Positions 1-64,000 of a stretch of DNA of 64,000 nt are shown in pieces (position 1 is the stretch's first letter; every line of letters starts with the position of its first letter). The stretch comes from Acholoe squamosa (taxonomy: Eukaryota > Annelida > Polychaeta > Phyllodocida > Polynoidae): NCBI GenBank assembly GCA_949317995.1, contig OX439048.1, positions 22,759,495-22,823,494 on the forward strand. Direction: 5' to 3'. Both the position numbers and the translations under genes were made by a program. Under the pieces are notes generated by a model. It ran no database searches, had not been told where the DNA came from, and saw only the letters and a list, made by a program, of their open reading frames with translations.

Positions 1-3000
1 CCGAGAGAGGCGCCACAGAGATAAAGAAAATGGAGATGTACGTTGATACACCAACTAGAAATATTTTGCCACATTGTTTAATGTATTCGTACTGCATTGT
101 CCCTCTGACATTTTGTTTTGCTCTATGACGATTTCCTTCTCAGTTTCATGTAGATATATTTACAAAAGGATATTTGTTACCCATGTACATAGGCTAGCTA
201 CAGATATCGGTATATTAAAGTTGCTCATATAAATCTGCAATTTGGCATCTAGCGATGTATGCTTGGTTATTCATCACCTGTTTATATGCATGCTTTCCCT
301 TTCTCAGGGAGAAGAAAGGAGACACAGGCGGAAAGAAGGTGATGTAAGTATGGTTTAGATCTGGATATATTTTGCATTCCAATAGGCCTAAAGAACATTT
401 AGCCTTATTTTGAAATCTTATTGCCATGTTTGATATAAGACAAAATGCCTAGAATTTTAAAGACTAAAGTTATCGGTAGATTAAAAAGTAATAAATGAAT
501 GGAATGCTATTGTAAAGTGTTTTAGGTACCGACTTCTTTAAATGAGATACAATATACTGTATGTATATTTTGCAGGAGAAAGATGAAGATCGAGAACGTC
601 GGCGAAGAAAACATAAGGAAGAAGGAGATGTAAGTTTTGTACATAAATTATAAATATAAATGAGTAAGCATTGTTTAAATGGGGGAAATTCTCAAGGATG
701 CATCATTTAAATAGTGCACATAGGTGTGTATGTTTAGTACCGTAGTGCTTCACATACAAGACTCTTGCTATGTATGAGACGCATCTTTAGGAGCCAGACC
801 GTTAAAGTGTAGCTGGGGGGGGGGGGAGAGGTTGGTTTTAACCAGATTGGTACTAATGTAATGCAAATTTACCCAACCTTTAAGACGCTCCCACTCTTTG
901 GAGATTTTCTATAATGATAAGCTACAGTAAGCATCAGTATTGGGTATAAGCCACAAATTATACACAAGGTACTACGGTATTTCTAGAATATCTCGTCAAC
1001 TGCCTCTGGAAAATCAATGCAAAAAGTTACAGCTGTGGTGGAATTAATTGAATTCATGCAATGTTCATTTAAAAGGTTGATAAAGCAGAAAGGAGGAAAC
1101 AACGAATTGAGGAACTGGTAAAATGAACAGAGAGTGTGATGCCAAAATTTGCTGGATTCCTCTGTCTGACAGCCTGTATTATGACTTGATTCTTTGTACA
1201 GTGCAATGGCGAATGCATTCCTGAAAAAACTTTTTATTTTGATTATATTGTCATTCTTGCATTGTTAAAGGTCTGTAACACTTCGTGATCATGTTTATTT
1301 TACTCCATAGCTGTATATGATAGCAATCTGTGTATTTGATTGAATGACTAACAATAAGGGAGGTAATATTGATTGCAAAGCCTGTAATAGCCTTACATAC
1401 AGACTGGAGGCCTTTCACCTTGTTTAACTACTTGTTTGTAAAAAATTCGACCGTCCTTATTTGCAATTACAAAGGTCCATATTTCAAATCCATGACTGTA
1501 TTTGAATACCACCTACCATTCACTCCCCTTGTATTCAAAATATGGATCATAAAATTGAAATAAGGACTTCCGCGATTTCAAATACGGATGTATTTGAAAT
1601 TACATTATTAGTTACTGTAATCTCCCGCGTATAAGGCGCACCCCGCGTATAAGGCGCACCTAGAGTTTTAGAATATGGTCAAAAAGATAAAAAAAAATCA
1701 TACCTTCTCTTCTACTGAATGGATTCTCAAAATTCAAAAAGCTATGTGCTGCTTGGGCCACCCCGGACCCTCCTGGGCCCCCTTATGTCCTATTATGACC
1801 AAGGGGGCATGTAACATATCAAAAGAAAGGTCTTGGTGTCCCCCTTGTGGATCCAGGTAGAACTAAAACCCCGCGTATAAGACGCGCCTTATACGCGGGA
1901 GATTACGGTAAACGAGGTGAAATGGCCTCCTGATATTGAGATTGTAACAGAGCCAAGGGATGCAACAAATTCAGTATATACATTGCTTAAAAGTCTTTGC
2001 TAACAGTTCTTTGCTTTCTGTTATACATTTTATGAAGCAACAGTGTGTTATGTTGTTTTATGTAATATCGTGTGGTGTTTAGTTTGGTCTTTTCTAATTT
2101 AAATGAAGATGCAAAATGCTAAGTACATGCTCCTTCCCTCATATAATGATTGAGTGTTCCTTGTTACATTTATAGAAACCTGAGTATATACTTTACCCTT
2201 TCCCATGCAATAAGTTAGTTGTTAGCTCTTCTTGAAAATTCACTTTCTTTTCTGCATCTTCAGGAGAAAGACAAAGATAAAGAGAGGCGAAGGAGACACC
2301 ATAATGGCGAGGTAATTTCTTTAAACATCTCTATGCAATTCTATGAATATCTTCAAACGATGCCTATTCCTTAATTAAATTCTATAAAAATATAAATATG
2401 AAATGATGTGGTAAGGCCACACCAAAAAAATAAGTTGGTCTACAGATCGCCCTCTCCACATTTTTGGAAATACAAATTTTTTTTTTCTTAGAAAAAAATC
2501 GTGTCTACGGATTTCGCTCGCTTCAGTTTCAACAAGTTTTCTCTTTGTGATGTTTGGCAAAGTTAAAAAAAAAAAATTGTTCGCTCGCCTCAATTTCCCA
2601 GCAAGGAATACATTTGATGCCAAAAAATTCTTAAAAAAAAAAAATCGCTCGCTCGCACCATTTTTTCAAAACCAAAATCCGTAGACCAACTTATTTTTTT
2701 GGTGTGGCCTAAATACATTAAATATATCAAAATTATATATTCATATTAAGGACATAAAAGATAACATCATGCTTCATCATCCATTTCTTTTCTATGAAAA
2801 CAACTTGCATGTGCTTTGATAATTTGATACTTGAATCTCACTTTTCCCTACACAGTCAGGGTTTTCACATGTTATGGACAGTCAGGGAAAGTCATGGAAT
2901 TTCAGGAATTTCCATTAGGAGTCATGGAAAATGGGAAAACTGTATATTTTTTTGGCAAAATCTATTGAAATGTAGATCACAGAAATGTCTTCTGAAAATA

Positions 3001-5599
3001 GATAATTATGTCAGGGACAATTTTAATTTTTGTCATGACCCCTGTCATGTGGGAACCCTGCCAGTACATTAAGCTATATAAATTATGGTTGCTCTTGACA
3101 CTTAATTTTATTTTGTCTCCTTCAGGACAAAGAAAAGGATAAAGAAAGGCGTAGGAGACATGATGGCGAGGTAATTACAATAATATCCATATTAGAAATA
3201 TGGTTTTATTACTTGATATGGCATTATATCAATAAAAGGTCAAAGGTATTAAGATGCAATTAGATTTAATGGAGTGAACACGATTTTATAGTTACCTAAG
3301 GTGATCACTACGCTCTGCTGGTTCATAACTCAGGTATATTGCCATTGAGTTTGAACCCTTTGAAGGATGGTATAATGCCAGAAATTCCATGTTCATTTGC
3401 ACCAGTGCTGGGCAGTGTTTCACTAGCACTGCATTGGCTCATGAAACAAATGTTTATGGACTATTCCAACCATGCAGGCTTGAGAAGATGCATGAATGTA
3501 ACTCTGGTGAGTTACTCACCAGGGGTGCATTCATGTATCATAGAGACCAAAGTGCAAAATTCAAACCAAAGTGCAAAATGCAGCTTTTTACTGATGTAAA
3601 TGATCAATAATTACAAAAGATAATAGCATTAATCTTCCTGATAAAAGGATGATGACAGGCGACGACGGAGACATCACGACGAGGTAACCAGAGTAGTTAA
3701 TGTTTTAGCACAATTAAGATAGTATTCTCTGTGTTGATGACCTGTGTTGACGAACCTTATCCCATTGTACTCATAATGTCCATGTTAAAGAGTACTAATG
3801 ACATTTTTCTCTAAATTGTTCTATATATATTAGCTTGATGTATAAGGTCTTTTCGTTGACAGAGTAAGGCCTGTTATCAGTAACACTGATAAATTCTAGA
3901 AATAGGGTGTAATGAATTTTCACTTTCCATTTACAAATTGTGTGACTAACAGTATTTGTTGTTTTTCAACAATGTGCAATCAGTTAATGTAATACATAAA
4001 CTGCAGATACATGTTTTGTTGTTTGAAGAATCATTCACACTACCCTTTTGAAATACATATGCCCTGGTACATACCGGGGGTATGGAGCTTCAACAAGACA
4101 AAATATCTCTTAAGGTTGAAGGTTGAAAATTATTTTATTGTCCATGATACTTTCAGAAAAAGTAAGTAAGTTTTTCCCAAAAGAGGAAAAATGATGTCAT
4201 TATTTTGAATCATAACGTTTCATTTTATGAAGAGATAAGCATAATTTAAAGAGAGTAGTCCAGTAGTGTTACCTAACACTTCCTAAAGCACAGACAAAAG
4301 TCTTCCACATGTTTCTGTTAGAACACCTCATAAAGTTTGATTGATGTAAATTTTCAAATGCAGGATGATGATGAGCGTCGGAAGCGGCGGGAGGAACGTA
4401 AAAGAACAGACGATGAGGGACGAGAAAAGCGTCATAAGGTAATCAATGTTTGCTTGTTAATCTGCAATGGCAAAATGATTGATGACATTAATTTTTTCAA
4501 TTTTTCATGTAGGTAATAATGCTAGGTAATGTACAAACATTTGCAAGATGTTCAGAGTAAAAAGCCTGGCCTTTTCTCTGATAAAGGCCCAAGATGGGCA
4601 GAATAATTGATTTTTCAAAAACAGGTCCTTTGCTTGTACTCTATTCTTAAGCATGAGCTCTCAGAGCATCAAATGTATTTGCTTGCTACAATCTAGCTTT
4701 AATTCATGTGTGATCAGTTTTGCTTTCACTTCTCTTTTTTGACAAAAGGTGACTGAAGTCACATGTTCTACAAGGCTGATGTCAAAATAAAGCTCAGTGT
4801 AAAAACCATACCCTATAGCTGCAACCAGATTTACAGATTGATGAAAATAAATAAAAAAAAGCATAATTATTCTGTTCAAATTTTTGGTGAAGGCTGATAC
4901 AGCAGTCTGCTATTTTCTCTGAATATTGGTTCAATATTTTGAATAGCTAAGTCTTATAATGATGATAAAGCATTTGGGTAAAAAAAACTTGACATAAAGA
5001 CTCAATTCAGTGATGCTGTATTCTACCTAATAAGAGCACAAATACAGAGATTTTTTTTCGGGGGCGGGGGGCTAAAAAAGAGAATTCCAACAAGGGCACA
5101 TCCCCTTACCTCCCCATTAGTTCATTTCTGTAGACAAGGTATAGGCTAGGTTACTGAGATATATCAGGTGCAGGATGTAGCATTCTACCACCTAGTAGTC
5201 TTGGGGGTCCTGGTAAGGCTGGACAGGCACATAGCAGGTGTAATGATGGTGTTTGCAGGTGCACATAGGTCTAAAACCTGGAGATATGCACTTTATAGGG
5301 CATATGAGCTTAGTAAGTCAAATATGGTACTTGATATAATGGGTGCTTTGATATAATCACCTCACAATGTGTGTCTTTGAAGTTTTTGGCACTGCTTTTG
5401 CACTTCACAACGATAATAGGATCGGGATGAAGACCGAGAGCACCGACGGAAAAGGCATGATGAAACAGATGAAGAACGCCGTCAACGCAAAAAGCGTGAG
5501 GAAGAGAATGGGGAGAGAAGAAGACACCGGGATGATAAAGACAGGGATCCTGACAGGGAACGGAGAAGAGAAGAGCGGGATCGACGGCACCGAGATGAG
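1..5599 (+). CDS. DYNC2I1: WDR60 N-terminal mini-exon array (charged repeats)
   Basis: Nine exons of 36-180 nt (1-37, 308-343, 576-629, 1076-1117, 2264-2311, 3126-3170, 3648-3683, 4364-4438, 5420-5599) all begin and end at codon borders. Most code for variants of one unit, roughly (E/D)[12 protein letters not shown](E/D), and most end in GAG or GAT directly before the donor. The last is a 60-codon exon of the same Arg/Glu/Asp/His composition. Because each exon is a multiple of three in phase 0, any one could be skipped or duplicated without a frame change. A charged, probably disordered N-terminus is known for WDR60. That the array grew by exon duplication is inferred from the similar sequences and symmetric phases. 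Confidence 0.8.
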
Positions 5600-8500
5600 G
5601 TGGAGTATCTGCACTAAATGCGTGTGATGGCTGGCTGTATCACTAAATACATTCTTCATTCCTTCTTATTTTTATTGCTCTCAGCTCAAAATAATTGTTG
5701 ATAAGTTAATTGAAATACAGTGTGATATTATGCTGACTTATAAAACTTGTGAACCTTAGCTGTAGTCAGTGTAGTTTGATGATTAGTGATTTTTTTGCAG
5801 GATGGAAAATCCAGTCGGCATAAGGATAAAGAAAAGGAAAAAAAAGAGGAGAAAGAAGAAAAGTAAGTTCACTTGTCTTGTTATGGTTTCGACAGGGCTA
5901 GTGATGAATTGATCCGTACTGCATGATGCTACCACTTCAAATGATGCAACAGCCATTGGGCTGTGACATCACTCAGAACACCATTGTTTGCCAACAGTCA
6001 CATGTGTTGCTGTCACTAGGTGACAGTGTACACTGGTATCCATGGTACTGGGTATCATGGAGATATCGCTATCCAAAAAGGTTTGGGTAGCCATGGAAGC
6101 AGTTTCATCCCATGGGGACTCATCAGGCATCTGTTTGTGCTAAAATGTGACAATTAAATATTGCCAGTGGTCCCAAACCCACAGGGGCTTGAAGTTATTT
6201 ACCTATTAGAATTAAGAGATAACTCCATAGGTCCTGGTATTTTTGTATGTACAAATCCCACCGGATTAGAGTAATCCTAAAATTATTAAGCCCTGACTGG
6301 GTCTGGGAGTAATAAATGGGGGAGAATTAACACTTTGATGTTAATCTCAGGTGTTCCGAGATATTAGATTTAGAAGTAAATCTAATATCTATCCTAGACA
6401 GTCACTTGTCTTGTTATGGTATCTGTGTGCTATAACTGATAAAATAAGTCATATCACTTGGGGTCTATAAGTTACTCAAGAAGTCAGTTTGGTCAGCATC
6501 ACCTTGTGGTGATGGGATGATTGTGAAGAAGTTGGTGATTTGATTGGTTTTCTGATGCATTTCATCTGTAGATACTTATAACACCTTTAATGATAAATAT
6601 CAATGTTAAGTTATATTCAACTAAGTATAGTTACAGCAATTCATATCCTTGCTACAGAAACTATTGATAAATCTTTGTGCATTTCTAAAACATGACCACA
6701 GAAAAAGGTAAAAAAGACAACAACAAAAAACAACTTTACATTAAATGCACATGAGTTCCTAAGTGTGGACTCCATGTTACTTAATCGTTATTAAGACATA
6801 AATATTTTCACTATATGCACCTCAGAAGCTCAAAAAAATTGTCCAAGAGTAAGGGAAAGGAAAAAGATTCCAGGTAATTACCCTCACCAATGTGCCCCCA
6901 TAGAAGAAGTATTTTCAAGCTACTGTAAATTCCCATGTATAGGCCGCGGATTCTACATGAAGCAAATTCCAGGTGCTTCTTATAGCATAAGCTTATACCG
7001 GCTTATTGGGTTAATCATCAGCCAGTTTGAAGTAATCACTTCTCTGATAGCTGATATCTGATAGCTGCTATCAGAGATAACTGCTGGTAACCAGCTTCGA
7101 CAATGGCTGCGGCCATCTCGTAACCTCGGTATAGAAGTGGGTGCAGATTATAAGAGGGAATTTACAGTATGCTTCATCATGCACTGCACATAAGTGTTTT
7201 GTCTTCCCCTTCACTTGAAGAGCATTAATAGTGTTCACCATTTTGTCAAAGTACATCCTGGTTGAACAATCCTGCAGTATGTCCCTTTTTACAAGAAACA
7301 ACACCGGTATTCAAAAAGTTTCTGCGTGTGCCTTTTTTGTATGTACATGACACGATGGGCACTGTGTGTTAAGTGTTCTGAAATATACCACTATACTTTT
7401 CTACCAGCATGTGATATATTTAGTGACTACCACACACAGTCCTCAATGTTGTGATATCAATGTACACATTCTGTCAGCTGTCAGGGGTAGCTAATAGTTG
7501 AGCTGGTAAAATATATGAGTGTGTCACAGAAGCATGAAGAACTACCGTAATCTCCCGCGTAGAAGACGCGCTGCGCATATAAGACGCACCCCAAACTTAG
7601 AACATGCATTTTCGCGTATAAGACGCACATTTTAAGGGTGATTTTTGTCAATCCAGTACTGTTCTATAGTAAAATTACCCCTTGTATAAGACGCACACCC
7701 AACTTGAAAAAAGGCATTTGTTTGGCGTAGAGGACGCGTCTTATACGCGGGAGTTTACGGTAATAGTATATGTAGCTGATGTACAGGATTAACTGCCCTG
7801 TCTCAGATAAAGGATGCGAGTTATGTGTACCTGCAGCCGAGATTATACACTGCAATAATAGTTGTTTTAGATTAAGTTCTCTTCATGATTCGTAAGCAAG
7901 TACCGGTTATAGCCCTTGAATTACAACTTGGGTGATCTAAAGGGCTACAACCCCAATTATGATCTATAAGCAGAAATGAATTTTACCCAGATCTTTCCCA
8001 TAACACCATTGAATTGAGTGACATTTTCCAACTCTTATGATTTTCAGGAAAACTGCCACAAAAACTGAGGTAATGTACTTTTCCTTAATGTTAAAACATT
8101 TGTCATTGTAAATTTTGTATGTAAGAACCATTAACATATAAATTTTTCTTTGAGGAAAAGTTGGAGAAATCTGCTTGTGTATGTGTGAGGTATACTCTAA
8201 CTGAATTCTCACCAGTTGATAATTTACTTTTCAACATCAAGATGCATGTACATGTCTTATATATAATATCATGCTCTTCTAGAATGCAAAGAGGTGTACC
8301 TTCACTATCTTTTCCACCTTAATGTCTTAAAAAATATTGTGTAAAAAGCACTGAACAGTACAGAATCCAAATATCTGCCTTACCTCACAAGGGTTAGGCA
8401 ATTTTCTTAGAACATTGCTGGCAGTGATATTGCATCAAACCAACAGCAACAGAACTTTTGCTGATACCCACTGTAGGAGAGAACAAATTTCAATTTTGTT

Positions 8501-11500
8501 TTCATGCAGGTGTCTTCAATTCGCAGGAACTCAAAAACTGGAAAGAGCAATGATACATTTACTGTAAAATCCCCACAATATAGTAGGTCTCCTCGAAATC
8601 AAAAAAGTCCTCTCCAATCTGTTAAAAGTTCTTCAAAAAGTGGACTGAAAACACTCTCCACTCCTCGAAGTTCAAAAAGTCCTCTCCAATCTATCAAAAG
8701 TAAATCAAAAAGTGGACTAAAAACACCTACTAGTAAGCCTCTGGTAGCTGCGACTACTAGCAGTCATAAAAGAGACCCTGTTAAATCTGTTTTAAATAAG
8801 AATTCAAATGCTGTATCTACCAGTAGTAGCTTTGAAGTTGGTTCACCAATTGCCTGCTCATCGGCAGTAGAGGCAAGTAGCAAGATTAACGAAGGCAAAA
8901 TTTATCCGTTCAGAGAGACCTTGTGTTATCAGTTATGTTGCAAACTGTTGTATGTTCTGTGTCAGGTAGAAAGTACTATAGCATCAATCATATAAGGTGA
9001 CCCGCATATGAGATGCACTTGACTTTTGAAATTTGTTGGAGAAATTTACAATGGCATAACCAAGGTTCTAAGAAATATGTCTCCCGAATTCAAAAGCCCA
9101 TATGGAGCAAAGTATCCCTCAGTCCTTTTCCATTGCAAGGGTTGGGGATCTCTGTGCCTTTTACACAGGGTACAACAGTATTCAGTTTTCCTTGTTTAGT
9201 TCCCCTTTACCTGTTTAATGTTTATCCTAGGGATGGCAGATGCATTGGCAGATTTCAATTAGTGTAGCAGAGATGTCAGACCTTCAGAGGTCCGTCTATT
9301 TTCAGATGTTCAAACTTTCCCAAAAGTCAAACCTCTCAGAGGCTACTTCCATCTTGTGGTCATAATACCCTTACAACATGCCCTTTCTACTTCTATGGAG
9401 CATAAGGCTGAGCATAGTTCAGGCTTCAGCAGGTGAAATTTAGCCTTTTCTAGACAAATCACCTTTCAGAGATCAGAGTATCTCTGAAATCTTATTTCAG
9501 AGGACATGAATCTAAGCTGGCTTATGATTGGCTGGAATTCAAATGCAGTCTTTTAATTGTTTTTTCTATCACCAACCAATCTAGAGATAGTTTTAATGGT
9601 TTTTTATGAGGGGAAATGAAAATGAGATGGGTGCTTTTAGTATAATGAATAGAGGGAAATGGGTGCTTTGCTAACACCCAAAAATTTCAGAGGTTGGGCC
9701 CATACCCAACTGACATCTCTGGTGTAGGGGGAGGGGGCACAGGCCCCACTCGTTGTGACTGTGGTTTTAGAGTTAGATTCTCTATTTTGAGCTCTCATAT
9801 GTTACATATATCAAATTGCTCCCAGCGCTTTGATTTTACTGCTAAAACAGAAAGCGTTTTCTCATATCTACTCAAAGGTATTGTTAATAGAATTCTTTGT
9901 GGAAAAGCACTAAAACTATGTTAGAAAAATTATATATGCTTCTTCTCAATATATTCTATATAGTGTAGTGATGTCAGAAATGAATCTTATTTAATCAAAA
10001 AATTAAAAGAGTATTTCAGTGAATGCCTTACTTTTTCAGGACGAAGATGAATATAATTACGATGATGATGACTTTGAGGTAAGTTAAATATAAACTCAAT
10101 AAGATTCTTGAGAGTATCAAGTTGGTCACATTTGTACTTTGTTTCTGTTAGATTCATTTTATAACCTCACTGGTTCATTTTGAGTTAATCATCTCAAGTG
10201 AGGGGAGGGAACTCTATGATGAATTGGGGAGGAAGCTTCAGGCTCCACAGAGGGTCTGATAAATTTCCTAATTCAGCAATTTAGTATACTGATAAAAAAA
10301 AAGGTGTGTAAATCTACAACTGTCATTGAGTGTATCATATTTATTACAGGATGACTCCTTTTGGGCATGAGCTATCATTCCTTTTTTTTTTTTTTTTTTT
10401 GTCCGGTGTGGATGGTTCCCAACCATCGTCCCTAAATATGAGCTATCATTCCCACCTGAAATTTCTGCCTTATAAAAGACCATATTAAATAACACTAATG
10501 TTCCTGTTCTTCAGGACTACGAAGAAGACTTTGAGGAAGATGACGATGATGATGAAGATGACAAAGTCGAAATTAGCGAGAAAGAAAAGGTGGTAAGTAC
10601 TGTAATTTTGAGCTCTATGTATGAATAGTGCTTTCACTGTATTACTATTGTTATAATTCATAATTTTATCAAAAATATTTTATCACCATGCATGAAAGTT
10701 CATGTAGAGAAACAGAAATGTGGGATATCAAAGTAAAACCACACAGACAATTTTCATTACAGGGATTAGAATTTTTGAGAGATTGTTTATAGTATTTCAA
10801 TGTTTGACCTGAGAAGATGAACTAAACAAAACTTTCCATGTTGAAGTACTGTAATCTCCCATGTATAAGGCGTGTCTTATACGCGAGGTTTTAGTTCTCC
10901 CTGTATCAGCAAGGGGGGAAACCAAGACCTCTCTTTTATGTTACACCCCCTTAATTCATAAGAGCACATAGGGGGTTGTAGGAAGGTCCAATGGGCCCTA
11001 GCTACACATAGCTTTTTGAATTTTGAAAATACATTAAGTAGAACAAAAGTATTCATTTTTTTCATTTTTCTGACCAAATCCTAAAACTCTAGGTGCGTCT
11101 TATATGCGGGAGTGCGCCTTATACGCGGGGGATTACGGTAGCTTTTACAAGGTTCACCCATGGTATTTTATTCATGTTACATAAAATAAGTTTGCATATA
11201 ATTACAGAAGGGCACAGGAAAGGTAGGTTGATCAGAATATAAGAAGAGTAGCTGTAGTGTTATGTAGATCTTAACATGATTAACAAAGGAGAAGAGGGAT
11301 ATTGTTTCAAGTTTACTTTTGTCAGAGAGCATTTCTTTCCTTCTGAAAGAAGGATCAGGGAATACTCCTGTGCATTTATTTCTTAAGAATAAGAGGAAAA
11401 ATAAGTCTTTGAGTTGAAAGTGATTCATGGAAAACTTCTGTGAATGATAGTCATTGAGTTGAAAGTGATTCATGGGCAACTTCTGTGAATGATTGTACAA

Positions 11501-14500
11501 CGAAAAACAAAACAAAAACTATCACCACAGAATTTGATTGATCATATTATATAATACTAATTGTATCTACATATATGCAAATCATCACTAATGCAAAGTA
11601 CAGTAGCTTTATCATATGGTTACAATACTGGTGGAGGGTTGCAGGAAATGATAAAATAAACAGCTTTGCATGGTTAGACATTTCCATTTTTGGTAGAGTG
11701 AACACATCTTACAATAATAAAAGATATACTGTAAGAATTCTGCACAGGATATTTCCTAGTACATCACTAAATTTGATATTGTTGTTCAAGGGGATATGTT
11801 TGGGTCTCTTTACTTTTGCCCTTTTACAACATTTCAATGCATTGCATTCCTTCCTTTACCTTCTTAGGAAGCACAGAGCACCTTGAAAAGCATTTTTGAT
11901 CATTTTTCTCCTGAGATATCATAAATGCCTGAACAACCTCATAACACACCAAGAAATGAAAGTGACCCAAGTCTTCTTTGGTGTTATTGCTAGGACTCCC
12001 CTCCCATGACAACGCCCAGGAGTGTGCGTGATGTGACCAGTGGCTATATCCGGTCCAAGAACTGGGAGGATTCTAATGAAGTAATATCCCCAGTAAAATT
12101 TAACACTTGTCTGTGGCAATAATGAATGTATGCACAGATTAAACTAAGAAGTAGTTCATAATTCATACATTATGTTCCTGTTACTGAACATAAATGCATG
12201 TGCCAAATAGAACCATCTAGTTTGATTGACTTATTTTGATAGTTTGGTTTTTAATATAATCCTCCATGCCACAATAATATAAAGAATAAATTAAATTATT
12301 TGAGTAATTACTGGATTCGATTTCACTCCCATTAGTTTGAATAGATTAGTTATGTTATATTTACCTAAGGCAATTGTGCTTTGAGGAATGGAATGAGTTT
12401 GTCTCTTTGCTTTACAACTTACAGGAACTTTGACGTTCCCCACCCTCACCTTTAGTATACTAATAATCTCATTATGATAAGGAGTTATGTAAATAACCCA
12501 GTCATTTCTTTATTTAGATTTGTTCTCATCTGGTTTTCCTTGTGACATCTCATTGTTTTCATTAGAGAAAAGGGTAGAGGTTGATGGGTGAAGGGAATTT
12601 CCATGGTGGCCAGTATTAGTGCAGGTCCTCAAATAAACTCCTGGGTTAAGTTTTAGTGCTGGATATAAGTGGGTTTTGAAACCTCAGTTACGCATAGGGT
12701 AAATTATAATAATTAGAGGTCACATGACATAAGCATAGGTGTACTGAAATGGGCTGCTACTGTATATCAAATCTTCTGCATGACAGATGCCCATCATTCG
12801 TATCTAAATCTTTTTTGTAATCGGGAATACTGGTATAGTCCTTTCTCAAGGAGGTCAAAAACGCAGTGACATAGGAGGCACTTGTGCCATTTAGTTCTCA
12901 TTTCACAACCATACATAGAACTAATAGATGAAGTGATGTCGGGTGTAACTGTCAGCTGTTTAGTATACAAAATAGGTATGATTACTGAAAAAGATTGGAT
13001 GAGGAAATTTGTGAACAAACTTCTTCCTTTTTGCACATCTGTTTTAACCTCTAGTTGACGAGTTGAGTTGATATTTTCTCTGTCAAGTATTTTTCTCTAC
13101 ACAGAAAATTAGGTTGATTTAAAAAAATGTCAAACTGCTCTACAGAATAATCTCTTTCTGTAAATGTGTGTTCTAAACAATCAATACTGTTTTCACTAAT
13201 TATGTACATGTTTAGGTGGTGATGGTGATGATGTTTAACAGAATGAAATCTCTACCCTTGAATATTTTCTCACCATATATAACCAAATACTCTTCTAACA
13301 ACTGTTTGAACAGAAAACCAAAATACAAAAAAAAATTGTTTAGTAATATCATATAAATTTGTTATTGTAATTGATTTGAGATGGCACAAAGCTGATGTAT
13401 TATAAGGATTGATTACAGTCTCTCCTTCCTATGGTTGCAGTCGCGGAGAGAGATGGATGATATTCTTCAGGCTATGGATGATGAAAACAATCGGTTGTTA
13501 AAAGCATCTCGGAATGATGATTATGAGGATGATGACAATAAGGAGGTAGGGCTGATAATTCCTCTGTCTTAACATAACATTGATTTACCTGAAAGTTGTT
13601 ATTATGCCTAAAGTATATTTGTCTAGTTTGGGCGACCAAAGTTCTGTATATATTTACTAAATATCTGAGCTTATTCATGAGCAATACTTTTATCTTGGTA
13701 ATAAAGCTATTGATTTATCAAGACTTGTAAGGCCATGTATATAAGCACACTCTTAATCAAGTAGGTCCTGAATTGGCTGAACTATTTGTTTACCAGTATG
13801 CAATTTTATTTCTTTTTAATTTTTCTTCTTCATTTAGTCATATGAGAATTCAAGACACAAATCATCAAAAAGACCAACAACGGGCAAGCGATCATTCATC
13901 AACTTTGTATCAGCTAAGCAGAGGGTAATCAGTAGTAAAGCATCATTAAGGGCAAAGACCCGTGGACGGGAACTACTACAGATCATAGAACTTGACCGAG
14001 CAGCATACGATTTGTTTGACATGCCACCTGTGTCTGAGTATGAGCTCTACATGCGTACCTATGGCCGGTCAGATACAAAACAGGTTAGTATAACCATACT
14101 ATTTTTCGATCCTAACATAGAAGTGCACTTATTGCACCTTATTATGTTTTGATAAAAATGGTATCCCATCCATGACAAGACAAGACTGATTTAAAGGATG
14201 GTCTATTGTGAAGGAACAAGAGAATTATTCATAGGCTGTACTTCACTGCATTACGTCTCATCTGTTCATGAAAGTAAAGTCATTTACAAAATCTTATTAT
14301 GCAGAAATGTATTCAAACAAATGAGGACAATATAGAAAAGGATATTCAGACAGAGGAGATTGAGACCACAGAGAAGTGGGTGCAATGCCCCCCTGAGGAT
14401 ACCAAGGGTTGTGGAGGTGAGCATATTTACTCCATAAGTCTTTTCCTTTAGATGTATTAGATGTTAATCATGCATTTGAAAACAGAACACTTAAGTAAAA

Positions 14501-17500
14501 AAGAAAAGCAAAGCTGGAAAAGATCTTGAGAAGATGACATGGTCCTTTCCCTCACCCCATTGCAAAAGCCCCCTTTTCAGATATTAACGAGTCCAGTATC
14601 CATAGCAACCAAATCTTCACAGCAACCATGGCTTAGGTACTGGACCGTTACTACCAGTGAGGTATTATGTGTGATTAAGTTAAGTTTTCTTTAAAATGTA
14701 TGGTTCATAATAGTTAAAAGTTTCTATAGACAAAGTTAGAAAACAATGTAGGCATATTTGAAGACTGTTTTCATGAGTATTGTATTTTTTAATGAATTTT
14801 TTCAGAATTTTTCACTGGTCTGGGTACTGATAGACTTTTTTTGTGTGCATAGTATGTATCATGCCCATTATTGTGTAAAGACTATGTACTACCAGTGGTT
14901 TATTTTACACTCAGAGTATGCTAGAAAGATAGGCTCAGGTCATGCCATGTTTTTTTTTTATGTCACTAGTCAGAGAAATGAGTAACATGATGGCAAAGTG
15001 ACTGGTATTTTTCATTAAGGTAATACATTAGAGACCATTCTGGTGTTCCTCTATGACTATTGAATGTGAATCAACTGTCAGCAGTGATAACCCTGGCCCC
15101 TTTAAGAGTTAGTTTCCCATGGGAAAGGAAGGAAACAGTAATGAGAACTGTAACAAGGTCACATCACCTTGGCAACACTGACTGTGACATTGTTCATTGC
15201 AACCCTTGAAAGGCATTGACCCAATATTGGGATGAGATTTATTGGATGGGATGGGGTCCATCGGATTCCATGGGATGATGACATGGGGTGATGACATGGA
15301 ATGATGGCATGGGGTAATCACTTTGGGGTGATCACTGATAACTTTGGGTGATAACATAACTTTGGGTTATCACTGATGATTTTGGACAGAAAACTTTCAA
15401 CTTTGGGTGATACCTTTTGGTTATCATTTACAACTTTGGGTGATAAGTTTGAGTTTTTATTGCAACACGTTACGCAGCTTTCACCACAACATTTCATCAT
15501 GCAGACAAGAACAGGAAAACTTCAAATGTGTACATAAATTAGAAAATGTTTTGACTAAATAATATTAGACATGAGTATATGTAGTGTTTAATCAATGTTA
15601 TGAGAGAGCATGCGTGTGTCTATGGTTCAATATTCCACGACCGCGCAGCGGGAGTGGAATATTGAACCATAGACCCACAAGTGCTCTCTCATAACTTGAT
15701 TAAGGCGTTTATCCAACATTTGTCTCCATTTTGTATTAATTTCTCACCTTATAACCCCAGAAATAATCCAGGAGAAGACATTTTCTAAGTGCATGCGATA
15801 CGCTTGCTTTGCCAATCCGCTGTGGCCATGTTTTTACTCCACCCGTCATACCCTCGTATTTTCAAACACTTTTCGGGTAGAATCCAAGCATATCAAGTGC
15901 TGTACTTCTAGCACTGCCAAGTATACGATCTCTAGTTGGTATTCCCCTACATTTTGTATCCATTTTCTTTGAAATAAATAAGAATCCAATGATTTTACAC
16001 AGCGATCCAATGCACACGGCCATTTTATCATGTTGACGAAGCGGGTAGGTGCCCGGATGTACTTGACATACTTTCGGCTGAAGAACTAGGTCAGATACGC
16101 ATCAAACAAGGAATGGCCGGACGGAGCGGGTGCCGAGACGTATCGCTATGGAAAATCAATGGATTCTTATTTTTTTCGAACAAAATGGCGGAATTAGGCA
16201 TGGCATGTTCATCTAGGATATCTAAGGATGGTTCTCTGTTAATAACTCCACCTTCCATCATTGGAATCTATGCTAACGAGGTGTGTACACATCAGGTATA
16301 TCGGAACATTTTTTCAAATCCTCCATGTGTAGTGGTTTCTACCACCGGTCGGCTTGGTATAGTGGACAGCGAGCTCGTCTCCTGCCACAGCGGCCGGGGA
16401 TCAATTCCACGTTGAACCCTGAACAGTTTTAACTGGAAATGTATGGCGAGGTTGACTTTGTATACTTCTCCAATTTATTAACATGTCCAGGTTGAAACCA
16501 GCAGCTTCTTGAAGACGAACAAAAGGTCTCAGAGTGCGTTATGGCTAGATAATGAACTGTGGGTTATAAGAAAAAAAGCACTGTCCAAGCCCAAATCGTT
16601 AGATAAAAGTACATACATACAGTGCAGTAGTTTATGTTTGTTCAGAAAAAGATTGTTGGGAACAAATAGCGGGGTACTTAAGTTAGCTCTAATTAAGATT
16701 ACTATATAATCAATTCTAGTGTGCCCATGGCAGTGCTGATGCACTGTACCTAACTGGGAGTCAAATAGCTTGACATCTTCATCATTGTGTGGAAGTGTCA
16801 ATGCTCATGCACTGTACCTACTTATTTTTCGGAATAATGACTAAGTGAGTTTGTTTCATAATCCTTGAATGAATGACTATAATTCAAACTGTATGTTGTG
16901 TGTGTTTCCATATTCGAGAGGGCAGTGCTTAGGCACTGAACCTGTCTCAACTGAGCTTTTCTCCATAGTTGTCCAGGTGATGGGAGGGTAGGTGAGGGGC
17001 AATGCTTATGCACTGTACCTGCCCATGTATGGATATTAATATGAGAATGATGATGAAGACATACTAACAATGTTGTAATATATGACAACATATGTGAGGT
17101 CAACATGAGTAGGCAGTGCTTATGCACTGGACTTAACTCATGTGTGTGTCCTTGTTGTGTGTTTCTTTGCGACTAGGCAAAACAGGAGGGAGGGCAGTGC
17201 TTATGCACTGAACCAGTAAAGTCAAAGTGAAATTGAGCCGGACTTAAATATTCAAACAATTGGATTCTTCACCCTGGCAAATCTTACTAACTGCTGTTTT
17301 AAATTTCTCTTTATCAACAATGTGCTGAGTTTCCTTTACCAATGAGTCCCATAAGATCAGTCCTCTATGGAGCGGGGATTTTTTGACTATTTGCAGTTTT
17401 GGCCTTTGACTTTTTAACTTTATTTTAAGATCCCCTCTTGTACGTATATTGTCAGAAATAACAAGATTACCTTGAATTTGGGAGAGTTTATGAACCAAGA

Positions 17501-20500
17501 GTAGTAGCTGAATATCTCTGTGTCGAGCTAAAGTGTCAATTTTACATCTAGAATGGAGATCCTTTTCAGAGATATCCAAGGGATTCCTGATGCAAAGGCA
17601 AGTCCTGAGACCTCTATTTTGCAATATTTGTAAACTGTTTTGGTTAGTAACTGACATACTATCTAAAATAAAATTACAATACTCTAAAGTGGGTAGAACA
17701 CAGTGTTTGTATACCATTAGTGATTCTTCTTCATTAATCAATTTCCTGATTTTTCGGGATCGATATATTTTTTGATTACACCTTTTTTTAATATCTGAGT
17801 AATGCAGGCCAAAAGACATGTTTTCATCCACTGTTACTCCTAAATAGCAGATTGATTTTTTATGTCATCGTTCCCTATCTGGAGAGGGGTTGAAGCATGC
17901 AGGTTTTGTGTGGGGTGGTGCCATAACCTATTTGAATAGTTGAATGTCTGAGTTCCCTGATGGCCCCTGGACGTAAAACTAAACAAACAAACAAACTTAA
18001 ATAGTTTTTTTCTGAATTAATGGTTAGTCTATTAGTGGTGCACCAGTTTAGAATAAGCTGAATATCAGGCTGGGCAAGTCTATACAAATCATTTCTGGTT
18101 TTGCCCTCAGTCATAAGGACTGCGTCATCGGCATAAAGAATGACCTTGGAATTTTCCACTAGACTGGGCAGCTCATTAATGTACACGGAAAAAAGCAATG
18201 GGCCCGGTATGGAGCCCTGAGGGACTCTGGGGTGATCACTGATAACTTTGGGTTAACACTGATAACTTCACTTTGGGATGATCACTGATAACTTTGGTGG
18301 GTTATCACTGATAACTGGGTGAAAACCTTTGGTTATCATTGATAACTTCATTTGGGGTAATCACTGATAACTTTGGTGGGTTATCACTGAAAACTTCATT
18401 TGAGGTTATCAGTGATAAGTTTGATGGGTTATCATTAATAACTTTAGGTGAAAACTTTTGGTTATCACTGATCACTTCATGTAGGGTTATCACTTATAAT
18501 TTTGATGGGTTATCACTAATAACTTTGGTGGGTTATCACTGATGACTTTGGTGGGTTATCACTAATAACTTTGGGTGAAAACTTTTGGTTATCATTGATC
18601 ACTTCATTGGGGTTATCACTGATGACTTTGGTGGGTTATCACTGATAACTATGATGGCTATCACTGATAACTTGGTGGGTTATTACTGATAACTTTGGGT
18701 GAAAACTTTTGGTTATCATTGATCACTTCACTTGGGGTTATCAGTGATAAGTTAGATGGGTTATCAGTGATAACTTGGTAGGTTATCACCGATAACTTGA
18801 TGAAAACTTTTGGTTATCATTGATCACTTTATTTGGATTATCACTGATAACTGGTAGGTTATTACTGATAACTGGTAGGTTATTTGGGTGATTACTTTTG
18901 ATAACTTCATTTGAGGGTATCACTGGGTTCTCAGTGATAACTTTAGTGGGTTATCACTAATAACTTTAGGTGATAACTTTTGGTTATGACTTCATTCAGG
19001 GTTATCACTGATAACTATGGGTTATCACTAATAACTTTATTTAGGATTATTACTGATAACTTTTGTTGGGTTATCAGTGGTAACTTCATTTTGGGGTGAT
19101 TACTTTGGGGGCGATCACTTTGGGGGTGATCACTTTGGGGGTGATCACTTGGGGACTTAGGGTGATACTTGGAAGGAATGATGGTGGCTACATCATCATC
19201 ACAACACTCACCACACAGGGAATAAACAGACACTTGCATAGGTAAAACTACTGCCCTTAAAATGTGTTGTCCCTGGTGCTGGGAAGCCATGGGCAAGTCA
19301 CTCTGTAACTGGACTCGTTAATTTTTGGATAAAGACAAACAACTAAGATAAAAGTTAAAGCAAACGCCACCTTGTTAATGCAAGAGTCTTACACTATGTA
19401 TTGTGTCATTTTCTCTCCATTCAATAGGGGATAAGGAAATTGAAGAGGAAGAGGCCATAATGAAACCAGTTGACACAGTTGCCCTGACAAAGTTTGTTCA
19501 AAATGCAGGCCAGGTAAATGGATTTTTCTTGATTCAAAAGATATAGAATTATGTAGCAATCCTGAGAATGTAACTATTGGGTATGTGGTACAGTTCATTT
19601 CTTGGACATTATGCAATTTGTGTTGTACCGACCTACCTCTTGAGGGAATTGTTAATCTAGCACAGTTCACTGATGGTGCAACTGGTATCAGTTTATTTCC
19701 AAACAAGGAAAGGAGGTGATTCTGGAATAGGGGTTGTGTAAAATATAAGTTCTTATTGGTTTCCTTTCTAGGCAATTTTAATCTTGTTGGAGGAAGATCG
19801 TGCAGAGGCATCACAATCTGACACCAGTCAAAAACGGTCTAACATTTGTCTCAGTGAAGCATTCCTGGAAATTACTGCTCCACCTTTCTTAAAAGGTAAA
19901 ACATACTTCTGGAAATAATGTTATACATTCACCCAGGAAGTATTTAAAATCGGGTAGTAATACTTCAAGATCATGATGAGTGTTAAATTTTTTTATGTGA
20001 AATTCTGAAGTGTCCAGCAAAATGGGTACAAGCTTGTTTATAATTGAAAGGTAGCCACAGTTGCAGAAAAAATGTTTTGAAATGTACCTATACACAACCT
20101 TTCTTGTTCTACTGTTTATAGATCGGTGTGTGTCACGTACACAATTCTCAGAAGCTCAGACAAATCTGTTACTTACTGTTCATGACAGACAAGATATAGT
20201 GAGTATGGCACGAACTACATATCATTAATTAAGATAGTTCAAATAATATATTTTATTCATTAGAAAAAAACAGTCATATGAACCTTTCAGCATATATAAT
20301 ACTAGATTAAATATACCGTAATCTCCCGCGTATAAGGCGCACCTTGCATATAAGATCCACCTAAATAAAAAAATCATAATTTTGGTTCTACTGAATGGAT
20401 TTTCAAAATTCAAAGAGCTATGTGTAGATAGAGCCCCAATCACCCCCTTGGACCCCCCTATGTCATTTTTTTGAGGGGGAGTGTAACATATCAAAAGAAA

Positions 20501-23500
20501 GCTGTTGGTGTCCCCCTTGCGGATCCAGGAAGAACTAAAACCCCGTGTATAAGATAGGTGAATATGTGATTTGCATGAAGGATGCTTTAAAATATAATTG
20601 GATTAACTGTTCAAACGACCAAAGAAGATATATCGTTTGAAGGTCACACTCCACAAGGAAAAATCTGTAAGCAAGTGGCATTTGTGGTTAGATGGAATTG
20701 TATTTAACAAATTTTGTATTTTTCCCCAGAAATATCCTGGTGATAAGTTGTCTTCAAAGGGTGCTGTTTGTGTGTGGAATGTCAATGAACCCTCACATCC
20801 ACAAAAGTAAGTGCCTACTGTTACAATTGTATCAAACACTAACATCAAACAAGAATAACAGATAACTGGGCAATCAAGAGATGGAAATGGTATTTGGGTG
20901 AATAAAAGGAATATGTTAATTGCAGTTGATGGTCAGTGAGGGCTGTTATTTGTATTATTTGGCAAAAACCAACATTTATGTGACACTAATGAGAAAAGTA
21001 TTTTCACAGATGAGTTTTTAAACATTTATGTTATTTTCTTACAGGGTCTTGTTATGTGAAGGGCAACCACAGTGTTGTTGTTTCAGTCCTGTTATAGCAA
21101 ATCTAGTCTTTGCCGGAATGGTGAGTAAAGTTCCTCTTGTACATCACACCTAACTTGGTGATTAAAATAGAGGTCCCTGTATGGGTGTACATGTAAATGG
21201 TTAAAAGTCTATAAGTGAGAATTATCCATAGTATGACCATAGTTTAGTCTGCTGAGTATAGCCCTAGAAACTAAACTAATTAAGGATATGTACTTGTACA
21301 TATATTAGTTGTACATCATGCTGATTCTGCATGGTTTATACACTCCAGAATTAATACAACCATGGTGACTAGACTTACCACAGCTACCATCATGAATCAT
21401 GTCTTATGGGCATGGTGCATCTTCATTTGTCCTTTAGACTTCTTGTACGATTTCAGTACCTTTATGCAAATCTTTGTGTTGTGTAGGTGGATGGATCTGT
21501 GGTAGTATGGGATCTCAGAGAGCCAAATAGTTTACACAAGCAACATATTGAGGGTGACGAGAGCTGGTTCTTGCGGTACCCCACATATAATACAGGTGAG
21601 TGTTACTCTTAGTATTGGAATACAATATTTTATGGTTTGGGAGTAACGCTACTGGATTTAAATTACTAATAGAAAAGGTTAACTCAACCAAACTAAACCA
21701 AACCAAACCTTGTGTACAAGCTGCGCCCACATAAATAAGCCACACTCAAATTTTTTACCTGATTTTTGGGAGACCCTATTATTTCCATTAAGCCTATAAT
21801 GATGTATAAGCAGTATCTCATGTAGAGGGCTTACCTATACAGATGTTAAATCAATAAATAATGTATGCCCGCAGGTGAATAAAGCCCAAACCTGACATTA
21901 CAGACTTCACCTCTTGTCTGTTTCAGCCGGAGTTTTACATTATGAAAATCATCAAAGTGCAGTGACATCTATAGTTCCTATATTTGTACCAGGAAGTGGA
22001 GACGATATGGATTCAGGTGAGCTTCAGTCTTTTGAACTATCCCTTCAGACTTCTGACGAATGCTTAGCTACAAATCTGACTGTTATTGGAGATGCCCTTG
22101 GGCATCTCCATTTAGGACCTGACAGGCTTTGCGTTTCATGAAAAATTGACCAGTGAAATTGCCTGAGTCGAGCTGTGCATTTGTAAATTTGCCTTATTTG
22201 ATAGTCTATGTAATATCTATGGGTAAGGGCTGCAGATTGGGTAAGGGCTGCAACTAAGTTGTTGGATTATGGACTATTTACCCATACCCTCTCCTTGGCA
22301 GGTGGCCTGTAACTAATTCCTATGTTTGGCATAGCTGCGAAATCTCCAGCACTGCCTATATAGTTCAAGTGTTTACTACCACCCTGTACCCTGCCTAGTA
22401 GTTATGGACAATGCACTGAGGTCGCCGTGGAGAAAAGCTGTCCACTGTTAATAATATAGTTTAATAGTGACCTGTGTGTGTGAGTGGGGGGGGGGGGGTC
22501 ACGGTCCTTGAGGTAGCTGTCCGCTGGTGTTATGTAGGGCTTTGCCAACCTGAGAGTGGACAATACACCTATAGGCACCTTTGTGTATCAATCCATAGGG
22601 TCGGCATGATGCCAGTGCTACATTCATGCATCATGACGACCAATAGGCCTCTCTACACTGTAAAAAATGGGGATAGCATGATGCATTGATGCACAGTTAT
22701 CCCTTTATGGATGGCATGATGCATTGATGCACAGTTAAACCTTTATGGAAGTTAACCCTTTATGGATGGCATGATGCATTGATGCACACTTAGACCTTTA
22801 TGGATGGCATGATGCATTGATGCACACTTAACCCTTTATGGATGGCATGAAGCATTGATGCACACTTAACTATTTACAGCAACTCACTTACCTCTTTAAG
22901 GGTGTCATGATGCATTTGCCTTTTATTGATGGCATGATGCATTGACCCACAGATAACCCTTTATGGATAGGATGATGCATTGATGCACACTTAACCCTTT
23001 CTGGATGGCATGATGCATTAATGCATGCTTAGCCCTTTATGGATGGCATGATGCATTGATGCACACTTAGCCTTTTATGGATGGCATGATGCATTGGTAC
23101 ATGCTTACCCTTTTATGGCTGGCATGATGCACTGATGCACAGTTAACCCTTTATGTTTGGCATGATGCATTGATGCACACTTAAACCTTTATGGATGGCA
23201 TGATGCATTGATGCACACTTAACCCTTTATGGATGGCATGATGCATTGATGCCCATTTAACCCATTATAATTGGGTGGCATAATGCATTGATGCACACTT
23301 AACTATTTATGGATGGCATGATGCATTGATGCACAATTAACCCTTTACGGATAGCATGATGCATTGATGCAGTTAACCCTTTATGGATAGCATGATGCAA
23401 TAATGCTAGTTAACCCTTTATGGATGGCATTATGCATTGACACATGCTAAACCATTTATTGATGGCATGATGCACTGATTCACAATAAACCCTTTATGGA

Positions 23501-26500
23501 TAGCATGATGCATTGATGCACAATTAACCCTTTATGGATGTCATGATGCATTGATGCACAGTTAACCCTTTATGGATGGCATGATCCATTGATGCCGATT
23601 TAACCCGTTATAAATTGGTTGCATAATGCATTGATGCACACTCAACCCTTTATGGATGGCATGATGCATTGACACACAATTAACTCTTTATGGATAGCAT
23701 GATGCAATAATGCTAGTTAACCCTTTATGGATGGCATGATGCATTGATGCACACTTAAACATTTATGGATGACATGATGTATTGACACATGCTTAACCCT
23801 TTATGGATGGCATGATGCATTGATGCACAATAAACCCTTTATGGATAGCATGATGCATTGATGCACAGTTAACACTTTATGGATGGCATGATGCATTGAT
23901 GCACACTTAGACCTTTATGGATGGCACAGTGCATTGATGCACACTCAAAGCTTTATGGTTGGCAGAGTGCATTGATGCACACTTTACCCTTTATGGATGT
24001 CATGATGCATTGATGCACACTTAACTATTTATGGATGGCACAGTGCATTGATTGTTTTTTTATTACTATTGAAAACATCAGTAGCTTTTGACAGTTCATC
24101 ATGATTTAATTTCAATACCTTTGGCCCATAATAGTACAAAGGGCATGCTAAATAAGTTCATATTCATGGGCATCTCCTTAGGACTTAGTCCTTCACCTGT
24201 GACATTTTAAATGTGTCACTAGGCCAGACCAAAAAAATAAGTTGGTCTATGGATCACCCTCTCCATATTTTCAGAAATACAAATTTTTTTCTTTGAAAAA
24301 AATCTTGTCTACGGATTTTGCTCGCTTCACTTTCTACAAGTTTTTTCTTTGTGATGTTTGGCAAATTTTTCTTTTTAAATAAAATTTTTTTCGCTCGCCT
24401 CACTTTTCCAGCAAGGAATCCATTGGACACTGAAAAATTCTTTAAAAAATCGCTCGCTCGCACCATTTTTTCGAAACCAAAATCCATAGACCAACTTATT
24501 CTTTTGGTGTGGCCCTATCAATGATTTTGGAAATGACACAGTCCATATGGTGTCCAGATGGAAAATCATAGATTATGATATGATTTACATTATCCATTGC
24601 AGTATTGAATTGTTTTATCCAGAACAAAATAGCCTTTAGTCAATTTAGTCTTCTTAATCTCGGCTTATGTGGCCTCTGTTTGTATTACTGAATAGTTGGT
24701 ATGATCTACTTCAGATGTTGGAACTACATCTTTCCAATTAGCAACTGTGGAAGAGAATGCAACATTGCATTTATGGGTAAGTTCATCCAGTTAAACTAAA
24801 CTAACTTTGATATCCTCAAGGCTCAATGTGAGGGGGGGGGGAGAATGGTTTTCAAATTTTATACACTATATAAAAAAGATTCATTACCCCATTGTCTGTA
24901 CTTCTTTCTTATGCCAAAGTTGGTGCTCTCAAGATACCACACTTAAGCTTTTTTTGAGCCCACACTACTAAAAGTAACCCTCAGATTAATACATTGCAAT
25001 AAATACACATTATACCACTTTATTTTACAGGTTGTAGCAGAGATTGCTCATCCAGATCTAGCTGGTTCAGAGTCTGACCTTGGCCTTGCCCCAGGTGGCA
25101 AGGTTAAACTTATCAAGAGCAGCGCCATAGTGCTTGAAAGTCCCATGAGGTTAGTTTTGCAGTTTTCTTTAAATACAAAGCACAATTCCCGAATACATGT
25201 GTACTGATCTCAGTCAAATGTTATTACAATAAAATATTTCTTTTTAACCCTTTGTCAGATTTGGTTTAGCTTATGGATGTTTTTTCCATTCCTTTCTTAT
25301 CAAAGTGTATTTATAGAGGATTCATTGATCATATTCTCTATCTCCACTTCCTGAATTCATTTGCCTGATTTATTTCATGGTAATATATGTCAAATCCATA
25401 TTAACAGGGATTCACGATTACGAACTACAATGAAGGCGTTCGAAATGAAGCTTCTTCCTTCTGACCCGAGCCACTTTTATGTTGGTACTGATACGGTAAG
25501 GATGGGATGCAATGCAGCACTCTGAATTATTCTATTATAATTTGTAATCTGGAACTGTAGTGATTGGAATTGTAGACATTTTCTGATAAATTTATTGACC
25601 AGCACCTTTCTTTGATTTGAGGTGAAATTAAGTTACATATAAATAAAGATTAACATCTGCCAGTATATCAAAAGAATCCTCATATTTCTTGAAATATGAT
25701 ATGAACATTTCTGTAATTACAGGGCCACATAATTCATGGTGTTCGCCATGGCGGTAAGGCTCCACCAAAGGCATACAAACCAGATATAGGTATGTCACAC
25801 TATCTTTCTGCAGCCATATTTTTATACTCTTGGCTGAAGATTCATCTGTTATATGAATCTCTGCTGTAGTTCCTGTATTTGTTCACAAAAACATGCAAAA
25901 AGATTAACCTCATGAAGTATGGATTGCCCATAAAGCATCAATATGCATAAGAATCTTCCTGTGAGAAATCACAAATTGATAAATGATTAGACATTTTAAG
26001 TTATCTGTATCAGACAGCAATGGATCTTTACCAGATGCTCTAGAATCTTAGTTATACCATAGACAAAGAAAATAATATCTCACAGATACAATCACTATAT
26101 TCCCAGCTGATTCTAACCATTACAGATGCTCCATTTGAAGTGACATCAATAGACTTTTCACCGTTCACAGAACCCGTATTTTTGGTAAGTAGGCTATTAT
26201 GTTAAAAGCTTTGTTTGATGAGTATATTAATCAAAATTATGTAAGGTACTTTGACTTAGGCCAGTCTATGAAGCATGTCAACCAGGCTATTTATTAGGTT
26301 TAAAAAGTAATGTACAAGGAAAAAGAAAAGTTAAAAAAAAAAAAAAAAAATCAGTCTGCCTGCTCTGTGTGCTCACCTGTGACAGGTGTGGTACCGTCGT
26401 GACATGTGATTGCTGCCCACAACCTATCACCTTAAATTCCTTCACATAAGCCACACCCTTGTATAAGCCGCACCCTGAGTCTGAGAGGATGATATAAGCT

Positions 26501-29500
26501 GCATCTGGGGCTTAAAAAATGGCAATGTACCTGCTGTACTATGGTGTAAAAACACTCATAGAAGCCACACTCTGCCTTTGGGACCCTCCTATAAGCCTCA
26601 CTTTCATTTGGGTTCTCAACTTCTGGTACTAGCCACCGCTTATACAAGAGGATTTAGGGCAATATTTGAATCAACCATTTAACTTATAGACTCCACACAC
26701 TTATATATGTCACAACACCTTACTATTTGTATCTAGGCTTGCACTAATTAGTGGTTTGCCTGTGTCATCAGAAAGTTCCAACTGCCAAAGTACATTATAA
26801 AAATATGCCAAACATTTGTCAGAGCCCATATGGCAAAAGTAGAAGGCTCTCAGTAAAATCAGAATAAAAGCAGTATTGGTATTGTAGATTTCATTATTAA
26901 TTTGAAAATTCTGATTTTCAGGCAGGATGTGTGGATGGCAGTATACGGTTATATCATACAAATAATGGTGAGTGTTACATGATATCTGCAATACATGTAC
27001 TTACATTCTCTTTTTTTTTACTGTAAACTCCAGCATATAAGCCACACTTACCTATGTGCTGCACCCCAATTCAGGTGAGGGTATAAGCTGCATCTGTGGC
27101 CTGAAATATACAGGTTCAGTCCGGTACTCTTCTTTAGTGATAGACACCAGCTTATAAACTTGAGCCAATTCTAGAGGGCGCACTAGGGTCTATCCTTTAG
27201 TATAAGCAGCTCCGTATGGGTGTTATAATTATCATGGTACAGGTTTATTATAACAGTATATATGTGTAGCGGTGTCTACTACCGTAATCTCCCGCATATA
27301 AGGCAAGTCTTATACCCGAATCAAATGGTGAGTGGGTCTTATACGCGGGATGGTTATTGCCTTGAGTTGGGGGTGCGCCTTATACGCGGGGCACCTCCTA
27401 ATTCCAAAACAGCCTGATGTACACAGAGTCATCTATTTTCTTTAACCAAAGAAAAGGTGTAGTCTAACCCATAGTGGGCTAAATTTCCTTAAACTGCTGA
27501 ATGATGCATGCTTTTCTGCTCACTATTAAAGTGTTTGGAAATATTTATACACCCCACTCACTGAGAGCTTTATTAATTCCATTATTGACCTTTTAATCAA
27601 GAGAATCCATGCAGCATTACAATTAATAATCATGCCATAGTATGTGCTACCACCTGGTGTTATGGAAGTACACTATGGCATGATTCTTTATTGTAATGCT
27701 GCATGGATTCTCTTGATTAAAAGGTCAATAATGGAATTAATAAAGTTCTCAGTGAGTGAGGTGTACACATATTTCCAAACACTTTAATAGTGAGCAGAAT
27801 AGCATGCATCATTCAGCAGTTGGGGTGTTGGCATCTACAGAAAATATTTGAAATGCCACTTTAGGTTGGGTCCCTTATGGGGACCATGCTCCTTCAGTTA
27901 GGGGTGCGCCTTATACGCGGGGTTTTCAAATATTAGACTCAGGATCAGCAGATGCGCCTTCTACGCGGACCTGCCTTCCCTGAGTTGTGGGTGGGCCTTC
28001 TACGCGGGCTACGCCTTCTACGCGAGAGATTACGGTACATCAGGTGTGTGCTACCCCAGGACTCACCCATTTTGGTCACCTGGGGGCAGGCTTGCATACT
28101 CACATTTGAGTCCCCCTGTGGAGTGGGGAATTTCATGTGAGGGCATGGAGGAGCAGAATAACTTCATTGGGAGTCCATTGAGGAGGAATTCTCCTTCCAT
28201 TCTACCAGTGGGCATACCAGGTCCGTAAAAGGCGACAAACCCGGGGTTTCATGTGGCTTGGGGTGAGCATGTGGGCAGCTAATGATATGGTTCATGTACT
28301 TTTTATTTACAGCTGCCCCTATGATTGTATGGGAGTCCACAACAGGTGGTCGGCCTGTACTGGCTGTGCGCTGGTGTCAGAGCCGTCCAAGTGTATTCTT
28401 TGTGGTGGATACCGCATCCCGCCTCTACATATGGGACCTGCTGATGAGTGATGCCACCCCTATGAAGGAGGAGGTCATCTCTAAAGACAGGTATATCTTG
28501 GCCTAACCCAACCTCAACGTTTTTTGTTTTCTTTCTTCTTTTTTTGAGGGGGGAGGGATTGGGGTGAATAGGTCTATTAAATGCAGGGTTCTATACCTAT
28601 ATTGTCTATTAACCAAATAGCTCACTGAGTGGCTAGAGAGACTTTTGCACCAATGTACCAACTGGGATAAAAAGTATTATATGAGAGCGTAAAGTGTATA
28701 ACATAGCATTCTTCGAAAAAATAAAAGAGGTATCAATACTGTTCAGATTATAGATATTTGATATCCATAATAAATTCTGCTATGCATTATGCCATAGATA
28801 CATTATCCAGTGAGTTCTGTAATATGTTCCTGATATTCTCATCAACATTAATTTTGTTGATGTCATTTTGCAGGCTAACAAGTTTCTGTCTATCAAACGA
28901 CTATGCAGCGACAGGCGCTGGTGTACCTGGCAGAAAACCTGCAATGGTATGTGTGCTAGTTATACAGTCTATATCTATTTGAAAGGAAATTAAAGGCAGC
29001 ACAATAACCTAGACCACCAAATGCAAGTTAAGCTAGGGGCAGTTAGCTGATTATAGTAATGCATCATGTTTTGCCAAGAAACAGTAGTCTTTAGACCATT
29101 TTCAGAATCCTTCCACAAAATGTAGTTTAGAACTATCGAAAATAAATTATCTAGAATCAATGTAAATATGTGGTTAGACATTACTGTTGATTTATTTTGG
29201 TGCTTTTTATATGATGAAAACAGTTGTTTTTGGAAAGCATTTTATATCATAAGTGCTTTGGTAGCATGTAAGAGTACTCACTGAGGTCTGATGTTATCAT
29301 TCCCTCTAGGTGGTAAGTTATGAGAACTTAAACTTAAAAGAGATAGATGTTTCTATTGTAATATACATGTCCTTTAAGATTAAGAGGCTAATCATACTGC
29401 TTGACTTTATCTTTATGGTACCTTGTAACAGTTTAACAAAGTAGTGGAGTATTTACTACTTCACTAAACATATGAAGACACTTGTTACAAAACTATTGCT

Positions 29501-31049
29501 AAACCCTTTAGCTGCATCTAGGGATCACGTCTCAGACAGCCCGTTTACAACACTACCATGGCATATATTTCCCTATTATATGATCAAATGTACTTCTTAA
29601 CAAATTAATCCTTTTCAACAAACATATAAGACGATTTGTAGGAAAAAGAAATGCTACTGAAATAAGCTTACTAATCTGTCTAAAGCCTACTGCAGTTTGG
29701 AGTGAATGGATAGCTCAGAGTAACACTTTCTTTCTAAGGTGCTAATTTTTACTCTGCCCAGCAGGGTGTCCTGGTGATAGAGATTCATTATGTAGACTAT
29801 AAGTCAGAAACTGAGGCTTTTGCATATTCTTTTGTTTGGATTAGATCTGGAAGATGGTATGTACATTGTACTGAAAGTGCACACAATTCTTGTTAAGTAT
29901 TCCATGTATTTCAGAGTACTACTCTCTACAACTAGTATATGGCTGTTTGGCACTACACTGTGATGGGAAATTGTTAAAGGAATACTGTGTATCCCTATCT
30001 TAATTGTTAGTCCATCATGTAAGCCTGTACCTACCCTTAATGAAAACAACTTTTGCACAACCATTCTCATAAGTAGAGACAGGAACTGGAATTATCCAGC
30101 ATATAAATGAGCACTTAAAAATGGAGCCTGCCAGCATAATGGTTATTGAAGCAAAAATATACACTCAATGATCATTCTGAAATATGATTTGAATACAATG
30201 GGAGTAAAAAAGCGATATACTTCATCCCCCTTGGTCTGGAATGTTAAGCATTTCATAATTTGGTGCATTAACACTTGCTGCACATGAATGTGTAGCTTAA
30301 ACATCAGTTTCATATTTCTATTTGGGGAATATAATAGGGAAATGATATGCCTTTGCTTGCTGTGAGATCCCTATAGTGTGGCCCCAAGTAGACTTAGTAC
30401 TAGCTCCTTCCACCAGTGCTAACACATTGTTGCAGCCCACACCACACCAGGAAAAGTGAGCACTCCCACCAACAGCTTCTAGCCTCTGGACATGAAAAGA
30501 ACAAAAGACAATACATTTAGCCCACTAAAATGTAGGCTAGTTGAACACTATGTATAATTTTATACCCAAAACATGGATCTGCTATACAGCGCTTCAGGCA
30601 CAATAAGTCGTGGGAGCACAAACTTAAGAAATTCAAGTTATAAGTCATTTCTCTTAAGATATTATCTGTTAGCTCATCTGCATGCATATACGGGCATTTT
30701 GTTACACTAAGTAAATGTGGTTTCTGCATTGAACTCTTCAGAACAATTCATACTTATCATATCCAAATCAAACTAAGTGTCATGAAACAACCATGACAGA
30801 TTAGACTCATAATATGATATTCTTCTTACCATTTCTCCATCTTAATGCAGTATGTTCTTATAAGTATGATCTTTAGAAAAAAACAACATATTCACTTCCC
30901 AGCCTAAAATGTGTCTGCAAACAATTCTTTTTCAGGCAGTGAGCTATGAGACAGGCCGTGTTGAAGTCCACACAGTCAGCCAGCAGTTCTCAGCACTGAT
31001 GCCTGAAGAGGTTGATCAATTTGCACAGTTTCTTGGAAACTCTAATTGA
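1..31049 (+). CDS. DYNC2I1: Dynein-2 intermediate chain 1 (WDR60), 5'-partial, 35 exons
   Basis: This gene codes for the WD-repeat intermediate chain of cytoplasmic dynein-2, the motor for retrograde intraflagellar transport in cilia. Exons read: 1-37, 308-343, 576-629, 1076-1117, 2264-2311, 3126-3170, 3648-3683, 4364-4438, 5420-5599, 5801-5862, 6826-6873, 8048-8069, 8510-8965, 10040-10078, 10515-10592, 11994-12080, 13441-13545, 13838-14083, 14305-14416, 19428-19513, 19772-19895, 20122-20198, 20730-20806, 21045-21120, 21487-21595, 21927-22016, 24715-24776, 25031-25149, 25408-25495, 25723-25789, 26126-26184, 26922-26967, 28313-28490, 28874-28946, 30936-31049. All have AG/GT borders and joining phases, giving about 1083 codons, close to the vertebrate length as I recall it. 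Identity rests on the charged N-terminus, the core segments [18 protein letters not shown] and [20 protein letters not shown], and the WD repeats. The first exon(s) lie upstream. Least certain are exon 1076-1117 and the donor at 8966. Confidence 0.9.
1613..1910. mobile_element. MITE-like element, CCCGCGTATAAG family, copy 1
   Basis: Ends are TACTGTAATCTCCCGCG and, inverted, CGCGGGAGATTACGGTA, so it has terminal inverted repeats ending in TA. Inside, GCGTATAAGGCGCAC-like words recur near both ends around a less conserved centre. It lies in a WDR60 intron. The shared TA at both ends could be a TA target duplication, as in Tc1/mariner-type elements, but no other class mark is seen. Confidence 0.7.
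2415..2709. mobile_element. MITE, GGCCACACC ends with 3-bp target duplication, copy 1
   Basis: Ends GGCCACACCAAAAAAATAA and TTATTTTTTTGGTGTGGCC, flanked by TAA on both sides. It is 295 bp long, with internal words TTCGCTCGC and CCGTAGACCAA. A 3-bp TAA duplication and GG-ends suggest PIF/Harbinger-like, which is tentative. It sits in a WDR60 intron. Confidence 0.75.
5801..8069 (+). CDS. DYNC2I1: WDR60 lysine-rich exons
   Basis: Three exons (5801-5862, 6826-6873, 8048-8069) code for a Lys/Glu then Lys/Ser-rich linker ending [21 protein letters not shown]. Phases run 0 to 2, 2 to 2 and 2 to 0, so they only make sense joined. The 22-nt exon at 8048-8069 is very short but has a good acceptor (TTTTCAG) and donor, and it restores the frame for the next exon. 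No globular domain is visible. Confidence 0.7.
6921..7169. mobile_element. Related inverted-repeat element, TACTGTAAATTCCC ends
   Basis: Ends TACTGTAAATTCCCATG and, inverted, AGAGGGAATTTACAGTA, with TATAGGCCGC near the left end and ATTATAAGAGGG at the right. It shares TAC-GTAA ends and an ATAAG word with the CCCGCGTATAAG family but not its sequence, so it may be a distant relative. Confidence 0.5.
7543..7762. mobile_element. MITE-like element, CCCGCGTATAAG family, copy 2
   Basis: Bounded by TACCGTAATCTCCCGCG and CGCGGGAGTTTACGGTA. Five GTATAAGACGC-type words occur in 220 bp. The centre differs from copy 1 but matches the copy at 47429-47665 (GTACTGTTCTATAGTA), so there are at least two subfamilies. 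Confidence 0.7.
8510..8965 (+). CDS. DYNC2I1: WDR60 Ser/Lys repeat exon
   Basis: A 456-nt phase-0 exon codes for 152 low-complexity residues rich in Ser, Lys and Thr. A segment of about 25 residues is duplicated: [16 protein letters not shown] is followed by [16 protein letters not shown], with an intervening TPRSSK. The duplication is also plain in the DNA (8607-8655 and 8670-8730). The last 24 codons are Cys/Leu-rich and unlike the rest, so the true donor may be earlier. The chosen donor CAG|GTAGAA after 8965 is the first GT donor in the right phase. The region is likely a disordered linker. Confidence 0.65.
10040..10592 (+). CDS. DYNC2I1: WDR60 acidic exons
   Basis: Exons 10040-10078 and 10515-10592 are both phase 0 and code for a strongly acidic run of Asp/Glu with Tyr and Phe ([13 protein letters not shown], then [19 protein letters not shown]). 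The stretch follows the basic linker directly, giving a sharp basic-to-acidic change along the protein. Introns on each side are ordinary; the downstream one holds a copy of the CCCGCGTATAAG inverted-repeat element. Confidence 0.8.
10847..11141. mobile_element. MITE-like element, CCCGCGTATAAG family, copy 3
   Basis: Ends TACTGTAATCTCCC and GGGGGATTACGGTA. Its centre is the reverse complement of copy 1 (CCTAAAACTCTAGG against CCTAGAGTTTTAG), so the same subfamily is inserted in the opposite direction. It lies in the intron before exon 11994. Confidence 0.7.
11994..14083 (+). CDS. DYNC2I1: WDR60 conserved core exons
   Basis: Exons 11994-12080, 13441-13545 and 13838-14083 are all phase 0. The first codes for [23 protein letters not shown]. 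The second has [20 protein letters not shown], a likely helical segment. The third carries [31 protein letters not shown] and [19 protein letters not shown]. These segments match my memory of conserved non-WD sequence in WDR60 and are the strongest evidence for the gene's identity. Confidence 0.9.
14305..14416 (+). CDS. DYNC2I1: WDR60 exon with two LC8-binding-like motifs
   Basis: This exon (phase 0 in, phase 1 out) codes for [18 protein letters not shown] and then a Glu/Thr stretch with [15 protein letters not shown] (14305-14322) and KDIQTE (14338-14355) fit the K-x-[TVI]-Q-[TV]-[DE] pattern of dynein light chain LC8 (DYNLL) ligands; the second fits fully, while the first has Asn at the last position. 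DYNLL is a known partner of WDR60 in dynein-2. The spacing of 11 residues between the motif starts is typical of ligands that bind LC8 dimers in series. Binding here is inferred. Confidence 0.8.
14417..15230 (+). other. Start of the large 5-kb WDR60 intron
   Basis: No feature is seen here beyond AT-rich intron sequence. The intron runs 14417-19427 and is much longer than its neighbours because it holds satellite, LINE and other repeats. Confidence 0.5.
15232..15460. repeat. Short block of TTATC/GATAA satellite
   Basis: Degenerate tandem copies of words such as GGTGATCACTGATAACTTT and ATGACATGGGGTGATG. It matches the larger block at 18225-19165. The two blocks are separated by 2.8 kb of other repeats. 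Confidence 0.7.
15588..15703. repeat. Perfect-looking 50-bp hairpin
   Basis: Left arm 15588-15638 (TTAATCAATGTTATGAGAGA ... ATATTCCAC) pairs with right arm 15654-15703 (GTGGAATAT ... CATAACTTGATTAA) around the GC-rich 15-nt loop GACCGCGCAGCGGGA. There are only a few mismatches. It could be a small palindromic element or the junction of a head-to-head insertion. Confidence 0.75.
16346..16415 (+). other. tRNA-like sequence, likely a SINE head
   Basis: TTGGTATAGTGG (16354-16365) fits a tRNA A box and GGGATCAATTCC (16398-16409) fits a B box, at the right spacing. The acceptor stem does not close, so it is not a working tRNA gene. A tRNA-derived SINE promoter or tRNA pseudogene fits best. Confidence 0.5.
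16731..17210. repeat. Six copies of palindrome CAGTGCTTATGCACTG
   Basis: Copies start at 16731, 16799, 16923, 17000, 17114 and 17195, each followed by a form of NACCTG or ACTTA. Spacing is irregular (68-124 bp). The sequence between copies is not obviously repeated. They lie just beyond the stop codon of the minus-strand LINE, so they may be in its 3' UTR. Confidence 0.65.
17244..18232 (-). pseudogene. 5'-truncated non-LTR retrotransposon, reverse transcriptase remnant
   Basis: On the minus strand, [13 protein letters not shown] at about 18180-18228 is followed by the catalytic YADD block (17875-18198), then a break, then the thumb and C-terminal region (17244-17831, 195 codons) with [15 protein letters not shown] and [10 protein letters not shown]. 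The break is caused by a SINE-like insertion of about 100 bp. The left part of the polymerase and the endonuclease are missing; sequence changes abruptly to satellite at about 18230. It is a non-LTR RT of uncertain clade. Confidence 0.8.
17905..17998 (+). mobile_element. SINE-like tail inserted in the LINE
   Basis: TTGAATGTCTGAGTTCC, TGATGGCCCC and GGACGTAAAACTAAAC followed by (AAAC)n. A near-identical tail occurs at 35985-36055. It interrupts the RT frame between the YADD block and the thumb. Its 5' limit is not clear. Confidence 0.6.
18225..19165. repeat. Satellite, about 22-24-bp unit with TTATC-N3-GATAA palindrome
   Basis: The unit is a form of GGTTATCACTGATAACTTTG with variants, repeated for about 940 bp. 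Most units carry GTTATCACTGATAAC, an inverted pair of WGATAR words. Some units drop to ATCACTTTGGGG near 19100-19145. It lies in the large WDR60 intron, directly against the truncated LINE. Confidence 0.85.
19428..22016 (+). CDS. DYNC2I1: WDR60 pre-propeller and first WD-repeat exons
   Basis: Seven exons (19428-19513, 19772-19895, 20122-20198, 20730-20806, 21045-21120, 21487-21595, 21927-22016) start with a Glu-rich lead-in ([20 protein letters not shown]). They then enter the C-terminal beta-propeller: [55 protein letters not shown], and [14 protein letters not shown]. The VWN and VWD ends are the usual WD strand ends. Phases chain through 1, 0, 1, 0, 2, 0, 1, 1. The gap to the next exon is filled by the 38-bp minisatellite. 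Confidence 0.9.
20314..20556. mobile_element. MITE-like element, CCCGCGTATAAG family, copy 4, right end lost
   Basis: It begins TACCGTAATCTCCCGCG and follows the copy 1 subfamily (TTCAAAGAGCTATGTG, GGATCCAGGAAGAACT), but it stops after CCCCGTGTATAAGAT without the closing inverted repeat. It lies in a WDR60 intron. Confidence 0.65.
22590..24050. repeat. Minisatellite, 38-bp unit, roughly 35-40 copies
   Basis: The unit is a form of CCCTTTATGGATGGCATGAT followed by GCATTGATGCACACTTAA. Copies vary by substitutions and short deletions; a CACAGTGCATTG variant clusters at the right end (23920-24050). There are no unique spacers. It lies in the intron between exons 21927 and 24715. Confidence 0.9.
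24222..24514. mobile_element. MITE, GGCCACACC family, copy 2
   Basis: Ends GGCCAGACCAAAAAAATAA and TTATTCTTTTGGTGTGGCC, flanked by CTA on both sides. It is 293 bp and similar to 2415-2709 along its length in the same orientation (GTTGGTCTA, TCGCTCGCTCGCACCA). It lies between the minisatellite and exon 24715. Confidence 0.75.
24715..28946 (+). CDS. DYNC2I1: WDR60 second set of WD-repeat exons
   Basis: Eight exons (24715-24776, 25031-25149, 25408-25495, 25723-25789, 26126-26184, 26922-26967, 28313-28490, 28874-28946) code for further propeller blades: [83 protein letters not shown] and [12 protein letters not shown]. They end in a segment with [11 protein letters not shown]. Blade ends HLW, RLYH and YIWD are visible. 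All joins keep frame. Confidence 0.9.
26440..27180. repeat. Decayed ATAAGCCGCAC-type repeats
   Basis: Scattered words such as CATAAGCCACACC, TATAAGCCGCACC and TATAAGCTGCATC occur at 26443-26655 and 27018-27175, on both sides of exon 26922-26967. They look like old members of the ATAAGNCGCAC element group. No clear ends can be set. Confidence 0.4.
27280..28037. mobile_element. Composite CCCGCGTATAAG element with internal fold-back
   Basis: The outer ends are TACCGTAATCTCCCGC and GCGAGAGATTACGGTA. Several CTTATACGCGGG words lie near both ends. The middle is replaced by a hairpin of 150-160-bp arms (27492-27831). This looks like nested insertion or capture of a fold-back element in a member of the family. 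It lies in the intron before exon 28313. Confidence 0.6.
27492..27831. repeat. Inverted repeat, arms about 150-160 bp, 30-nt loop
   Basis: Left arm 27492-27641 starts AACTGCTGAATGATGCATGC. Right arm 27672-27831 ends GCATGCATCATTCAGCAGTT. The arms match nearly throughout, with a few substitutions and small indels. Transcribed as part of the WDR60 pre-mRNA, the region would fold into a long RNA hairpin. Confidence 0.85.
28947..30935 (+). other. Last WDR60 intron
   Basis: About 2 kb with good splice borders (GTATGT; TTTTTCAG). I see no coding exon or named repeat in it. Confidence 0.5.
30936..31049 (+). CDS. DYNC2I1: WDR60 last coding exon
   Basis: A 38-codon exon including the TGA stop at 31047-31049 codes for a C-terminal tail that starts [16 protein letters not shown] and ends FAQFLGNSN. 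The acceptor TTCTTTTTCAG is strong and the phase (0) fits the previous exon. The stop is followed by C, and the same frame remains open downstream (see the next entry). Confidence 0.9.
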   Translation, partial: AVSYETGRVEVHTVSQQFSALMPEEVDQFAQFLGNSN

Positions 31050-31376
31050 CGTGTGTCAGCTTTCTGGACCCTCCGCCTACCCCTCCTCAGACTAGTCCCT
31101 TACTCTGCCCGGCAGGTGAGCTCATCGCTTAGTGTTGCCCAGTCCAACTACTTAAACCAAGGAGATAATATTGACTCAGCATACCTTGAGGTTGTAAAAG
31201 ACTTTGATCCATATAGCAACTCTTATGATCAACCCAAAAATTTACCTGGAGAAGAGGAAACTACAGATGCAGCAACAGCATCATCAGCCACTCGCCCTTC
31301 ATCACGTGCAAACCTTTCAAATCAACGAAAGTATACCTGGAAGCAACTCTGTACAACTTTCAGTTTTCCTACCTGA
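31050..31376 (+). other. In-frame open extension after the WDR60 stop
   Basis: The WDR60 frame continues for 108 sense codons after TGA to a second stop at 31374-31376. The stop context is AAT TGA C. The predicted peptide is not low-complexity in its first half and is Ser/Thr/Ala/Glu-rich later (TTDAATASSATRPSSR). A near-consensus splice donor, GGCAG|GTGAGC, sits at 31111-31121. It could be stop readthrough, sequence of an alternative last exon, a decayed former C-terminus, or 3' UTR that is open by chance. Confidence 0.3.
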
Positions 31377-34300
31377 GGACACCACATTGACCATTTTTTC
31401 TCAGTAAGGAAATAGTTGTTTTCTTTTAAATCCATGTCTACTCAGCATTTAAAACAATCAGTAATGATATTGTACAATGGCGTGTCATAGGACATTTATG
31501 TGTTAATATGAACATCAAATTCCAAAGATGAAATAATACACCTTTAATTATGTATCTCCAATACAGCTTTGGGATGTTTGGATTACTGTAGTACCTTGCA
31601 TATATGCAGGCTTATATGAGCAGACCAAAGTCATGTTGTTTCTTATGTGCTGGGTTATTTGTATAGAGCAGTACTAAAGCTTCAAATTCAAACCCAACCT
31701 GAGCCCTACATGCTTCTCTCAAAATCTGCGTGCATCTTATACGCAGGTATGCCTTGTATGTGAAATACAACCGTATGAATCAAAATATCCTATACACTGC
31801 ACATACCTCAACGAAGTGAAACAGATAATTCTTCACTGACACTAGGTATTTTTCTGGGAAAAAATTCTGTGGTACAGGAGAGTGTGCTTCTCACTTACTA
31901 ATATCTAAGAAACCAGTCTGTGATAAAGGGGCTAGAGGTATGATTTCATATATGTATGTTCTTTAACTGTATGGTTGACCAGACATTTTGGAGCTCTGAG
32001 AAATAATTACAAATAATGCCAAATCTAGTGTAGGCAGATAAAGCCTCAGCAAATTAACTGAATCTAATATTATCCACGGGGCTGATTTTATGGAGCATTC
32101 CCTCAGAAGTTCTAAGTTAAAAAAAAATGGCCTGATCTTGTGAAGGCTTAACCTGGTTAATAAGGATACTCAAACAATTGGCTTTATGCAGCATCTCTAA
32201 AACCCGCCATTTTCAAATTTCTTTTTGATTAACAATTTTATAGTATTTTCTTTTCTTTATTGTTATGTTTTTTGGTTCAGTAAAATTCCCTTTTTTAAGA
32301 TTCATTAATTTTATAATGTGAACTATTTGTATAGCAAGTGTTAATTTTAACCCTCTCACGTGTTAAAAAAAAGTAGCTTCCCTGGCCCAAAAGGTCACAT
32401 TAGATGCTAAATCACACCTAAAACATTCTAGTGCACAAAAGTCTATCCTGGGGTACTAACATAGAGTTTACTAGCATAACTTCTTCTTTCAGTTCAAATT
32501 TCACGCTCTTTTTCACGCGTTATGTGCAGTATTAACTTGTGCGTGTGCCTTTCAATGTCAAACATTCTAACTACATCACTCATGCACATTTTTTTTTTTC
32601 GAAAGGGTAAATATTGCAATTGTTCTCTTTGAAGATGCCAATACTAACTAGAGTTTCAAGACACAAGTTTGTGCTTGTTTACCGCCAATAGTAACTCATA
32701 ACAAGACCTGTTCCATGAAGACAACACCTTCTCTGTAAAACTGAATGCTGTGATTTCAAAACAGGAAAGATCTGAACAACTTATCCTATTTTCTCATTAC
32801 ATCGATACTTTTGGGTCTGGAAAGCTACACAGTCCAATTTACCATATTTTGCTTATTTGTGAGAGTTTAGATTGTAGATTTTGTTTCCAGATGATATTAT
32901 TTTTGCATTGCACTTTTCATCATGACTTTTTCTGTAGAGAGCCAACAGTTTGTCATTATTGATTTACTGATGAACATACATAGCCATTATTATAGTACAT
33001 ATCCATGAGTTAGCTTAGACATCTGCATTATTGTGTTCCTAGGGAGATTAGTTATTGTATAAACATTGGGAGGAATAAATATGCCCAATACCATGTTATA
33101 TAAAAACATTATAGCTCAGTTCACTTTGTTATGACTAACAATATATTATTTCCAAACAAAATATAAAAGAAATATATCTGTTCGAATAAATATAAACTGT
33201 GTTAAATTAACTTTTTTCTTTTACACTTTATTGTAACCCTGACAAATCGTCCCTTGGCAGTTCATTTTGAATTGTGATAATGTCTTTCCTCAGTGTTATC
33301 ATGTAATATTTGACCCATTATAAATAAATATGTGAGGAATATAAAGCAATCACTCACAGAGGTAATCATTTTTCATAGATGTATATGTCAAATTTCTCTT
33401 TTCAAGAGAAAATTCCCCTAGGTTGCTCAAAAAATACACTTAGGCTGTTGAATAGAATATACAGTGACCTTATTTGAATGTGTTAATATTGTGAGCTTTG
33501 AGTCAGGGTTACCAAATGTACATCACTGATATCATATAGGCAACATTCCAGTGTGCTTTTGAGGTAAAACTTTGACTTCTTATACATACATGAAGACAAC
33601 TTGTAAATAGGGGGAGCATACTGTACACAGGTAGTGAGTTGCATTTGGTTAGATATGATGAACAAAATAAATATTTTGTAAGTATTATTGCAAATATGGG
33701 AGATCTCATAGGAAAACTGTGATAACAAAATTCCGCCCATGTTATCAACTTTCAATCAGATTTCATATATAGAAATTGTTGTTATTTGATGTCTATTACT
33801 TTACTTTAGGTGGGTTGAATGGATCTGAGATACAGGCTATTGTAAAATAGGGTCAGATTGCATAGCTTTAAAGAAGTGAAATCCTGACTTGAAAGCGATT
33901 GATGATATGTAAGAATGCCATCCATTGAATTCCTACACCTGTGTTTATTGGGATAATGTAAATAAATCTCTGAAAAAACTGTACCATACTATAGTTATCA
34001 ATACTTCTTTTTTGCTTTTTTAAATGGAATTGAGATGTAGCTATCACTCTCATCCCCTGTAGATAGATCTACAGATGTGTTAATCATTACATCAACCCCT
34101 TTCAGGAGGGAACTATTGGATTATATTACATGATGGTTTAACTACTCACAATACCATTGAAAGTCAAGTGACCATGCAGAGCAGAGCAGAGTCACCTCTC
34201 AAGATGAGCCTCAGTCTAGTGGGGGAAAATGTACCCCCTACCATAGCTGAGAAATCACAGATACAGAGGCATGATTCATGCACTATCCCTGTGAATGAAG

Positions 34301-34390
34301 GCCATTATCTTATGCCAACAATTATGTAGACATTTAAAACATGAGTGACTTGACAACTTTTTGAGTGAAATGGGCAATGAAAGGTGGGCA
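31377..34390. other. Probable 3' UTR and AT-rich intergenic DNA
   Basis: No coding exon is visible. Candidate poly(A) signals AATAAA occur near 33074, 33187 and 33323, so the WDR60 transcript could end in this part, but none can be chosen from sequence alone. A weak copy of the ATAAGNCGCAC-type repeat lies at about 31590-31780. The rest is plain AT-rich sequence. Confidence 0.4.
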
Positions 34391-34399
34391 TTGGTCGTG

Positions 34400-34990
34400 G
34401 TAAGCAGTAGGTGGGTGGGTGGGTGGCATACTTTTCTCTCTTTTGACCATCCCCCGTTGCGCCTGTCGGGGGATGGAGAAGAGGGTGTACAGTGGTGAAA
34501 AATTACACTTTTTACCTCGGACAACACTTCTAGTGGTGTCGAGGTTATTCTACGAGAAGGAGGCCAGGCCGTGCATGCATAGTCAGAAGTCGATTTTGCT
34601 GACAGCGTTCGTCATCTTCGATTTTGAGCCTTGTCTGTTTTCTGTGGTAAGTAAGATTTTGCTTATCCTAGGTGCAAACAAATTTTGCACTGGAGTTTTC
34701 TTAAGGATTATAGCACAGGCTTGTGGGTGCTTCACTCACTGAGACGGTTGCTTTCCTTTGTTATTTGTACTCTGGGGCGCCATATTAGATTCGCTTGCAT
34801 CAGTAGAATTTTGGTAAATTAGGCTGGATTAGAGCTCATTTGTATGTTTTTTATACAAATTGAAGACAAATTCAGTTATCATCTCCTCTTTTCGGTCCTA
34901 TTTGGGCTGTTTTCTGTCGCGCTCGGTTGTCCGGCTTCGAAGATGTACAATCTGAGACGAGCTTGTGTCCTGCGCTCCTATTGGTTGACG
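34400..34990. other. Intergenic, short hairpin only
   Basis: A (GTGG)n-like run at 34410-34426 and the hairpin CCCCCGTTGCGCCTGTCGGGGG at 34450-34471 (6-bp stem). A CAG-rich or coding signal is not seen. Sequence from here to about 37200 has several words in common with itself (ATTGGTTGGCG, CTACTCTCAGAGTAG), so it may be decayed retroelement DNA. Confidence 0.35.
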
Positions 34991-34993
34991 CCA

Positions 34994-35195
34994 AGGTTCT
35001 GAGTGAGTGAGTGAGTAATAGATGTTTAACGCCATTTCGACAGCTAAGGTCATATTCATGGCGAGAACGACATTACACAATTTCACAGGGGAATGTGTCA
35101 GTGCCCGCGCATATGTGCATCACACACATCCCGAGGGGATAGGAAAGAGGAGAAATAGACCCTTTTAAGTGGGCTAGGGAAGCCCGATGCCAAGG
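34994..35195 (-). mobile_element. SINE-like element, AACGCCATTTCGACAGC family, copy 1
   Basis: It contains GAGTGAGTGAGTAATAGATG, TTTAACGCCATTTCGACAGC and ends near GGGCTAGGGAAGCCCGATG. The same body occurs at 54990-55170 and, on the opposite strand and truncated, at 53404-53584. Confidence 0.65.
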
Positions 35196-35522
35196 TTCTA
35201 ACCTGTCTTCTGGTTGGAGGCCGCAGAGCTACCTTTTGTCCTGCTCTCGCATTATTTGTGGGTAGGCTTCAGGGTAGTTGTTTATCACTCGGCGCTTGAC
35301 GCTAAGGCGGATTTCGTTGGTTTATTGTTATTTTGAGGTAAATCTCTTCTTTACTGCCCCTTTTGGACAGGTTTTTGTTGAGTTTCTAACGGTCTCTGCC
35401 TGTATAGGCTTTGCAGACGTTGGATTTACACACTCCTCTTAGGTTGGATACTTGCCAGGGCGCTGTAAGCTCATTGGTTGGCGAAAGTCCTACCGCTTAG
35501 GCCTACTCTCAGAGTAGGTCAG

Positions 35523-35672
35523 CAGGGGCATAGGAAGCAAATCTTTATTGGGGGGGGGCCCAGGGGTCTCGGTTGGGGGGGCCTGCTATATTTTTATATA
35601 GGCTTATATAGGGAACCTCCTCATTTTTGGAGGGCCCAGGCCCCCCTGGCCCCCCCTTTTCCTACGCCCCTG
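35523..35672. mobile_element. 150-bp MITE with CAGGGGCATAGG ends and an empty-site copy
   Basis: Ends CAGGGGCATAGGAA and TTCCTACGCCCCTG, flanked by GTCAG on both sides. The paralogous sequence at 37112-37150 (CTACTCTCAGAGTAGATCAG then AGGGTACACACAG) lacks the insert, which confirms both borders. The ends resemble hAT-type elements. The interior is rich in G and C runs. Confidence 0.8.
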
Positions 35673-35984
35673 GTCAGAGGGTACACACAGCCTGTTACGC
35701 TGTTTTACTTGAGTGTTTTGTTAATGCCTGTAGCGCTCGGCCTTTAGGGGCTTGGAAGACGACGGGTTTAAGCTGGGATTGTTCAATCTCAGGCCCTTGT
35801 GGAGGGGTCGTGAGGCAGCACGATAAAGAGAGGCCTTGAGCCACGAGTGGTATTTCACCGCTACGAGCCGTGTCCCACTGCTACAAGCAGACTCATAAAT
35901 ATATGCACGCGCGCACACACACCCATCCAATCATATGCGCAAACCCGAGGTAGGCCTGCAGCCTACCATTACTATTGAATAGTT

Positions 35985-36055
35985 TAAAATTCTTGAATGT
36001 CTGAGTTCCTCGATGGCCCCCGGACGTAAAACTAAACAAAGAAACAAAAATTGTG
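35985..36055 (+). mobile_element. SINE-like tail, second copy
   Basis: TTGAATGTCTGAGTTCC, CGATGGCCCCCGGACG and TAAAACTAAACAAAG, matching 17936-17996. Upstream sequence differs, so only the tail is shared for certain. Confidence 0.55.
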
Positions 36056-36339
36056 GAGGGGATGTACGCTATTGGTTAGCGACAGTTCTACTTCCTAGTG
36101 TTGACGTGTGAGAAGCAGGAATACTCACTCACACACAACTTGGATTGAGCTTATCAAGGTAGAGCAATTCACAGTAATGTTTAATTACATACATGTATAT
36201 AATTGTGTTATATACTAAGAAACACTGATATGGGAATGCACAGAGAGTACACAGTACATGAGAACATAATGTATGCTGATGAGTAAGTGCACCAACTGAA
36301 CCAAATGAACTGCTCTCCAGCAGCAGGATGGAGTGATGA

Positions 36340-36576
36340 GTAGTGAGATCATACTGCTCGTGTATGAACCCTAGATGACCAAGGGATGACACAATTAGGA
36401 ACTACTAACTTTGACCTATGAGTTCATGAGTGGGAGGTTTGACCTTCTGCTCCTGGTGAGCTCATCCTGCTTATGTATGAACCCTGAATGACACAGGTAT
36501 GACCCAAGTATTAACTACTAACTTTGACCTGTGGGTTCATGACTTGGTGTATCAACCTTCTACTTCATAAGCTTAG
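36340..36576. repeat. Tandem duplication, about 113 bp
   Basis: The words TATGAACCCT, ACTACTAACTTTGACCT and GTTCATGA occur twice, 113 bp apart, with moderate divergence. Nothing coding is seen in the unit. Confidence 0.65.
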
Positions 36577-37222
36577 GGCTGACTGCTGCTCAGAGGAAGG
36601 ATGTAGTCAATTTGCTCTGTGGGACTGGAGGCAGCACTGTGACACCATGACAGGAGAAGAACTTGGATTATTCTCACATATGCTCGCTAAGAACTATATG
36701 GAGATAGTGATGATGAGATTGCCACTCTGTGACTCAACTGAATTGGACACTCTATATGATTATGGAGACTAGTGTGGACTCTGTGTTTGGACTCAGCATG
36801 TATTGGGATCAGAGTATAGTAACTGTGCATTCCCCATGGACATTACAGACTATTTGGTAATCATATTACGTTCAGAAACATCTGGTTGGTATTTGTGGTT
36901 ATGGTAATAAAGAAATGATTAACACTTAACCTCTCACGAGTGCTCTGTGACTAGTACAGATGAGCATGTATTGGTCAATTAGCTACAGGCACTAGATTCT
37001 GATTCTGGTGATATCACTGCCCACTACATCGGTGGTACTGGAGACAAGGTAATCAGATAACACCCTAACGTATGTACATTTATCCCCGAACAAAGATGAC
37101 GCTCAACACTAGGTCTACTCTCAGAGTAGATCAGAGGGTACACACAGTTACACTGTTTGCATTGGGAATTGTTCTCTTTGCTAAAAAATTTTGACCTGGA
37201 TTTGTTCCAGATTCTCGTGAAA

Positions 37223-38540
37223 ATGGTTACTATGGCGTCAGTTACTTCTACGCCTGCAGCGACTACAATCACTTCTCATACAGTGACTACAACCGCAACG
37301 ACTACTGCGGGACAAACACTGGTGGTGCCCTCTACTGGTGCCCAGCCATGGATGCATTTCACTGGGCTGCAGGGACAGTTCCAGTTCCAGCAAGCTGGAG
37401 GATCGTTTGGACAACAAACTCCTCAACAATTGGGGTCCTACGGAAAACACCAACAACCACTGCAGCCTGCGGGGCTCTATCGACAACAACAGCCACCGCA
37501 GCCTACGGGGCCCTACAGGCAACAACAGCCATTGCAGCCCACGGGGATCTACGGACAACCACCCCAACCCATGGGACCTTAGGGACAAATGGAGTCTTAC
37601 AGGCAGCAACCCCCCCTAAGTTGGGGCCTTATAGTCAGCTACCGCCACAGTCATATGGTTTTCAACATCCAAATCATGTGATGGGTTCGAACCAGGGCTA
37701 CCCGCCACCTCCTCCACCGATGAACTTTAACCCCTATGGGGCCTATGGTTATGGTTATCTGGGACACTATCCTCCAGCAGATGACGAAGAAGAGGAGGAA
37801 GAGGAGGATGAAACTCCCCCGGTTAAGAGGAAGAAGGTCGATGAGGTATCTGAGAACTTGGATGACGACCTGGGTACCAAGTCAAAGAAGGACAGGGAAA
37901 AGGAGGCTCCGTTAGGAGATGGAAGTCTCGCTGATATGGTAAGGACCCAGAGAGAAGGGCAAGCGGCCAAGAAGAGAGAATTTAAGCTCGACAAGCGAGT
38001 GGCCGACATGGTGGATGGTGCTTTCACCGAAAGAATGCCAAAGGAACAGTGGGAGAAGTTGTTTATTGACCATCCACAACCTGTAGATATTGACAAGATG
38101 ATTGTCCTCGAGTTAGAGGATGAGATTAAGGAGGTCATTCAAGACAGACAAGATATTGTTATCTTGGAAAAGAATGTCAAGAAGCTTCAAGGTTTCATCT
38201 TAACTGCAATGGTCACTTTCGCACCACTGGCAACTCTTAGTTTTGACAAGGGCAAGGCGGATCCGGAACTGGATAAACTATCCGCGAACCTGAAAAATGG
38301 CTACACTTTACTGGCAGCTACGATGACCAGCCTGTCAAACAGACCAAGAAGAAGCATGATGGAGCTAAGAAGACAGCAGACGGGATTTCTGCCTCTAAGG
38401 CTAAGGCAGCAGCTGCTGCTAAGGCAGTCGCCCATAAGGCAGCACCTACGCACGAGAGAGGTCAGCGTGGGGCCGGCGATGGCAAGGCAAGAAAAGGGGG
38501 ACCGTCCTATTCGAACCAGGGACCACTGGTTTTCGTATAA
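37223..38540 (+). pseudogene. Gag-like retroelement ORF, broken by frameshifts
   Basis: The reading starts at ATG 37223 with a Thr/Ser/Gln/Pro-rich part that repeats a YxQQQPxQPTG unit. It meets a TAG at 37583-37585, and the sense continues in another frame from about 37610 (SYGFQHPNHVMG, a long Asp/Glu run, PPVKRKKVDE, then a helical region with DKRVADMVDGAF and LQGFILTAMVTF). A second shift near 38315 leads to a Lys/Ala-rich tail ending at TAA 38538-38540. Low-complexity front, acidic block and helical core recall gag proteins of tyrosine-recombinase or LTR retroelements. No RT or integrase follows. A decayed host gene is possible. Confidence 0.5.
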
Positions 38541-39905
38541 TCACCCCGGCACCATGAAGTGGGCCCTCAGTAAAATCCTAATTTTACAGCAACTTACAGG
38601 TAAGTTTCGTCAAATTCTACTATTGTAACACCACATAAGCGGCTGCTTGGGGCATCATGCTTATTGAGGGATAATTAAACGTAGATTACCCGACCGTAGA
38701 AAGGTAAATGTTTAACTCGAAAAGCGAGTTATAAGGAGACACCCTGGGGCCCTGCACTTTCAGTCATTTTGTTGGTGCGAATAAGTTTAAAAGAAGATGG
38801 AAATTTTATATGTAAGAGGCAGAATTACTTAATGAATTTGTAGTGCCATTAAAGGGGGAGATGTAGGGGACTTGCAGGAAAAGGTATTTCATTACCAAGT
38901 TTTGTAAATTTTAAGAAATTGTACAATTTTGTACAGACTCAGTTGGTTGGCAGCCATAAGATGCTTTTTGCCTCCAATGGTGAAGGTATATGATGTTGAT
39001 CCATGTATCAACTTTCCCACCTTTTTTGGCAATGTGGTGCGAATAGCGCAGTTTTGGCAGGAGTTATGCGAATAGTGCCTTGGTGGTGTGAATAACCTGG
39101 GTGAGGGAGTGCTGATGCAACAGGATGAGTGCACAACTCATGTCCCACTCATGGGAGCCAATCACAGGCTTTTCACTTTTCGAGTTATCAGCAATTTACA
39201 TTGCTGCATTATATTAATTATACTATCAAGGAGGATGGAATCTGCCACTGAGGATGGTCCTTGATCCATTGCAATAGTGGTCAAGATCCCCATCACTATA
39301 GGCCCATTTGACAAGGTAGTAGAATCTGACAAGGTACTATGGACATTTCTTTAAAATCGACATGTGATGGCCTTATATAAGGTAATCAGGTCTATTAAGA
39401 GACAAGACACAGGTGTGACATGGGGACCCCCATTCACCCCCCATCCCCACCCTTATATACGGGACTAAGCCATTGCTAGTACAAAACAAATTGAAATACA
39501 AGAGAAATTAAACTTAAAAAGTGTTCTATAAGAGGGAACATGTAATCCAGCCTGAGAAATACCAAGCTATTGTCTCCCATTCACACCTAAAACAATAGAC
39601 AGGTACTTAAGGTGATTGAGATAGAGGCATGGGCAGCTTATCAGTCTTATCAATCCCCATTGTTTTCTGTGGGTGGAGGGGAAGATAAGAGATTACCCAC
39701 AATGCTCTGCCAGATCCAAGATGGCCATCAGGGGCAGTTACATAACCGATTTCAAGATGGCCACCTCCATACAGGAATGGCTCTGTTCCCTATATACTGG
39801 TTGTTTTCTAGGGTAATTGGTATTAGGGAGTGGCCATTTCTGTAGGGCCTGAAATTTGTCAACCCCGCCCCTTTCATTTCATAGTAAGCTATAAAAGTGT
39901 GCAGG
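38541..39905. other. Intergenic, no feature seen
   Basis: No exon, RNA gene or clear repeat was recognised. The part next to the gag-like ORF may belong to the same decayed element. Confidence 0.4.
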
Positions 39906-39909
39906 CGTC

Positions 39910-40800
39910 CCCAGGAAACAAGGCACGTGATTGCCACCACTTTGACACATGTCAGTTTGGTGAAAATCTGGTGTCGTGACAATTCATGTGTAGAACACAA
40001 GAATTTCATGTGAATTTGTCTTAAGATATCAACACAAGAAATACTCGTGTCAAATTTATTCTGCACTAGGTGGCAGCACTATTCTGTTTTGACAGTTTTA
40101 TCTTCCTCAAACCATTGAGAACTTAATCTGTTTAGTCTAATACTTCACTGATACTCTAACCTGTAGTTACTTCTGTATATGTATATAACCTTTTTGATAT
40201 TATCTTCATGTATTGATTATTGACCATAAAAGCAGCTAAAACAAAAAGTAACAATGAATAAGGTGACACAGACACCATTTCTGTGGGCGTAAAATCTGCT
40301 CATATGCCTGGGCACCAACACCAACTGTAAATCACATGGCTCCATTGCCCTTGCATCTCAGGTGCACTTTCAGTGAACTGTTAAGAAAAGTGATGAATAA
40401 TGCTGATGACCAATGCATTGGAGCACCTATATTTGCGAGGTTACCTTTCTCTGAGATAAGAGAATGGTAATCTCAATATATAACCAATGCCTATACCAGG
40501 TGGCTATCACTTTATACATCACCACCACAGACCCTCCATCAAATGAAAGTTTCTTTTCTATATATCACTCATATATAAATCTTAAGTTTTAATTAATTAT
40601 GCTAATTACCAATGCCAAAACATGTGTAAATCTTGTGATTTCATGTGAATAAATCATGTGTTCAAAACATGTGATTTCAGTAGTCTGGCAGGTCACAGAA
40701 TCACAAGAATACTTGTGTTTCATACTCGTGAATGACACCATATTTTCACCAATATGACAGGTTCCAAACACGTGTTAAACACAAGATTTTGTTTCCAGGG
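39910..40800. mobile_element. Non-autonomous element, CCCAGGAAACAA ends
   Basis: Left end CCCAGGAAACAAGGCACGTG, right end CACGTGTTAAAC ... TTGTTTCCAGGG in inverse order. Sub-terminal words TTGGTGAAAATCTGGTGTC (39957) and, inverted, GACACCATATTTTCACCAA (40734) agree. Many ACATGTGA/TCATGTGT words fill the ends. No target duplication is clear. Confidence 0.55.
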
Positions 40801-41025
40801 TCGTCTACTTAAAACAGGGATTTTTTCCATCCCCCCAAGAGAAGTTTTGAAAATGGAGCCACAATTTCCCCACTTTTCAAGAAATGTTTCGAATGTAAGG
40901 GAATATCCCCATAATATCCATGGTCAATTCTGAAGAAGAAAGGTCAGATGTTTGGTCAAAAGTGCCTAAGGGAGTGGTCAGGGGGGTGGTGGGTTTTCAT
41001 GCGGACGCACAAACATTTTTTGGGG

Positions 41026-41270
41026 GTGTGGATGGGGGGTCCCCCATGTCACATGTCAATTTTAAGAAATGGTTATGTCACATGTCACTTAAATCCCTAT
41101 GTCCCATGTCACCTCTAAGAACCTCTCATGTCACATGTCGATTTTGAGAAATGGTTATATCACGTCACTTAAATCCCCATGTCCCATGTCACCTCTAAGA
41201 ACCTCTCATGTCACATGCCGATTTTAAGGAATTGCCATGTCACCATGTCAAATTTAGTGGTCCACACCCA
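41026..41270. repeat. ATGTCACATGTC repeat, copy A
   Basis: It starts GGGTGTGGATGGGGGGTCCC and runs through CACATGTCAATTTTAAGAAA, CCCATGTCACCTCTAAGAAC and ATTTAGTGGTCCACACCCAT. An internal unit of about 110 bp is doubled. The same block without the doubling lies at 41691-41862. Confidence 0.7.
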
Positions 41271-41690
41271 TTTTTTTATACCCTCCCTCGGCGACAGTCA
41301 AAATTCTTTGCGCCTCTAGCGCGCAGAATTTTCACGCCCCTCTTTGATCTATAATAGCGCGCAGGGTTTTTTGCTACAATGAGGATAAATATTTTAGCCC
41401 CCCCCGTCAAGAGGGGTCAACATTTTTTTAGCCCCCCCTTGGGAGGCGTCTGAAAGTTTTTTAGGTAAAATCCCCCCCAGCCCTAAGGGGTTGTCAGAGG
41501 TCCAGTCACGCACCTTTATCAGAAAAAAAGGTGAGACCCCCCCCATCCCCTGTTGTTAAAAAATGACCCTATCTTAAATGGGTTAATATGTCCTTTTATA
41601 GTACAGCACTGTAATTCATAGCTTACTACCCTAATTAGCTTTATGTAAAACTATCTTCACCTCTCTGACTACCTGACATCCCTACACCGG

Positions 41691-41862
41691 GGGTGTGGAT
41701 GGGGGGTCCCCCATGTCACATGTCAATTTTAAGAAATGGTTATGTCACATGTCACTTAAATCCCCATGTCCCATGTCACCTCTAAGAACCTCTCATGTCA
41801 CATGTCGATTTTAAGAAATTGCCATGTCACCATGTCAAATTTAGTGGTCCACACCCATTACA
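41691..41862. repeat. ATGTCACATGTC repeat, copy B
   Basis: Direct repeat of the block at 41026-41270, same strand, beginning GGGTGTGGATGGGGGG and ending GTGGTCCACACCCAT, with very few differences. Two direct copies about 0.4 kb apart could be two insertions or a small local duplication. Confidence 0.7.
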
Positions 41863-43119
41863 CCTTCATATACTAATAAACACCGCCCCCCTCCCCCACC
41901 CGACCTCCAACCATCAACAGGAGCTACTTTCCCGACTTTCCCGCCAGTTCAAGGGCAATGCATGCAATGTTATCCCATACACTCTCCAGTCACTGTCTGT
42001 AGGCATTAATTAATTTATTCAACTGTCTATCCAACTAAAACCTGCTTGGAGATGGGTAGACGCTCGAGCCTGCGCAATTTGAGCTATCTTCACGTGGTCC
42101 CGGGGTCATTAGACGGCGAAGGCAAAAGGGCAGCAATTATATCTGTAAACGTAAGTAAATTAATCGTGTCTGTTTAAAAGAACAATCCAAAGAATTAGAA
42201 ACTATAACATTCGATAAACGCAGAGAGATGTAAACACAATCTTTTATCGAGGGAATGCCCCTGAAACCGGCCCTGGAACCCAACACATTGATTTGGGCTG
42301 GGTCGGAGGCCCTTGGGCCATGAGGCCCGCCATGAGGCCATGAGGAGTCTCACCCCCCCCCCCCCCACGAGACGCTCGGAGCCCGAGGGCGTCTTGAAAG
42401 GGCGTCCGCAAGGCGTCCCAGGAAGGCCGGCGGGAAGGTTACCTACTTGGTGTGGCGGGTGGCCCGAAGCGGAGACTCCAAATTTCTAAGATTTATAATA
42501 GTACATGTACAATTCTTTTTGACACGGGACCCCTTCTGACATCCCTGTTAAAGTGTTATATCCTGTAATACCTTTGCTTGAAGAAGTACCGACTTTGGCT
42601 CATGATCAACCCCAAAAAGCAAAAAAGTGTTGTTTTGATGCCTATAAATACTATCTAGGCCCTTGGTCCAAGGAAATTCCTTTAATCCTAAATTAATATT
42701 CTATGCTAAATTGGATGATTTTTCGTGAGAATTTGCATGAAAAAATTTTGAAACAAATATGAAAAATTTCGCATATAGGGTACTTTCATATGGGCATCTT
42801 CATCTATCATACATGGCATAACTTTTCTACCCAAAAGTGAATGAATTGTCACACTGGTATTCAAGATCCATGAGAAAAATAATGAAAAAAAATATAATTT
42901 TAGTGGGAAAATTTACAATTTTTGGTTTTTAGAGGATTTTTTAGTAAAGACGGGGTGACTTTGGCTCATGGTGTGACTTTGGCTCAATTCATTCGATTGC
43001 CATAGTCTCGCACTGTATTTGACCTAATAAGGCCCCTGTCACCTCAAAAATATAATCTGAATGGTATTTTAGTATTTCAGAGTTTAACTATCTCCAAACC
43101 AATGAATATTTGTGCTTTT

Positions 43120-43277
43120 CAGGGGTGTGAAATCTCCGCCTTTAGGCGGAAATCCGCTCAGAAGGTGTTATAATGTATCTTAATAGCTATTTGGACAACT
43201 TTTATCTAATGTCAAATTGACTATAATTCCTCACAATATACGTAAGCCTGAATCGATTTCAGCATTTCACACCCCTG
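43120..43277. mobile_element. 158-bp MITE, CAGGGGTGTGAAAT ends
   Basis: Ends CAGGGGTGTGAAAT and ATTTCACACCCCTG, flanked by GCTTTT on both sides. A short hairpin, CCGCCTTTAGGCGG, lies near the left end. The CAGGGG ends resemble 35523-35672 and hAT-type elements generally. Confidence 0.75.
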
Positions 43278-44132
43278 GCTTTTGTCCAATTTATTAACCT
43301 GGTTTTTTTTTTTATATCACTGAATATAATATATCACAGCCCTGACATCATCTATAAATTCAAAGAATATCTGTAAAATAGTATTATCTTATGAACCCTA
43401 TAATGTGAGCCAAGGTCTTGGGGGGGGGGGTTGGAAGCCAGGGTGATAGGGGGGGGCAGGACACCTATAGCCAGGGCTCGTCACCTCCCCGTCCCCCAGT
43501 CCATGGATATCACATGGGGGCTCAGTGAAGAAAATCCTTATTTATGGCAGAATGGAGGGGTTGGCAATTGGGTTTTCAATAATATGTTACATAGTAGTTT
43601 AAACATTTCCTACAGAACTTGCAAAACCTATATTTATGTAGTGTCTCTATGAAGAAAACATTTCTTGGCTCCCCCGACCCCGAGTCCCCATTCCCTCCCC
43701 CGCCAAATGGGGCCCGGGCTTGGGGGTACAGAGGGGGGTACAGAGGACCCCCTCACCACCCAGGTAGGATGAAATGTATATTGCTAAGGCCTAAAAAAAT
43801 AAGTTTTGTTCAGGTATCCCGACCGACCCTAGTTTTTTGGCCCGTCCCTAATTTTTTTTGGACAATAGTAAGATTGTCCAAAATTGTGTGGATTCTGCCA
43901 GAAAATGTCTAAACCTAGGCATATTTGGTATCAAATTGAAGCCAATGTTCTCAGGTAGACAGCTACCTATAGATAACCAATATTTTTAGTTTTAATGAAG
44001 TCATTATTTTTTTAGTCGGACCTAAAAAAAAAAAAAAAATGTGACCTACCTACCCTAATTTTTTGAGCTGTTACCAAGAATAGTATAGGTTCCCTAGGAT
44101 ATGTTACTCCATAGAGTCCTATAGTGCAAGCC

Positions 44133-46377
44133 ACCCCCCTCTACCCCCCCTTCAAAGTAGGCTCCATTTTGTGTTCAGTATTGAGTCCTATGTAGGATAA
44201 GGGGGTTTATAGAGATGTCAGGAATCTTTATCAGAGTGATATCAAATGGAAACAAGGGGCCACCTATACCAGAAAATCCTGCTGAATCCAAAATTTGTGG
44301 TCTTGATTCTCAAAATTTGGCCAAAGGTACCTAAAAATGAGGTTTGATGATGAGAATATTTTAAAAATGTACAAAAGTTATATTGAAAATGATTGGAACT
44401 TTTTATAGATGCAACATGCTAATCAAAGTCAGTACCTCAATCTACATATCCCAATGTTTGCCTATCCGAACCTGACAAGTACTCTGCTTGCGTATGGCTC
44501 TACCTCTCCCACATACTGCCTATCCCTTAGTCTGCCTATCACTCATACTACCTATTCCCTGAAACATCTAGAGTTTAATTAGGTTTTCCCTCACATGGCT
44601 TAAAGGATTAAAGTTTACCCCTCACCTTTGTACCTAATTTTCTCTGTACATTCTTACCATTAGTCTACCTATCCTCAATCTGCCTATCATTCACTTTACC
44701 TATCCTTCATGGTGACTATCCCCCAAATCTGCACATCCCTCATATTTGACTGGCACATCTGTGATATTACCTAGCACCAATGTATCTTTTGAATATGCTC
44801 ACCTTACAAGGTACCCTCTGTACCTATCTCTTAAACTGTTTATTACCTATCCTCCTTGCTACCCATCCTCTTTAATACCTATCCCTCAAGCTCACTTTAT
44901 AGCTTTCCTGCCTATCACAGCTTGATCAGCTGGGATAGCTCACATCCAACCTTTGTTATGATCTCTTAGTCAACCTATCCCCTAAAGAACAAATCCAACA
45001 GTCTACCTCAAGCATACATCTACTGATCACTCATGCTATATATCCTTGAGGTTACCTATCCTTCAGGCTGCCTATCCTTCATGGTATATAGCCCTCTGCC
45101 TACCTAACCAGCTATCTATGTATCTCTCACCTTGTATGCTATTCTTTCTACCTTTATAGTAGCTCTTATAGTCTATGCCTTGTGAAATATACCTATCGCT
45201 CATTGTACCTATCCTCAAGTCTGCATATCACTCATGTTTACCTTACATATCCCTCAGGCCATTGAATTATCATGCTTTTCTAAAATGCCTCACCATGGCT
45301 ATCATTAGACTAGCTAACTTCCTATCCTACATGTATGTTGTTTATTCCCCTCTTCCTATCCTTCATGCTGCATATCGTTCATGCTATCCCACTTGACAAG
45401 TTAAAAAACTGAGGGCTATATACGATGAAGGATAGGCAGCCTGAAGGATAGGTAACCTCAATGATATATAGCATGAGCGATAGGTAGATGTATGTGTGAG
45501 GTAGACTGTTAAATTTGTTCCTTAGGGGATAGGTTGACTAAGAGATCAAAATGAAGGTTGGTTGTGAGCTATCCCAGCTGATCAAGCTGTGATAGGTAGG
45601 AAAGCTATAAAGTGAGCTTGAGGGATAGGTATTGAAGAGGATGGGTAGCAAGGAGGATAGGTAATAAACAGTTTAAAAGATAGGTACAGAGGGTACCTTG
45701 TAAGGTGAGCATATTCAAAAGATACATTGGTGCTAGGTAATATCACAGATGTGCCAGTCAAACATGAGGGATGTGAAGAGTTGGGAGATAGTCACCATGA
45801 GGGATAGGTAAAGTGAATGATAGGCAGATTGAGGATAGGTAGACTAATGGTAAGAATGTACAGAGAAAATTAGGTACAAAGGTGAAGGGTAAACTTTAAT
45901 CCTTTAAGCCATTTGAGAGAAAACCTAATTAAACTCTAGATGTTTCAAGGGATAGGTAGTATGAGTGATAGGTAGACTAAGGGATAGGCAGTATGTGGGA
46001 GAGGCAGAGCCATACACAGGTAGAGTACTTGTCAGGTTGAGATAGGCACACATTAGGATATGTAGATTCAGGTATTGACTTTGATTAGCATGTTGCATCT
46101 ATAAATAGTTCCAATCATTTTCAATATAACTTTTGTACATTTTTAAAATATTCTCATCATCAAACCTCCTTTTTAGGTACCTTTGGTCAAATTTTGAGAA
46201 TCAAGATCACAAATTCTGGATTCAGCAGGATTTTCTGGTATAGGTGGCCCCTTGTTTCCATTTGATATCACTCTGATAAAGATTCCTGACATCTCTATAA
46301 ACCCCCTTATCCTACATAGGACTCAATGCTGAACACAAAAGGGAGCCTACTTTGAAGGGGGGGTAGAGGGGGGGGGG
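44133..46377. repeat. Large fold-back, arms about 965 bp, loop 314 bp
   Basis: Left arm 44133-45096 begins in a C run (CCCCCCTCTACCCCCCC) and ends ATGGTATATAGCCCTC. Right arm 45411-46377 starts GAGGGCTATATACGAT and ends in GGGGGGGTAGAGGGG. The arms are close matches along their length. Both the left arm and the loop are full of CCTATCC/CTGCCTATC words, a degenerate tandem repeat (GGATAGG in the right arm). No protein is coded. Confidence 0.9.
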
Positions 46378-46619
46378 GGGGAGCTGTTACACTGTGTCCA
46401 TAGGTAAAGCTCTGAGTTTCACCTCCTATCTATTGAAGCTTCTTGCTGTTACCTGAACACAATTTTTTTAGGCCTGTGGCATCTGTACTGCTAAGTATCA
46501 TGATGTAGTTCCTATATCTGTTATTTTTTTTATCAGTATGCAACCAATAATCAACCTTGATGACTATTTAATCTCTTTTGAGCCAAAGTCACCCCGAAGC
46601 CCGGGTGACTTTGGCGCAC

Positions 46620-48780
46620 TCAAAAGAGTCCAATTTCAATACCTTCTAATGAAACCATCATATAAAAATATGTGTCTAAAAAGATTTTTTAATCATATAT
46701 ATTCACAATAGGGATAAAGTTATCATTTAAAGCATACAAAAAGTGAACCAACCCTATGAGGGGGCAGGTAAAAATATTTTCACCTGTTTTCAGCAAAAAA
46801 AAAAAAAAAAAGGGCGCAATATTTCCCTTGGGGGGGGATGCAGCTAAGAGGATATCAGACTCGTCCCTCTTGTTTTGTATTTTCTGAAGTGTGATTTTGC
46901 AGTTTTCTGATAATTTAACCTAGGCCAAAAAAAAATTTTTTTTTGAGGCCATAGTTTGTCTGGCCCTGTCTATGGAACCAGGCAAATAAAAGAACACTTG
47001 CTATCCTTCGAAAAGAGTAGGGGAATGAAGCCCCGGTAGCAGTTTTCCCCCTCACCCCTCCTCATAGATGCGATCATTCATCTCATAGATTCGGTCATTC
47101 ATAGATTCGGTCACTGCTGTGTCGGGCAAGCAGCATATAAATCCCTGTCTAGCTGTTTGGGCAAGCAGCTTTTAAAGACCTGACCAAAAAGAAAAGAAAG
47201 GACTTGATGTCCGCGAACCACAGAATTGCTAACTTTTAAGTACTATTAGTGGACTTAAAATCAAGCAGACCAAACCAGAATATAGCCATGTGTTTTCCCA
47301 TCATTTTCTCATATTTTATACAGGAAACGATCCTTTCTTAAAATAACCAGTGAAATTCTAGCACTATATGAGGCCTAAGATACCAAAAGGCACCCTCCAA
47401 ATACGGCCTCATCCCTCCCTTTTTCTACTACCGTAATCTCCCGCGTATAAGACGCAGTGCGCATATAAGACACACCCTTAATTTGCCAATGACTGTTTCG
47501 CGTATAAGACGCACATTTTAGGGGTGATATTTGTAATTTCAATACTGTTCTATAGTAGATATACCCCTCGTATAAGACGCACACCCAACTTGAGGAAATC
47601 CTATAAAACGCAGTAGGCATTTGTTTGGCGTAGAGGACGCATCTTATACGCGAGAGATTATGGTATTTATAAATTGGGCATATGGGAGAAATAAATGTGC
47701 TGTACATTTAACAAAATTTTCCACATCTCAACTGTTGGTGTAGAATCAAAATTTAATGGGTATTCTTTTCCTTATTCCCACGTGCAGATATCAGAAACCA
47801 TTACATGTATTGTTCTTATTGGTTTTTGTGGTGAATTAAAGTAAAATCTCTAACAGTTGAAAGTAAAAAAAAAGACCTTCCACATCGACAGAGAAAAGGA
47901 TAACAAATATAATAAACAGCCTCCCTCCTTTACCGTCTTTTCACAAAAAGTGTCCGCAAAGTTGATAATCAATTTCATGACATGTAGCCTCATGGTACAA
48001 ATTTTACCAGTTTTCTAGTCTCTTCCAGCCCCTGGTGCTACTGATATTTCATGTGCTACATTCTTAGCTCAGACGCCAAAGGATTGTGAAAACACATGTA
48101 TATTGATGTGCCCCTTTCAGTAACTTATATTTTCCTTGTCAAAATATTAACTGGAAACTGTACTGAAGCTATTATATTAGATGTTAGAGAATATCTTTTT
48201 GTCATTCAACAACCTTGAGTGATGAGATAGAACGTTTGCTTTATTGGCCGAGAGACTTGTCTCCTCGGCCATATATACATCATGTAGGAGGGGGACAGCA
48301 GGTCATGTCAAAAACAGCCAAAAGTCCTCTACTATAGATCAGCTACTGAAATCAGTCAACCATGACGAAGACTGTGGTGTACCAGTGTACTAGTACCAGT
48401 GTACCAGTGAATTGCTATTATTCCAGGTCGTTCTGGGACGGGCTGATAACTTCCACACCCACTCTAGGCGCCTCTAAGTACCTGTAGTCAATTGCTATTG
48501 TCCCAGGTCATCTAACAGCGCCGCAGCTCTGTCCCCTAGAGACTCTGAGTGTTTGTTCAATCACTTCATAATTACACATCTCTACTACGATCTCTCGGCC
48601 ATTACATCTGTGATGTACAATTCACTCTTAATAATGTCCTCAACCAAGCGTGATCTTGTTATATTTGACAGGAGAACAGACGTTTCTAAGGTCAACAGGG
48701 GGATATGCCATTTCTTGAAAGGTACATGATTTTTATACTAAATACTATGATACTTGTAACAGACTCATCCTCTTTTTCAG
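46620..48780. other. Upstream region of the PWWP gene
   Basis: Apart from the MITE at 47429-47665 I see A/T runs (46795-46811, 46928-46944) and no coding exon. A 5' UTR exon and promoter of the PWWP gene are expected here or further upstream because its first coding exon has an acceptor; none can be placed. CTCGGCC words at 48245-48275 form a short imperfect hairpin. Confidence 0.4.
47429..47665. mobile_element. MITE-like element, CCCGCGTATAAG family, copy 6
   Basis: Ends TACCGTAATCTCCCGCG and CGCGAGAGATTATGGTA, 237 bp. It belongs to the same subfamily as 7543-7762. It lies in the intergenic gap about 1.1 kb before the PWWP gene's first visible exon. Confidence 0.7.
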
Positions 48781-48966
48781 GCCTATGAATGCCTTGAGTC
48801 ACGATGATTGTTGCGGACAAACCGAAAAATCAAGCTGGGGACCATGCCCAGAGTCGGTTGTGGAGTGCAGGGGACCTTGTGTGGGCCAAGATGACTGGAC
48901 ATCCCTGGTGGCCTGCGTTGGTGTCTCCTGACCCTGTTGATAGCAAGTTCCACCAGATGAAGAGTA
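48781..48966 (+). CDS. Exon 1: start codon and first half of PWWP 1
   Basis: The exon follows acceptor CTCTTTTTCAG at 48780. The first 23 nt are 5' UTR, and the ATG is at 48804. It codes for [20 protein letters not shown], the classic first half of a PWWP domain (PWWP at residues 34-37), and ends in phase 1 at a GTAAGT donor. An intron of 7.9 kb full of transposable elements separates it from the other half of the domain. At least one more 5' UTR exon must lie upstream because the exon starts with a splice acceptor. Confidence 0.8.
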
Positions 48967-51900
48967 GTAAGTCACCTTTAGTGATAGTAATCATGAACTC
49001 ATTGGCTCATGGGATATGTACTCTGAGTCTAAATCACCAGGTTGGCAGTAACATCTAGCACCACATATCAAGCAGCATTCAATGAACTGCGTCATAGTTA
49101 CAGAGATCACGTACCAATCTACACCGACGGATCACATATGGCAGACAAAACAGCATCTGCAGCCGTTCTAGGACCCCATGCCTTCAAAGAACGCCTGCCA
49201 GACGAAGCCTCCATCTACACAGCAGAGCTACATGCGTTATACCTAGCACAAGATCACATTGAGACATCAGAAGGCAACAACTACCTGATTGTATCTGACT
49301 CCAAATCATCACTGTCAGCAATGCAGCATAGCAAGTGGACACACCCTCTCGTGAAAAGAGTGTTGGAACGACACAATAGTCTTGCTCTAGCTGGAAAGAA
49401 GATAGCGTATGCTTGGGTACCAGGCTATGAAGGAATCCATGGCAATGACCTAGCAGACGTTGCTGCCAAGGATGCAACAAATCAAGTTCCAATAGATATG
49501 CCTCTACCATCAGAGGACCTCAAACGGAAAATCAGGAAATACATCCACCAAAAGTGGCAAGAGTCATGGGACGCTGAAAGAGACAATAAACTCTACAAAA
49601 TACAGCCCAAGATAGGCACAACCAAGAAAGCCAAATGCAAGAGCAGAAGAGAAGAAATTGTCATGAACAGACTAAGAATAGGCCACACCAGACTAACGCA
49701 TTCACACCTGATGAAGAGAGAACCCAGACCGCTTTGCAACAGGTGTCAAAAACACCTGACGGTGGAACATTTCCTTGTGGAATGTAGCCAGTGCCCCATC
49801 AGGGCACAATACCATCAATGTACAACACTGAAAGAGTTATTTGATACCTGCAGACCGGATACAATACTTGCATATGTCAAGAACCTGGGATACTACAGTC
49901 AAATTTAAACAGTAGAAACTTTCTTCCATAAAACCTTTAGGCACAAATAGCCATCACCAGTAGCTGACGTGCCGTAAAACACTAACTAACTAACAGTATT
50001 GTTTACAAATCTTATTGCCCATTTGACTTGAAATATAAATCTCCAATCTTTCATTAGATAGCTGACACACTATTTGCTTAGAACAAAGGAACTTCTCCAT
50101 GGCCTCCTCTAGCTAAGGGAGTGGTCATTATTCATCAACATGGGGCTAAATTTCAGACGGATTTTTTAGCAAAAAAGCCTGCGCACTACAATAGATCAAA
50201 GAGAGGCGCGAAAATTCTCTGCACCTATGAATATTGCCACACAAGGAAAAACCGTCTTGTGATTCAGCCTGAAAAACTCAATGCCAAAAGATCATTTATT
50301 GAAGCAAGCAGACTCAGATGGGACGTTTTCAGAGAAAAATTATCTGAGAAATAGGGTCGAGGTAAACTGCATTGAGTTGCCCACCTGATGTTGAAATTGC
50401 AAAAATCACACTGTATTCATGAATGTACCTGCTCTAAATATTTGAAATTTATGAGCAGTCATATTGTTACATTCATTAAATGGGGTGACTAATGTCTAAA
50501 ACTGTTATTTAGAATCTTGGTATCTTTTTATTCTCTGGCAGTGAGTATATTCCATGTGGTTGATACAAGGTGGTATTACCCACTGGCAGGAGCCTTCTTC
50601 TGAAGAGGCCTGCATGTCCAGTTTGGTCCAGGTTGTACCTCGCATGTTGAAGTACTGAGCCCCATTAAATCTATAGCTTTCACACCTGCTTAATGCTACT
50701 TAAGTTTTCCTCAAGTCATCAAAAACACGCCTCCTCGTTATATATGTACATACATATAGTTGATAAGAGTCTTCCCCAGCCACACTCAAAGGGCTGCATT
50801 CATGCATCATGATGGCCAACACATTGTCAGTGGACTATTCTATGTATTATAATTATCAACGACATATTCAAACCAAGCTGACCAAGCTTCCCCCTGTAGA
50901 ACACAAGGCTACCCTATTTTTAACCTGACAGGGTGAGTGACTCACTCAACCCCGTCTGACTCACTCACCCCATCCTCCTCCAGTGAGCACCCCCAGGTCC
51001 CACCTGCGGATCCCCCACTGGAGGACATGATAACTTGTGCTATTTTTGGCCTCACCTGCCCAGGTGACTCACTCCTGAGAGCAGCTCCCTCCCTCCTACT
51101 CCGGATTGGACTGGATCCATCCCCCAGACTGAGTCACCGAGTACTTCTAGAAATAGCACATGGCGTACACTGAGTGGGACTCCCTTTATAAACAGGCAGA
51201 ACCCCACTCAGATCATCTTATTCTTCTCCAAACCTAGACCCTACGACACTCAGGTGCCTTGGCCCCAGGATATAGCTTGGTCAGACTGGTGAGTACTATA
51301 CTGTGTACCGTATTGATTACTCTCATGCCAATCTTACAATAAAGCTGGATCATCAACTGAATTGTCTGGACTCCTGTTACCTCACTTCATGACATGTAAC
51401 GACCTGTTGACAACATGCATAGCAAACCTCCTACTGTATCATGTCTATTGGACACCATGATGCACCATCATCATAGATCCTTAGGTTTGGCATGATGTAT
51501 TAATGCAGTGGTGACAAGACACATTGATACACAGTCAACATCATAGGGGCAGCAAGATGCATTAAAACACAGTCAATCTTATAATGCCTTGGTATACAGA
51601 TAACCCATTTAAGGTTGGCATGGTGCATTGATGCACAGTCAAACTTATAATGTGCATTGCTATGCTGATAACTCTTTTAGGGATGGCATGATGCAGTTGT
51701 GCAGTTAACGCCTGCATGATGATGCAATGCTATTAATGAAATATTAAACCTTTAGAGGTGGCACGATACATTGACGCTTTTTTTTTAATATATTTTTCAT
51801 TTGTTTGATATGTTAAGGAACTTAAAAAAAAATCTAAAAAAAAACTTAAAAACTTATGTCAAGTGAAATCAACCCTCAAGTCTTAATGTGTGCCATGCAT

Positions 51901-54900
51901 AGGCTATTCTAATTCCCAATTATGTACCTGAGGGAACTTATCATAGGCATGGTAAATTATTAAGGAGTACCAAAACTATGGCATTTTCCTCCTCTTAAAT
52001 GTTTTATCCATTTAGTCTTGTACTGGCTAGTAACATTACTTTGGGTAGATAGCAAATTCTGTAATATCATTTACATTATTATCTGGTACTCAAATTTTGG
52101 CACGTCTGTCGTGCTCCTTTAGTACTTACAAGAAACTGAGTAGTGGAGTTGTAGCGCTACTACATTTAGCCTCCACATGGTTTATGAATAGTGCAGTTTT
52201 ACTGTTATCTAAGATATCTATGACTTAGCATGTAAAATTGTATCATTGCAATTTGCAGTATTTATTAATCACATCTTCATTAAAGATTCAGAGATATTGG
52301 CTTGTGGAATGAAAGAGCCAATTCTGACACCATTGTTGTATCAATTGATGTTTGATTAGGCTAAAGTTAGTTGTGTGGTGATGGTTAGTGATTGACTTGG
52401 TGGACATATATGCTTTGAGTATTAGAACTAGTATTATACTAATGTTTCACTCATCATCCTTTTAACAGAATACGTGCAAACACCTGACTGATAGTGATCA
52501 GGGAGGTAATATCAAAAGGTGGCTACATGAAACGTCAATAAGAGACTAATGGTGTCAGTGTTGGCTGCAATCTTTATTTTAAACCATGGAGTGCCAATGT
52601 AGAAAACATTCAGAATTGCTTGCAGTTACATTGTTATGATACTGTAGGGGCCGGCATCGTTGTATATATATTAGTGCGCTTCATCCGAGAGACGCGCTCG
52701 TGTGGTGCTCGTTCCTTCTATGCCAACCAGGTGTCGCTTCGCGATACCCGTTTGGTACAAGAGGGGGCAGCACCATGCCTCGCGTCCAGCTTCTACTAAG
52801 AAGCCGGACGATCCGCAGAAGGAGACTGGACATAGTCCAGTCCAGACGTATGTGAGGCACAAATAGCCATCACCAGTAGCTGACGTGCCGTAAAACACTA
52901 ACTAACTAACATCCAGACATATGTTCTAAACCAGAGAGTACGTAATAAAGTCCTACCCGAGCGGTAGGGGAGTCTGGGGCTTTGCCCAACCCGAACTACT
53001 CGTGTTGTGTTGGTATCTTTAGTGATAAGCGAGCCAACGAGCCACCCAACATTTATGTCGATACGAACCATTACAATACTTTTGGACAAAGATAGCACTC
53101 CCTTAACATTGCTGTGCCTAGTTTTAGGCTATGCACTGCTGGTGATGGGTCAATAGATTGGTGATGGATTCATCTGACATCAAATAACCTAGGTCATTAA
53201 AGCCTGCTATAGAACTATAGAAACATGCCAAGTCCCACAAAATTTCAAGAATCTTGGTTAAATAAGAGAGATAAAAATGGAAATTTAGTCAAACAGTGGT
53301 GTCGTGTAGAGCCAAGTTCTGCTTACAAAGCCTACTGCACACTATGCAACAAATCATTTCAAATAGACAATACAGGTCTCCTGCAAGTTCTAGCCAATGC
53401 ATCGGGCTTCCCTAGCCCACTTAAAAGGGTCTATATCTCCTCTTTCCTATCCCCTCAGGATGTGTGTGGTGCACATATGCGCGGGCACTGATACATTCCT
53501 CTGTTAAATAATCAACCTGTGAAGCACGGGATAGCCACTTAGTGCCGCTAAAGTGCTGTAAAACACAAATCAATCAATCAATCATAGCCAATGCATCAAG
53601 GGTTAAGCATACTCAGTGATACTGGTTTTGCTAAAGCCAGATTTGGAAGCACATAGCGCCACTTCGAAAAGAAGAGTGCTAGTGGAGCAGCTAGTGGATC
53701 TGTATCAGATGGTGCTGAACCTACCATAAGTGACAAAACAGTACCCAGTGCAAGTACCTCTGCTAAGCCTAGTTCATTCATGGTGCAGACAGCTTCCTAG
53801 CAAGAACAGATTACCATTGCTGAAATCCTATGGGCCCACAATGTATGTGAGAGCAACTTCAGCTTTCAGTCTTGTGAAGGATTTTCTGACTTATTTGAGA
53901 TAATGTTTCCCTGTGTGATATTACAGCACTTTTCACTGAGCAAGTTCAAAGTGTCATATCTGCTCTCAGATGGACTCGGACCATATTACAAGAGGGAACT
54001 TGTTAGTATGATCCGTGAAACCGGATGTGCTTTCACATTACAATATGACGAAACTGGGAATGCCCAAAACCGTAAATAATGTGATGTTCTGCTTAGATAC
54101 TGGTGCTTAAGATTCGTAACAGCTTTTCAAACTTTCACAAAGCCTCTTTTGCCTTTACAAGACAAAAGTTTAGAGTAGTGGGGGTTGGATTACAATGGTT
54201 ATAGGGTATGAATTGAGCTATAGTAATGGGTTATTTGGCGACCTGTGGATAGTAGTTTTATGGAGTGAAGGTTGTGGATCTCACAGGGTTTGGATGTACA
54301 GGCATTCACAGGTTCACATAGATGGGAATTTCAGTCAGATGGAGATGAGGGGTCACCACAGGGGGGGTGATAGCCCACTGAACAAGATCTCGAGAATTTC
54401 TCAGCAATTTCTCGAGTCCTGACTTGTGAATACGACAAGAATAGAGAACGTGAATTTCCCCGGAGATTTGGACACACTATAACGTCTTACACTCAAGAAA
54501 GTTCTCGAGTCTAAATCTAGAGAATTTCTCGGGAATTTCTTGGGAAAGACTTGGGATATTCCCAAGAAAGACTTGGGATATTCCCAGGAACTGGACATTT
54601 TCTTTTTCTCGAGTATAAGATGTTCTAGCGCGTCCAAATTTCCAGGGAAAATCACGATCTCCTTGCCCAAGTTGTGTACGTTCCCAACTCGAGTCTTGTT
54701 CAGTGGGAGACAGGGGTCCGCATAGAGAGTGATATTGTGACATACCCTCTGTGTAGTACATGAATACATTGTACAAAAACTGTGTCTATTAAGTAAGTTT
54801 TATAGAGGGGTTTCACAAATTAGTACCTCACAGATCTTGTATGGCAGCCATGTTGAGGCAAAACCTTTGCCATAGACATCATTACAAGTTTCACTTGTTA

Positions 54901-57900
54901 GTGTGCTGAAACAACTAGCCAATTTCTCAATCTCAATCTAGGATCAGTAATCCCAATACAATGGCAACAATTCATGATAAAGAAACTGAGCTGAGCTGAG
55001 CAATAGATGTTTAACGCCATTTCGACAGCTAAGGTCATATTCATGGCGAGAAATTCATTACACAATATTAGAGGAATGTGTCGGTGCCCACGGATATGTG
55101 CACCACACACATCGAGGGGATAGGAAAGACAAGATATAGACCCTTTTAATAGGGCTAGGGAAGCCCGACAAAGAAACAATTTACTGTCTTATTTCATACA
55201 TTGTGCTCCAACATGGCCACTGTACATCATTTTGACATAGCAGACTTGCAGTAAATGCCTTCATGAAACCACTGTATATCATGTTTCACATACCAATGAT
55301 ACAGGTACAAACTGAGCACCATTTAAATATGTTCTGGAATATTATCTTATAGATTCTACATATAAGCTTATCAATTCTGAGGATAAAATGGTTTATTACA
55401 CATGCATTGTTTATTCTGCATATGTCCTATTTTTCTTACATTTTCCTACTTCTTTCCTAATTTAGTCCTACTTTTTGAAAATTTTCAGTCCTATTTTTGT
55501 CCTTTTTCAAAGGGGTCTGTCGGACACCCTGCCACCACCTCCATGTTTCCAAAACGTGTAAAACCTATCCCTAATGTCCCCTGGCCTACAACTAATACCA
55601 ATGTAGGTCATGGGTATAGGTACAAGAGCCCAATTTTGAACTTTAAAAGTTATTAGATACCTGATTCTATTGTTTCCCATGTGGGTCGGCCATCTTGGTT
55701 TTCCAAAACACAGGGATCCAGTCCATATATGGTCACTTTTGATCTTTAAAAGTTATTAGGTGGATGTTAGTAGCCATAGGGACACCTCAACTACCCAATT
55801 CTATTGTTTTCCATGTGTGTCGGCCATCTTGGTTTTCAAAAACACAGGGATCCAGGCCATACATCGTCAATTTTGATATTCAAAAGTTATCAGATGGATG
55901 TTAGTGACCATTGGGACACCACAACTACCCGATTCTTTTGTTTTGCATGTGTTGGCCATCTTGTTTTTCAGAAACACAGGGATCTAGGCCATATATGGTC
56001 AATTTTGATCTTTCAAAGTTATCAGGAGGATGTTAGTAGCCATTGGGACACCTCAACTACCAAATTTTATTGTTTTCCATGTGTGTCGGCCATCTTGGTT
56101 TTCAAAAACACAGGGTTCCAGGCCATATGTGGTGAATTTTGATCTTCAAAAGTTATCAGATGGATGTTAGTGACCATTGGGACACCTCAACTACCCGGTT
56201 CTATTGTTTTCCATGTGTCGGCCATCTTGGTTTTCAGAAACCCAGGTATCCAGGCCATACATGGTCAATTTTGATCTTTTACAGTTATTAGGTGGATGTT
56301 AGTAGCCATTGGGGTACCTTAACTACCTGATTCTATTGTTTCTCATGTGTGTCAGCCATCTTGGTTTTCAGAAACACAGGGATCTAGGCCATTCATGGTG
56401 AATTTTGATCTTCAAAAGTTATCAGATGTTAGCATACTGGTATATGAGTCCACCACCTCCATGATAAAGTTTGAATGTTTTTCCTTTACAATCTTGGTTG
56501 AATTTGACTTGATCATAGCTCCTAATTATCTAAGTATTAATGTGTACGGCATTACAGCTATGCTGTGTATTTTTGTGATTACAATAATTTGGTTTTAAAT
56601 GATAAGATATCATGAAACTACCAGATTAAATTTTGAATCAGAATAATGTACGGCAATATAAAGATGTCTGCTATTAAGACCGTGGCCATGTCAAATCTTA
56701 AAATCTGATCCTAATATCTTGATCCTAGATATAGACCCTAAGATTTCAGCTGAATCAATATCCTGATCCTAATATCCTATCTATTGCCCCCTCGTTACCT
56801 GGGACATTTTTAAAACCTACCATGTTCAAGTCTTCAAAACATTTTTTTATTTCGTTTCAGAGACAGCTTACTACCATGTGTTTTTCTATGGTGAGGGGGC
56901 CGGCAGACGGTGGATCCCGGAAACATCAATATTGATGTTTTCAAGTCCTTCTGAGTTAAATGAACATTGTGCTCTGATGTGTAGTAATACAACCAGTCCT
57001 TTAATGAAGAAAAAGTTCTCAGCGATACTTAAGCCAGGTTCTAAATGGAAGTGGGATGTAGCCGTGATAGCAGCATTAGATGTATCTAATCGAAGCCCAC
57101 TAGATCGACTGAAGCAGTTTGATGCATATTATGAATTTGATATAGCTACAGCATTTCCCCTAAGTAGTGAGTTAGAAATAACACAGAAAACCCCAAACAC
57201 TGAGATTGAGAAGACCCCAAACACTGAGATAGAGCAGCCAGCTAGTAGCAAAACACTTTCATTTTGTGAGCCAGAAATGAAGAGCAAACAACTTGAGATG
57301 AAGGAGTCTATTTCCACTCCAGCTGGTAGTAGAGAACCAACACCTATTACAACTCCAGAAAATGATAAACCTAAAAGAACACAGAATTACAAGCAGATGT
57401 ATCTACAGGATTCAGCTGGTACCACCCCAGTTGGAAACGGGGAGCCAGAAATAAACCAGAGAATCAAGGAGCCAAAGCTAGAGGAACTAGACTGTATAAT
57501 TCTAGAACAGGAAAACAAGGAGATACATGTAAAGGAACCAGCTAGTACCACCCCAGTTGGAAATGTTGAGCCAAAGATAGCCCAGAAAATTAAGGGCCCA
57601 GATCTAGAGGTGCGAGGCAGTATAATTTTAGGAGGATATGGTGAACCAAACACAAAGGAGGATACCACAGAGACTGAATCATTGAAGTCAACCATTGCAA
57701 CTGCCGTTGGAAGTATCAAACCAGATATGTTACAGACCACCCAAAAAAGTGAATTCCAGGGACCAGCTAGAACAGTTGGTGAGTGCCTAAAAATGATGTC
57801 TAAAACCCCAAATCGTTTAATACAGCCATATTATAATGGTTGCAACTGAGAGCACTTATTTGGAAGTATTGTTTGGGGATCTTTTATTAGTTGACATAAG

Positions 57901-60900
57901 TTAAGTAAAAAAGAAATATTGTACATTATGAAAGAATTAGGTGTGGGATCATATTCTTAAATAGTTAAATGATTATGAAGTTTAGCCTATAGTGTAATGG
58001 TGTATTCATATGCATTTATGATCCGTAGGCACTACAGTGAACAAGGTAAGTCTGATTCAAATAGGTAAGGGAGTGATCGTTCTCAGCAATAGGACAGGGG
58101 GCAAAATGATTCTTATCTCCAGACGGAGGCAAGGGAAGCAAAGTTTCTTTTATCCATTTGAGGGATGTAAGGCAAGGAAATCTGCCTGTTTTAGCTTACA
58201 AACCCATGATGTCCAGACCTGTTTGTATGGGGGGGGGGGGGTTGGAGGCAAGAACTTTAAACCTTGACAAAAAAAAAAGGGAAAAAAAAGTTGCACCTCC
58301 TGGATCTATGTTAAGAAATTATCACTTCACATTTGCATGATGTATTCAGTTATAAGTTTGTTCATTACTCATAAGTAATTACTCCATCAGAAAGCATGTG
58401 GAGTTCAGTTTCTCAGGTGTTAAAACCTTCCTTATAAATCTGTCTTGCACTTGTTTATGGTGGCTATTGAAAAGCTGGATTCAAGAATAGAAGGGGGTGG
58501 GGGGGGGGGGGTCATTGACTGGTATTTTACTCAATTATGCAGGGTCTCCCTCCACCCCATCCCTTGCAATTCCCATTGATCTATCAAAGAAGTGTGGCAT
58601 TCCACTGAAGTGACTCAATATATTTGTCCCCCCCCCTCCACCATAGTCAGCCACACGGGAGTTTGATTTACCCAGAGTATCCTCCGGGTTATAAGTTGAA
58701 TGCAGATGCCCATGTGCCGATTCTAAGATGATTCTGGGTGCAAATCTGAGGGACTTTACAGCATTACAAGGGTAAGTAGACCAAGAATAATGAAGTTTGG
58801 GTTTCAGATTAAGGAAAATAACAGTTGATTCCTGTTCTTGAAATACTTGTGTGCAAAGAGTTTAGGAAAATAGGCTAACCTCCCACCTCTAAAATGAGTA
58901 TTCTTTAATATATCTAGAATACATAAAAATGGTACATGTCAGATGTTTAAATTTGATTTAAAGTATTCACAAAATGTTATTGTTATCACAATATTGTATT
59001 ATCTGTTCTCGTTTTACATGAATGCTTAGTTGGGTTTACTAGTGCTCTACACTTGCATATATTTGGATGTATATTTTCTACTCATCACCATAGATAAATA
59101 CAACGTAGAATGGTTGTCATTTTTAGGTTTCCTGTTTTGAAAATAACTAGATCAGCTTTCTTTGTTAACACAAAATATTTGTAAGCAAGATGATCACAGA
59201 AACTTATCCCCATACCGGTTAAAATTGCTTGGAAATACAACACATGAACTCTCACACTAAATATAGATTGACATTATTTATTTATTTTGCAGGCCAATAT
59301 AGTGAAAAAGAGCACAGATTGTGATGTCTCGATGCACATGTCTGAGAGCGTTGGAGAAATCACCTCCAAAGGAAGTCCCCTTGAACCAGTTGACGCAGTT
59401 TCATCCTCGAAAAGTAATCCCCTGGAACCAGTTGGCACAGTTTCAGCCTTCAAAGGACATCATTGCCTGGAACCAGTTGGCACAGTTTCAGCCTTCAAAG
59501 GACATTCCCTGGAACCAGTTGGCACAGTTTCAGCCTTCAAAGGACATCATTCCCTGGAACCAGTTGGCACAGTTTCAGCCTTCAAAGGACATTCCCTGGA
59601 ACCAGTTGGCAGAGTTTCAGCCTTCAAAGGACATCATTCCCTGGAACCAGTTGGCACAGCTTCATCCTTCAAAGGACATCATTCCCTGGAACCAGTTGGC
59701 ACAGTTTCATCCTTCAAAGGACATCATTCCCTGGAACCAGTTGGCACAGTTTCAGCCTTCAAAGGACATCATTCCCTGGAACCAGTTGGCACAGTTCCAA
59801 CCCCCAAAGGACATCCCCTGGAACCAGTTGATTGTTCAGTTTGCATAGAAGGCTTTGCAACCATTGAACTATTGAATAATCATTTAGGCTTGCTGCACAA
59901 GGACAAGATTAAAAATATACAGACACAAGAAGTCACTAGTGCAGGAGATGAAGTGGATGATAAATCTAAGATGTGTACATGTCAATGTAATGAGGATGTT
60001 TGTAAATCTGTGAACTTGGAAGCAAATGGTAAGTGGAGATTCTAAGGTCATCTGATTATCCATTATTACATCAGTTAAGCACTACGTTTGAAAGAAAGCA
60101 CTGGACTTCTGTGGTTGCTTCAGATTTCTTGTACACATGTAATTTTGACAGTATGCTCAGGGATGTAAATCTTCAGGTTTTTTCAGGATTTCCTGATTTC
60201 TGAAAATTATGAATGACATGTATTTTCCTTATACAAGAAGGGCTGTTTGGAAAAATAGAAAACTTTTATATCAAGTAAATGCATGGCTTCCTGATTTTGG
60301 CCCATGCCTGACTTACATTACTGTATGCTGATACACTAATTTCAGCTGTCTTCTTGACCATGTAAATAATTCGTTCATTATAGTGAATTTCTTAGCTGTG
60401 TGACATTAATTGACATTAGAATCAATACAGAAATAACTCGTCAGCCTTTTATCTACTGGAGGAATTAATGGTCTAGACGTCTACAGATGATATATCACCG
60501 CTTAAGTGATCTACCCCAGTATCCTCTAATTGTTGTTTTGGACCTAAAAGTAGAGGAGTAGCACAGGATCCCTGAAAAGTATTCTCCTTATTCATAATAA
60601 TTAGAAATTGTACATTTTTAATTAGGTAGTACCAGACAAGGCACAGCTCGTCAGCAGTGGTCTCTAGGTGAAGTAGTGTGGGCTAAAATGACAGGTTTTC
60701 CATGGTGGCCTGCAGTTATTTCTTCTGAGCCTTCCACAGGATTGTACTTTTCCAAGAAAGGTAACTCCCAACTTGTACCATAAAACCCTGGTCATAAGCC
60801 GCATTTTTTTCCTATTTTGGGCCAAAACCGGCTTCTAAATTTCCCCCCAACTCTTCCACCGGCTTATGACCGGGGTTTTAATACAATAGATTAAAGAGAA

Positions 60901-63900
60901 AATAGGGAAAATTTGGCCCTAAAGTCAGCTTATAAAATTCCCCTGAACTCACCCCCTGGCTTATGACCGGGGCCAGCATATGGCCAGGGTTTTACGGTAT
61001 ATTTCTTCTGTTGCCCCTTTGTGCATAGATTATTCAGTAAGCATGTTCCCCTAAATCAATTTTGGGACATTCTGATTATTATTGCATCAATTCAATTGAC
61101 AATCCGTTCTTTTCAATTGAGTGGACTAACATGGAAAAGAAACAATTTTTCATGTAAGTTATCAGGTAATTGAGAAATTGTTAAAAGAAATGACATCTTG
61201 AATAAAAGTGCTTGTAATCAATTATCCTTCAGCTGCCTTGCATTATGAATCTTTCTGATACCGGTACTTAAAGGTGTACCCTGATTTTTAAAAAGATTGT
61301 CACTGAATTTGATTACAGATGGAAAGAGCTCCACCTTCTTCAAATATCATGTGAACTTCTATGGTCAAAGAGGGGGTAGGCAATGGATATCTGATGCATC
61401 GCTGATAGGATTCTGCAGTCCTAGTGAATTTTCTGAAATATGTAAGGCAAAAGCTGCAAGGACAAGCCTCAAAGCAATGAAACGAAAGTTCTCCACAGTG
61501 GTGCCACCAGGGACTAGGAATTGGTGGAACAGTGCTGTAGCAGCAGCCCAAAAGGACCTCGAGGCTAGACAGCAAGAAAGATTGAATGGTGCCAAGGTAA
61601 GATATTAGTGCTAACTGGATTAATGATAAGGTAAGGCTTAAAAGGTGCCCTGCAAGTTGAGATGTTGAAAGGATTACAGATGGATTAAGTCCCTGACACA
61701 AGTTACACTTGTACAAGAATTGTCTTTTTTTTTTAATTTCCCCCCCCCCAAAAAAAAAAAAAAAAGAAAAAAGATTTAGTGTGTTGTGAGTACTGGTACT
61801 CAACTTGCATGGCAACTGTTTTCACTTTTCGAAATAGTTCCAGTTTACTCTGTTCAAAAGTATCCTAAGCAGTAATGTCATATCAACACACTGCTAAAAG
61901 TAATTGAGGATAGTTATTCATACCAGTTGTTATTTACAATTCTAGTATAAGAAAGTACAATGTACAAATTAAGATTATAGAGATACTTTGCATAAGAAAC
62001 ACACCATCTTTGAAGTAATCTTCAGTTATGATAGCCTTCACATCTTACTTGCTGTATGCTGAGCTTGTTTGGTCATGAAGTCAGTGGCTTTAGACTTTAC
62101 AGGCTCTAGATCTAATGGAAATACCATGTCAAGACTGAAAAAAATAATTAAGTAACAACTAAGGGAGAGATGAACAGATGACTGAATCTGTGATGATGTG
62201 AACATCCTAGCTAATGAGCTGCTTTGAAATGCAATGCAATTGATGAGAGTGATTTTCTGTGGAAGAAATTCACCAGATAAGCAAGGTGTCAGCACTGCTA
62301 CACAGAAGCTGATGCAGTCACAGCTCAAAGTTGAGTCAAATACAGATTGTTGCTGCTAGCTAAGAACAAAGACACGAAATAGCTGCATAAAGTGACTTCC
62401 ATGAAACCACTTCCATAATGGCAATTATCAGATGCAATTATTTTGGAGAAAGATGGCAAGGCCTAGGTTTGGTAGTAGAAATCTTGGAATTGGTAGATAT
62501 GCTAAAACTGGTTCTCCTATATGAGAGTATAATGAGCTTAGATGCTGACATGAGGGTCCCATACTGGTAATACCTCTACTGCATCCACAGAGTAGTAAAA
62601 GTAGAATTTATGCACAAGATAATTAACAGCACATCGATTCTATCTGCCACTTACATGAACACTTTGAAAAAAAAGGAAAATGATATGAAGATTACATTGT
62701 CACCTCAGTGCAAGAAGATTGTAAATGCAGTTAGTTGCAACCTCCTTGCACTGAGGTGAGGATATGTACAAAGTCTGTTTGAATTAAGGGATGACTATAG
62801 GTAATCAATCTGATTTTTTTTAAGGTGCTGACCAGTTGGCCTAATGAGGTACATCAAATATCGGGACCTACTACCATGCCTGCTCTTTGTTCTCAAGAGT
62901 TCCATTGGGGAAATGAATCTGACCATACATCAATTCTTACTGCAAGAGGTCGATGGTCTTGCACTAAATGTAGCAAGACGTTTGCTCATCGGAGAAATAT
63001 GAATAAGCATACACTGACCCATATAGGGGAAAAACGCTACAAATGTCATGTGTGTTCCAAAGCTTTCATGCAAAAAACTAACCTTACTCAGCATAGTGCT
63101 GTACATTCAACCAAGCAGTTGTTTAGTTGTCAGAAATGTCCAAAAAGGTTCAAATTTAAAAGTAAGTATTATAAACATCAGCATATTCACTCTAATAAGG
63201 ATCCTCTCGTCTGTGACTCCTCCAATCCTGTTGTGAAAGGCCGCTTCAGCTGTTCCAAGTGCCCCAAAACGTATATGTCTAAGTATACCCTGATCCTGCA
63301 TCAGCGGCTTCATTCAGGCAAGAACCTCTACAAATGTGGCATATGTTCCAAAGCGTTTAACCAGAAAGTTCATCTGTCTGAGCATAGTGTTTCGCATTCG
63401 ACTGAACGCTTGTATGGTTGTAAAAAGTGTCCAAAGAGATTCAAACTTAGACGGTTTCTAATTTACCATCAGAGACAACACACCTCTCAGAAACCTACAC
63501 AAAAAGCTCCTCATAACAAAAAGCATCCTTTTGCCAATTCATCTGTTCCGATCCAAAGCAAGCCTCAGGCCACCAAACTCAGGTCCATCAGATTGACTTG
63601 TACGAAGTGCAGTAAGGCTTTTGCCTACAGGCAGTGTCTGGCCCGGCACCAGCTAATCCATACTGGTCAAAAGCCATACAAGTGTGGATGTGGTAAAGGC
63701 TTTTGTAGAAAAGATCACTTAGACAAACACAAGCGCCTTCAAGGAAAAGATTGCATAGGCAAACAGAAGCTTCCGACTACCGATGGGCAGTACACTTGTC
63801 TTAAATGTAGCAAGACTTTCAAATTTAAGCACAAAATGATTCTTCACCAGAGGATTCATACTGGCAAAAATCATTACAAGTGTGGTATTTGCTGGAAAGT

Positions 63901-64000
63901 GTTTTCCAGAGAAGATCACCTCACTAAACACAGTGCTGTTCATCTTAGGGAAGAACTCCTACCACACAGCTGTACTGAATGTGGTAAGAGATTCGAACTT
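48804..64000 (+). CDS. Tandem-PWWP, C2H2 zinc-finger protein, 3'-partial, 7 exons
   Basis: I do not recognise a named family. Exons 48804-48966, 56861-57778, 58029-58045, 59293-60028, 60626-60760, 61319-61596 and 62825->64000 join in frame (phases 1, 1, 0, 1, 1, 0) to give 1141 codons with no stop before the window end. Order: PWWP 1 (residues about 20-130), Pro/Glu/Thr-rich linker with a 42-residue duplication (about 240-325), LEPV repeats (396-545), one C2H2-like finger (547-568), PWWP 2 (about 623-735), and ten complete or degenerate C2H2 fingers plus an eleventh cut by the window edge (from about 795). PWWP domains in general read histone H3 methylated at Lys36 and touch DNA, and C2H2 arrays bind DNA, so a chromatin-bound nuclear factor is the likely role; this is inference. 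The ATG is chosen because an in-frame TGA lies at 48795-48797. Confidence 0.8.
49042..49995 (+). mobile_element. Non-LTR retrotransposon 3' end: RNase H domain and tail
   Basis: A 288-codon open frame (49042-49908) has an RNase H domain: YTDGS with the first Asp, AELHAL with Glu, SDSKSSL with Asp, and a final Asp in [13 protein letters not shown]. It ends in a Cys/His segment ([17 protein letters not shown]). This order is known from the ends of ORF2 in I/R1/Jockey-like LINEs. The frame is undamaged. The tail 49930-49995 ends in (CTAA)n. Endonuclease and reverse transcriptase are missing, so it is a 5'-truncated copy in intron 1 of the PWWP gene. Confidence 0.8.
50080..50354 (+). other. Unexplained open frame, possible alternative exon
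   Basis: A frame of about 90 codons ends at TAG 50352-50354 with protein-like composition ([36 protein letters not shown]). A CCTCTAG acceptor-like site at 50105-50111 would join exon 1 in frame (phase 1) and give a short alternative end. No family recognised. It could equally be a piece of a mobile element. Confidence 0.25.
50890..51400 (+). mobile_element. Possible solo LTR or promoter-like segment
   Basis: TTTATAAACAGG at 51184 resembles a TATA box and CAATAAAGCTGG at 51337 a poly(A) signal, 150 bp apart, as in an LTR. A TGAGTGACTCACTC palindrome repeats at 50933-50965. Terminal TG/CA and a target duplication could not be confirmed. Confidence 0.3.
51425..51780. repeat. Second locus of the GGCATGATGCATTGATGCA minisatellite
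   Basis: Degenerate units (TTTGGCATGATGTATTAATG, GGTTGGCATGGTGCATTGAT, GGGATGGCATGATGCAG) clearly belong to the family of 22590-24050 but are more diverged and more widely spaced. It lies in intron 1 of the PWWP gene. Confidence 0.65.
52854..52911 (+). mobile_element. 58-bp LINE/SINE tail insertion with 13-bp target duplication
   Basis: GAGGCACAAATAGCCATC to (CTAA)n repeats the tail of the LINE at 49930-49995. It is flanked by TCCAGACGTATGT (52841-52853) and TCCAGACATATGT (52912-52924). So it is a separate, extremely 5'-truncated retro-insertion or a SINE sharing that tail. Confidence 0.8.
53225..54180 (+). pseudogene. hAT-like transposase remnant with nested SINE
   Basis: The front (53225-53403) reads [20 protein letters not shown] and CRVEPSS, then [10 protein letters not shown], a BED/TTF-type zinc-finger-like start common in hAT-related transposon proteins. 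It is cut by a SINE (53404-53584). After it the frame resumes with stops: a Ser/Ala-rich part, [34 protein letters not shown], and [12 protein letters not shown], the latter in the place where related proteins have their Phe-Asp-Glu catalytic-region motif. At least three stops and a shift mean it is dead. hAT membership is from memory of similar proteins. Confidence 0.6.
53404..53584 (+). mobile_element. SINE-like insertion with 13-bp target duplication
   Basis: Flanked by TAGCCAATGCATC at 53391-53403 and 53585-53597. The body GGGCTTCCCTAGCCCACTT to CATTCCTCTGTT is the reverse complement of the elements at 34994 and 54990; the 3' part (GTGCTGTAAAACACAAATC) ends in (AATC)n and resembles the LINE tail GTGCCGTAAAACACTAAC. 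Confidence 0.85.
54380..54720. repeat. TCTCGAG/GGGAATTTC word-rich segment
   Basis: Words TCTCGAGAATTTCTC, TTCTCGGGAATTTCTTGGG and GACTTGGGATATTCCCAAG occur several times, forming local palindromes such as TTGGGATATTCCCAA twice. Nature unknown; probably part of an inverted-repeat element. Confidence 0.4.
54990..55170 (-). mobile_element. SINE-like element, AACGCCATTTCGACAGC family, copy 3
   Basis: It runs from GAGCTGAGCAATAGATG and TTTAACGCCATTTCGACAGC to GGGCTAGGGAAGCCCGAC, close to 34994-35195. The family's true 3' end on the minus strand is GGCGTTAAACATCTATT. Confidence 0.7.
55640..56430. repeat. Tandem repeat, 133-bp unit, six copies, with CGGCCATCTTGG
   Basis: The marker word CGGCCATCTTGG (with variants) starts at about 55687, 55821, 55953, 56087, 56219 and 56353, a steady spacing of 132-134 bp. 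The unit runs GGACACCTCAACTACC, TTGTTTTCCATGTG, GGTTTTCAGAAACACAGGG, TGGTCAATTTTGATCTT. It lies at the end of intron 1, some 430 bp before exon 2. The unit is coding in some frames only by chance. Confidence 0.85.
56861..57778 (+). CDS. Exon 2: second half of PWWP 1 and charged linker
   Basis: The acceptor TTCGTTTCAG and phase 1 restore [19 protein letters not shown], the second half of PWWP 1. A helical extension follows, with [20 protein letters not shown]. The linker then has the short repeat KTPNTEIE twice, and a 42-residue tandem duplication marked by [18 protein letters not shown] and [18 protein letters not shown]. The linker is rich in Glu, Pro, Thr and Lys and is probably disordered. 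The donor TTG|GTGAGT leaves phase 1. Confidence 0.8.
57779..59292 (+). other. Introns around micro-exon 3
   Basis: Apart from 58029-58045 nothing coding is seen. G runs lie at 58230-58240 and 58496-58511 and a C run at 58628-58636. Confidence 0.4.
58029..58045 (+). CDS. Predicted 17-nt micro-exon 3
   Basis: The sequence between CCGTAG and GTAAGT is GCACTACAGTGAACAAG. It takes the phase-1 G from exon 2 and ends in phase 0, exactly as exon 4 needs; joining exon 2 straight to exon 4 would break the frame. It adds GTTVNK. The donor is good, the acceptor weak in pyrimidines. Another bridging exon in the intron cannot be excluded. Confidence 0.5.
59293..60028 (+). CDS. Exon 4: LEPV repeats and isolated C2H2-like finger
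   Basis: This 245-codon exon (phase 0 in, 1 out) opens with a short acidic lead and then eleven LEPV units. A finger of pattern C-x2-C-x12-H-x4-H (CSVCIEGF ... HLGLLH, residues 547-568) follows without a gap. A second Cys cluster ([11 protein letters not shown]) near the end is too irregular to call a finger. The acceptor TTTATTTTGCAG and donor ATG|GTAAGT are good. Confidence 0.8.
59380..59829 (+). repeat. Coding minisatellite, 42/45-bp unit, about 11 copies
   Basis: The unit codes for [15 protein letters not shown] (45 bp) or the same without one His (42 bp). Copies differ by few bases, so the array is young or kept uniform. Since both unit lengths are multiples of three, all three forward frames stay open across most of it. 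The first and last units are the most diverged, as usual for tandem arrays. Confidence 0.9.
60626..60760 (+). CDS. Exon 5: first half of PWWP 2
   Basis: The exon has phase 1 at both ends. It codes for [20 protein letters not shown] with PWWP at residues 637-640, and closely mirrors exon 1 ([20 protein letters not shown]). It ends YFSKK before a GTAACT donor. The intron interrupts PWWP 2 at the same place and phase as in PWWP 1. Confidence 0.85.
60776..60999. mobile_element. Related inverted-repeat element, TACCATAAAACCCTGG ends
   Basis: Ends TACCATAAAACCCTGG and CCAGGGTTTTACGGTA. Internal words TCATAAGCCGC and GGCTTATGACCGGGG repeat in both directions. It sits in the short intron between exons 5 and 6 of the PWWP gene. 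Confidence 0.6.
61319..61596 (+). CDS. Exon 6: second half of PWWP 2
   Basis: This exon codes for [20 protein letters not shown], then [13 protein letters not shown] and the helical extension [20 protein letters not shown]. These parallel exon 2 ([48 protein letters not shown]). Phase 1 in, phase 0 out, with donor AAG|GTAAGA. So the duplicated unit is the PWWP domain plus its C-terminal helices. Confidence 0.85.
61597..62824 (+). other. Intron before the zinc-finger exon
   Basis: There is a C run plus A run at 61740-61765 and a short inverted pair, ACCTCAGTGCAAGAAG at 62702 against CTTGCACTGAGGT at 62745. Good borders (AAG|GTAAGA and TTTTTTTAAG). No other exon seen. Confidence 0.45.
62825..64000 (+). 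CDS. Exon 7: C2H2 zinc-finger array, open at window end
   Basis: The frame is open for 392 codons from acceptor TTTTTTTAAG. Fingers start at about residue 795 (62960): [63 protein letters not shown] (degenerate: one residue between the cysteines, second His replaced), [16 protein letters not shown], and CTECGKRF cut by the window edge. Most are C-x2-C-x12-H-x3-H, but only some linkers resemble TGEKP (IGEKRY, TGQKPY). Fingers 1-3 and 4-6 are a three-finger duplication, and fingers 9-11 look like a third copy. Confidence 0.9.
   Translation, partial: MLTSWPNEVHQISGPTTMPALCSQEFHWGNESDHTSILTARGRWSCTKCSKTFAHRRNMNKHTLTHIGEKRYKCHVCSKAFMQKTNLTQHSAVHSTKQLFSCQKCPKRFKFKSKYYKHQHIHSNKDPLVCDSSNPVVKGRFSCSKCPKTYMSKYTLILHQRLHSGKNLYKCGICSKAFNQKVHLSEHSVSHSTERLYGCKKCPKRFKLRRFLIYHQRQHTSQKPTQKAPHNKKHPFANSSVPIQSKPQATKLRSIRLTCTKCSKAFAYRQCLARHQLIHTGQKPYKCGCGKGFCRKDHLDKHKRLQGKDCIGKQKLPTTDGQYTCLKCSKTFKFKHKMILHQRIHTGKNHYKCGICWKVFSREDHLTKHSAVHLREELLPHSCTECGKRFEL

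Follow-up and report, generated by a model that had tools for sequence, protein, structure and literature searches.

The chromatin protein BRPF1 (Peregrin) unites a PWWP domain and a C2H2-type finger in one chain; it has a PHD-knuckle-PHD module, a bromodomain and a C-terminal PWWP, and is not known to have a long finger array. ZCWPW1 and ZCWPW2 are partners of PRDM9, which, to our knowledge, has no PWWP domain. ZCWPW1 has a zinc finger of CW type and is not known to bear a C2H2 array; excerpts of the literature consulted call it a dual histone methyl reader. The two PWWP domains of the NSD methyltransferases (a and b) form separate groups, suggesting different origins, according to passages of PMC3457860. 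In poly-C2H2 families the N-terminal domain is typical of the lineage: vertebrates have KRAB and SCAN, insects ZAD (parts of PMC5509000, a review with 0 occurrences of the word PWWP).

A first-pass annotation of the locus described here named no known family with the order PWWP-PWWP-C2H2. This stands insofar as no paper describing the architecture was found in the literature searched (titles, beginnings of abstracts and some passages), but the bare pairing of PWWP and C2H2 is not unheard of, since an excerpt of PMC4351887 names PWWP among the domains that occur with C2H2 fingers in fly genes. A PWWP pair joined to a long row of fingers appears to be an uncommon pairing. The gene model lies at the right-hand end of a 64,000-nt stretch of Acholoe squamosa DNA (contig OX439048.1), called the window below, whose numbering is used throughout.

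Gene model

Seven exons on the plus strand, spanning 48804 to 64618, were rebuilt into one protein of 1346 aa, with junction phases 1,1,0,1,1,0 and GT-AG borders in six of six introns. The model starts at the ATG at 48804. An in-frame stop lies shortly before this codon, the frame being open from 48798, and an out-of-frame ATG precedes it at 48785. Of the two left-hand positions given in the first-pass annotation, 48804 holds as the ATG used, while 48781 belongs to the acceptor side of the first exon. Exon 1 (48804..48966) encodes the start codon and the first half of the first PWWP domain (PWWP-A) and ends in phase 1, at a donor in the top 5.3% of 1216 GT. Exon 2 (56861..57778; acceptor in the top 0.53% of 1509 AG, donor in the top 1.23%) completes PWWP-A with an NSD2-like C-terminal helical extension and continues into a linker. 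Exon 4 (59293..60028; acceptor top 0.20%, donor top 0.74%) contains the repeat-coded linker noted in the earlier annotation, here measured as a 45-bp tandem repeat (59378..59830, 10.3 copies, units flanked (S)...(H)), followed by a lone C2H2 finger and a Cys-containing tail. The second domain, PWWP-B, begins in exon 5 (60626..60760; Pfam PWWP 1-33; acceptor top 8%, donor top 1.64%), which ends in phase 1, and is completed with its helical extension in exon 6 (61319..61596; acceptor top 15%), which ends in phase 0 at a donor scoring 10.5 (top 0.66% of 1216 GT). Exon 7 (62825..64618, of which 62825..64000 lies in the window) carries the finger array behind an acceptor scoring 7.1 (top 3.25% of 1509 AG); it extends 618 nt past the window edge to a stop codon at 64616-64618, in the neighbouring locus (L008).

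The spliced model confirms that one predicted open frame carries the whole domain order: PWWP-A, linker, repeat-coded linker, lone C2H2 finger, PWWP-B and 15 pattern-matching C2H2 fingers. The open frames of exon 7 (605 codons), exon 2 (358) and exon 4 (257, partly tandem repeat) all exceed every frame in 100 resamples of this region under a first-order Markov model (longest frame 132 on average, 221 at most), a control that ignores tandem repeats. Neither Rfam families nor tRNA genes were found when the window was scanned for them.

Exon 3 (58029..58045; donor top 0.08%, acceptor top 8%), a micro-exon of 17 nt leading from phase 1 to phase 0, is the least certain. It has the top summed score among 24 possible bridges from exon 2 to exon 4, a sum biased toward bridges with an extra exon. 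It is not needed to reconcile the phases, since an alternative exon 2 donor at 57609 (7.7) would join the exon 4 acceptor at 59293 (11.0) directly and in phase. It may not exist; it is optional, and the seven exons with matching phases of the first-pass annotation were therefore recovered as six or seven. Its presence alters the linker only.

PWWP domains

A Pfam scan of the 1346-aa model bore out the two PWWP domains of the earlier annotation, returning two PWWP stretches (whole-protein E 3.4e-29); among the five families it listed there was no SET, AWS, PHD, HMG, PR/SET or MutS domain. The best solved-structure match of each domain is NSD2 PWWP1 in a single-domain chain: 9kn9 for PWWP-A (70.7 bits, E 1e-18, residues 2-123 of 128) and 7vln for PWWP-B (76.5 bits, E 1.8e-20, residues 2-121 of 127). 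Both matches take in the helices after the barrel, whereas those to MSH6 cover the barrel only (PWWP-A 51.5 bits, E 8.6e-13, query 1-59; PWWP-B 43.9 bits, E 2.1e-10, query 2-67). The NSD3 structure scored 50.2 bits with PWWP-A and 56.6 bits with PWWP-B. Against a two-PWWP NSD2 chain, PWWP-A gave 64.0 bits to PWWP1 versus 18.5 bits to PWWP2, and the single stretch matching PWWP-B lies in PWWP1. By sequence, PWWP-A and PWWP-B are thus both assigned to the NSD PWWP1 type with C-terminal helices, within a comparison set that left out ZCWPW-type PWWPs, a group related to NSD type a in passages of PMC3457860.

The PWWP1 domain of this genome's own NSD gene is identical to PWWP-A at 56/125 positions and to PWWP-B at 56/122, and the two domains share 50/119 with each other; over the barrel only, against the genome's own MSH6, PWWP-A has 22/55 identical residues (own NSD, 25/55). 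PWWP-A and PWWP-B have AKMTG, WWPA, FYG and SPSE in common where the own NSD has AKVTG, WWPC, FFG and GPAE. In a tree of five rows, one with 43% of the columns, they pair at 93/92, below the 95 mark, and with the root on MSH6 the own NSD joins them before NSD2 does (80/83). A phase-1 intron interrupts each of them in the loop that also holds the intron of the own NSD PWWP1; this loop is gapped in the alignment, and the introns cannot be shown to sit at precisely one site. The MSH6-like PWWP exon of this genome has no intron there. The first-pass annotation had set the locus apart from NSD proteins by their SET and PHD domains, which are indeed lacking in the model, but it missed that both PWWPs are of NSD PWWP1 type with this same-loop phase-1 intron.

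The own NSD gene lies at C9:11309544-11335623 and encodes PWWP1 with a phase-1 intron, followed by an HMG box, PHD fingers of NSD type and an AWS domain; the present locus was accordingly rejected as the NSD orthologue. Exon-by-exon genome searches, which can miss intron-split or weak relatives, gave seven exon matches with the Pfam PWWP model (19 candidates scored) and eight with PWWP-B (22 candidates scored). From their translations we take the C15 exon to be MSH6-like, the C6 exon PWWP2-like and that at C14:23522626 MBD5/6-like. MSH6 itself was rejected for the locus, as the C15 match looks like MSH6 and the model has no MutS domains. Neither search pointed to a second PWWP gene with fingers in this genome, and by these searches the gene appears to be single and not an expanded family.

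Zinc-finger array

At least ten fingers in one open frame had been claimed, and the model has 16 C2H2 pattern matches: the lone finger of exon 4 and the 15 of exon 7 (nine complete in the window, a tenth cut by its edge), with a Pfam zf-C2H2 E of 7.1e-40. Poly-C2H2 proteins are recognised by a tandem array of at least three fingers, and that of exon 7 has 15. The contact residues follow no regular scheme, K, F, Y and L being frequent among them, so specific DNA recognition by the array is not assured. We rejected the idea that the finger exon was recently copied from elsewhere in this genome: in a search whose query comprised 392 residues of exon 7 (597 in all), the best-scoring other match among the 105 of 2887 candidates scored is 37% identical, over query residues 135-390.

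Discussion

Our main reading, to which we give a probability of about 0.6, is that of a single animal gene for a chromatin-directed transcription factor, with PWWPs from an NSD-type gene and a C2H2 array. From the splice signals we infer a single transcript across all exons. The exon 6 donor and exon 7 acceptor match in phase 0 and form the only in-phase chain found (donors at least 5, acceptors at least 3), which argues against two adjacent genes, an NSD-derived reader with PWWPs only (exons 1-6) next to a poly-C2H2 gene in which exon 7 follows a 5' exon of its own. In favour of two genes are the early Met in exon 7 (TTMPAL) and the fact that exon 6, if unspliced, reads only VRY further before a stop; moreover, the first exon of such a finger gene could end at 62755, where a strong donor-like site (11.1) would leave a 69-nt intron before the exon 7 acceptor at 62825. 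Yet no AATAAA or ATTAAA occurs in the 1,228 bases between exons 6 and 7 (61597-62824), and a C2H2 finger is already present in exon 4, inside the PWWP part, so that we consider two genes quite unlikely. Against the single-gene reading, there is no AATAAA within 2 kb after the stop codon of the model, the first ATTAAA being at 64940; the acceptors of exons 3, 5 and 6 rank no higher than the top 8-15%, exon 3 is dispensable, and an out-of-frame ATG lies before the start. Other sites near the join also score higher than those used: a donor-like site at 61630 (11.4), which follows the stop closing the unspliced exon 6, and acceptor-like sites at 62103 (8.6) and 62898 (7.3), from neither of which an in-phase chain arises. 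A decaying or misassembled locus, or exons united by chance, might be suspected from the minisatellite inside the coding part and from a first intron of 7.9 kb, in which part of an element with RNase H is found along with a tandem array of 134-bp units. We regard this as very improbable given 1346 codons over seven exons free of stops and frameshifts, and frames beyond the range of the resamples.

A single transcript could also encode PWWPs that are not methyl-lysine readers and serve DNA or dimer contacts, the fingers alone setting the target. PWWPs also bind DNA. Work on NSD2 PWWP1 with dsDNA is mentioned in passages of PMC10955146, which give Y233, W236 and F266 as the cage positions of that domain. 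In our alignment these are H/W/F in PWWP-A and F/W/F in PWWP-B; PWWP-B is predicted to keep the aromatic cage, and the His of PWWP-A at the Y233 position would favour the non-reading alternative. That alternative is nonetheless unlikely in view of F/W/F in PWWP-B, and the own NSD PWWP1, presumably functional, is likewise H/W/F, so the His may be tolerated.

Returning to the single-gene reading, the likeliest origin on these comparisons would be a capture from a gene for an NSD-type H3K36 methyltransferase: its two PWWP1 exons would have been copied, the copy doubled inside the new gene, and the resulting pairs united with an exon that encodes many C2H2 fingers. PWWP-B, and more weakly PWWP-A, would bind nucleosomes with methylated H3K36, as reported for NSD2 PWWP1, while the C-terminal array would add DNA-sequence selection, and stable binding would then need both a DNA motif and the mark written by NSD. 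The product is thus likely a factor directed by DNA sequence that also reads H3K36 methylation; the suggestion in the first-pass annotation that it could read chromatin, with fingers contributing sequence-specific DNA binding, fits the evidence and remains the best reading. More tentatively, it may be a lineage-specific regulator derived from the reading part of an enzyme that writes a histone mark: a copy of NSD PWWP1 would have been doubled and attached to a DNA-binding array of its own, giving one protein that demands motif and NSD mark together. Such a regulator could, for example, police transposons in transcribed, H3K36-methylated genes, or alternatively mark chosen sites for recombination or transcription.

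Among known systems, MSH6 has a PWWP that is among the best solved-structure matches of PWWP-A and PWWP-B, but the match is to the barrel only and the model has no mismatch-repair domain. PRDM9, in the accounts consulted in part, combines a finger array with a histone methyltransferase, whereas Pfam finds no SET/PR family in our model; an SSXRD search as a test for PRDM9 gave no match, but its control was silent too. The NSD1/2/3 (WHSC1) H3K36 methyltransferases share with this gene the PWWP1 type and helical extension and, in the own NSD, the same-loop phase-1 intron; they differ in their SET, AWS, PHD and HMG domains, which are replaced here by a C2H2 array, and in having PWWPs of types a and b where both of this gene's are of one type. 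Poly-C2H2 factors with KRAB, SCAN, ZAD or BTB resemble it in layout, having their fingers clustered at the C-terminus and an additional domain at the N-terminus (parts of PMC5509000), and differ in that the N-terminal part here consists of two PWWPs. The claim is limited to a single gene, since the searches made point to no expanded family. Within that scope, an NSD-derived PWWP pair would exemplify a chromatin-reading N-terminal part in a poly-C2H2 factor, and would offer a natural test of motif and histone-mark recognition combined in one protein.

Gene structure and exon joins

The double-PWWP zinc-finger gene lies on contig C14 of the 1.48-Gb genome (window C14:22759495-22823494), and its model, obtained by sequence inspection and then rebuilt by script, comprises seven exons on the forward strand: exon 1 at 48804-48966, exon 2 at 56861-57778, exon 3 (17 nt) at 58029-58045, exon 4 at 59293-60028, exon 5 at 60626-60760, exon 6 at 61319-61596 and exon 7 at 62825-64618, which runs 618 bases past the window edge. 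All six introns have GT-AG borders, the junction phases are 1,1,0,1,1,0, and the predicted product has 1346 residues. Pfam recognizes PWWP in two stretches (E 3.4e-29), zf-C2H2 (7.1e-40) along with zf-H2C2_2 and zf-C2H2_4, and a MUM1-like PWWP scoring under the family cut-off. The model, its phases and Pfam confirm the first-pass annotation of two PWWP domains and a finger array, in that order and in one open frame. The open frames of exons 7, 2 and 4 (605, 358 and 257 codons) all exceed 221, the maximum in 100 Markov resamples, a control that takes no account of the tandem repeat of exon 4. This repeat is a coding 45-bp minisatellite (59378-59830, 10.3 copies) with one additional frame open across the whole array, and its copy number may differ between individuals. 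An in-frame stop lies immediately upstream of the start codon at 48804 (frame from 48798), and an out-of-frame ATG precedes it at 48785.

In intron 1, an RNase H domain (E 4e-12) lies in an open frame of 291 codons (49033-49908), probably a transposon fragment, and the intron also contains a 134-bp tandem array (55658-56428, 5.8 copies, 85% matches). Elsewhere in the window, a 477-codon frame (37195-38628) and a 206-codon frame on the reverse strand (17244-17864) gave no Pfam matches; the latter resembles, by eye, the tail of a non-LTR reverse transcriptase.

Splice sites were scored with textbook weights and ranked against every GT (1216) and AG (1509) in a 22-kb region. The donors of exons 1 to 6 rank, in order, in the top 5.3, 1.2, 0.08, 0.74, 1.6 and 0.66 per cent, and the acceptors of exons 2 to 7 in the top 0.5, 8, 0.2, 8, 15 and 3 per cent. 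The fusion of PWWP domains and fingers depends on the exon 6-7 join, which is phase 0 on both sides. The finger exon could instead belong to a separate gene whose first exon ends at a donor-like site at 62755; this site (11.1) and another at 61630 (11.4) outscore the exon 6 donor of the model (10.5), as acceptor-like sites at 62103 (8.6) and 62898 (7.3) do the exon 7 acceptor (7.1). At minimum scores of 5 for donors and 3 for acceptors, the exon 6-7 join was the sole chain found to link exon 6 to the finger frame, whether directly or via one extra exon, and neither AATAAA nor ATTAAA was found between the two exons. Downstream of the stop codon, ATTAAA first occurs at 64940, and the first 2 kb contain no AATAAA. 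We infer that the PWWP and finger exons share a single mRNA. Site 62755, 69 bases ahead of the exon 7 acceptor, has no role in the gene model and may be part of an alternative exon.

The evidence for connecting exons 2 and 4 is looser, with 24 in-phase bridges at the same thresholds; when these are ranked by summed score, the bridge via the 17-nt exon 3 comes first. Because a direct join from donor 57609 (7.7) to acceptor 59293 (11.0) is also in phase, the gene may have six or seven exons, versions that differ solely in the linker following the first PWWP domain.

Origin of the PWWP domains

Both the first PWWP domain (PWWP-A, exons 1-2) and the second (PWWP-B, exons 5-6) are of NSD type. Among sequences of solved structures, NSD2 PWWP1 is the best single-domain match to each (70.7 and 76.5 bits, respectively), the helices past the barrel included, followed by MSH6 (51.5 and 43.9 bits) and NSD3 (50.2 and 56.6 bits); the match of PWWP-A to full-length NSD2, with an E of 5.2e-22, was set aside as the sum of two stretches. 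The NSD gene of this same genome (C9:11309544-11335623) encodes, among the domains looked for, PWWP1, an HMG box, NSD-type PHD fingers, AWS and a second PWWP at 11324226. Its PWWP1 is 45% and 46% identical to PWWP-A and PWWP-B, which share 42% with each other, 29-31% with NSD2 PWWP1, and 40% (A) and 35% (B) with a shorter MSH6 piece of this genome. A phase-1 intron interrupts the PWWP1 of this NSD gene after ...IYIQTK (donor A|GTGAGT, acceptor CAG|AG); PWWP-A has an intron in the same loop (A|GTAAGT ... CAG|AG), as has PWWP-B, also in phase 1, and the MSH6-like exon is uninterrupted there. Because the aligned loop contains gaps, exact homology of the intron position is likely rather than proven.

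In a tree of five rows (PWWP-A, PWWP-B, the genome's own NSD, NSD2 and MSH6), PWWP-A and PWWP-B pair at 93/92 and, with MSH6 as root, the own NSD joins them ahead of NSD2 at 80/83, all branches staying below the 95 mark. At its simplest, the history would be that the PWWP1 exon pair of NSD was captured once and then duplicated inside the emerging gene, or there may have been two separate captures. Genome-wide, the 19 candidates of a PWWP family search yielded 7 exon hits (two in this gene, two in NSD, one each on C15, on C6 and at C14:23522626) and a PWWP-B search 8 matches from 22 (four in this gene, two in NSD, one each on C15 and C6); within the scope of these searches, the gene is single in the genome.

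Predicted function

The presumed aromatic cage of NSD2 consists of Y233, W236 and F266, with H3K36me2 as its in vitro ligand (PMC10955146). By alignment, these positions are F, W, F in PWWP-B, so its cage appears to be kept, and H, W, F in PWWP-A. Histidine is uncommon at the Tyr233 position. The genome's own NSD PWWP1 (C9:11310339-11312865) has it too (GHPWWP) within a matching H, W, F, and the histidine of PWWP-A may therefore be a lineage feature instead of decay.

Of the 16 C2H2 fingers that match a simple pattern, exon 4 carries one and exon 7 the other 15, and a degenerate finger outside the pattern was seen by eye near residue 1036. The fingers are irregular at -1,2,3,6, which we take to be the contact register. 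Searching the genome with the in-window part of exon 7 (392/597 residues) gave 265 matches, with 105 of 2887 candidates scored; since the best-scoring other match among these is 37% identical (residues 135-390), no recent finger donor is visible. Among the matches listed, many lie in C2H2 clusters at C10:13.7-14.5 Mb, C10:72-77 Mb and C4:71-86 Mb, some within open frames of more than 1,500 codons, and the other C14 matches, at 55-60 Mb, are distant from the gene at 22.8 Mb. The mechanism first proposed, a chromatin reader with DNA-binding fingers, is plausible. The PWWPs would read methylated H3K36, and the fingers would target DNA.

Comparison with known proteins

No PWWP-PWWP-C2H2 protein was found in the titles and abstract openings searched, nor is one named in the passages searched of PMC2993927 and PMC12111275; the search covered neither protein databases nor the majority of subscription journals, so automatic annotations of such proteins may well exist. 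The main text of a paper on PWWP evolution contains no occurrence of C2H2, and places NSD PWWPs a and b in separate groups, type a near ZCWPW1 (PMC3457860). Described N-terminal partners of C2H2 arrays are KRAB, SCAN, ZAD and BTB (PMC5509000), and in fly genes PWWP is among the domains accompanying divergent C2H2 fingers (PMC4351887). The product is best described as a poly-C2H2 protein whose N-terminal part carries two domains of the chromatin-reader type. Identity as an NSD enzyme was rejected, since the model has neither SET nor PHD and no PWWP of the second type. The first-pass annotation had set the gene against NSD methyltransferases, a contrast to be reversed for the reader modules, since these resemble NSD's own.
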